A DNA stretch of 37,657 bases. Source: Bacteroidota bacterium (GTDB taxonomy: Bacteria; Bacteroidota; Rhodothermia; Rhodothermales; JAHQVL01). A program made the position numbers and the translations under genes. Where the stretch lies: NCBI GenBank assembly GCA_039111535.1, contig JBCCIM010000039.1, positions 1-37,657 on the forward strand, in the 5' to 3' direction. The notes beneath the pieces are model-generated. The model saw only the letters and a program-made list of their open reading frames with translations, ran no database searches and was not told the DNA's origin. Below are positions 1 to 37,657 of this stretch, piece after piece. Each line of letters begins with the position of its first letter. The stretch's first letter is position 1.

Positions 1-246
1 GCAGTGCACAGATGGGACAAGCATGGCGAATCTGCTAAAAAAAAAAATCGCCCCTAGATCAGTAGCTGGATTGACAACATCGATTTCCAACATGCAAAAG
101 CTACCACGGCAATGCGTATGGGGCATAAATTTAACGAATTGGCATCTGGTCGATAGTCCTACCCACATATTCCCGTGTTTTGTAGATATTGGAAAGCCCT
201 ATCCAATCTATATCCCCTATTTTCTCACAACACAATCAGATCTACC
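1..246. other. Leader region with no gene recognised
   Basis: I see no convincing gene here. The short forward frames overlap the epimerase start and resemble no family I know. The stretch probably holds the epimerase promoter, but I cannot define one. Confidence 0.4.
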
Positions 247-1227
247 ATGGGGCGTACAGCTTTTGTCACTGGCGCAGATGGGTTTGTGGGACTGAACCTT
301 ACAAAAGAACTGCTCAAGCATGGATGGCAGGTGTTTGCGTTCTGTCTACCAGCATGCACATCTCCTCACCTGGAAGAAATGCGGGTAACGATTCTTCGTG
401 GAGACATTACGGACAAGCAATCCCTGCTTACAGCCTTCCCCGAACATGTTGATGCTGTTTTTCATCTGGCGGCAGACACGAGTTTGCGTTCGTCAGAGAA
501 CAAAAAGCAAAACAAGGTGAATGTATTGGGTACGCGCAATGTGGTGGAAGTCGCACTCGAAAAGAAGGCTGGGCGATTTATACATATGTCCTCCGTAGCT
601 GTGTTCGGCTTCCATGAGAGACACATCCATGAACAAACACCATCGAACGTCTACAACTCAAACATCAACTATTTCAAATCCAAAGCGCTGGCTGAAGAAG
701 AAGTGTTACGCGGCATAAATAACGGATTAGACGCTGTAATTTTGAGTCCGGGAAATATTATTGGCCCGTACGACACCAGCGGCTGGGCACAGATATTTAT
801 TAAAATAAAAGAAGATCAATTCTCCGGTATTGGAAATGGCGGGGGAAGTTTTTGTCACGTTTTTGAGGTTGCCAAAGTAATGCGTGAGGCCGTCGACAAA
901 GGCAAAACCGGGGAGCGGTATGTATTGGGGGGCGAAGACGCCAGCTTTCACGAGTTAGCCGTAAAAACACAGCAGCTTATTGGCGGCAACGTTCCTGACA
1001 AACCTGTTTCTTCAGCGATGATGCACCTCTTGAGCTGGATCGTCATCTTCTTCTGCACCCTACGCGGGAAAACACCGTTTTTGACACCAGAAATAGCAAC
1101 GTTATCTTCGAACTGGTTGTGCGTAGACGCAACAAAAGCCGAGCAAGAACTGGGCTATCGCAAGCACAGTCTGGAAGAGATGATACAGGATTCCTACCAG
1201 TGGTTGTCATCGCAGAATATCTGCTAA
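247..1227 (+). CDS. NAD(P)-dependent epimerase/dehydratase (extended SDR family)
   Basis: A cytoplasmic oxidoreductase of 326 residues, the usual length for extended SDRs. Residues 8-15 (TGADGFVG) form the Rossmann dinucleotide-binding loop. S115/S116 in HMSSVAVFG and Y142-x3-K146 in YFKSK supply the SDR catalytic Ser-Tyr-Lys. The LSPGNIIGP segment and a C-terminal VLGGEDASFHEL segment resemble the dihydroflavonol-reductase / 3-beta-HSD / sugar-epimerase branch. I start at the ATG at 247, because the glycine-rich strand normally begins within a few residues of the N-terminus. An upstream in-frame ATG at 175 would add 24 residues that look non-coding. The substrate cannot be told from sequence. 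The gene stands alone. A strong hairpin just downstream may end its transcript but fits the reverse-strand tRNA fragment better. Confidence 0.85.
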   Translation: MGRTAFVTGADGFVGLNLTKELLKHGWQVFAFCLPACTSPHLEEMRVTILRGDITDKQSLLTAFPEHVDAVFHLAADTSLRSSENKKQNKVNVLGTRNVVEVALEKKAGRFIHMSSVAVFGFHERHIHEQTPSNVYNSNINYFKSKALAEEEVLRGINNGLDAVILSPGNIIGPYDTSGWAQIFIKIKEDQFSGIGNGGGSFCHVFEVAKVMREAVDKGKTGERYVLGGEDASFHELAVKTQQLIGGNVPDKPVSSAMMHLLSWIVIFFCTLRGKTPFLTPEIATLSSNWLCVDATKAEQELGYRKHSLEEMIQDSYQWLSSQNIC

Positions 1228-1285
1228 CTGTACAACCTTTCAGATAGCAGGCAAGGAGAGGCTAGTGCGCTGCGCTATAAAACAA

Positions 1286-1319
1286 AAATCGACTTAAACA
1301 CCATCGTTTAAGTCGATTT
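1286..1319 (-). terminator. Strong hairpin terminator after the tRNA-Leu fragment
   Basis: A perfect 14-bp stem (1286-1299 with 1306-1319) encloses a 6-nt loop. Read on the reverse strand it is followed by a T-rich run, so it fits a terminator for reverse transcription coming from the tRNA fragment at 1326-1382. It may work in both directions and also end the epimerase transcript. Confidence 0.75.
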
Positions 1320-1325
1320 CCCAAT

Positions 1326-1382
1326 GTGCCCAAGAGAGGACTCGAACCTCCACGGGGTTGCCCCCACTACACCCTGCATGTA
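1326..1382 (-). pseudogene. 3' fragment of tRNA-Leu (candidate attachment-site remnant)
   Basis: This 57-nt stretch matches 4720-4776 at all but one position. The first 51 nt are identical; position 1377 is C where the intact copy has A. In tRNA sense it covers the 3' acceptor strand, T arm, variable arm and anticodon arm of the tRNA-Leu at 4721-4804, then stops matching, so the D arm and 5' acceptor strand are missing. The mismatch lies in the anticodon loop. Such 3' tRNA fragments are the usual footprint of tyrosine-recombinase insertion into tRNA genes. Confidence 0.85.
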
Positions 1383-1710
1383 AATCACCCGTGTTCAATC
1401 AGGTGTTTATGTTTTCAGATAGCTCACAGAATCAGCAGGATAGACCTTCACATCTAACATATGATGTTCGCCCTAATTCAATCAGATGATGTTCGCCCTA
1501 ATTCAATCAGATGATGCAGGGCACCCTGACAATAGCCCTGATCGCTTCAGGTTGCCGGCTTCTAACTTGGAGAAGTCTAATTAATTACTGTAAGGTTTTT
1601 AGATAGTATTGTACTTCCCGTCTTTAATCTATAAACGTAAACGGCCTCTTTCAGGGACAGACCATTATTGATAGGTGATAATAAGCAAAGCTCATACTGG
1701 TGGTTTTCGG
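1383..1710. other. Intergenic region with a tandem repeat
   Basis: No coding sequence is evident. The region is AT-rich and contains the 25-bp tandem repeat at 1461-1510. It lies between the tRNA-Leu fragment and the 3' end of the reverse-strand secreted protein gene. Confidence 0.6.
1461..1516. repeat. 25-bp tandem direct repeat, two copies plus a partial
   Basis: The unit beginning ATGATGTTCGCCC occupies 1461-1485 and is repeated exactly at 1486-1510. The first six bases of a third copy follow. Exact identity suggests a recent duplication. No function is evident. Confidence 0.9.
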
Positions 1711-2817
1711 CTAAAAGACCGTTATCTTTTCAAGATCTACAAACCGAGCAAGCACCCCCCAGCCACCCAATTCTTCAGTCACAGCAAAGACAATCTCATT
1801 TTCGCCCTGCTTTAGATCAAGAAACAAGCTGTCAAAGAATCCCACCGTTCCCTGGTAGCGATAGTCTCGAGACAAAAACTCACGTTGGCCATCATAAACG
1901 GCTTTTCCATTTACATAAATCCGTGCAATGTCACTGTAGCCAAATTCCAGCTGCTTGAGTTGCTCAATTTCAGAATGAACTATAAACTTAGCCAGTACGG
2001 TATTTTCTTCTTCATTGAGAACACCTACTCGTGCTAGATTCGCAACACCTGTAAACTCTGTATCCACATCTGACCAGGCTAAGTCTTCCAATCGCATGTG
2101 ATTCAATTCCAGGCCTAAGCGATTCTTTGCAAACGCATTGGATACTTCCCAGGATGAAACAACCTCTGGAGCAAGTTGAGGGACTTGAGTAGACTCGCCT
2201 ACAAACTGTATAGTGTTTGGCTGTGAGACAGTCACATTCGCGATACGTGTATCAGTTAGTATAGACCTAAATGCAATATAGCCTGCTACTGGATCTCGCC
2301 TCAGCTCGAACACCTCCAGAGCGGGGATCTTCATATTGTCGATGAAGACTTCCATACGAGCACCTTTAATAACCATCTTAATGTGCATCCACTCATTGTC
2401 CTTGTATTTGTAGTCAATAGAGTAATTAGGGCCTTGATAGAGCTGCCATCCATGAACACCGTTGTAGTTGGGGGTGTACTGGATTGCATCAGGATCGCCA
2501 GATCGATGCGGACGAAAATATAATTCTTCGTGATTGATATTATCGACCATGCGAAAAAACGTGAATACAAAGCCTCTTTGGGCACCAAAAGCGACATCAT
2601 ATTCGATGATTCCATCCTTCATCGAAATGCCCGGGAGTTCAGCAGTACTGCCGGGTGAAAGCAACAAGGCCTTAGCTCCCTTGTACTCCTCTATAGAATA
2701 TGTCCCGTCATAGGACCATTGCTCAGAATCAAAAGGGATGACTTCTTGCCCCTTTACCTGGGAAAAAATCATCAATAAAGGAACAAGGGCTAGTAGAGTT
2801 CTAATCATAAAAACCAA
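1711..2817 (-). CDS. Secreted protein with a ConA-like domain and a second beta-sandwich domain
   Basis: The product has 368 residues and an N-terminal signal peptide (about residues 1-23, ending near SQVKGQ), so it is exported. Residues ~50-195 look like a laminin-G/concanavalin-type sandwich of the kind seen in DUF1080/GH16-like secreted proteins. The clues are GIIEYDVAFG, FRMVDNINHEELYFRPH, WMHIKMVIKGARMEVFIDN and a late GYIAFRS strand. Residues ~220-368 resemble a galactose-binding-like jelly roll, with IYVNGKAVYDG and LDLKQGENEIVFAVTEELGGWG. No catalytic residues can be assigned, so carbohydrate binding is an inference. An internal Met at residue 5 is an alternative start. The gene lies within the segment bounded by the tRNA-Leu fragment and the intact tRNA-Leu. 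Confidence 0.75.
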   Translation of the reverse strand: MVFMIRTLLALVPLLMIFSQVKGQEVIPFDSEQWSYDGTYSIEEYKGAKALLLSPGSTAELPGISMKDGIIEYDVAFGAQRGFVFTFFRMVDNINHEELYFRPHRSGDPDAIQYTPNYNGVHGWQLYQGPNYSIDYKYKDNEWMHIKMVIKGARMEVFIDNMKIPALEVFELRRDPVAGYIAFRSILTDTRIANVTVSQPNTIQFVGESTQVPQLAPEVVSSWEVSNAFAKNRLGLELNHMRLEDLAWSDVDTEFTGVANLARVGVLNEEENTVLAKFIVHSEIEQLKQLEFGYSDIARIYVNGKAVYDGQREFLSRDYRYQGTVGFFDSLFLDLKQGENEIVFAVTEELGGWGVLARFVDLEKITVF

Positions 2818-3390
2818 TTTTCTTTGGCGTATTTAAGTGAGTGCATTGTCAGTGGATGACAGCTTTAAAAATCAATGATTCACAATCCTTCAAGCGGCTT
2901 ATTCTGTTGCTTGTATTAATCAGACGACCGCTAACCATTAACCTACTGCATCGCTCTTTTCTAATCTTGACGGTGTCAAACGATAACCTTTTTTCACTAG
3001 CAATGTATTTTGGGGAGATCGAATCTGTAGGTGCATTATTAATATTGCCCAACAAGGCATAAAGCAACTGAATAATGATCTAATGAAAAGAGATCAAAAA
3101 AAAGGTCATTAGAGGGAAAAACTTGTCAATTCGTAAGGTTAAATCTAACTTGAGAAGGCTTGGCCTTGGTAAGGCTTCCCGAAGTTCGAATGTTTTGCCT
3201 ACAATTTTCAACTGAGGATTTAATTGATCGCAACAGTAGAAGAGGTTCGCCCTTCACCCGCAGGCTGGAAGTCGCCTCGGAACATGATGCAACATGAAAC
3301 CCTAGAGGTTTAACGTACACCAGAACCTGAAGCATCCCAGAAACATACATGGGATTAAGCTCAATATTGCTTCACCCTAAGACCCACCAA
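2818..3390. other. Divergent intergenic region, no gene seen
   Basis: About 570 bases lie between the divergent secreted-protein and amidohydrolase genes. The left half is AT-rich. The short frames on both strands match nothing I recognise and have no start context. It presumably carries both promoters. Confidence 0.5.
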
Positions 3391-4407
3391 ATGAAAAAGC
3401 TTGCAATCATAGCATGTACAGCACTCCTATTGCTTTGTAACGCTGCACAGGCTCAACAGCCCAAGATCGATGTGCATGTTCATGCCATGTTGCCAACAGA
3501 CAATGGCCCACCTCCATTATTTGCATGCGTACCTGTAATCTCGTACTTACCTGCTCCAAATACGGCTAGTGAATGGCCGCAGCAATTCATGCATGCGCTC
3601 AAGAATCCGGCATGTGACGATCCCATTCCGATACCAGAAACCCCTGAAGCGCTAATGCGGGCTACCATTGTAGAGCTCGAAGCCAACAACGCCGTCGGCA
3701 TTTTAAGTGGTCCCCCAGATCGTGTTAATCTCTGGAAAGAGGCAGCACCGGATCGGTTTATCAAGAGCCTGCAACTCAATATACTGAGAGACCCCTATTC
3801 CGCTGAAGATGCACGAGCGTATTTCGCCGATGGTGGTTTTTTAGTTCTGGGTGAGGTCACCAACCAGTACATTGGGATCGGCCCGAATGACCCGCGCATG
3901 ATGCCCTATTGGGCGATGACTGAAGAAATGGATATACCAGTACAGATCCATATGGGCAGCGGCCCCCCAGGCGCGGGCGCCCTTGTACCGGATTTCCTTG
4001 TTGCAGCAGGTAACCCGTTGCTCCTCGAGCCAGTACTTGCAGAGCACCCAAACCTCCGGATTTCGATCATGCACATGGCGGAAGGGTTCAATGACGAATT
4101 GGTCATGATGCTTTGGACCTATCCACAATTGTATGTAGATATCGGCGGGATTATGTGGGGTAAGGGTATCGAATACTTTTACGGTCAGCTTGAGGACCTT
4201 GTAAACGCAGGGTTTTCGAACCGCTTGATGTTTGGTGCTGACGCCATGACTTGGCCGGGTCTGATTACTCGCTCACTCGAAATCATGGAAAACGCAGACT
4301 TTCTCAGTGAAGCCCAGAAGCAAGACATATACTTCAATAATGCGGTGCGCTTCTTTGGTCTAGATTCAGAAGAAATGAAGCGTCGCGCCTTGGGCAAGAA
4401 ACCATAA
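3391..4407 (+). CDS. Secreted amidohydrolase (amidohydrolase-2 type TIM barrel)
   Basis: A metal-dependent hydrolase or decarboxylase of 338 residues. A signal peptide of about 21 residues (MKKLAIIACTALLLLCNA, cut near AQA-Q) predicts export, which is less common for this family. H29 and H31 in DVHVHA are the first-strand metal ligands. H187 (QIHMGSG), H228 (IMHMAEG) and D284 (FGADAM) fit the remaining active-site positions. I chose the ATG at 3391 because it begins the signal peptide directly; an earlier ATG at 3349 would bury it behind 14 residues. The substrate is unknown. The gene lies between the tRNA-Leu fragment and the intact tRNA-Leu, so it may have arrived on an inserted segment. 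Confidence 0.85.
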   Translation: MKKLAIIACTALLLLCNAAQAQQPKIDVHVHAMLPTDNGPPPLFACVPVISYLPAPNTASEWPQQFMHALKNPACDDPIPIPETPEALMRATIVELEANNAVGILSGPPDRVNLWKEAAPDRFIKSLQLNILRDPYSAEDARAYFADGGFLVLGEVTNQYIGIGPNDPRMMPYWAMTEEMDIPVQIHMGSGPPGAGALVPDFLVAAGNPLLLEPVLAEHPNLRISIMHMAEGFNDELVMMLWTYPQLYVDIGGIMWGKGIEYFYGQLEDLVNAGFSNRLMFGADAMTWPGLITRSLEIMENADFLSEAQKQDIYFNNAVRFFGLDSEEMKRRALGKKP

Positions 4408-4678
4408 GACGCCACAAAACAATATGCTCTCCGGAATCGGGACGTGAGATCAACCAAAAAAAGGTGAAGAGCAAAGCCCACTTTTATATCCCTGAAATGC
4501 TAAAGCTTAATGCACAACCACTATGTTGAGTACAGGTATCACAAGAGGTCATTGATCTCCTCACTGACACCATAGTGCTATCCAGGAAGTCTTCAGGAAA
4601 GACTCAAATTGCACAGCTACCCTGACGTTTTAGAAATGCACTACTGTCAGCCACAGAAATAGAAATTTCCCAAAACGC
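4408..4678. other. Intergenic region, nothing recognised
   Basis: This stretch follows the amidohydrolase stop and runs to the tRNA-Leu terminator. I see no convincing coding sequence or repeat. Confidence 0.5.
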
Positions 4679-4714
4679 AAAAAACGGCCAAATCCGATCA
4701 GATTCGCCGTTTTT
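4679..4714 (-). terminator. Terminator of tRNA-Leu
   Basis: The hairpin pairs AAAAACGG and AAATC on one side with GATT and CCGTTTTT on the other. On the reverse strand it sits six bases past the tRNA 3' end and finishes in a T run. Confidence 0.8.
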
Positions 4715-4720
4715 CTGAAG

Positions 4721-4804
4721 TGCCCAAGAGAGGACTCGAACCTCCACGGGGTTGCCCCCACTACACCCTGAATGTAGCGCGTCTACCAATTCCGCCACTT
4801 GGGC
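4721..4804 (-). tRNA. tRNA-Leu (anticodon CAG)
   Basis: Read on the reverse strand, the acceptor strands GCCCAAG and CTTGGGC pair. The D arm contains AATTGGTAGAC. The anticodon stem CTACA/TGTAG encloses loop TTCAGGG, giving anticodon CAG. A long variable arm (GGGGGCAACCCC) marks a class II tRNA, and the T loop is TTCGAGT. The discriminator is A and no CCA is encoded. The 84-nt length fits tRNA-Leu. Confidence 0.97.
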
Positions 4805-5077
4805 AAGGCTGCATTTTTTGCAAGTGACCGCTCTAACGCACAATTTGCAATCCGGATTCCACCCGCCGGCAAAAATCTGCGCCCGTTGCGTATATTCGGA
4901 TACACAAATACGAATTAAGGGTAGCGTTTAATGCCGATTTTCGAGTGCCGAATGCCGAGTGATTTATTTTTTGCGTTTCTGTCTTCAGAAACCTCGACCG
5001 GAACGGCAAATCCGTAACTGGGATGTTCTACCCTTAATCTGCAATACTTACTAAAATTGACTTGAGCATCCGATTCT
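4805..5077. other. Intergenic region with a degenerate GCCGA-type repeat
   Basis: It holds a short imperfect repeat near 4931-4962 (CGAGTGCCGAATGCCGAGTG). A related sequence lies past the next gene near 6967-6996. Otherwise there is only the presumed promoter of the M1 peptidase. Confidence 0.4.
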
Positions 5078-6964
5078 ATGTATCGCCGGCTACTTTCCTG
5101 CTTCTTTGCTTTCTGCCTCTTTCTCCCCACAGCTGTTGCCCAACGCCCCGTGCCCTATCCCGTATTCACCACCCCGCAATTTGACCAGGCCGTAGCCAAC
5201 GGCACACGCAACCTCGACGGTACACCCGGCACAAACTACTGGACCAACACCGCCTCCTACTCCATCGAAGCCGCGCTAATGCCGGATAGCGCATTTGTTG
5301 TGGGTGACGTGATTGCTACCTACACAAACAACAGTCCTGACACACTCGACACTATCGTCATGCACCTGCGGCAAAACCTGCACAAAGCCGGCGCAGTACG
5401 CAACCGCCCGCAGCAGCTCACTGGCGGCATGGATGTACAAAACGTTACCGTCGATTACAGCCCCGCAGACTACGACATCAACGGTACCCTCATGTACCTC
5501 GCGCTGGAAAAACCGCTACTCCCGGATAGCAGTTTACTCGTGGGCATGCACTGGACCTTCAAAATCCCAGAGCCCGGCGCGCCCCGCATGGGTGGAGATG
5601 GTGAGGTCTTCTTTGTCGCCTACTGGTACCCGCAATTTGCCATGTATGACGACCTCCGCGGCTGGAAAGCAGATCAATACATGGGCAATGGCGAGTTTTA
5701 CATGGGCTTCGCAGATTACGACGTACACCTGACCGCCCCCGCCGGCTGGGTCATGGCGGCTACCGGTACGCTACAAAATCCAATGGCAACGCTTTCTGAT
5801 TCATCTCAGGCTCGACTTGCGCGCGCAAGCCGGACGCGAGACATTGTGTCGATGCTGAGTGCTGACGAAGTGGCTTCCGGCTTTTCTGCCACACAACCCG
5901 GTGGTGTTGTAACCTGGCACTACAAAGCAGAGCAGGTCCGCGACTTCGCGTTTGGCACCTCCAATGCTTACGCCTGGGACGCTACCAGTGCGCTTGCCGG
6001 CGATGTAGACGGCGACGGTGCCATGGACACCACCATGATCCACGCCTTCTATCGCCCCGGTAAAGCTGCCTGGCCCCGCGGCGCTGAGTTCACGCAATAC
6101 TCCGTGGAATTTATGGCCGACAAATTCTTCCCTTACCCCTATCCACACATGACCGCCATGGAAGGCGTTGTTGGTGGCGGGATGGAATTCCCGATGATGA
6201 CCCACATCGGTGGCAACCGAACCGACCAGTCGCTCTTCAGCGTCACGCTCCACGAAGTGGCCCACATGTGGTTTCCCATGATTGTCGGACAGGATGAAAA
6301 AGCGTACACCTGGATGGACGAAGGCCTTACCTCCTTCAACACAAACGAAGGCAAAGCTGCTTTCTGGAACGACTCGACGCAGTGGCTACCATCCAAACAA
6401 TCGTACTACCGCATTGCCGGCACCGGCGATGAGGCCCCCTCCATGCGTCATGGTGACCAGTATCCTTACGGCACCGCTGCACGTGGCATTGCCTCCTATC
6501 GCAAGCCGGCAGTAGCCTTGCACGCCCTCCGTGGCCTGATCGGTGAAGAAGCGTTCATGCACGCCTACCGCACCTACGCAGCGCGTTGGATGTGGAAACA
6601 CGCTACCCCCTACGATTTCTTCAATACGTTTGAAGATGTGCTCGGCCAGGATCTCGACTGGTTCTGGACACCCATGTTCTTCGAAACCTGGACGCTCGAC
6701 CACGCCATAAAAGATGTGGCAGCAGATGAAAATGGCGTAACGGTTATGCTGGAAGATAGAGGCCTAACCCCAATGCCCCTCCCCGTGCGGTTAACCTATA
6801 AAGATGGCAACGTTGAAGAAGGCGTCGTCTCGCTCGACACCTGGCTTTCTGGCAACCGCGAAGCCCAACTCACTTTCCCCGCCGGCGAAATCCAAAAAGT
6901 AGAAATCGACCCCGGCCTCTTCCTCCCCGATGTCGACCGCTCCAACAATACCTGGCAGCCGTAG
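5078..6964 (+). CDS. Secreted M1 family zinc metallopeptidase
   Basis: A zinc-dependent aminopeptidase-type protease of 628 residues, exported by a signal peptide of about 21 residues (cut near VAQ-R). H392-E393-x-x-H396 (HEVAH) with E415 (WMDEGLTSF) gives the exact HExxH-x18-E zinc site of family M1. GGMEFP at about residues 367-372 is the counterpart of the GAMEN exopeptidase motif, with E370 expected to bind the substrate N-terminus. Residues ~40-270 are the N-terminal beta domain and ~275-540 the catalytic domain. A short beta domain ends the protein, and I see no sorting tail. It probably trims peptides in the periplasm or outside the cell. The gene appears monocistronic. Confidence 0.93.
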   Translation: MYRRLLSCFFAFCLFLPTAVAQRPVPYPVFTTPQFDQAVANGTRNLDGTPGTNYWTNTASYSIEAALMPDSAFVVGDVIATYTNNSPDTLDTIVMHLRQNLHKAGAVRNRPQQLTGGMDVQNVTVDYSPADYDINGTLMYLALEKPLLPDSSLLVGMHWTFKIPEPGAPRMGGDGEVFFVAYWYPQFAMYDDLRGWKADQYMGNGEFYMGFADYDVHLTAPAGWVMAATGTLQNPMATLSDSSQARLARASRTRDIVSMLSADEVASGFSATQPGGVVTWHYKAEQVRDFAFGTSNAYAWDATSALAGDVDGDGAMDTTMIHAFYRPGKAAWPRGAEFTQYSVEFMADKFFPYPYPHMTAMEGVVGGGMEFPMMTHIGGNRTDQSLFSVTLHEVAHMWFPMIVGQDEKAYTWMDEGLTSFNTNEGKAAFWNDSTQWLPSKQSYYRIAGTGDEAPSMRHGDQYPYGTAARGIASYRKPAVALHALRGLIGEEAFMHAYRTYAARWMWKHATPYDFFNTFEDVLGQDLDWFWTPMFFETWTLDHAIKDVAADENGVTVMLEDRGLTPMPLPVRLTYKDGNVEEGVVSLDTWLSGNREAQLTFPAGEIQKVEIDPGLFLPDVDRSNNTWQP

Positions 6965-7109
6965 GGAATATCGAGCACCGAATTTAGAATGTCGAAGTGA
7001 TCCCCCAATAACCTCCAACCAGCGACGTTCAACCTTAAACCCACCCTTAAATAGCCGATACCCGGTGTGCATAGAATCGCGTAGTTGATTTCAAACTGTA
7101 CACTAATTC

Positions 7110-10100
7110 ATGGGGACCTCAGCACAGGGGAAGGATTTTGCAAGGCGTATTGGCCTCTGCATCGTGGCATGTCTATTGGCATGGCCGGCCGCCTTCGCTG
7201 TGTCCCAGCCCTATCTCACGCACAACTATGCCATCGAAGAAGGCCTTATCCAGTCGCAAGCCGCAGCCATTCATCAGGACCAAGCCGGCTATTTGTGGAT
7301 CGGCACAATCGGCGGCCTCAGCCGGTTTGACGGCCTTGAGTTCAGGAACTTCACCATTGCAGAAGGCCTCATCAACAACCGCATCTCCGCTCTCGCCGAA
7401 GACAGCAGGGGTGCACTATGGATAGGCACACTGAACGGCATCACGGTCATGGAGAAAGGGAATTTCACCCACATGACCACAGAGGAAGGCCTGCTCGATA
7501 ACACCATCAATGCGCTTCATTATGCAAGGGACGGGACCATGTGGATCGCAACGCAATCCGGCCTCTCCCAATACGACGGCGCTAAATTCAAACATTTCAC
7601 CCAGGCGGAAGGCCTCAGCGCCGATAACGTAATCGACATCGAGGAAGACCAGGATGGCAACCTGTGGCTGGCAACTGTCAACGGCATCTGCCACAAAAAA
7701 GCCTCAAAATTCACCTGCTACGGCATCGAAAATGGCATTCCATCCCCTTTTGTTGCTGATATCCTGGTTGACAGCCGGCAACGCATCTGGGTAGCCACAA
7801 GCGGCGGCGTTGCGCTGCTATCTACCGACGGACTGAATCAGTTTGTACGACGCAATGATTTACCTTTCCAACAGGCAGATGTATTGCTGGAAGATCAGCA
7901 AGGATTTATCTGGATCGGCGCTCGAGCAGGTGTTTTACGTCTCGATAACAATGGCATGCTTACGCATAAATGGGACCAGGGCGACTGGATCACCATCTCT
8001 CTGTTTGAAGACTCGGAACACAACGTTTGGGCCGGCACCTCTGGCAGGGGTATCGTAAAATTCCAACAGACGGCGTTCTCTCACATGAACCCGGCCTGGC
8101 ATTTACCAAACGATGTCTACCTTGCAGCTTATCAGGATGACGCGCTCGCTTACTGGTTTGGCGGCATGGTCAGCGGACTGTACAAAGTAGATAGCACAGG
8201 TGTAGAGCACTTTGATCCTACGACATACCCGGCCCTCCAACATGTACGCACCATTGCACAGGATTCAGCCGGCAACATCTGGGCCGGCGGGGCTGGTGGC
8301 GCCAGTGTTTATGATGGGAAATCGGTCAAAACTTATTCTACAAATAACGGACTCATCAATCCGTATGTCTATAGCATCCGACCAGACAACGCCGGGCGCG
8401 TCTGGATTGGCACCGGCAATGGCCTACACGTCTTTGAAAGGGATTCTATTCGCGTAATCGATCTCGAGGTGGGGAGGAATAGAAGAACTGTATATACCTT
8501 GCAGGCCGGAAATGACAATAAAATGTGGATCGGTACAACCGAAGGCTTGATGTACCATGACACTGAAGGCTTGCATAAAATTGCCTCCACCAGCAAACGC
8601 CCCATCACAACCATCCTGCCAGACAACAGCGGTGACTTGTGGCTCGGCACACTGGGCTATGGCGTATTGCGGTACCGCCCAAGCACGGGCGCACTGGTTG
8701 ATTCGCTCAGCGTATCCGACGGACTCAACGGCAGCACCGTGTATTTCACCGAATTTGACGGCGCCGGCGATCTCTGGGTAGGGACAAGCCGGGGGGTCAA
8801 TCATGTGAATATGGACGACTACTGGATGTCCGATATCAAAACCACCCGGTCCTTCGGGAAAAATGAAGGCATTGTCGGTGTAGAAACCAACATGAATGCC
8901 GCAACCATGGATAACGAGGGGCGCTTGTGGTTTGGGACGATTGATGCCATCATGCAATACGATGCCACGGCACGGCCGATCAACGAAACGCCTCCCAAAG
9001 TGCATTTAACAGATGTACGGCTTTATCTGGAAGAAATCGACCTCCACGACTTTATAACGGACAGTCCGCAACACGAAGCAGATTTTGCTTTTGCCCACGA
9101 TGAAAATCACCTCACCTTCGATTTTCAGGGATTGAGCTTCACGGCCCCTGAACTTGTGCGGTATCAGTACCGGATGTCTGGATTTGACAAAGACTGGCAG
9201 CCCTTGACTGCCGGCCGCGTGGCAACCTATGCAAACCTGCCCGCAGGTAACTACATGTTTGAAGTCTCAGCCGTTAACGGTGATGGGACCATGTCTGCAA
9301 CGCCGGCTTCGTTGCAATTTGCCGTGACGCCCCCGTTTTGGAAGACTGCGTGGTTCTTAACCCTTGCTGTGTTTGGGGCAATCCTTGGCGTTGTTGGGGT
9401 TGTCCAGTTACGCACCAGAAACCTGAACCGGCGCCGGCTTGCGCTGGAAGAAACCGTTGCCACACGCACCGTCGACCTCAAGGCAACCCACGCCAAACTT
9501 GTAGAAGCCCAGGAAGAAGCACTGCAGGCAGCCAAATCAAGGTCAGCGTTTATGTCGACCCTCACACACGAGTTGCGCACGCCCATGAATGGTATCCTGG
9601 GGATGACGCAAGTGCTACAGGTGACTTCGCTGGATGAAGAGCAAAAAGACTGCGCAGATACCATCATGAATTGCAGCACCATGATGATGGATCTGGTGGA
9701 AAACCTGCTCACTTTTGCCGATTTGGCCGCCGGCAAACGGACTGTAGCGCACGCGCCTTTTGATGTCCGCCACCTGCTAAACGAAGTGGTGGCAGCTTAT
9801 GCACCGCAGGCGAACAAAAAGGGCATGGAGATCCGCTGCTACGCCCCCCCGGTCCTTCCAAGGCAAATAGAAAGCGACCGCGAGCACATACGGCAAGTGT
9901 TACAGCACCTGCTCTCCAACGCGGTGAAGTTTACCCAGAGCGGTGTAATCTATGTGGAGGCAAAGCTTGAAAAGCAGGATGCGGCCGCACCCAACATGAT
10001 TCTGTCGGTGCATGATACAGGGATTGGGATGGAAAAACACCAACTGAAAGGGGTGTTTGATGCGTTCTCGCAAGTGGACAGCAGCGCCACCCGTCAATTT

Positions 10101-10583
10101 CAGGGCACGGGCATTGGCCTCTCATTGGCCCAGCAGTTGACCAGCCTGATGCGCGGCAAGCTAACCGCCCGCGCCTGGCCCGGCATCGGCGCATCATTTT
10201 ACATAACGCTCCCGGTGGGCGTGCCAGATGACGCAGCAGAGAAAAACGGCACACAGAACGCGAGCGTGAAGAAACCACGGCTTTACCAGCAGAATATTTA
10301 CATCGCCACAGCAGATGCACATGAAAAGCGCCGGCTCATGCTCCTCTGCCAGTCGTTTGGGATGCAACTGCTGAAAGAAAACCAGATCGCCAAAGCAGAT
10401 GTGGCCATTGCAGACCCCGACCTGGCTACCAAGCTAGTCTTCCCGGCAGGTATACCGCTTATCCTGTTGCACAAATCAACTGCAACCCGCACATCCGACA
10501 CGGTCCTCCAACCCGGCGCACCCGGCAAAGTAGTCCTCCGCATCCTGACCTCAAGCCTGATGGCAAAAGTAAACGAGAAGTGA
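7110..10583 (+). CDS. Propeller-type hybrid sensor histidine kinase with a degenerate receiver-like tail
   Basis: A membrane sensor kinase of 1157 residues. After a signal/anchor segment (1-33), residues ~34-640 contain many two-component propeller repeats (forms of GxLWIGTxxGL), a large periplasmic sensor. A Y_Y_Y domain follows (~664-737; VRYQYRMSGFDKDWQP), then one transmembrane helix (~744-766). The HisKA domain has H820 in THELRTPMNG. The ATPase domain has HLLSNAVKF, DTGIGM (~969) and GTGIGLSL (~999). Residues ~1063-1157 look like a receiver fold, but the usual acidic pocket is not evident and only ADPD sits near the phospho-acceptor position. Family members usually sense polysaccharides; nothing nearby shows the ligand. 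There is no HTH domain, so a partner regulator lies elsewhere. Confidence 0.9.
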   Translation: MGTSAQGKDFARRIGLCIVACLLAWPAAFAVSQPYLTHNYAIEEGLIQSQAAAIHQDQAGYLWIGTIGGLSRFDGLEFRNFTIAEGLINNRISALAEDSRGALWIGTLNGITVMEKGNFTHMTTEEGLLDNTINALHYARDGTMWIATQSGLSQYDGAKFKHFTQAEGLSADNVIDIEEDQDGNLWLATVNGICHKKASKFTCYGIENGIPSPFVADILVDSRQRIWVATSGGVALLSTDGLNQFVRRNDLPFQQADVLLEDQQGFIWIGARAGVLRLDNNGMLTHKWDQGDWITISLFEDSEHNVWAGTSGRGIVKFQQTAFSHMNPAWHLPNDVYLAAYQDDALAYWFGGMVSGLYKVDSTGVEHFDPTTYPALQHVRTIAQDSAGNIWAGGAGGASVYDGKSVKTYSTNNGLINPYVYSIRPDNAGRVWIGTGNGLHVFERDSIRVIDLEVGRNRRTVYTLQAGNDNKMWIGTTEGLMYHDTEGLHKIASTSKRPITTILPDNSGDLWLGTLGYGVLRYRPSTGALVDSLSVSDGLNGSTVYFTEFDGAGDLWVGTSRGVNHVNMDDYWMSDIKTTRSFGKNEGIVGVETNMNAATMDNEGRLWFGTIDAIMQYDATARPINETPPKVHLTDVRLYLEEIDLHDFITDSPQHEADFAFAHDENHLTFDFQGLSFTAPELVRYQYRMSGFDKDWQPLTAGRVATYANLPAGNYMFEVSAVNGDGTMSATPASLQFAVTPPFWKTAWFLTLAVFGAILGVVGVVQLRTRNLNRRRLALEETVATRTVDLKATHAKLVEAQEEALQAAKSRSAFMSTLTHELRTPMNGILGMTQVLQVTSLDEEQKDCADTIMNCSTMMMDLVENLLTFADLAAGKRTVAHAPFDVRHLLNEVVAAYAPQANKKGMEIRCYAPPVLPRQIESDREHIRQVLQHLLSNAVKFTQSGVIYVEAKLEKQDAAAPNMILSVHDTGIGMEKHQLKGVFDAFSQVDSSATRQFQGTGIGLSLAQQLTSLMRGKLTARAWPGIGASFYITLPVGVPDDAAEKNGTQNASVKKPRLYQQNIYIATADAHEKRRLMLLCQSFGMQLLKENQIAKADVAIADPDLATKLVFPAGIPLILLHKSTATRTSDTVLQPGAPGKVVLRILTSSLMAKVNEK

Positions 10584-10701
10584 GCACAGGGATACGGGAA
10601 CCGCAGAACATCGAACAGCCCCTCCTCTTCACAAACGCTCAACACAGAAATTGCACACGCGTTGAAACCCAGCGTAAATTATGTAGTTTACTAGCCCACC
10701 T

Positions 10702-10773
10702 TCCTCGGTAGCTCAGCGGTAGAGCATTCGGCTGTTAACCGAAGGGTCGTAGGTTCGAATCCTACCCGGGGAG
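10702..10773 (+). tRNA. tRNA-Asn (anticodon GTT)
   Basis: The acceptor strand TCCTCGG pairs with CCGGGGA, including one G-U pair. The D arm is GCTCAGCGGTAGAGC. The anticodon stem TTCGG/CCGAA encloses loop CTGTTAA, giving anticodon GTT. The T arm is GTAGG-TTCGAAT-CCTAC, and the discriminator is G without an encoded CCA. Copies of its 3' end recur at 14211 and 23226. Confidence 0.98.
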
Positions 10774-10777
10774 CTTC

Positions 10778-10815
10778 AAACCCGACTTGCTTCGTTGTGA
10801 GTCGGGTTTTTTTGT
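10778..10815 (+). terminator. Terminator of tRNA-Asn
   Basis: AAACCCGACT pairs with AGTCGGGTTT and a run of T follows, directly after the tRNA 3' end. Confidence 0.85.
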
Positions 10816-10862
10816 TTGTAAAGAGAACCAGCCGACAGGTGCCTTTTCACCGTTCTAAAACG

Positions 10863-10893
10863 AAAAGGCCGGCTTATAAAAAGCCGGCCTTTT
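10863..10893 (-). terminator. Terminator for the reverse-strand G8-like gene
   Basis: The long stem AAAAGGCCGGCTT pairs with AAGCCGGCCTTTT around a 5-nt AT-rich loop. It ends in Ts on the reverse strand, 46 bases past the stop codon of the gene at 10939-13518. Confidence 0.8.
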
Positions 10894-10938
10894 GAGTAAT
10901 GCATTTAGCCTTAAATAATTAAACAAATTATCCCTTGT

Positions 10939-13518
10939 TTATTCGACATACGTGTATCCACCTACGTATGATACGGTTGGTCTTATTACACCATTATTGT
11001 CTTGAAAACGATCTCCATCGACATAGCCCTGCAAGATAGTCCGATGATCGCCTTTCCACTTTAGAATTTTCTCACCCGAACTCCAGCCCCACATTTTAAT
11101 AATGTTATATAGGACCGGGGTGTGAGAATGATTAACTAGTTCAAAAGCATCTGCTGCTTCATTTTCAATGGTAAGTGCAGGGGTCTGGCTAGTAGGAGTC
11201 ACAAATAGTTCAGTATGAAACGAATTGCCAACTGAGCCAATATAAAAACGTCCGTTACTATTTATTATAGCCTCTCCATCAAAAATTATTCTTCCGAATC
11301 CACGCCAGTCAAAATCCTGATCTATGGTTATGTTGTTTAAATTTAAGTTCCCACCTTCATAAGGCGCACCGCCCGCTCTTCCATTAGTGACGCTTCCTTT
11401 TACATGTATTAGACGAGGAAACCCATTGACTGATCTTTCAAAAGAGCTATTAAAAAGACTCACATCACCACTAAGATTAAAGGTATTGGGCCCTTCATCT
11501 CCAAATTCAATATCAGTTCTTTCAGCATGTATGGAGCCTGTTACTGGCCACTGAAATTCACCTGCCCGTATCAACACACTTCTAAATGGTGGTTGAATAT
11601 GTCGGGAAAACACCTTGAAATTAGTGATACCATAATTGATATCATTATTCGAGATGTCCACATCCTTATTAATAAGTAAATTGTTACATGTCGTAGATCC
11701 AGCTGTCATAGTCGCATCCAATTCTAACGTGAGAGCGTTTAAAGATCCTGGTCCGTTTACCGGATAATCATCATTACATGCTCTTTGACCGATGGAAATG
11801 TATTCAACGGTTAAGGTCTTATTCCTACTTATTTCCAAATCAACTTGCCCTTCCACATTCATTGTTTTAACATGCATATTAGCGTTCAAAACGAGATGTC
11901 CATCCGTTGTGGCGACATTCCCACTGGCTTTACCTTGACGCTGTACCACTACCTTATTAATTTGCTGATCGATATTTGCATCCACAGTGACGGCATGTCG
12001 CACTACGTACACTGAATTAGCATCTGGGTCATGTGTTAAAGGTCTATAATCTTCGTTTTTCCAGTCTTGTGAAGCCCAGTCGCCATCGTCACTAGAATAT
12101 ACAACATGGCGTTCTGTTGGAAACCTTCCAACGTACGTCATATTAGGCTCACCGCACAAACCATTTTTGTCTTCCCAGATATAGTCTTTCTTAATATCGG
12201 CTTGTGGCGTATTTGGTGGAAGGTTAATCTCAATCTGCCCATTATCGTAATAGCGATCAAGATCAGCTTTTCGCGCCCCTTTAGCATTTTCAGCAGTTTT
12301 CAACACCCAGCTACATGCAGTTTCGACATCACTGATATCAAGGCTTAACTTAGACTGTGCGCCTTCTAACTCAGCCAGACATAATGCACTCCTTGCAGAA
12401 CTAGCTGGTGGCGGCGGACATGTCGTTGTTTGCGATGCCGCTCGAATTGATGGGTTTATGAAAAGCCCTTTGCCTTGTAGCTGTTGCACTTGCAATGTTG
12501 GGGCACTAGTACCATCAACATCCAACTCAATCCCCCCAACGCGATCACCGCCTCTAAGTGTCATATCTGTCTCCCGTGCAATATGTAAGAAGTTTGTGTT
12601 AATAGCGCCTGCATCTTTTTTAGCTCGTCCTAGGACGAGACCGTTACCACTTGCATGCACTCCTTGTCCGGCTTTTAAATCACTCTCAGTCAAATATGAA
12701 TTACTCAAGTCCTCGAAAACTTGAACAGAATAATCACCCATCAACAGTTCCGTCTCGCGTAAATGGAGATCTCGCACTCCTAAATCAGCTCCCAGTTGCA
12801 GCCTTGCCTTAGTGTCGTTTCCAGTCCTGGAAATTGTCAAAAGCTCAGTAACATTGGTAGTGGATGCTGTTTGGATTGTAACGATCTTATCAGCGGGATC
12901 AGACGCATTACTTCTCACTATTGCTTCAAAGTTTTCAACTGCATCTCTTGGGTGAAATGTAAGATTATCCCCAAAATGCTTCCATTGGTGTACTAAGATA
13001 GCACTTCCTGCTTGACGCGCAATATCGAGACTACCTCTTGCATAATCTCCCTGGATTAGTACACCTCCATTCAATTCATAAGCACCGATATTTAGAGTGC
13101 CAGTAGGATACACATCAACTTTGCGTGCAAAGAACAAGTTGTGCGCTAATGTGAGATTTCCGCCGCCTTCAATACAAATTGTATCTGCCGCATCGCCAGC
13201 AGCGGTGGCATCAAATGTTATGACATGACCTTCTTTGATTTTAACAATATCATGTGCTTTGGGAAGACCACCTTGATCGATGGGATGACCATTTTGATCG
13301 AGGAGCCACTTTAATTGATTCCATGTAGTTTTTTTATTCCAATCCCCTGTAGCTTTAGATTCAAAGGTTGCAGGAAGTGAAGCACCGGCACAATGGGTCG
13401 TGGATCCGGGGTTACCCTGGGCAAACCCGATCATTGGAAATGCCACAAAAAGCATGAGTATGAGCGACCACTTACAAAAAGTCGCTCCAACTGGCTGAGG
13501 CTGGTAGGATTTAATCAT
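10939..13518 (-). CDS. Large secreted beta-helix protein with two G8-like segments
   Basis: The product has 859 residues. A longer than usual N-terminal region precedes a hydrophobic signal core (LILMLFVAFPMIGFAQ), so export is likely. Two segments share the pattern GDW..TTW / D.V.I..GH.VTFD: residues ~50-130 (ATGDWNKKTTWN then KIKEGHVITFDA) and ~475-560 (DDGDWASQDW then VVRHAVTVDA). This resembles G8-type domains of bacterial surface proteins and animal CEMIP/TMEM2. Between and after them are repeated short beta strands rich in Asn and Gly, suggesting a right-handed beta-helix. No T9SS tail or catalytic signature is visible. The gene is more AT-rich than its neighbours and lies between intact tRNA-Asn and the first tRNA-Asn remnant, so horizontal acquisition is plausible. 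Confidence 0.7.
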   Translation of the reverse strand: MIKSYQPQPVGATFCKWSLILMLFVAFPMIGFAQGNPGSTTHCAGASLPATFESKATGDWNKKTTWNQLKWLLDQNGHPIDQGGLPKAHDIVKIKEGHVITFDATAAGDAADTICIEGGGNLTLAHNLFFARKVDVYPTGTLNIGAYELNGGVLIQGDYARGSLDIARQAGSAILVHQWKHFGDNLTFHPRDAVENFEAIVRSNASDPADKIVTIQTASTTNVTELLTISRTGNDTKARLQLGADLGVRDLHLRETELLMGDYSVQVFEDLSNSYLTESDLKAGQGVHASGNGLVLGRAKKDAGAINTNFLHIARETDMTLRGGDRVGGIELDVDGTSAPTLQVQQLQGKGLFINPSIRAASQTTTCPPPPASSARSALCLAELEGAQSKLSLDISDVETACSWVLKTAENAKGARKADLDRYYDNGQIEINLPPNTPQADIKKDYIWEDKNGLCGEPNMTYVGRFPTERHVVYSSDDGDWASQDWKNEDYRPLTHDPDANSVYVVRHAVTVDANIDQQINKVVVQRQGKASGNVATTDGHLVLNANMHVKTMNVEGQVDLEISRNKTLTVEYISIGQRACNDDYPVNGPGSLNALTLELDATMTAGSTTCNNLLINKDVDISNNDINYGITNFKVFSRHIQPPFRSVLIRAGEFQWPVTGSIHAERTDIEFGDEGPNTFNLSGDVSLFNSSFERSVNGFPRLIHVKGSVTNGRAGGAPYEGGNLNLNNITIDQDFDWRGFGRIIFDGEAIINSNGRFYIGSVGNSFHTELFVTPTSQTPALTIENEAADAFELVNHSHTPVLYNIIKMWGWSSGEKILKWKGDHRTILQGYVDGDRFQDNNGVIRPTVSYVGGYTYVE

Positions 13519-14157
13519 TGTTCTTCCTATGAGTCAATTACTCTTGAGTGAGAATTTCATAGTCCGGTCAGATCTATGAATCGAAGGCCCTCCTTGTAAA
13601 GCGAATAGTTATGCAAGCTGCTGTCTTACATACACATGGTAAAATGGGAGCCTCGTTATCAACCGATACAACATTCTCAAACAAAACAGCTCATTTCGCC
13701 AGCAGTTACATGTCCAGTTTTCCTGAGAACCAAGCGCTTAATCTTCTCACTCCTCAACTATTAAATTTTTTTACCAAAGGGGGGAAAAATGTTATAACCA
13801 GGCAGTGAAGCTGCATGGTGGTACAGCCTGTTGCTTTAGACTGGCAGAATAATCTGCTTCTTCAGTTAATCCTAATGTTAGTGGAAAATCTTGCAAAGGC
13901 ATTAACAAATTTGCGCTGCAACACACAAAAGACGTACAGCTATATTCGACCGCTAAACTTCCTTTATCCACACTTCTTGTATCCTGTAATTCTCGTAGAC
14001 ATGCATAACTACTAAGCAGCAGTGCAAAGGCGGATCAGCCCGCATGGAATATGCCTGTTATCCATTTAACTATTGTTAGCTCGAATGGTAGCACATCCTA
14101 CGTAATTCAACGCTACAGAGCGCAATCCCTGTTTACCTCATATCACCTTACAACCTG
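13519..14157. other. AT-rich intergenic stretch, no convincing gene
   Basis: More than 600 bases hold only short forward frames (13611-13808 and 13815-14015). They have no recognisable domain, poor start context and low-complexity products. The part next to 13518 should contain the promoter of the reverse-strand G8-like gene. Confidence 0.5.
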
Positions 14158-14224
14158 CAAAAACAACCACTTCCCGAACCCTGCGCAACCCCACGTAAAA
14201 GCGTGATACGCCTACCCGGGGAGC
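14158..14224 (+). repeat. Left 67-bp direct repeat ending in a tRNA-Asn 3' end (candidate att site)
   Basis: It aligns without gaps to 23173-23239 with about 53 of 67 positions identical by hand count. The first 18 bases (CAAAAACAACCACTTCCC) are identical. The last 14 bases (14211-14224) exactly match the 3' end of tRNA-Asn including its discriminator. The rest of the tRNA is absent. Confidence 0.8.
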
Positions 14225-14252
14225 AAAGGCGATCTTAGGATCGCCTTTTTTT
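14225..14252 (+). terminator. Terminator following the left tRNA-Asn remnant
   Basis: AAAGGCGATC pairs with GATCGCCTTT around TTAG, followed by a T run. It lies directly after the tRNA 3' fragment, as in the intact tRNA locus. Confidence 0.8.
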
Positions 14253-14325
14253 GTAGCCCAAAGTTTTAAACGTCATCTTCTTCCAATTCGAATTTGAAGA
14301 AGATGGCTTTCTGCGCTTTGGTCAT

Positions 14326-14605
14326 TTATCGTCCCCAGTCTGATTGTAAGAATTGCTCCATTTGTTTTGGAGAAATGTCCGTGCCTTCTGCCAGACTGCA
14401 AGCCAGACGCTGATATTTTCGCCGCTCCCGCACGCTGCGATAGGTGAGGTCGTGGCAGTGCCGGCAACGGCAAAGCAGTTTGTTGAAAGGTTTGTGGAGT
14501 TTGGCTACGTTGCTCGCACAATACAGACAAGTCTAGCACCAGCGACTCTTCAACCCTGGTTTTGCGCCGGTAGCCACCCCATCGATTTGATCCCCAGCCG
14601 CCAAT
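14326..14605 (-). pseudogene. Decayed small zinc-ribbon-like hypothetical gene
   Basis: Reverse-strand reading gives a typical N-terminus (GGWGSNRWGGYRRKTRVEES, then LVLDLSVL). After a change of frame comes a typical C-terminus: CLYC, VAKLHKPFN, CRCRHCHDLTYRS, then a basic helix to the stop at 14326. I know this arrangement from a family of small bacterial proteins of unknown function with paired CxxC motifs. The middle is missing and the frame is broken, and no ATG precedes the first motif. After the stop, an ATG at 14325 opens a 19-residue frame that ends at 14266, against the terminator. It may be the cut-off start of another gene at the island edge. Confidence 0.55.
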
Positions 14606-14833
14606 ATTTTTCTAAATGTGAGGTTTTATCAGGTTCAATCGCTTAATCTTTGCCAGTTGAGCCGTTTCACCTGTGCAAATCGTTCCGCTTCAGTTCAATT
14701 TAGCATTCCTAAATATACTAAATTCAGGGCATAAGTATTTATAATTTAAGAGTATAAACCCCCATTCCATGTTTTTGAAGTTTCAATAACAACTCGCTAA
14801 ATTGCGCCCATCACATAACCCTGTATGTAGTTT

Positions 14834-17608
14834 ATGCCCACACAACCAATCGTCATGATCAGCAGTACGGCGCGCGACCTTCCAGCGTACCGCGAGCAGG
14901 TAGAACTCGCCTGCCAGCGCCTGGGCATGGTGCCACGTATGATGGAGCACCTCTCGGCGATGAATGCGAACGCGGTGGAGGCCTCGCTGGCGATGGTCGA
15001 TGGCTGCGACGTGTACGTGGGACTCTTCGCGCATCGCTACGGGCACATTGCGCAGGGCATGGAGGCTTCGATCACGCAGCTGGAATACGAGCGGGCAGTC
15101 CAACAGGGCATTCCGCGCCTGATCTTCCTTATCGATGAGGAAGTGCCCGTCAAACCGCGTGACATAGATACGGGCGATAAGGCAGAGAAACTTAAAGCGT
15201 TGAAGCAGCACCTGATGGAGGAGAACGTGGTTGCCTTCTTTGAGAGCGCGCTGGATTTGTCCACGAAGGTTTTCCAGAGCCTGGTCGAGTTTCGGGAGGA
15301 GCACCGGAAGGCACAAGAAGCAAAGGTCGAAGATCAGAAAGCAGCACCGGCGCCAGTAGAAGAAGCGAAAATGGGTCCACTTGCGGAGCTGCCTCCCCTG
15401 CCGGCGCTGGATCTGCCGCCGAGCCCTTACCGGCGCCTGCAGTGGTTTCGCCGGAAAGATGCCAGCGTGTTCTTCGGCCGTGGAGAGGAGACGCGCGAGC
15501 TGTACAAGGCGCTCAGCGAGCAGTGGTGCGATCCGCTCGTACTGTTCTACGGCGAGAGTGGCGTAGGCAAGTCATCTTTACTGGCGGCCGGCGTACGGCC
15601 ACGGCTCGAATCCAGTCACAGCGTGCATTACATCCGGCGCGACCGCTCGCTGGGCCTCGCCGGTTCACTGGCGCAGGTGCTCGAAACAAGCATGGAGAAG
15701 ATCGCTGAAGCGTGGAAGGCGCAGGAGCGCCGGCAAGGCAGGCCGATGATCGTGATTCTGGATCAGGTCGAAGAGCTGTATACACGCCCCATCGAACGAG
15801 AAGGAGCCACCGAGGACGATGAACTGCAGGAACTCCTGCGGGTATTGCAAAGCCTGTTTGCTGATCCATCTGGCCGGCCCCGTGGACGCCTGGTACTCTC
15901 GTTCCGCAAAGAATGGGTGGCCGACATCGAGGCGCGGCTCATCGAGGCTTCACTACCATTCCACAAGCTGTTCCTGGAGCGTCTGGGCCTTCAGGGTGTG
16001 TTGGAGGTCGTTCGAGGTCCCGCAAGTAGCGAGCGGTTGCAGAGGAAATATAACCTGAGTATCGAACAAGACCTGCCTGAGATCATCGCGGCGAACCTGC
16101 TGAAAGACCGGCAGTCGCCGGTGGCGCCGACGCTTTCGATTTTGCTCGCAAAGATGTGGGAGCAGGTGAAGAACGCCCCCTCTCCATCGTTCACGAAGGA
16201 CCTGTACCTGGATTTAGCGCAGAGGGGGTTGCTCCTGAGCGATTTTCTCGATGAGCAACTGGACGTGCTACAAACATGGAATGCCGAGGTGGTGGAATCG
16301 GGCCTGGCGCTGGACGTGCTGAATCATCACACGACAGACCTGGGTACGGCCGAGACGCGGCTCCTTCCGGGCCTGACGTCGCGCTATCCCAACCGATCTG
16401 ATGTACTGGAGCCGCTGCTACTTGAGTGCCAGGCGGCTTATCTTCTCGTTGGTAGTGAGGTAAAAGACGAAAGCGGGAAGGAAATACCAGCGACACGCCT
16501 GGCGCACGATACCCTCGCTCCGCTGATCCGCCAGCGTTACAAAGACTCGGACCGCCCGGGGCAGCGTGCTGAACGGGTGCTGCAAAGCCGGGTGGCCGAC
16601 TGGCGAAATGACCGGGAAGGAGCGGCGTTGGATGAAGCGGGTTTGGCGGAAGTCGAGCAGGGTTTGTCCGGTATGCGCACCTGGAACGAAGCCGAATCGC
16701 GCCTGGTGGCGGCGAGCCAGAAGGTGCGCCAGCGGCGCCGGGTGCAGCAGTATGCTCTTTATGGCGTGGGTGTATTGGTGATAGGGGTTTTAGGCTGGGT
16801 GTATCAGTATACGAATCGTCACAATGTTTGCAACGCCGCCCGCACCCAGTATGAATGGTGTCGCGCCTGTATCGATAACAGGGGTGAATGGAGCGCAGTC
16901 GGTGATGACATTTCCACCTATTGCGAGGCCGCGCGATTTGCTTTACCGAATCTCAATGAGGATTTCATTGAGATTCCAGCCGGCACGTTCATGATGGGCT
17001 CTGAAGATGAGCGGCCGGTTCATGAGGTGCATATCACGCAGCCTTTCTTTCTGAGTAAGATAGAAGTAACGCAGGCGTGGTGGTACGCTGTGATGGGCAA
17101 CAATCCGAGTTATCGTAAAGGAGCCGATCTTCCGGTTGAGCAGGTTAGCTGGGAAGATGTACAGGCTTTTATGGATAGCCTGAACGTCTTGTCGGATTGT
17201 GATGGATGTTATCGGCTCCCAAGCGAGGCAGAATGGGAGTATGCTGCCCGTGCCGGTACGAGCACGGCCTATAGTTTTGGCGATAATGCGAGCGATCTTG
17301 GTGGATATGGCTGGTATTCAGAGAACAGCGGAGGAGGCACGCAGCCCGTTGGGACGAAATCCCCAAATCCATGGGGATTGTATGACATGCATGGGAACGT
17401 CTGGGAATGGGTGCAGGATTGGTATGGGTCCTACCCGGACAGTTCAGTGACCGATCCACCCGGCCCAGAATCGGGCTCGAGCCGGGTGATTCGCGGCGGT
17501 GGCTGGTTCTACTTCGCCAGGAGCGCTCGCTCGGCGTTTCGCAATGGCTGGAGGCCTGACGGCCGCAATTACGGCGTCGGTTTTCGTGTATTGAGGACTT
17601 ACCCTTAA
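14834..17608 (+). CDS. DGR target 1: DUF4062 - STAND NTPase - TM - FGE/C-type-lectin variable protein
   Basis: A 924-residue sensor-like protein diversified by the DGR. Residues ~5-110 are DUF4062 (IVMISSTARDLPAYREQVE; VGLFAHRYG). A Pro/Ala-rich linker follows (~170-200). The STAND-type P-loop NTPase runs ~205-560, with an FFGRGEE entry motif, Walker A GESGVGKSS from 240 and Walker B MIVILDQVEE near 305; it looks like the nSTAND1 group. A hydrophobic helix lies at ~637-660. Residues ~700-924 are an FGE-sulfatase domain with the C-type lectin fold (PAGTFMMGS, VSWEDVQAF, LPSEAEWEYAARAG, GLYDMHGNVWEW). The VR codes for residues ~881-921, so the variable face is at the C-terminus. The FGE catalytic cysteines are absent, so binding and not catalysis is expected. 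Likely model: ligand binding by the lectin domain triggers the NTPase. I see no strong ribosome-binding site. Confidence 0.92.
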   Translation: MPTQPIVMISSTARDLPAYREQVELACQRLGMVPRMMEHLSAMNANAVEASLAMVDGCDVYVGLFAHRYGHIAQGMEASITQLEYERAVQQGIPRLIFLIDEEVPVKPRDIDTGDKAEKLKALKQHLMEENVVAFFESALDLSTKVFQSLVEFREEHRKAQEAKVEDQKAAPAPVEEAKMGPLAELPPLPALDLPPSPYRRLQWFRRKDASVFFGRGEETRELYKALSEQWCDPLVLFYGESGVGKSSLLAAGVRPRLESSHSVHYIRRDRSLGLAGSLAQVLETSMEKIAEAWKAQERRQGRPMIVILDQVEELYTRPIEREGATEDDELQELLRVLQSLFADPSGRPRGRLVLSFRKEWVADIEARLIEASLPFHKLFLERLGLQGVLEVVRGPASSERLQRKYNLSIEQDLPEIIAANLLKDRQSPVAPTLSILLAKMWEQVKNAPSPSFTKDLYLDLAQRGLLLSDFLDEQLDVLQTWNAEVVESGLALDVLNHHTTDLGTAETRLLPGLTSRYPNRSDVLEPLLLECQAAYLLVGSEVKDESGKEIPATRLAHDTLAPLIRQRYKDSDRPGQRAERVLQSRVADWRNDREGAALDEAGLAEVEQGLSGMRTWNEAESRLVAASQKVRQRRRVQQYALYGVGVLVIGVLGWVYQYTNRHNVCNAARTQYEWCRACIDNRGEWSAVGDDISTYCEAARFALPNLNEDFIEIPAGTFMMGSEDERPVHEVHITQPFFLSKIEVTQAWWYAVMGNNPSYRKGADLPVEQVSWEDVQAFMDSLNVLSDCDGCYRLPSEAEWEYAARAGTSTAYSFGDNASDLGGYGWYSENSGGGTQPVGTKSPNPWGLYDMHGNVWEWVQDWYGSYPDSSVTDPPGPESGSSRVIRGGGWFYFARSARSAFRNGWRPDGRNYGVGFRVLRTYP
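17474..17595 (+). repeat. Variable repeat VR1 of the DGR
   Basis: These 122 nt align without gaps to the TR. By hand count 17 of the 31 TR adenine positions are replaced, and none of the 91 other positions differs. It encodes the C-terminal lectin loop of target 1, from the GSSRVIRGGGW segment to VGFRVL, stopping a few codons before the gene end. Confidence 0.97.
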
Positions 17609-17726
17609 TTCTTTTACCCTTTTACCTTTTGCAGGAAAAGGCCCTGCAGGCGTGAGGCAAGCCGAAGCGAAGCCGGCGCCGAGTAGCCGAAAGGGCGTGG
17701 GTGGGACCAAACCGCCCGTAGGGCGG
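17596..17726 (+). promoter_or_regulatory. VR1 3' flanking block with two hairpins
   Basis: This block is shared with the flanks of VR2 and VR3 and is not found after the TR. Hairpin 1 (17630-17648) pairs TGCAGG with CCTGCA around 7 nt, starting 35 bases past the VR. Hairpin 2 (17712-17726) pairs CCGCCC with GGGCGG around GTA. In the studied Bordetella phage DGR a hairpin just downstream of the VR aids target recognition, so hairpin 1 is the likely equivalent. Hairpin 2 could also be a terminator. Confidence 0.7.
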
Positions 17727-17812
17727 CGACTGGCGATATTTTTTCAGGAACCTGCGCTTCGCCGGTCCTGTGTTAGAAATCCGGCGACAGTCTTCGTTAA
17801 CATATAGAACCG

Positions 17813-18346
17813 ATGCACGTCCGTATATTCACTCTCCGATTCGACGATCTGCTGGGCGGCTTCGACGATGCGCCGTTGCAGGATTTCATCAGGGATAAAG
17901 AGGTGATTGCCATTCGTGATCACTTTTTCACCCGGGAAGGGCGCTCCTTTCTGGCTCTGGTCGTTACCTATAACCTGATGCGACCACCTGATCCTACCGA
18001 CAACGAAAAAAGAGGAAAGAAAGCCAGGGATGCAGCCTGGCGCTCCATGCTCAGCCCGGAGGATTATCCGCTTTTCAATACGCTGCGCGAATGGCGGTCC
18101 GAGCGCTGCAAAGAAGACGGGATTCCACCTTACGTGATCTGCACCAACAAACAATTGGCGGCGATGGTGAAGCAGATGCCGCAGAGCCTCACCGGGCTTG
18201 GTGAAATTGAGGGTTTCGGCAAGGCACGGCTGGAGAAATACGGCGCGGCCATCCTGGAAATCCTGTCTGCTTCTCCCCAAGGTGACCCATTCACTGAAGA
18301 CAAAAGACCACCAGAAGATGAAGAAACCAGCAACGGCTATGGATGA
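17813..18346 (+). CDS. HRDC-domain DGR accessory protein
   Basis: The product has 177 residues. Residues ~1-60 form an N-terminal domain (VRIFTLRFDD; DKEVIAIRDHFFT) of the kind that precedes HRDC in DGR accessory proteins. Residues ~85-155 are an HRDC domain (YPLFNTLREWRSERC, IPPYVICTNKQLAAM, LTGLGEIEGFGKARLEKYG), a helical nucleic-acid-binding fold found at the ends of RecQ helicases and RNase D. HRDC proteins are a recognised but less common DGR accessory; a role in handling the template RNA or cDNA is an inference. It is the first gene of the retro-operon, and its end overlaps the avd-like start by 29 bases, implying coupled translation. Confidence 0.88.
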   Translation: MHVRIFTLRFDDLLGGFDDAPLQDFIRDKEVIAIRDHFFTREGRSFLALVVTYNLMRPPDPTDNEKRGKKARDAAWRSMLSPEDYPLFNTLREWRSERCKEDGIPPYVICTNKQLAAMVKQMPQSLTGLGEIEGFGKARLEKYGAAILEILSASPQGDPFTEDKRPPEDEETSNGYG

Positions 18347-18680
18347 AGACCTCCCCGTATTCGTACACTGGATGGGGTTTCTGGACTGGCTGCTCGATGC
18401 CACGGAGAAATTCCCCAAACACGTGCGTTTTACAATATCAACGCGCATCGAGAACCTGGCGCTCGACATCGTGGAAAACCTGGTCGAGGCGCGCTACGCG
18501 AGAGAGAAAAGCGCCATCCTGCAGCGTGCCAACCTGCGTCTGGAGAAGATCCGCGTACTCCTGCGGATCAGCCACGACCGCCAATACCTGTCCCGCAAAG
18601 GATACCTTCACGCCATGAAAGCGGTCAAAGAAACGGGTCGCATGCTGGGCGGGTGGATAAAGCAACAGGAAACACGATGA
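18318..18680 (+). CDS. avd: Avd-like DGR accessory protein (four-helix bundle)
   Basis: The product has 120 residues and is almost wholly helical and basic. Segments such as FVHWMGFLDWLLDATEKFP, FTISTRIENLALDIVENLVE and LRLEKIRVLLRISHDRQYLS match the Avd / S23-type four-helix-bundle family. Avd forms a pentameric ring, binds the reverse transcriptase and the template RNA, and is required for mutagenic retrohoming in studied DGRs. I start at the ATG at 18318, inside the end of the HRDC gene; an alternative ATG is at 18339. Its stop codon overlaps the RT start as ATGA, so the two are translationally coupled. Confidence 0.88.
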   Translation: MKKPATAMDEDLPVFVHWMGFLDWLLDATEKFPKHVRFTISTRIENLALDIVENLVEARYAREKSAILQRANLRLEKIRVLLRISHDRQYLSRKGYLHAMKAVKETGRMLGGWIKQQETR

Positions 18681-19690
18681 AACGGCTGGGCTTTCTGTTC
18701 GAAGATATCGTATCGCTGGAAAACCTGTTGCTCGCAGCGAAAAAGGCATTTCGTGGCAAGAAGGACCGGACGCGTGTGTCGGCGTTCTACTTCCACCTGG
18801 AAAACGAACTTATGGATCTGCACGAAGAACTCACTTCTGGCACCTACCATCCTTTGCCTTACCGGATGTTCATCATCCACGAGCCCAAGCGCCGGCAGAT
18901 CTGCGCCGCCGATTTCAGGGACCGCGTCGTGCACCACGCTATTTGTAACGTACTCGATCCGATGTTCGAGCGGTGCATGATCCACGACACGTACGCCTGC
19001 CGGCCTAACAAAGGCACGCACGCGGCCACAGCACAGGCACAAAAGTTTGCACGTCGATTCAACTACTATTTGAAGTGCGACATCGTCAAGTATTTCCACA
19101 GCATCGACCACGATGTTCTCAAAACGATGCTCGCCTCAAAAATTAAGGACGCCCGGCTTTTGCGGTTGCTCCACACGATCATCGATCACCCGCTGCCCGG
19201 CGGTAGAGCCGGCAAGGGGCTACCCATCGGCAACCTGACCAGCCAGTACTTCGCCAACTTCTACATGGGCCGGCTGGATCACTTTCTCAAAGATCGCCTC
19301 GGCGTAAAAGGATATATCCGCTACATGGACGATTTTCTGTTATTCGCCGATGACAAGTCTGCGTTACGCGATCATCTTTCGTCAATCTGGAGCTTTCTCA
19401 GCGAAAGATTACGCCTCGAACTCAAAGAGAAGGCAGTGATTGTGGCGCCCGTTTCACAAGGCATCCCGTTTTTGGGCTTCCGCGTCTTTCCGGGTCTTAT
19501 CCGGCTGGAGGCCAGGAAGTGGACGCGCTTTCGCCGCAAGGTCCGAGACCTGGAAAGCGATTTTCTTGAAGGCTACATAGAAAAGGAAGAACTATCCAGC
19601 CGCGTATCGTGCATGATCGGCCACGTGTTGCACGCCGATACGATGGAGGCACGAAAGGCCTTCTTTGCCGGATCATTGCATCTCAGCTGA
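18677..19690 (+). CDS. Diversity-generating retroelement reverse transcriptase
   Basis: An RNA-dependent DNA polymerase of 337 residues, the usual size for DGR RTs, without a maturase or endonuclease domain. Residues 184-190 are IGNLTSQ, the DGR-type replacement of the QGxxxSP motif of retroviral and group II intron RTs. Y216-M217-D218-D219 is the catalytic box ([11 protein letters not shown]). [12 protein letters not shown] and [16 protein letters not shown] give earlier motifs, and the thumb begins after [11 protein letters not shown]. Start: the ATG at 18677 overlaps the avd-like stop; an upstream in-frame ATG at 18653 lies inside that gene. The enzyme copies the TR RNA with errors opposite adenine, and the cDNA replaces the VRs. 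The TR starts 31 bases past the stop codon. Confidence 0.97.
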
Positions 19691-19721
19691 GGTTTCCTCA
19701 AGCAGGGCACTCCCCGAAACA

Positions 19722-19843
19722 GGCTCGAACCGGGTGATTCGCGGCGGTAGCTGGAACAACAACGCCAGGAACGCTCGCTCGGCGAATCGCAATAACTGGA
19801 GGCCTGACAACCGCAATAACAACGTCGGTTTTCGTGTATTGAG
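19722..19843 (+). repeat. Template repeat (TR) of the DGR
   Basis: These 122 nt match all three VRs at every non-adenine base. The sequence has 31 adenines, many in AAC or AAT codons when read in the VR frame. The last 20 bases (GTCGGTTTTCGTGTATTGAG) are unchanged in all VRs, including their two adenines, and act as the candidate initiation-of-mutagenic-homing end. Homology stops at GAG: CAC follows in the TR and GAC in the VRs. The TR lies in the same orientation as the RT and the VRs and needs no translation. Confidence 0.97.
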
Positions 19844-19947
19844 CACATGGTATTGCCAGAGGACGCCGTTCACGGGTTGCGTTCGCGTGCACAAGGACCA
19901 TGTCCAGGGGAGCGTCCTGTGCCGGCTCAGGCCAGCCAAATAACAAT
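19844..19947 (+). ncRNA. Structured 3' part of the TR transcript
   Basis: Between TR and terminator, GGACGC (19861-19866) can pair with GCGTCC (19912-19917). Inside is a small GGAC-CAT-GTCC hairpin (19895-19905). Studied DGRs need a structured RNA next to the TR to prime cDNA synthesis and bind Avd-RT, so this is the likely equivalent placed on the 3' side. The full template RNA would extend from somewhere upstream of 19722 to about 20000. Confidence 0.5.
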
Positions 19948-19999
19948 AGCCCGTCGCGTTTGGTAGGCCGCTTGCTCGAAGAAGGCGACGGGCTTTTTT
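19948..19999 (+). terminator. Terminator of the RT-TR transcript
   Basis: AGCCCGTCGC (19948-19957) pairs exactly with GCGACGGGCT (19985-19994), followed by a T run. The loop is long (27 nt). It separates the retro-operon from target 2. Confidence 0.8.
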
Positions 20000-20061
20000 G
20001 TCAGGTATCGCAGCTTATTACCTTTCTCCGATCAAAAAGCCGCTTGTTCTTTTTTGGTTCA

Positions 20062-20081
20062 ATGTCTAACATCCTACTTGT
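20062..20081 (+). promoter_or_regulatory. Conserved upstream motif of the TIR target genes (copy 1)
   Basis: AATGTCTAACATC followed by CTTGT lies about 30 bases before the target 2 start. A nearly identical sequence precedes target 3 at 21753-21771, at the same distance. It may be a promoter or operator element, or simply residue of gene duplication. Confidence 0.35.
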
Positions 20082-20110
20082 GACGCAGAATTACCACCAT
20101 ATCTTTTAAG

Positions 20111-21601
20111 ATGGCCGACATCTTCATTTCATACAAGCGTGAAGACCGGGTATGGGCAGAGGCGCTATCCAGGGGTTTGGAGCGTCAAGGTTGGACGACG
20201 TGGTGGGATACGCGTCTGGCTGCGGGTGAAAGCTTCGACAAGGTGATCGAGACGCAACTGGATGCGGCGAAATGCGTGATTGTACTCTGGTCGAAGGAGT
20301 CTGTAGAAAGCAAATGGGTGATTGCTGAGGCGGCAGAAGGCCTGGAGCGCGAGATCATCGTGCCGGTATTCATAGAGGAAGCGCGTCCCCCACTGGTATT
20401 CCGAAGAATTCATACGGCACGTTTGATAGGCTGGAAGAAAAGCGCAGAGGAAGCGATTTTCGTGCGTCTGATAGCAGATGTGAGCCGTATTTTGGGACCG
20501 TCGCCAAAGGAGCAAGAAGCTGAGAAAGCACGCGAGGCGGAAAAACGGCAGACGCGTGAGCGCGTGAAATCCGAGAAGGCTGAACAGGTGCGAAAGCAAA
20601 CGCTCGAAGAAGCAAGCCGTAAACAGGAAACGGAACGTGAGGCTAAACGTCTGCCTCCGGAACAAGGTGAGCGAAAAAAGGAAAGCAAGCCCGTCACGAA
20701 GCCTCCTACCAGATTTGTTCAGGAGCCAGTCAGGACTGGTAAACAGTCCGGGACTGAAGCGAGGCCGGTCATGCCGAACCATCAACCATTGCCGCGTGCT
20801 GCCTTGTGGGCTGGCGGTGTTCTAGGGCTTGTCCTCATCCTCTATTTCGTTCAGCAGGGGTTTAAGCCTGCCCCGGCCACGCTTCCGACCGATTCGGGGC
20901 AATCAGGTGACAATGAAATAACGCGGCAGGGCATCGAGTTTGTTCTGATTGAAGAAGGATCGTTTCAGATGGGGTCGGATAGTGGAGATTCAGACGAAAA
21001 GCCAATCCATGAAGTACGCATTAGCAGCCCGTTCTATCTGGGGAAATATGAAGTAACGCAAGCCCAGTGGTATGCGGTAATGGGTAACAATGAAAGCGGA
21101 TTCAGAGGTACAGACCGTCCAGTCGAACGTGTATCCTGGAACGATGTGCAGGATTTTATCCAGCAGTTGAACGACCGGGAGAACTGCGACAACTGTTACC
21201 GACTGCCCACGGAGGCAGAATGGGAGTACGCGGCCCGGGCTGGCACGACTACGGCCTATTCATTCGGCGATAATGACGCAGAGCTGGGCAATTATGCGTG
21301 GTATACAGGAAACAGCAATGGAGAGACGCACCCGGTAGGCAAGAAGCAACCGAATCGGTGGGGATTATATGATATGCATGGAAACGTATGGGAGTGGGTT
21401 CATGACTGGTATGATTCTGAATACTATAACCGAAGTCCCTCAGTCGATCCGGTAAATGAAGAATCAGGCTCGTACCGGGTGATTCGCGGCGGTAGCTGGT
21501 TCAACGGCGCCGGGTACGCTCGCTCGGCGCTTCGCGGTCACTGGAGGCCTGTCTACCGCCTTTACGACGTCGGTTTTCGTGTATTGAGGACTATCCCTTG
21601 A
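20111..21601 (+). CDS. DGR target 2: TIR - TM - FGE/C-type-lectin variable protein
   Basis: The product has 496 residues. Residues ~1-130 are a TIR domain (DIFISYKREDRVWAEAL; TTWWDTRLAAGESF), with E73 in SKWVIAEAAEGLE at the expected catalytic glutamate of NAD-cleaving TIRs. Residues ~135-205 are highly charged and probably coiled coil. A hydrophobic helix lies at ~230-250 (AALWAGGVLGLVLILYFV). Residues ~275-496 are an FGE-sulfatase/C-type lectin domain (EEGSFQMGS, VSWNDVQDF, LPTEAEWEYAARAG, GLYDMHGNVWEW). The VR codes for residues ~453-493. If the TIR is cytoplasmic, the diversified lectin head faces the periplasm, recalling a Toll-like receptor with the domain order reversed. That topology is an inference. 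The gene has its own short upstream region after the TR terminator. Confidence 0.92.
   Translation: MADIFISYKREDRVWAEALSRGLERQGWTTWWDTRLAAGESFDKVIETQLDAAKCVIVLWSKESVESKWVIAEAAEGLEREIIVPVFIEEARPPLVFRRIHTARLIGWKKSAEEAIFVRLIADVSRILGPSPKEQEAEKAREAEKRQTRERVKSEKAEQVRKQTLEEASRKQETEREAKRLPPEQGERKKESKPVTKPPTRFVQEPVRTGKQSGTEARPVMPNHQPLPRAALWAGGVLGLVLILYFVQQGFKPAPATLPTDSGQSGDNEITRQGIEFVLIEEGSFQMGSDSGDSDEKPIHEVRISSPFYLGKYEVTQAQWYAVMGNNESGFRGTDRPVERVSWNDVQDFIQQLNDRENCDNCYRLPTEAEWEYAARAGTTTAYSFGDNDAELGNYAWYTGNSNGETHPVGKKQPNRWGLYDMHGNVWEWVHDWYDSEYYNRSPSVDPVNEESGSYRVIRGGSWFNGAGYARSALRGHWRPVYRLYDVGFRVLRTIP
21467..21588 (+). repeat. Variable repeat VR2 of the DGR
   Basis: These 122 nt align without gaps to the TR, with 18 of 31 adenine positions changed and no change at the other 91. 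They encode the C-terminal variable segment of target 2, from the [11 protein letters not shown] segment to VGFRVL. Confidence 0.97.
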
Positions 21602-21716
21602 CCCTATTACCCTTTGTCTCTTAGCAGGCAAACCCTGCAGGCACGAAGAAGCCGAAGCGAAGCCGGCGCCGAGTAGGCGAAAGGGTGCGGGTGGGACCAA
21701 ACCGCCCGTAGGGCGG
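21589..21716 (+). promoter_or_regulatory. VR2 3' flanking block with two hairpins
   Basis: Hairpin 1 (21624-21638) pairs GCAGG with CCTGC around a 5-nt loop, starting 36 bases past the VR. Hairpin 2 (21702-21716) pairs CCGCCC with GGGCGG around GTA and is followed closely by a short T run, so here it may also terminate transcription. The first ~60 bases are nearly identical to the VR3 flank. Confidence 0.7.
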
Positions 21717-21752
21717 CGGGTCTTTTTATGAAATTTTGCTCCTTCGTAATGA

Positions 21753-21771
21753 AATGCCTAACATCTCTTGT
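21753..21771 (+). promoter_or_regulatory. Conserved upstream motif of the TIR target genes (copy 2)
   Basis: AATGCCTAACATC followed by CTTGT matches the motif before target 2 and lies at the same distance, about 30 bases, from the target 3 start. Confidence 0.35.
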
Positions 21772-21800
21772 TTTTAGCATAGGGCGTAACTTCATCTCAA

Positions 21801-22931
21801 ATGGCTGATATCTTCATCTCCTACCAGCGCGAGGACAGAAAAGTAGCAGAAGCGCTCGCTAGTTCCCTTGAACTACTCGGGTATACTACGTGGTGGGATA
21901 CGCGTCTTGGCGCAGGAGAAAGCTTCAGTGAAGTGATCGAAGAGAATTTACATGCGGCAAAGTGTGTAGTTGTGCTGTGGTCGCGTGCGTCTGTAAAAAG
22001 CCGCTGGGTGAGGGATGAAGCGACAGAAGGACTGGAAAGAGGCATCTTAGCGCCGGTAAAGATCGAAGAAGTAAAGCCTCCGATGGGTTTTCGAAGCATC
22101 CATACAGCTAGCCTGATTGGATGGGGGCATGGCGCGCAAGAAACTGCGTTTGTCGAACTGACCGCGGACATAAAACGGTTTGTAAAGCCATCGGTAGTGG
22201 AGAGCAAAGTTTCGCGAACAAAAGCAAAGAAAGAAGCTGTCCCAGCTCCCGCTTTTACCAATAGTATTGGGATGGAGTTCGTGCGGATTGAGCCGGGCAC
22301 GTTCATGATGGGCTCAAATGAATACGATAGTGAGAAACCTGTTCATCAGGTTACGATATCGAAAGGATTCTATCTTGGAAAGTATCCCATAACGCAGGAA
22401 GAATGGCAGGCTGTGATGGGAGAAAACCCGAGCAACTTCAAAGGGAAGAGACACCCCGTCGAATCTATTTCCTGGACAGATGCGCAGGAATTTATCAAAC
22501 GCCTCAACGAGCGGGAGAGTTGTCATGGATGCCACCGGTTGCCGACGGAAGCAGAATGGGAATACGCCTGTCGTGCAGGAACTACGACAGCGTACCGTTT
22601 TGGAGATAGAGAAGAGCAGTTAGGAGCTTATGCATGGTATTGGGAGAATTCGGGAAAGAAAACGCACCCGGTCGGTCAGAAACAACCCAATCCGTGGGGC
22701 CTCTACGACATGCACGGCAACGTATGGGAGTGGGTAGAGGATTGGTATGGACCTTATTCCAGCGGAGCGCAGACCGATCCTAAAGGTCTGAACTCGGGCT
22801 CGGGCCGGGTGGTTCGCGGCGGTGGCTGGTACGACGACGCCGGGAACGCTCGCTCGGCGTTTCGCGATTACTGGTGGCCTGACGCCCGCAATCTCTACGT
22901 CGGTTTTCGTGTATTGAGGACTATCCCTTGA
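21801..22931 (+). CDS. DGR target 3: soluble TIR - FGE/C-type-lectin variable protein
   Basis: The product has 376 residues. The TIR domain (~1-130) is closely related to that of target 2, with E73 at the same residue number (SRWVRDEATEGLE). A short Lys/Ala linker (~131-148) leads straight into the FGE-sulfatase/C-type lectin domain (~150-376; PGTFMMGSNEYDSEK, ISWTDAQEF, LPTEAEWEYACRAG, GLYDMHGNVWEW). No transmembrane or signal segment is present, so the protein is probably cytoplasmic, unlike targets 1 and 2. The VR codes for residues ~333-373. It likely arose by duplication of a TIR target with gain or loss of the membrane linker. The function is inferred as an intracellular ligand sensor whose TIR domain acts on NAD-type nucleotides. 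Confidence 0.92.
   Translation: MADIFISYQREDRKVAEALASSLELLGYTTWWDTRLGAGESFSEVIEENLHAAKCVVVLWSRASVKSRWVRDEATEGLERGILAPVKIEEVKPPMGFRSIHTASLIGWGHGAQETAFVELTADIKRFVKPSVVESKVSRTKAKKEAVPAPAFTNSIGMEFVRIEPGTFMMGSNEYDSEKPVHQVTISKGFYLGKYPITQEEWQAVMGENPSNFKGKRHPVESISWTDAQEFIKRLNERESCHGCHRLPTEAEWEYACRAGTTTAYRFGDREEQLGAYAWYWENSGKKTHPVGQKQPNPWGLYDMHGNVWEWVEDWYGPYSSGAQTDPKGLNSGSGRVVRGGGWYDDAGNARSAFRDYWWPDARNLYVGFRVLRTIP
22797..22918 (+). repeat. Variable repeat VR3 of the DGR
   Basis: These 122 nt align without gaps to the TR, with 18 of 31 adenine positions changed and no change at the other 91. The pattern differs from VR1 and VR2 (for example ATT to GTT and AGG to TGG), so it records separate retrohoming events. 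Confidence 0.97.
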
Positions 22932-23047
22932 CCCTATTACCCTTTGTCTCTTAGCAGGCAAACCCTGCAGGCGCGAGGCAAGCCGAAGCGAAGCCGGCGC
23001 TAAGCAGCCGAAAGGGTGTGCGGGGATTCAGACCGCCCGGAGGGCGG
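22919..23047 (+). promoter_or_regulatory. VR3 3' flanking block with two hairpins
   Basis: Hairpin 1 (22954-22968) pairs GCAGG with CCTGC around a 5-nt loop, 36 bases past the VR. Hairpin 2 (23033-23047) pairs CCGCCC with GGGCGG around GGA instead of GTA. The second half has drifted more than in the VR1 and VR2 flanks. Confidence 0.7.
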
Positions 23048-23172
23048 ACACGTTTAAATTCACTATCGTTCGAAGACAAAAAAGCAGTGTTAGCCCAATT
23101 GTTAGCGCACCCTGCGTAACTAAGCACAACCAGACGTAAATACACGAGACTTCACCTATCCTGTAAAACCCA

Positions 23173-23239
23173 CAAAAACAACCACTTCCCAAACACGACG
23201 TAACCCCACCTAGTATCAGGTTACTCCTACCCGGGAAGC
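23173..23239 (+). repeat. Right 67-bp direct repeat ending in a tRNA-Asn 3' end (candidate att site)
   Basis: This is the partner of 14158-14224, aligned without gaps. Its last 14 bases (23226-23239) match the tRNA-Asn 3' end at 13 of 14 positions. It marks the likely distal boundary of the DGR island. Confidence 0.78.
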
Positions 23240-23254
23240 ATTTAAATTTTACAG

Positions 23255-23297
23255 AAAAGGCGTAGCTCATTGCACTGCAACAGGCTACGCCTTTTTT
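23255..23297 (+). terminator. Terminator following the right tRNA-Asn remnant
   Basis: AAAAGGCGTAGC pairs with GCTACGCCTTTT, followed by further Ts. It again lies just after a tRNA-Asn 3' fragment. Confidence 0.8.
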
Positions 23298-23674
23298 ATT
23301 TGCAGAAAATCCAAAAAAAATTTAGAACCGGACGAGATCAAAATAAGCGGTTCACACCGACACTTCTCAGCAAAACGTCTCGCCATAACCACGCATTGCG
23401 CCAGATAAATCGTTATTGGTCATCTACCTCGCAAAATGGTCCTTTAACTGCACGACACACCCACCCTCATCCCCCATCAAAAGCATTGTTTTTCTACTGC
23501 TAAAGTAATACACTATTAACAAGCCAGATCCCTATTGCAAGCACCTTCTCCCTTGCCAGCCTCTTCTATTTCTGATCCGGCGCGCTCCCCGTAGCCTCTC
23601 TTTTCCTCCCTCTCCCCCATGATGTTCATTTGGCCCGGCTGTATCTGGCACGGGCCCTAAACACAACTATCCTT
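23298..23674. other. Intergenic region, nothing coding recognised
   Basis: This stretch lies between the right island edge and the fasciclin lipoprotein gene. Short frames here (such as 23270-23503) resemble no family. It presumably carries the fasciclin gene promoter. Confidence 0.5.
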
Positions 23675-24265
23675 ATGTTAAAAAATATTTCTTTGTTTGC
23701 TTTAATTATGGTAATTGCGGTTGGCTGCGCGGATCCGATCAGCGTAACGGAGTCTGAAGCACCTGCTGTACAATCAGAACGTGGAAGGTTCATGCCGCCT
23801 GATGGCGCGCGTTTCCCTGATCAGACCATCGCAGCCTTTGTGGTTGACCAGGTCGATCAAACGGGTGAGTTTTCTGTGTTACTCGAAGCGGTAAGCCGCG
23901 CCGGCCTCGTAGATGCACTAACAACCAACAAGCCGCTAACGGTATTTGCACCAACAAACGATGCATTTATAAAGTTACTCGGTGACCTGGGTGTTGGTAG
24001 TCTTGATGAACTCATTGACGTTATCGGAATCGATGGTTTGACCGATGTGCTACTGTATCACATCGTTTCTGGCCGCGCTACAGCTGAGGTTGTGCTTGGC
24101 TCCAGTTCCTTGACAACCCTTCAAGGTGGATCACTTGTGCCTGGTCTCGGTGACGGTGGCGCATTTTTGACTGATGAAAACGGACGGACCTCAAACATTC
24201 TGGCGGTTAATTTCCTGCCTCGGAATGGTGTTGTTCATGTTATCGACACAGTAGTCCTGCCGTAA
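23675..24265 (+). CDS. Fasciclin (FAS1) domain lipoprotein
   Basis: The product has 196 residues. A lipoprotein signal (MLKNISLFALIMVIAVGC) places the mature N-terminal Cys at about residue 18, so it is membrane-anchored outside the cytoplasm. Residues ~60-196 form one FAS1 domain with both conserved boxes: LTVFAPTNDAFIKL near the start and NGVVHVIDTVVLP at the end. FAS1 domains usually act in adhesion. I chose the ATG at 23675 because it begins the lipoprotein signal; the upstream ATG at 23630 would add an unlikely leader. A strong terminator follows, so the gene is monocistronic. Confidence 0.9.
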   Translation: MLKNISLFALIMVIAVGCADPISVTESEAPAVQSERGRFMPPDGARFPDQTIAAFVVDQVDQTGEFSVLLEAVSRAGLVDALTTNKPLTVFAPTNDAFIKLLGDLGVGSLDELIDVIGIDGLTDVLLYHIVSGRATAEVVLGSSSLTTLQGGSLVPGLGDGGAFLTDENGRTSNILAVNFLPRNGVVHVIDTVVLP

Positions 24266-24343
24266 GGTAACCTATGCTTCAGGCGTGGCGGGCTTTGGAA
24301 GAGGCTTACTGCAATAAAACCTGAAACATGCTGTTAAACAGCG

Positions 24344-24373
24344 CCGGTGAATCCTCGATTCACCGGTTTTTTT
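24344..24373 (+). terminator. Terminator of the fasciclin gene
   Basis: CCGGTGAATC pairs exactly with GATTCACCGG around a 3-nt loop, followed by seven Ts. Confidence 0.92.
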
Positions 24374-24520
24374 GTACCCCTAACTGCGATCCTGACGCAC
24401 TTCCATAAAACCTGCGCTCCTCGAGTTCATGCTTTGTAACTATAGCACGCTCGGATCTGTATAGAAACTATACACAACTTATCGTAACGGATCGTCCTCC
24501 TCTTTACAGAACTTGAGGCC

Positions 24521-25651
24521 ATGAAGTCACCTCGACACCCACTTACGCTGACCTTCATTATCTGTATGCTAGTTGCATACGCCATTCCCCTCCATGCACA
24601 GGAAAAAGTGTCTCGCGTATCTTTGCCCGGCACTGAAATCAGATCATTGAAATCCACAAACACAGGTGAGCAGTACGACATCTATGTACATCCTGTAGCC
24701 AACGCCGACCCCCATGCACGCTACCCTGTTGTATTCATCCTCGACGCCCAGTGGGACTTTCCTATGATCACTGGCATTTATGGCGGACTCAACTACGACG
24801 AGTTTGTACCCAACGTTATTCTGGTTGGCATCACCTACAGTGGAGACAACCCCGATTATGGCAGCCTCCGTGCAATGGACATGACGCCTACAGCGTTGGC
24901 AAACGTACCCGGATCAGGCCGGGCACCCCAGTTTTTGTCGTTTATCAAAGAAGAGCTGATTCCTTTTGTTGAGGCTGAGTACAACGCAGATTCCGCCGGC
25001 CGCACCTTGATGGGTAGCTCGTACGGCGGCTTGTTTACGGTGTATGCACTCTTGCACGAACCTGACTTATTCACGCGCTATGTTGCCCCGAGCAGCGCGT
25101 TTCATTGGGATAATGGGGTCATCTTTCAGTATGAAGAAGCGCTGGGAAAGGAGCGATCTGATTTACCGGTCAAGCTGTTCATGACGGCCGGCGAACAGGA
25201 AGGCGTCGGCATGATCGATCCCATGTTCAAGCTCAAAAAAGCCTTGGAGAGCCGCAACTACCCCAACCTCAAGGTAGATGCCACCGTGGTACAAGGCGCC
25301 CGGCACTCCAGCGTCAAGCCTGAATCTTTCATGCGGGGGATGCGCTACGTGTTTGCCCCTGACACACTCCAACTCGCTCCGGAACTGCTGGCACCTGTTG
25401 CCGGCAAATACAAGCTTGATATTCCAGAACCTGAAGAAATTATTCTTACCATCACCCAGGAAGGCAACCAGCTTTTTGCTGAGTCTCAGTGGGATTGGGG
25501 GAAAATTGAGCTGTTTGCTGAATCTGAGACTACGTTTTTCTTCGAGCAATTTAATGGCCGAATCATGATTGAGCGGAATGGGGATGAGATGATCAACAAG
25601 TTAAAGATCGATCTGGGCAGTGTGCTGACGGCGCATCGAATAGAGGAATAG
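24521..25651 (+). CDS. Secreted alpha/beta hydrolase (esterase D-like)
   Basis: The product has 376 residues and a signal peptide of about 26 residues (cut near LHAQ-E). Residues ~40-280 match the putative-esterase family: VFILDAQWDF, a GSSYGG nucleophile elbow with S167, and GARHSS with H262 as the likely catalytic His. Family members include siderophore esterases and S-formylglutathione hydrolase-like enzymes; the substrate here is unknown. Residues ~295-376 form an extra beta-rich tail (VAGKYKLD; ITQEGNQLFAE) like the DUF3471-type domains that follow some serine hydrolases. The gene appears monocistronic. Confidence 0.85.
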   Translation: MKSPRHPLTLTFIICMLVAYAIPLHAQEKVSRVSLPGTEIRSLKSTNTGEQYDIYVHPVANADPHARYPVVFILDAQWDFPMITGIYGGLNYDEFVPNVILVGITYSGDNPDYGSLRAMDMTPTALANVPGSGRAPQFLSFIKEELIPFVEAEYNADSAGRTLMGSSYGGLFTVYALLHEPDLFTRYVAPSSAFHWDNGVIFQYEEALGKERSDLPVKLFMTAGEQEGVGMIDPMFKLKKALESRNYPNLKVDATVVQGARHSSVKPESFMRGMRYVFAPDTLQLAPELLAPVAGKYKLDIPEPEEIILTITQEGNQLFAESQWDWGKIELFAESETTFFFEQFNGRIMIERNGDEMINKLKIDLGSVLTAHRIEE

Positions 25652-25700
25652 CAAGGTGGGTTTGTTGGCTATCGCCTTTTGGGTGCTGCCATCCTGGTGG

Positions 25701-25721
25701 ATACCCAATCAAGTTGGGTAT
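25701..25721. repeat. Small palindromic intergenic hairpin
   Basis: ATACCCAA pairs with TTGGGTAT around a 5-nt loop, flanked by GTGG and GACG. The layout resembles REP-like intergenic palindromes. It lies between two convergent genes and could act as a bidirectional terminator, although no T run is present. Confidence 0.4.
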
Positions 25722-25779
25722 GACGCAAGGGGTGTAGCAATGCCCTAAAAACATTCGGCAATCGGCATGCCCTTAACCT

Positions 25780-26841
25780 TCAGCCAGCCAAAGGCAGCGT
25801 GCGTTTTTCCTGCGCGCTCCGATACGCGGTATCTACAATCTGCTGACCGATGCGTGCAATTTCTGGCGACAGCGGGCCATCCAAGGGGCGATTGTTTTCG
25901 ATGCAGTCGATGAAGTACGGGATGGCGGCGTTATGCGGGAAGAGGATTTTATCTACCGGGATATCTACGCCGGCCGGATACTCCCTGTCCTGCACGCGGA
26001 TCGTTGGCTCGTAATCATAGCTGCTGATGGTCCCGGCGCTACCTTTGAGCACAAAGCCACATTTGGGCTGCGGCTGCATCGTCCACGGATCGGTAAAAGT
26101 GCCCCAGCGGGTTTCAAATTTGGAGAGGCCACTTGCATACCGGCAGATGGTGATGCTGTGCTCATCGACCTCCAGGCCCGCTGTTTCATTCCACATTGCA
26201 GTCACTTCCACCGGGGTTTCGCCGGCGTGGTACCAGGTGCCGAGGGTTGTACCGTATCCCAGGTAGTCGAGCATCGACCCGCCACCGCGCGACTTTTTGT
26301 AGAACCAGCTGCCAGCTTTCGTTTCAGTGGTGGGCTCCATCTCAATTTTATCCGCGCCATGGTACAGCGGCCCGCGGTTGCCGTCGTAAAAATGGACCTC
26401 CTGCAGCTTGCCAATCCGTCCTTCCGATACCAACCGCTTGGCGGTGATGTGTGAAGGATACCAGCGCAACGGCCAATTGATCGCCAATTGTTTGCCAGTG
26501 CCGGCCATCGCTTCAATCATCCGGTCCGCTTCTTCCAGTGTCGCAGCGAACGGTTTTTCCATCAGGATGTGCACGTCGTATGGCGCCACCTTTTCCGTCC
26601 ACTCCGCATGCTCTGATGCAGCGGGACAAAGGATCACAAGATCTGGCTGCGTTTGCTCCAGACAGGCTTTGTAGTCGGTAAATACCTGCTCGTCTGACAA
26701 ACCGAAGTTTTCTTTTGCGCTTTGCATGCGCTCCGCCTGCAGGTCGGAAATACCGACAATTTCGGCGCTCGGGTGTTCAAAAACTTCCCGAAGGAGGTCT
26801 CCCATATGAAAATGGTCGAAGTTAATGCCGGCTACGCGCAT
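25780..26841 (-). CDS. Gfo/Idh/MocA family oxidoreductase
   Basis: An NAD(P)-dependent dehydrogenase of 353 residues, the normal length. The N-terminal Rossmann domain (~1-120) has VAGINFDHFHMGDLL and IVGISDLQAERM. ILMEKPFAATLEEADRM carries the family's EKP motif, whose Lys acts in catalysis. The C-terminal alpha/beta domain (~125-340) has GGGSMLDYLGYGTTLGTW. I start at the ATG at 26841, which begins the Rossmann strand; the longer frame to 26892 adds 17 residues before it. It probably acts on a sugar or inositol-like substrate. It is divergent from the PQQ dehydrogenase, with 159 bases between the starts. Confidence 0.9.
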   Translation of the reverse strand: MRVAGINFDHFHMGDLLREVFEHPSAEIVGISDLQAERMQSAKENFGLSDEQVFTDYKACLEQTQPDLVILCPAASEHAEWTEKVAPYDVHILMEKPFAATLEEADRMIEAMAGTGKQLAINWPLRWYPSHITAKRLVSEGRIGKLQEVHFYDGNRGPLYHGADKIEMEPTTETKAGSWFYKKSRGGGSMLDYLGYGTTLGTWYHAGETPVEVTAMWNETAGLEVDEHSITICRYASGLSKFETRWGTFTDPWTMQPQPKCGFVLKGSAGTISSYDYEPTIRVQDREYPAGVDIPVDKILFPHNAAIPYFIDCIENNRPLDGPLSPEIARIGQQIVDTAYRSAQEKRTLPLAG

Positions 26842-27000
26842 AAGAATTGGGACTGATTCTGGTGAACAGCAGGCAATTTGTGCATGCTGCATGTTGAGGT
26901 CGAGGTAATATAATTTTACCTTTCGATACGCGCAATTATTGATATATTCTATCCGCTATACTATCAGCTCCATCGTTTTACAGAATTAGTTTGGTCTGCT

Positions 27001-29739
27001 ATGCGCACCTTCATCCTGTGGCTCGCCCTTTGCTTTGTCGTCACCATCAATACGCCCGCGCCTGTAATTGCACAGGATGATCAGGACCGGTTCCAGAAAA
27101 TTGAACTGGCCGGCGGCCTGAACGAACCCATGGAATTGGCCGTACTGCCAGACGGACGCGTGTTGCTCGTTGAGCGCGTCGGTGGCATCAAAATGTACAG
27201 CCCGCAAACAGAGACCACTGAACTGCTCCTTACGATGAACGTGCATTATGGCCACGAAGATGGCTTGCTCGGTCTCACGCTCGACCCTGACTTTGTCCAG
27301 AACAGCTGGATCTACCTCTTCTACTCTCCAGCCGATGATGAACCGCGGCAACGCGTATCGCGGTTCACTTTTACCGGGACAACCATCGATTTAGCCAGCG
27401 AAAAAGTGCTGATCGAAATTCCAACCCAGCGCGTTGAGTGCTGCCACTCGGCCGGCTCACTCGCGTTTGGCCCCAACGGTAACTTGTTCATTGCGGTGGG
27501 TGACAACACTAACCCGCACAACCCCGGCTACTACAACTCCATTGACGAACGCGAAGGGCGCGCGTATTGGGACGCCCAGCGCACCGCCGGCAACTCACAG
27601 GACCTGCGCGGTAAAATCCTGCGCATCACCCCGCAGCCTGATGGCAGCTACACCATTCCTGACGACAACCTGTTTCCTAAAGATGGTGAAGAAGGCCGGC
27701 CTGAAATCTATGTCATGGGATGCCGCAACCCCTACCGCATTGGCATAGACCAGAAAACAGGCGCAGTATTCTGGGGAGATGTGGGGCAAAATACGATCAA
27801 CAACCCTGAACGCGGACCCATTAGTTACGATGAGTTTAACATGGCGACCGAAGCCGGCTTCTTTGGCTGGCCCTACTTCGCGGGCAACAACGGCGCGTAT
27901 GCCGACTTCGACTTTGAGACTGAAGAAATTGGCCCCTTCGCTGACCCGACCGCCCCGACAAACGATTCTCCAAACAACACAGGTACACAGACTTTGCCGC
28001 CGGCACAGCCGGCATTAATCTGGTACTCTTACGGCGAGTCTGAAGATTTTGCACACCTGAAAACCGGTGGTAAATCTCCTATCGGCGGCCCAACGTACTA
28101 CTCGGATCTGTACCCTGTTCAATACGACACGAGCAACCCCGCGCCCTGGATCGACGCGTACCTCAAAGCCGACAACACCCTCACCTTCCCCGACCGCAGC
28201 TTCCCGAGCAGCTACGACGGCAAGCTCTTCATTGCTGAATGGATGCGCGACTGGGTAAACATGGTCACATTTGATGAAAACGGTGCCCTGAGCGAAATCG
28301 CACCCTTTCTACCGAACGAAACATTTAGCCACCCGATCGAACTGGAATTTGGTCCGGATGGTGCACTTTACATGCTCGAGTATGGCCCGTTCTGGTTTGC
28401 GCAGCACCCGGAAGCGAAGCTGGTCCGCATTGACTATGTGCGCGGAAACAGGCCGCCGGTTGCGCGTATCGAGGCCAGTCAGACGGTCGGCGCGGCGCCT
28501 TTGACGGCACAGTTCTCTGCCAGCGCATCGTATGACCTCGACGAGACAGATACCCTCTCTTACAGCTGGCGTTTGGGCCCATCCGCTACTTCAACTAAGA
28601 TGGATGCGGCGTACACGTTTGAACAACCGGGCGTGTACACGGTCACGCTTGCGGTAACAGATGGTGAAGGTGTGACCGCTAGTGTAGATCAAACCATCAA
28701 AGTGGGCAACAGCATGCCCGAGATTTCGCTTGAGGTTGCCGGCAACCAGTCGTTTTATTGGCCTGATCGATCCATCGCATACCAGGTTCATGTTAAAGAT
28801 TTAGAAGATGGGTCACTCAACGCTGGTATCGCTCCCGAAGATGTCGTTGTTACCATCGGCGCTACCGATATGGCCCCGGATGTCACCATGCTCGCACAGG
28901 ATCATACCAATGCGGTTAACGCTTACATCCCCAGCGGCTTGAAGTTGATCAATGACAACGGCTGTAAAGCGTGCCATGCGATTGCAGCTGCGTCCGTCGG
29001 GCCTAGCTATACGGAGATTGCAGACAAATACGAGGACGGGGATAGCGAGGTGGTTGAGATGCTCGTAGGCAAAGTTATCGAAGGCGGGAGCGGTACGTGG
29101 GGCGACCGGATCATGTCGGCCCATCCACAACTGTCGCGCGAAGCAGCTACTGATATGGTGCAGTATGTATTGAGCCTGTCTGAGCCACCGCCCACTGCGG
29201 AGCGCATGCCGACAACAGGGAATCTGAAACCAAAATCGACCGACGAGCTTGTTTTTAATGTGACCTATCGCGATCGCGGCGGGGACACCATCCCCTCGCT
29301 CACTGCCCAATCACAATTTTTGCTGCGCAGCGCGCGTATGAAAGCCGTCCGTAGTGACACCTACCACCAGGCTTCCAAATTTAACAGCGAAGTGGTGCGC
29401 TTTCTGGCCTCTGGTGGCTACATCACGTTTGAAGATGTAGACCTGACCAACATTACCGGCATCACCACTTTCCTCTCACTTTTCAAAGCCACAGCTACGC
29501 TTGAGGCACGTTCAGGCGGCATAGATGGCGATTTGCTGGGTAGCGTCCGGCTAGACCCAACCTACACGGAAAGGGCTGTAGGTGCAACCGTTGGAGGAGC
29601 CAATGCTACAGCGTTCACCATGTCTTTTGAAGAAAAGGTTACAGGCCGGCACGACATCTACCTGGTCTTCAAAGTAAACGAAGGCGAACACTACGCTTCC
29701 AGTACGGCCATTATGGAGTGGGTGCAGTTTGATCGGTGA
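27001..29739 (+). CDS. PQQ-dependent sugar dehydrogenase - PKD - cytochrome c - carbohydrate-binding fusion
   Basis: A secreted multidomain oxidoreductase of 912 residues with a signal peptide (~1-24). Residues ~30-480 are a soluble glucose/sorbosone-dehydrogenase-type six-bladed propeller (LPDGRVLLVERVGG; GHEDGLLGLTLDPDF; LRGKILRITPQPDG; VMGCRNPYRIG), which binds PQQ. Residues ~484-570 are a PKD domain (PLTAQFSASASYDLD; YTFEQPGVYTVTLAVTDGEG). A c-type cytochrome follows, with C655-x-x-C658-H659 (CKACH) and candidate Met ligands downstream. Residues ~785-912 form a CBM6-like beta domain. The design suggests sugar oxidation with electrons passed to the fused heme. No sorting tail is fused, but an isolated one lies ~220 bases downstream at 29959. 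Confidence 0.9.
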   Translation: MRTFILWLALCFVVTINTPAPVIAQDDQDRFQKIELAGGLNEPMELAVLPDGRVLLVERVGGIKMYSPQTETTELLLTMNVHYGHEDGLLGLTLDPDFVQNSWIYLFYSPADDEPRQRVSRFTFTGTTIDLASEKVLIEIPTQRVECCHSAGSLAFGPNGNLFIAVGDNTNPHNPGYYNSIDEREGRAYWDAQRTAGNSQDLRGKILRITPQPDGSYTIPDDNLFPKDGEEGRPEIYVMGCRNPYRIGIDQKTGAVFWGDVGQNTINNPERGPISYDEFNMATEAGFFGWPYFAGNNGAYADFDFETEEIGPFADPTAPTNDSPNNTGTQTLPPAQPALIWYSYGESEDFAHLKTGGKSPIGGPTYYSDLYPVQYDTSNPAPWIDAYLKADNTLTFPDRSFPSSYDGKLFIAEWMRDWVNMVTFDENGALSEIAPFLPNETFSHPIELEFGPDGALYMLEYGPFWFAQHPEAKLVRIDYVRGNRPPVARIEASQTVGAAPLTAQFSASASYDLDETDTLSYSWRLGPSATSTKMDAAYTFEQPGVYTVTLAVTDGEGVTASVDQTIKVGNSMPEISLEVAGNQSFYWPDRSIAYQVHVKDLEDGSLNAGIAPEDVVVTIGATDMAPDVTMLAQDHTNAVNAYIPSGLKLINDNGCKACHAIAAASVGPSYTEIADKYEDGDSEVVEMLVGKVIEGGSGTWGDRIMSAHPQLSREAATDMVQYVLSLSEPPPTAERMPTTGNLKPKSTDELVFNVTYRDRGGDTIPSLTAQSQFLLRSARMKAVRSDTYHQASKFNSEVVRFLASGGYITFEDVDLTNITGITTFLSLFKATATLEARSGGIDGDLLGSVRLDPTYTERAVGATVGGANATAFTMSFEEKVTGRHDIYLVFKVNEGEHYASSTAIMEWVQFDR

Positions 29740-29958
29740 CGCCGAATGTACAGATGCATTATACCAGCAGCGACTACAGGACCGTACCCCATAACAAACA
29801 CAGGTAACTACACAGATTGATCTGCATCGCGGAATTAACAGACATTACTTGCGCAAACCTGTATCATAAATAAACCACTCTGACGCACCCTTCCTGTAGA
29901 AGCTATAAGGCTCTAGCTTCATCCCTCTGTTTATTTTTGATCGTAAAAGATCAGGTCA

Positions 29959-30276
29959 TTGTTCAACTACGAGCCAAACGAAACGGCAACGAGCATTGAA
30001 GATACGGTGCTGGACGGCATAGCTTCCTTCGACATCTACCCCTACCCGGCACAGGATCAGGTACATGTAGCCCTGCAACTCTTGCAAACAGCTTACATTC
30101 AGCTTGAAGTGTTTGACGTGCTTGGCCAGAGGGTGAGAGCACTGGCAGAAGGAACAGTGCCTTCCGGCGTGCAACTGTTCTCCTGGCTGCCTAACAATAC
30201 AACCACCGGCCTCTACTTTGTACGGCTTTCTGTAGATGGCACCGTCCAGACGAAGCCGATTGTGTTGGTTAAGTAA
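29959..30276 (+). pseudogene. Orphan T9SS type A C-terminal sorting domain
   Basis: Residues ~25-105 are a complete Por-secretion tail: SFDIYPYPAQDQVHVAL, LEVFDVLGQRVRALAEG, SGVQLFSWLPNN, GLYFVRLSVDG, then KPIVLVK. Such tails normally end large secreted proteins. Here the frame opens only with TTG and has no ATG, signal peptide or cargo, so it looks like the remnant of a lost exported protein, or a tail detached from the PQQ dehydrogenase upstream. It implies that the organism has, or had, type IX secretion. Confidence 0.65.
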
Positions 30277-30321
30277 CAGCGGCTCGAACGGCCGTCAAGA
30301 AAAAAATAATCCGCGTTGCTA

Positions 30322-30358
30322 AAACACCCGTTGGGTCTTGAAGACCCGACGGGTGTTT
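30322..30358. terminator. Long hairpin, probable bidirectional terminator
   Basis: AAACACCCGT-GGGTCT pairs with AGACCC-ACGGGTGTTT around a 3-nt loop with one internal mismatch. It lies between the T9SS tail and the convergent lipoprotein operon. Confidence 0.7.
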
Positions 30359-30528
30359 CAAAAAAGACGTATTGCGGCACAAAAACGTACCGTCCCGCTA
30401 CCCATAATATTCCGAATAAACGCTACATCAAGTGGCTTAATCTTTCGCTCCCCAAACGGTTGGTAGCGTGAAAGAGATGCAACTCCGTATCTCTCACGTT
30501 CCTGCAAACGCGCTACAAATACTCGATC

Positions 30529-30846
30529 TCAGCCAAGCGGGTTGATAAACTTCCCAAGCAGCTTCACAACAACCCCACCCACCTGTGAGAAATTTTGCTG
30601 CAAGGATGCAATCTGCTCTTGCTGGTTTGTGCTCGATTGAATGATTGTAGCCAATGCCTTAAATCGTTCTCTATCGATTGGCTCAGGCAGGATTGCGTTG
30701 AGTTCTTCTGACGACAAAGGAGACAGCGCAGCAATTTCGTCTGCCAGTGCCTCATTCGTTTGCGCACTTTCTTCTGAAAAATCAAATGGACTCCCAAGCA
30801 TGATAACACCTGTTCTTTTAGTGGATCTCTGATGATCAATATTCAT
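30529..30846 (-). CDS. Small hypothetical protein, second gene of the lipoprotein pair
   Basis: The product has 105 residues and no family I recognise. It is acidic in the first half (FDFSEESAQTNEALADEIA) with a helical, Gln-rich second half, and it has no signal peptide or membrane segment. It begins 12 bases after the stop of the lipoprotein gene, with AAAAGG at Shine-Dalgarno distance, so the two are probably co-transcribed. An internal Met at residue 16 is an alternative start. Confidence 0.65.
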   Translation of the reverse strand: MNIDHQRSTKRTGVIMLGSPFDFSEESAQTNEALADEIAALSPLSSEELNAILPEPIDRERFKALATIIQSSTNQQEQIASLQQNFSQVGGVVVKLLGKFINPLG

Positions 30847-30858
30847 TCAGTGAGCCTT

Positions 30859-31656
30859 TTAAAACGTCGCTGTTACAGCCACACCTGCGACTGTGGAATC
30901 TTTTTTCGAGACTGGTACTTCGAGTACTGCTCCGCCCAGGGCCCGAAGGAAGTCCTTCATGCCAGACGTCCCGCTGTCGGCTGCATTTAAAGCACGCGAT
31001 GCAAGACTGCTTGCATGCATAGCTTTATTTAACAGCACATTTTGGTTTTCCAGGAGTCCCAGCTTGCGTAAGACAATCTCCTTCTGCTCCGTTATCTCAG
31101 CAGTGGTTCGCAAGTTTGCCTCAATGGTCGACTGCGCCCGATACAAGTCTACGTATGTCTCGCGTAAATGGGATAAAACGGCCTGCTCTTGTTCATCAAT
31201 TCGGCCAATCATCACCGTTCGCTGTTTTTCGATTTGCACAACTGCCGCTTCCCCAAAACCAATTAGCACATTGCCCAACTCAGCTTTTTGTGCTTTCACA
31301 GCTTGAAAAACGCTTGTTCTCAATGCCGCCGGCAAGTGGCTAATCTGGGCTTCAACACTATCCTGGTTGAGTGAAGAAACCATATACGCTTCAGTATGTG
31401 TAGCTTTAAACCGCTCATTTTCAACAGCTCGCGCCAGAAATTCAGGCACCCACTTTTCACGCATAAAGACATCCACATCTTCACGCAATTCATTGTAGTA
31501 CAGCTTTACAAATGCCTCGTGCGATGTTTGAATCTGCGTCGTTTGCTCCCCGACGATTTCCGACAATTCAACAGATGCCTTTGGGATCTGCGTACTCGTG
31601 CAACCAATGATCAGTAACGCAACTGTAATCACACCAGCTCGACTTATTCCTTTCAT
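30859..31656 (-). CDS. Coiled-coil lipoprotein of unknown function
   Basis: The product has 265 residues. The lipoprotein signal is MKGISRAGVITVALLIIGC, with the lipidated Cys at residue 19. The rest is nearly all helix, with charged heptad-like stretches (~35-225) consistent with coiled coil. I recognise no enzyme or binding motif. AAAGGAGTG lies eight bases before the ATG, one of the few strong Shine-Dalgarno sites in the window. The small gene downstream is probably in the same operon. Confidence 0.8.
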   Translation of the reverse strand: MKGISRAGVITVALLIIGCTSTQIPKASVELSEIVGEQTTQIQTSHEAFVKLYYNELREDVDVFMREKWVPEFLARAVENERFKATHTEAYMVSSLNQDSVEAQISHLPAALRTSVFQAVKAQKAELGNVLIGFGEAAVVQIEKQRTVMIGRIDEQEQAVLSHLRETYVDLYRAQSTIEANLRTTAEITEQKEIVLRKLGLLENQNVLLNKAMHASSLASRALNAADSGTSGMKDFLRALGGAVLEVPVSKKDSTVAGVAVTATF

Positions 31657-31899
31657 TTGGACACTCCTTTAGCATGCTTTTACTTTGGTGAGCATATCAA
31701 CGTCCTTTAGACTGCTTGATATAAACCACAGGAGCGTATCAAAAAAAGGGTCATTACCACCGCGATTTAGGCCAGGGAGGAACTCCTCGGCCGTTATTTC
31801 TCACAGAAAAAAAGAGAGCGTAACCTATTGTTTTCAAATAGATTACGCCCTCTACGAAGCGTACAAATTCAGATTTATTGAGGGACAGGCTTTGCCAGC

Positions 31900-33423
31900 T
31901 TAGTTCTCTGCAATTTTATCTGACAGGTGTTCAAGTGCATCCACTGTTAAACGCTTGTTGGGTGTTCTTCGCAAAGCCGTTTGCAAGATCTCTCTGGCCT
32001 CTTCCAATCTCCCCATTTCAATCAGCATTTCTCCTAGCATTTCATGGCTTGGCTTGGGTGGGCTTGGAGGCCCAAAACCGAAAGACATACCACTTTCCAG
32101 GGCAACGGCTTCTCTCATTACCGCAATGGCCTGGTCGGCTTTACCCTCTTCAAATAGGATTTGTGCGTTGAGCTGCATGCGCTGGACAGCCGGCTTCATG
32201 CGCGGCTCATGGTCTGCAGCAAATCCCTGCTTATCCCAAAAAGAAAAGATAGAATCCAGCGGTGCCTCGGCTGTATTATACAGCGCCCGGGCAGCTTCAG
32301 TATCACCTTGTGCCAACGCAACAAATCCATCCATCACAAGCAAATCAAACCTCGCGCGATAGTCATCCCCTACATCAGCATTATTCAAAGCAATGTCACC
32401 ATCCCACTCTTTGGTATCGAACAGGTACATCGCTCGCTGCCATCCATAGTGGTAGGCCGGCCCCGTGCCCTTCATTTCACCCCGGGCAATGTTCTGCTGG
32501 CACCGCAGCATAATTTCGTGGGCTTTGTCGCGGTTGCTTTGCTGCAGGTACCCGTACATCAACCAGGATGCGTAATGCCCGCAACCCGCTGCCGCTTGTT
32601 CATTCGCAGCGCGGCGCTCATTCATGATATCCAAAGCCCGGATGTTGGCACGAATCACGCCGTCCCAATCGCCCAGGGCAAGGAAGATGTGGGTTGTCAT
32701 GTGTTGCGCATGTGCCGCGTTGGGTGCGATGTCTGCATACGCTTGTGCAGCTTTAAGTCCGAGTGGTACGTGGATGGGATCGTCGGTAGCATGGATCAGG
32801 TAATGCGCAACACCCGGGTGGCCGGGGTACAACACGATAAACTGTTGCATGAGTGCCGCAGCCTGCATGTAGAGCATAAAATCGCGCCCCTCGTGGGCAG
32901 TGCCCATAATCGACAGCGCGTATTGCGCCGCCACTTCGACATTTTTCGGATACTTGTCATGCAACGCGGCCATAAATGCCATGTAGCGGTCGTCTCGGTC
33001 GTGTTTTTTACCTTCACCGTAGAGGATATCTGCGGCAGCCAGTAAATCGCGCGCCAGTTCGGATGCTGTTTTTTCTTGTCTGGCCGCCGGCGTCGGAGCA
33101 TACGTATTCAGGATTGCCAATGCCTTCTCCCGGTCCTGCTGCATCCAGATCGGGTGGTTGTGCGTCATGGCTTCGCCCCAATAGGCCAACGCAAAGTCCG
33201 GGTCGATACTCCGGGCCTCTTTAAAGTCATCGGCTGCATCCCCATATTCAAAATTGTGGAGTTGCGCGAGTCCATGCAGGAAAGGTTGCTGTGCGTTCGC
33301 TGCACCGGTGTTTTCCAGTGCTACTTGCCCGACATCACTGAGGTCAACATTTGGCTGTGCCAGTACAGGCTTGCACGAAAGCAATAACGCGATACATGTT
33401 ATTTGAAATCCCTTTGCCAGCAT
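31900..33423 (-). CDS. Secreted TPR-repeat protein
   Basis: The product has 507 residues and a signal peptide (~1-22, ending PVLAQ). Residues ~40-110 and ~330-500 contain recognisable tetratricopeptide helices (FEYGDAADDFKEARSIDPDF; LALAYWGEA; LIEMGRLEEAREILQTAL; PNKRLTVDAL). The middle carries helical repeats around HPGVAHYLIHATDDP and AAHAQHMTTHIFLALGDW. This matches a family of large TPR proteins common in environmental bacteria. The role is unknown, and TPRs usually mediate protein contacts. It appears monocistronic, with about 240 bases of upstream sequence without a gene. Confidence 0.85.
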   Translation of the reverse strand: MLAKGFQITCIALLLSCKPVLAQPNVDLSDVGQVALENTGAANAQQPFLHGLAQLHNFEYGDAADDFKEARSIDPDFALAYWGEAMTHNHPIWMQQDREKALAILNTYAPTPAARQEKTASELARDLLAAADILYGEGKKHDRDDRYMAFMAALHDKYPKNVEVAAQYALSIMGTAHEGRDFMLYMQAAALMQQFIVLYPGHPGVAHYLIHATDDPIHVPLGLKAAQAYADIAPNAAHAQHMTTHIFLALGDWDGVIRANIRALDIMNERRAANEQAAAGCGHYASWLMYGYLQQSNRDKAHEIMLRCQQNIARGEMKGTGPAYHYGWQRAMYLFDTKEWDGDIALNNADVGDDYRARFDLLVMDGFVALAQGDTEAARALYNTAEAPLDSIFSFWDKQGFAADHEPRMKPAVQRMQLNAQILFEEGKADQAIAVMREAVALESGMSFGFGPPSPPKPSHEMLGEMLIEMGRLEEAREILQTALRRTPNKRLTVDALEHLSDKIAEN

Positions 33424-33663
33424 ATCTTTACGATGAGCTATCTGTGAATACGAGCGTCGGTTTGAATCATCTATAACATACCAATATTTGCCCTCAGTAT
33501 AAACCGTTTACAATCCTCTCCTAACACCTCCTAAAAATACAACCCAGCCTCTACCCTGGCCCCAAAAGTAGAATGCTTGTCCGGATTTGCCATAGCTGGC
33601 AGGTATGCTTAAGCGGTATCCTGAATACATCTTGGATTCCGTTAACAAATGCCATTTCGTACC

Positions 33664-33971
33664 ATGAAATTTTTCTCCAACATGCTCACCTTCACTTTGA
33701 TTGCGATAACCTGGACAGGTTGCGGCACAACGTCCAACGATTCAGAACTCCTGGGATAACAGCTTTATTAGGGCATACCTACCCGATGGCAACACAGTCG
33801 AACTTAACCTGGAAAGTTTTTGAATCTCCCACCGCACAAGCCTGGTGGTACCATGCAGCTACGGGTATCTGTGTAGATGGTGGCAAAATGGATGTAGCGC
33901 CAGCTGTCTCATTTGATCCTCCTGGAGATGAATCCCGAGGCAATGACTGGGCCTTACTTATTGAAGCCTAG
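33664..33971 (+). pseudogene. Frame-broken small lipoprotein gene
   Basis: An ATG at 33664 opens a clear lipoprotein signal (MKFFSNMLTFTLIAITWTGC) but stops at 33759 after 31 residues. The next frame continues sensibly from there (WDNSFIRAYLPDGNTVELNL) to its own stop. The third frame then continues (FESPTAQAWWYHAATGICVD to the stop at 33971). Two single-base shifts would join all three into one ~100-residue lipoprotein. It could be a decayed gene or carry sequencing errors. The long open frame from 33573 covers only the last part and has a poor N-terminus. Confidence 0.4.
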
Positions 33972-34011
33972 GCGCTCGATTCGCAATCCCCTTACGCGTA
34001 ACTGACAAAGG

Positions 34012-34965
34012 TCATTGTTGCTGCATGGCGGCTTGCTGCTTTGCCCGCCCATTAAAAGCTTCTCGGGGCTTCATCGGGGTTTCGTTGAGTAGAATTTCGC
34101 CAGGCTTTTCCTGGTAGTCTGATAGCGCGACGCGTACCCCTACGCCAAGCCTTTCGGTTGCATCACCTTTGAAGGTGCCGCGAGTTGGAGGAACGTCAGC
34201 ATAATCGCGCCCAATGGCTACACGAATATGGCGCTCACCTGCAATAAGGTTATTCGTTGGATCAAAACCAATCCACCCCAATTCCGGCAACCAGGCTTCC
34301 ATCCAGGCATGCGTAGCGTCCTCCGCTGATCGATCCTCATCTTCATTCCGATGAAACAGGTAACCGCTCACATACCGGCAGGGAATGCCTACCATACGGC
34401 CAAGGGTAATCATAATATGGGTAAAGTCCTGGCAAACCCCACGCCTTACTTTTAGCGCTTCGTCTATCCTAGATTCAACGTGGGTACTCTGCGGCGCATA
34501 GTCAAAACCCTCATAGATGGATTTATTGAGCTTAATTAGTGTCGTGAGCGGGTCAGCCAGCCGGCCCAACTTTAATTCTTTGGCCATGGTCAGCAACAAT
34601 GGCGTTGACTGTGCAAAGTCACTCGGATTTACATAATCCCAATGGATATCCCTTGCTTCGCCATCGAGTGCGTCCCAAGAAATAGCTGGCAGAGCGTCCG
34701 GCAACGTAGAAAAAGGCATTACTTCCACCGTGGCATCCGCTTGCAGCAATAACTCGGTATGCAAAGCAGGAATATCAAAGTGGTGGACCGTATTTAACAT
34801 GAAGTCCTGGTAAGAAGAGACAGCGACGTGCGGTTGAACCGAAATGGAGAAATTCACACATAACTGCTTGCCCTCACTCCGGGGCTGCATACGCAACTCG
34901 GTAACGCTCTCGCGTACGGGGCGGTCGTATTGAAATCGCGTGATGTGTTGGATGGTATATCGCAT
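34012..34965 (-). CDS. Transglutaminase-like family protein
   Basis: The product has 317 residues and no signal peptide. Residues ~1-85 are the bacterial transglutaminase-like N-terminal domain (YTIQHITRFQYDRPVRES). Residues ~150-240 are the papain-like core with C178 (RRGVCQDFTH), H219 (ATHAWMEAW) and an Asp in GWIGFDPTN, the complete Cys-His-Asp triad. It follows the alpha-E gene by 50 bases on the same strand. Together with the ATP-grasp gene they form a conserved trio in many bacteria, thought to build and cleave an amide-linked peptide product. The product of the trio remains poorly defined. Confidence 0.92.
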   Translation of the reverse strand: MRYTIQHITRFQYDRPVRESVTELRMQPRSEGKQLCVNFSISVQPHVAVSSYQDFMLNTVHHFDIPALHTELLLQADATVEVMPFSTLPDALPAISWDALDGEARDIHWDYVNPSDFAQSTPLLLTMAKELKLGRLADPLTTLIKLNKSIYEGFDYAPQSTHVESRIDEALKVRRGVCQDFTHIMITLGRMVGIPCRYVSGYLFHRNEDEDRSAEDATHAWMEAWLPELGWIGFDPTNNLIAGERHIRVAIGRDYADVPPTRGTFKGDATERLGVGVRVALSDYQEKPGEILLNETPMKPREAFNGRAKQQAAMQQQ

Positions 34966-35015
34966 AGCTAATCAAGGCAGGGAAGCAAACTTTCGATCGG
35001 TGAATACCTGGTCAT

Positions 35016-35993
35016 TTAATATCTGGCCATAGAAGATGCCGGCAATTTTTCATCTACCGGATAATGGATATAATTTTGATAGAGCAAAGTGTGTATCTGT
35101 CTACACTCCATCTGTATATCCCGCAACACGACGTAGAGATTGTTGGAAATAATCTCATCGATGTGCCCATAATCTAGCATCGCTTTGAGCCGGCCTACAG
35201 CACGTATGACATTGCTGTTTTTGTGTGACTCAGCGGCGTCTGCGATGAAAAACAGGGCATCACGCACCATCATTACGGAAAAATGGACAGAGTGGGGAAA
35301 CTCTTCATTCAAGAGCAGAAACTCTGCAATCCAGGAGAACTTTGTGTTTGCTGTGTAAACTTTGCAATACGCCTCCCACGCGGTACAACTACGAAGCAGA
35401 CATACAGCATCCTGGTGTGCCTCACGCGAGAGTTCGAGTGCTTCGAGTCCGAGTCCCCGGAGATACACATCAAGCAAGGTCGAAATATTGCCGGCCCGCT
35501 CGATAAACTGACCAACCTGAATAAATTGCCACCCTTGCCCCCTGTTCATCGTTGAGTCGGTGATGCCTTGAAACAGGTGGGTTCCTTGCTTGACTTCCTG
35601 AAAAAATGCGTGCGGTTGCGCCCAAACTGTTTGCGCATTGGCCGCTGTAACATTCAAATAGAGACGGTTGACTTGCTCCCACATTTCGGAACTGATTTCT
35701 TCGCGCACCTGCCGCGCATTTTCGCGCGCTGCAGCGATTGTCGAAGCAATGGATCCGGATTCATTTGTATCAAACGAGAGGCGCTGCATGTACGAAAAAG
35801 GACGCGCAGGTTCATCCATCTCCACCTGAATGCCCAGACTGGCAAAGAGCTTTTCCCATGCCTTCGCTGCGGCATCGGGCGAGCGCTCTGGCAACAGATC
35901 CAGCGTCACATCTAACAAACGGGCCGTATGTTGGGCCCGCTCCAGATAGCGGCTCATCCAGTAGAGGTTGTCAGCAACCCGAGACAGCATCAT
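35016..35993 (-). CDS. Alpha-E domain protein (DUF403)
   Basis: An all-helical protein of 325 residues. The N-terminus MLSRVADNLYWMSRYLERAQ is the family signature. RGQGWQFIQVGQFIERAGN and SWIAEFLLLNEEFPHSV are further conserved segments. The biochemical role is unknown; it is nearly always encoded beside a circularly permuted ATP-grasp protein and a transglutaminase, as here. A second ATG lies one codon downstream. Confidence 0.92.
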   Translation of the reverse strand: MMLSRVADNLYWMSRYLERAQHTARLLDVTLDLLPERSPDAAAKAWEKLFASLGIQVEMDEPARPFSYMQRLSFDTNESGSIASTIAAARENARQVREEISSEMWEQVNRLYLNVTAANAQTVWAQPHAFFQEVKQGTHLFQGITDSTMNRGQGWQFIQVGQFIERAGNISTLLDVYLRGLGLEALELSREAHQDAVCLLRSCTAWEAYCKVYTANTKFSWIAEFLLLNEEFPHSVHFSVMMVRDALFFIADAAESHKNSNVIRAVGRLKAMLDYGHIDEIISNNLYVVLRDIQMECRQIHTLLYQNYIHYPVDEKLPASSMARY

Positions 35994-36080
35994 GGTCTAC
36001 ACCGTTTAAAGCATTGAAAATCAAACAAAGAAAGTCGTACAACAGTAGGAATTTCTTTGATATTCGATGTTGCTCGTGCC

Positions 36081-37430
36081 TTACTCATGCAGGACCCAGG
36101 TATCTTTACTTCCGCCACCCTGTGAAGAGTTAACCACGAGTGATCCCTTTTGCAAAGCAACGCGGGTCAACCCGCCCGGTACAATGTTAACTTCAGCACC
36201 ATTTAGCACAAAGGGCCGCAAGTCTACATGGCGGGATTCGATGTGACCGTCGATGAAACAGGGTACGCACGAAAGATCTAGCGTAGGCTGAGCGATATAG
36301 TCGCGCGGATTTGCCTTGATCCGCATCCTGAATTCCTCGCGCATCGCCTTGGTACTGTGGGGCCCGATTAACATGCCGTAGCCTCCCGATTCGCCAACTG
36401 CCTTTACAACCAGCTGATCCAGCCGGCCCAGTACGTGCTGCAATTGCGCTTTGTCCTCCAGCAGATAGGTCTCCACGTTCTCGATAATAGGATCTTCACC
36501 GAGATAATACTTGATGATTTGGGGTACGTACGCATAGACCGCTTTGTCGTCTGCGACACCCGTGCCCACAGCATTGGCCAGAGCCACGTTGCCGGCGCGG
36601 TACACATTGAATAAACCCGACACGCCCAGAATGGAGTCTGGCCGAAAAATCAAGGGATCCAAAAAATCGTCATCAATTCGGCGGTATACGACATCAACTT
36701 TGTGTAGTCCTGCCGTCGTTCGCATGTACAGAAAGTTGTTGTGTACCAGTAAGTCACGGCCTTCTACAAGCGGAACGCCCATCTGCCGGGCCAAAAAGGT
36801 GTGCTCAAAATATGCCGAGTTGAATACCCCGGGCGACAGTAGTACAATTTTGGGTTCAGCAACATGATCTGGCGCCAGTGCGCGCAGGGTAGCGAGCAGG
36901 GTTTGGCCATAATGCATAATGGGTTGCACACCGTAATGCTGAAACATGCCGGGAAAAACGTGTTTCATCACCTGCCGATTCGCGAGCATATAAGAAACGC
37001 CGCTGGGGACGCGCAGGTTGTCTTCCAGGACCATAAACTTCCCGTCCCCGACCCGAACGAGGTCCGTGCCGGCAATGGCAACGTATGCATTCCGTGGTAT
37101 CGATACGCCCCGCATTTCACGACGATAGTGTTTGCTGCTATAAATCAGCTCCCGGGGGATAATACCCGCTTTCAGGATTCCACCCTCGTGATAAATATCC
37201 TTTAAGAAGAGATTAAGTGCCGTTATGCGCTGGGTCATCCCATCCTTTATGGTCTGCCATTCAGCATTTGAAATAAGCCGTGGCAGCAAATCATAAGGAA
37301 AGATGCGCTCGGTCCCTTTGTTTTCTGCATACACGGTAAACGTGATCCCTTGCTGCAGAAAAGACAAATCAGCGGCACTCTGGCGGTGTACCAACTCATT
37401 ATCCGGTAATTGGAGTAGAAAGCGATACAA
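36081..37430 (-). CDS. Circularly permuted ATP-grasp type 2 protein (N-terminus unresolved)
   Basis: At least 449 residues of the DUF404/DUF407-type ligase fold. Conserved segments include [79 protein letters not shown] and a late [11 protein letters not shown]-grasp enzymes couple ATP hydrolysis to amide formation. It is the first gene of the transglutaminase trio. The visible start is a TTG at 37430, and related sequence (NYEAL) lies just upstream in frame with no good ATG. An ATG at 37518 opens another frame that ends close to 37430, so a frameshift or an alternative start near the window edge is possible. Confidence 0.85.
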
Positions 37431-37657
37431 CGCTTCATAGTTAGGCCAGGCCCGGGCCGAAATAGGGCAATGGGCCGAGTTCAGTTTCGAAGAAGCCAGA
37501 ACCCTGATCCCCGTGCATGACCGCGTTCGACAGCGCTTATCTTGCCGGTCTAGGGCCGGGCGTCAGTGTCTTTGATCCGTACCAGCATGGGGGAGCAATT
37601 TTAGACAAGTTTTGGTACGACGCCTCGCATATCAGGCCAAAACCTGCCGGGGTTTAC
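37431..37657. other. Window edge, no gene resolved
   Basis: It probably contains the true 5' end or promoter of the reverse-strand ATP-grasp gene. The reverse frame that includes [18 protein letters not shown] may belong to that protein if a one-base shift is present. Confidence 0.3.

Follow-up and report, generated by a model that had tools for sequence, protein, structure and literature searches.

Gene content of the locus

The window analyzed here (the whole stretch of DNA, 37,657 nt of a Bacteroidota contig) contains a complete diversity-generating retroelement (DGR) that is chromosomal and cell-encoded, not phage-borne (Table 1). Overlapping genes for an HRDC-domain protein, an Avd protein, and a reverse transcriptase (RT) lie in that order between one target gene and two further ones, as described in a first-pass annotation. 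No close relatives of the RT were found in viral contigs, the 3' end of the variable repeats (VRs) has no match in IMG/VR contigs, and the genes on either side have ordinary metabolic or cell-surface functions; a viral origin was rejected on these grounds.

The RT gene is the only one in the genome. Among solved structures, its product matches best the RT chain of 8ub7 (E 2.7e-60), which we take to be the bRT of Bordetella phage BPP-1, versus 3e-28 at best for group II intron RTs and 2e-4 for retron Eco8; PHROG 1423 is matched at 7.8e-114. Judged by these matches, the enzyme is a DGR-class RT and not a retron or group II intron RT, the grouping against which the first-pass annotation had weighed its reading. 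The gene it had called Avd-like encodes a true Avd by Pfam bAvd (3.5e-20) and PHROG 3206, "Avd protein of DGR" (2.9e-26). Orthologues of the HRDC protein occupy the equivalent position in a related locus (L033, 50%) and in that of plasmid pPAES01 (L055, 53%).

Table 1. Features of the DGR locus, in window coordinates
Feature	Position	Strand	Remarks
Target 1, 924 aa	14834..17608	+	DUF4062 (TIR-like), nSTAND1 NTPase, predicted TM, FGE/C-type lectin with VR1
VR1	17474..17595 (homology from 17471)	+	17 substitutions vs TR, all at A
Conserved non-coding element after VR1	17596..17726	+	GC-rich inverted repeat 17630-17648; CCGCCC-GTA-GGGCGG hairpin
HRDC-domain accessory protein, 177 aa	17813..18346	+	Pfam HRDC 3.5e-20
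Avd accessory protein, 120 aa	18318..18680	+	bAvd and PHROG 3206; in-frame ATG alternative at 18339
DGR reverse transcriptase, 337 aa	18677..19690	+	Motifs IGNLTSQ and YMDD; PDB and PHROG matches
Template repeat (TR)	19719..19843	+	First-pass 19722-19843 plus 3 nt 5'
Structured 3' part of TR RNA	19851..19999	+	Own covariance model
Target 2, 496 aa	20111..21601	+	TIR, long charged linker, predicted TM, FGE/C-type lectin with VR2
VR2	21467..21588	+	18 substitutions vs TR, all at A
Conserved element after VR2	21589..21716	+	Inverted repeat 21624-21638
Target 3, 376 aa	21801..22931	+	TIR, FGE/C-type lectin with VR3
VR3	22797..22918	+	18 substitutions vs TR, all at A
Conserved element after VR3	22919..23047	+	Inverted repeat 22954-22968

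Repeats and associated non-coding elements

Realignment reproduced the earlier repeat boundaries to the base, with TR and the three VRs each 122 nt long and free of gaps. The claim that substitutions are confined to template adenines also held: all 53 differences fall on the 31 adenines of the TR, and none occurs in the 273 comparisons at non-A positions (91 positions in three VRs). By type they are A->G (24), A->T (24), and A->C (5). Under random substitution, the chance that 53 of 53 fall on adenines is about 10^-31, or about 10^-24 for the 28 distinct TR positions that are changed. Homology reaches 3 nt further 5' (ACA at 19719-19721 of the TR; TCG, TCA, and TCG in the VRs), with changes at A only. 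At the other end, all three VRs retain the two final adenines of the TR (positions 117 and 121), and divergence between VR and TR starts directly past position 122 (GAC versus CAC).

One template has overwritten three VRs. Non-A third codon positions are identical across the VRs (39/39), whereas identity at third positions of the adjoining upstream part of the domain is only 38-43%, which indicates that each VR was overwritten from the TR recently relative to the divergence of the genes. There are 17 variable codons, no stop codon is reachable, and the computed repertoire is about 7e16 variants per target. Within the 6.6-Mb genome assembly, we found neither further VR-like copies (<=3 mismatches at non-A positions) nor other TRs, and the FGE proteins encoded elsewhere in the genome are not targets of the TR at 19719-19843. 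Another contig of the same genome (C290) encodes a DUF4062-NACHT-FGE-like protein whose end resembles a VR; it is not counted as a second DGR, as a TR and RT for it were not found.

Beyond the features already annotated, the analysis adds two: an RNA hairpin with covariation on the 3' side of the TR, and a conserved element that follows each of the VRs. The terminal hairpin of the TR RNA (19948-19993) has a conserved UUUGGUAG / CGAAGA internal loop and is followed by T6. Our own covariance model matches here and in 24 of the 25 DGR loci searched in which the TR follows the RT; compensatory changes occur in 8 of 10 pairs, and none of 500 shuffles was equally good. Rfam RT-3 (RF03068) gives a full-length match within the 331-nt stretch searched, at 21 bits versus a gathering cut-off of 40.5 (E 0.0047), and none of eight relatives had a match that reached gathering. 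Our model looked new, but because RT-3 weakly matches the stretch that it hits, we do not claim a novel RNA family; the hairpin, conserved in related DGRs, is perhaps a divergent form of RT-3.

The elements after VR1 and VR3 share 80% identity, the non-coding sequences past VR2 and VR3 are 100% identical over 40 nt, and the genome holds only these three copies. A GC-rich inverted repeat sits 34-35 nt past each VR, and none of these repeats has the GRNA tetraloop known from phage DGRs. Single-strand folding of the elements was no better than that of shuffles, and for this reason we do not claim a specific cruciform.

Target receptors and related systems

The identity of the targets, which the first-pass annotation had not named, is the more interesting part of the locus. 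All three have a TIR-superfamily N-terminus and a C-terminal C-type-lectin-like (CLec; FGE) domain that bears the VR. Target 1 matches Pfam DUF4062 (1.7e-20), nSTAND1 (1.5e-29), and FGE-sulfatase (2e-49), target 2 matches TIR_2 (6.5e-23) and FGE-sulfatase (7e-51), and target 3 matches TIR_2 (1.4e-22) and FGE-sulfatase (1e-50). Hydropathy predicts a TM helix in target 1 (aa 641-659) and in target 2 (aa 230-248); target 3 has neither a predicted TM helix nor a signal sequence. Among solved structures, target 3 matches TvpA best (2y3c, E 3e-35). An AlphaFold model of the FGE domain (4 sequences) was too poor to use (mean pLDDT 48) and was discarded.

In targets 2 and 3, W69-x3-E73 aligns with the W-x3-E of the NADase AbTIR, whose glutamate we take to be catalytic. 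The DUF4062 domain of target 1 matches the solved "TIR/DUF4062" structure of KpSwz (10wc, E 5e-5), in which the catalytic residue is E97 (preprint PMC13174449). Opposite E97, by numbering inferred from the chain, target 1 has Gln82, with a Glu two residues further on, and NADase activity of target 1 is therefore doubtful. The N-terminal domains of the targets are homologous to Swarozyc (a DUF4062 TIR-like NADase, same preprint) and to AbTIR-type NADases, from which the proteins here differ in the fusion to a DGR-variable CLec and, for target 1, in the uncertain catalytic Glu. A MoxR/vWA, peptidase, or ThsA-like partner was not found among the flanking genes scanned, and the locus differs from Thoeris in that no ThsA partner was recognized.

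DGRs of this kind have been described before. Cell-encoded "antigen sensor" DGRs of clade 5D, from multicellular bacteria, join a STAND NTPase (nSTAND1/NACHT) or TIR to a DGR-diversified C-terminal CLec (Dore et al. 2024, PMC10907252). The present targets likewise fuse a STAND NTPase and/or TIR to a diversified CLec, the domain combination of a conflict-sensor DGR, and share with clade 5D several targets per locus and a predicted mixture of cytoplasmic and periplasmic placement. In contrast to those systems, two of the three join TIR straight to CLec without an NTPase, and the third uses DUF4062; the HRDC accessory found here has 0 occurrences in the main text of PMC10907252.

Of the individual DGRs compared, that of the conjugative plasmid pPAES01 of Prosthecochloris aestuarii DSM 271 (NC_011061) has an RT 53% identical to the one here, the same order (FGE target, HRDC, Avd, RT, TR, FGE target) with overlapping HRDC, Avd, and RT genes, and the RNA hairpin 3' of the TR, but it has two targets instead of three, both CLec-only with hydrophobic N-termini and lacking TIR or STAND. 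DGRs in relatives of the same phylum (among them L059, L074, and L084, from genomes G129, G119, and G295) have HRDC, RT, and TR followed by a TIR-FGE target, as here, and in L059 the layout is nearly that of our locus because a large FGE target lies upstream as well. They differ in that no Avd match was found and their RTs are 37-40% identical to ours, in a separate clade of a local tree. The genomes searched for relatives were all from other genera. At least three related genomes have TIR-CLec DGR targets, NACHT-CLec targets also occur among related DGRs, and the HRDC-Avd-RT-TR order recurs in relatives. In the TvpA DGR of Treponema denticola, one TR serves up to seven targets (PMC4891356); it resembles ours in its FGE-type CLec variable proteins, to which the FGE/CLec domain here is homologous and whose fold holds DGR variation, and in an HRDC gene overlapping the RT, but its targets are mostly lipoproteins dispersed genome-wide and not clustered TIR/STAND receptors. 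The BPP-1 DGR shares RT, Avd, A-specific transfer from TR to VR, and an inverted repeat after the VR, and differs in its tail-fibre target, single VR, absence of HRDC, and GRNA-loop hairpin; it has been reconstituted in laboratory E. coli (PMC12875486).

The A-only substitutions, DGR-class RT, Avd, and CLec targets uphold the earlier reading of a multi-target DGR, but its description of the target set as unusually rich is not supported: 28.6% of DGRs have multiple VRs (Yan et al. 2019, PMC6642488), and several of the relatives carry two or three.

Interpretation and alternatives

We are confident that this is a DGR with three TIR/STAND-CLec targets. Two accounts that deny this are already refuted and have a negligible probability. 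Ordinary duplication or gene conversion among paralogues would fit the paralogy of the targets and the close similarity of their downstream non-coding regions, but it cannot limit 53 differences to the adenines of a fourth, non-coding copy beside an RT. Derivation of the RT from a retron, group II intron, or defence-associated (DRT/UG) system, with incidental repeats, could draw on matches to PADLOC DRT models, which many RTs produce; against it, the DGR RT chain of 8ub7 leads by >30 orders of magnitude in E-value, and the PHROG DGR RT and Avd families and the TR/VR pattern point the same way. It is improbable that the system is a recently inactivated relic with VRs once diversified and now fixed. 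The assembly does hold a single allele per VR, but the frames of the RT, Avd, HRDC, and three targets are all open, the RT motifs and the TR 3' RNA hairpin are intact, and the 0/273 non-A differences leave little time since the last transfer. The DGR looks recently used.

It is unlikely, though less so, that a genuine DGR here diversifies surface or adhesion proteins for attachment or for binding nutrients or partners instead of immune sensors. Surface attachment and adherence are discussed for many cellular targets (Roux et al. 2021, PMC8144416), the predicted TM helix of targets 1 and 2 would place the CLec outside the cytoplasm, and the CLec-only targets of pPAES01 look secreted. However, all three N-termini here are of signalling or effector type (TIR, DUF4062-nSTAND1), and target 3 has neither TM helix nor signal sequence. 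An immune role of the three targets, suggested by domain association, is somewhat favored, and as the best reading we infer three conflict (anti-phage-like) receptors whose sensor domains are diversified in advance by a cell-encoded DGR.

By homology to BPP-1, an RNA spanning the TR and ending in the structured 3' hairpin would be copied by the RT with Avd, the RT would misincorporate opposite template adenines, and the mutated cDNA would replace the matching 3'-end segment in any of the three target genes. The HRDC protein probably assists copying, and targeting may be steered by the 3' stretch of the VRs, which is identical and free of A, together with the conserved element directly downstream. 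The rewritten residues fall within the ligand-binding region of the C-type lectin. The variable domain may then sense an invader molecule; it would do so beyond the inner membrane in targets 1 and 2, and inside the cytoplasm in target 3. Ligand binding may assemble the TIR or STAND part and lead to NAD+ consumption or signalling, so that the population would hold a pre-made sensor repertoire. STAND/TIR-CLec sensors have a precedent in PMC10907252, where DGRs as anticipatory bacterial immunity are described as untested.

More tentatively, one TR serving two membrane-anchored receptors, with the variable lectin exposed outside the cytoplasm, and one soluble receptor inside it might supply the cell lineage with randomly pre-diversified, NAD+-consuming or signalling immune receptors that scan both compartments. 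If true, this would be an anticipatory receptor repertoire in which every member uses one type of recognition surface, loosely antibody-like. The locus is a compact and clean case of a DGR acting on the sensor end of TIR-type receptors, with A-only substitutions, one RT, one TR, and three targets within 9 kb. Since the CLec sensor and TIR effector of target 3 share one 376-aa polypeptide, its binding and any NADase activity could be assayed directly.

One template behind three variable repeats

The template repeat (TR) and the three variable repeats (VR1 to VR3) at the 3' ends of targets 1 to 3 align without gaps. Direct realignment of the four segments gives 17, 18 and 18 mismatches to the TR in VR1, VR2 and VR3, respectively. 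All 53 fall on TR adenines and the 91 non-adenine positions are unchanged in all three VRs, exactly as the first-pass annotation had counted by hand. The probability of this adenine-only pattern under random placement is ~10^-31, or ~10^-24 with one count per affected TR position (28 in all). In an extended alignment the homology reaches 3 nt further 5' (codon ACA, 19719-19721), where changes are again confined to adenines. No VR differs at the last two TR adenines (positions 117 and 121), as would be expected if cDNA priming falls inside the A-free stretch CGTCGGTTTTCGTGT. Across the 6.6-Mb assembly, a pattern search found these four copies and no others.

In the part of the FGE domains immediately 5' of the VRs, third codon positions are only 38 to 43% identical among the three targets, yet the non-A third positions within the VRs are identical at 39 of 39. 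Therefore, all three VRs must have been rewritten from one template, at a time that is recent compared with the gene duplications.

A-to-C changes are rare in VR1-VR3 (1 of 27 sites at the second A of AAC codons; 5 of 53 overall). The equivalent misincorporation is a preferred one for the BPP-1 reverse transcriptase (RT) in E. coli, where it reaches about 27% in NAC context (PMC12875486). The scarcity reflects either a different spectrum of the window RT or selection against the products.

Coordinates of the features (window positions unless another locus is named)
Feature	Position	Remarks
Region with 77-nt repeat, first copy	14149-14250	
Target 1	14834-17608	
VR1	17474-17595	122 nt
HRDC	17813-18346	
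Avd	18318-18680	
RT	18677-19690	motifs IGNLTSQ and YMDD
TR	19722-19843	122 nt
Rfam RT-3 match	19851-19991	
Structured RNA	19851-19999	
Hairpin 3' of TR	19948-19993	followed by T6
Target 2	20111-21601	
VR2	21467-21588	122 nt
80 nt after VR2	21589-21668	
Target 3	21801-22931	
VR3	22797-22918	122 nt
80 nt after VR3	22919-22998	
Region with 77-nt repeat, second copy	23164-23300	
DUF4062-NACHT-FGE-like protein, source genome	G000:C290 (L116) 1833-4931	
Sister-genome (G001) loci	L113 743-3568 (-); L115 about 9166 (+); L032 about 3619-6858 (-)	
Ignavibacteria DGR	L034 6444-9889	also L035

Reverse transcriptase and accessory genes

The RT, the only one in the assembly by RVT_1 search, is of the diversity-generating retroelement (DGR) type, as first annotated, and not that of a retron or group II intron. 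Its closest solved structure is the RT chain of 8ub7 (E 2.7e-60; a group II intron RT scores 3e-28 and a retron RT 2e-4), an entry labelled just "Reverse transcriptase" that we take to be BPP-1 bRT, and a PHROG RT family matches it at 8e-114. Avd is identified by Pfam bAvd and PHROG 3206 matches and HRDC by a Pfam match. The overlapping HRDC, Avd and RT reading frames suggest a single operon that ends in the TR. A local tree clusters the RT (support 0.99) with the two other RTs that both HRDC and Avd accompany, one on a Chlorobiota conjugative plasmid and one in a Bacteriovoracaceae MAG, which suggests that this subtype moves horizontally. HRDC accessories are already known; the Prosthecochloris aestuarii plasmid pPAES01 and comparison locus L033 carry HRDC and Avd together, in the same gene order as the window.

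Multi-target DGRs are likewise ordinary: several VRs, mostly served by a single TR, occur in 28.6% of DGRs of one survey (PMC6642488), and Treponema denticola has up to seven targets, compared to three here.

RNA and DNA elements beside the repeats

The hairpin 3' of the TR, initially spotted by eye at three loci, contains an asymmetric, strongly conserved loop with UUUGGUAG facing CGAAGA (UUGGUAG/CGAAGA), which presumably resembles a bulged-G (sarcin-ricin-like) motif. A covariance model trained on 13 sequences matched 24 of the 25 loci searched in which the TR follows the RT (the exception is L059), many of them closely related to one another and thus not independent events. One locus with the TR before the RT (L068) also matched. 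Together these were the strongest matches in the 601 kb searched. Compensatory changes occur in 8 of 10 pairs, a count equalled in none of 500 shuffles. Rfam RT-3 matches across its full model length, at a score under gathering, so the element is possibly a divergent form of this known RT-associated RNA; none of the relatives tested reached the gathering score. A structured RNA with the UUGGUAG/CGAAGA loop is common to DGRs of several phyla, and the RT-3 family may merit widening to include them.

The ~130 nt of non-coding DNA 3' of each VR are 80 to 88% identical along their length and occur nowhere else in the genome. VR2 and VR3 are followed by identical DNA for the first 40 nt, and the 80 nt after them are 95 to 100% identical, compared to ~60% for the coding DNA 5' of the VRs. 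This identity may reflect constraint, or conversion running past the VR. A GC-rich short inverted repeat lies 34 to 35 nt past each VR, and a CCGCCC/GGGCGG hairpin lies beyond it. Efficient retrohoming of BPP-1 needs an inverted repeat right after the VR; the inverted repeats of phage DGRs have GRNA loops and lie 4 to 34 bp from the VR (PMC3240598). Since the loops here differ from GRNA and the downstream regions fold no better than shuffled sequence, their function is putative.

On either side of the entire DGR island lies one copy of a 77-nt direct repeat; the two copies are 78% identical. They have very stable predicted RNA folds (z -5.0 and -7.7), each with a terminator-like hairpin, and exist as two copies only in the genome. 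The repeat is absent from 59 relatives, and the first copy has no convincing Rfam match. Possibly they are small RNAs or mobile-cassette boundaries.

The targets as putative receptors

All three targets combine an N-terminal TIR-superfamily domain with a C-terminal FGE-sulfatase (C-type-lectin-like, CLec) domain, whose closest solved relative, in a search with target 3, is the T. denticola DGR protein TvpA, the alignment spanning the VR. Targets 2 and 3 carry TIR_2, with a W-x3-E motif (E73) that aligns with the TIR NADase AbTIR, in an alignment made with target 3. Target 1 has DUF4062, matching the solved "TIR/DUF4062" protein KpSwz, followed by an nSTAND1 NTPase. The KpSwz family was recently described as TIR-like NADases of anti-phage defence (preprint PMC13174449). 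NADase activity of target 1 is doubtful, because the presumed catalytic Glu of KpSwz, itself inferred, aligns to Gln82. By hydropathy, targets 1 and 2 have one membrane helix each, with positively charged N-terminal flanks or linkers, so their CLec domains would sit outside the cytoplasm; target 3 has no such helix. Each target has 17 variable codons, none convertible to a stop, allowing ~7e16 protein variants.

At least three related genomes (L059, L074 and L084) also have TIR-CLec proteins as DGR targets, and others have NACHT-CLec ones; DGR targets bearing TIR domains are recorded in cyanobacteria (PMC7517822) and RT clade 5D (PMC10907252) as well. What distinguishes the locus is one template for three receptors, all with a TIR-superfamily start, in apparently two compartments.

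Our analysis demonstrates the TR/VR relation, A-specificity, gene content, conserved RNA hairpin and overwriting. Following BPP-1 and published DGR work, RT-Avd would misread template adenines and the cDNA would replace the VR, with HRDC as a helper. The variable lectin face may then sense invader molecules and drive TIR or STAND assembly, judging from domain content and published systems (PMC10907252, PMC7159879, PMC7517822). An immune role is plausible; the literature searched contains no demonstration of one for any such system.

The VR-like C-terminus of a second DUF4062-NACHT-FGE-like protein in the source genome does not match the window TR; no second RT was found anywhere in the assembly. 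In the same-family sister genome, the target 1 orthologue has a different VR-like end, shared with two other FGE proteins, and an RT fragment lies near the contig end of L032; these loci are probably a separate multi-target DGR. Two Ignavibacteria MAG contigs (L034 and L035) carry a DGR with the TR upstream of the RT; L034 has three VRs in small proteins and appears to be situated among Mu-like prophage genes.
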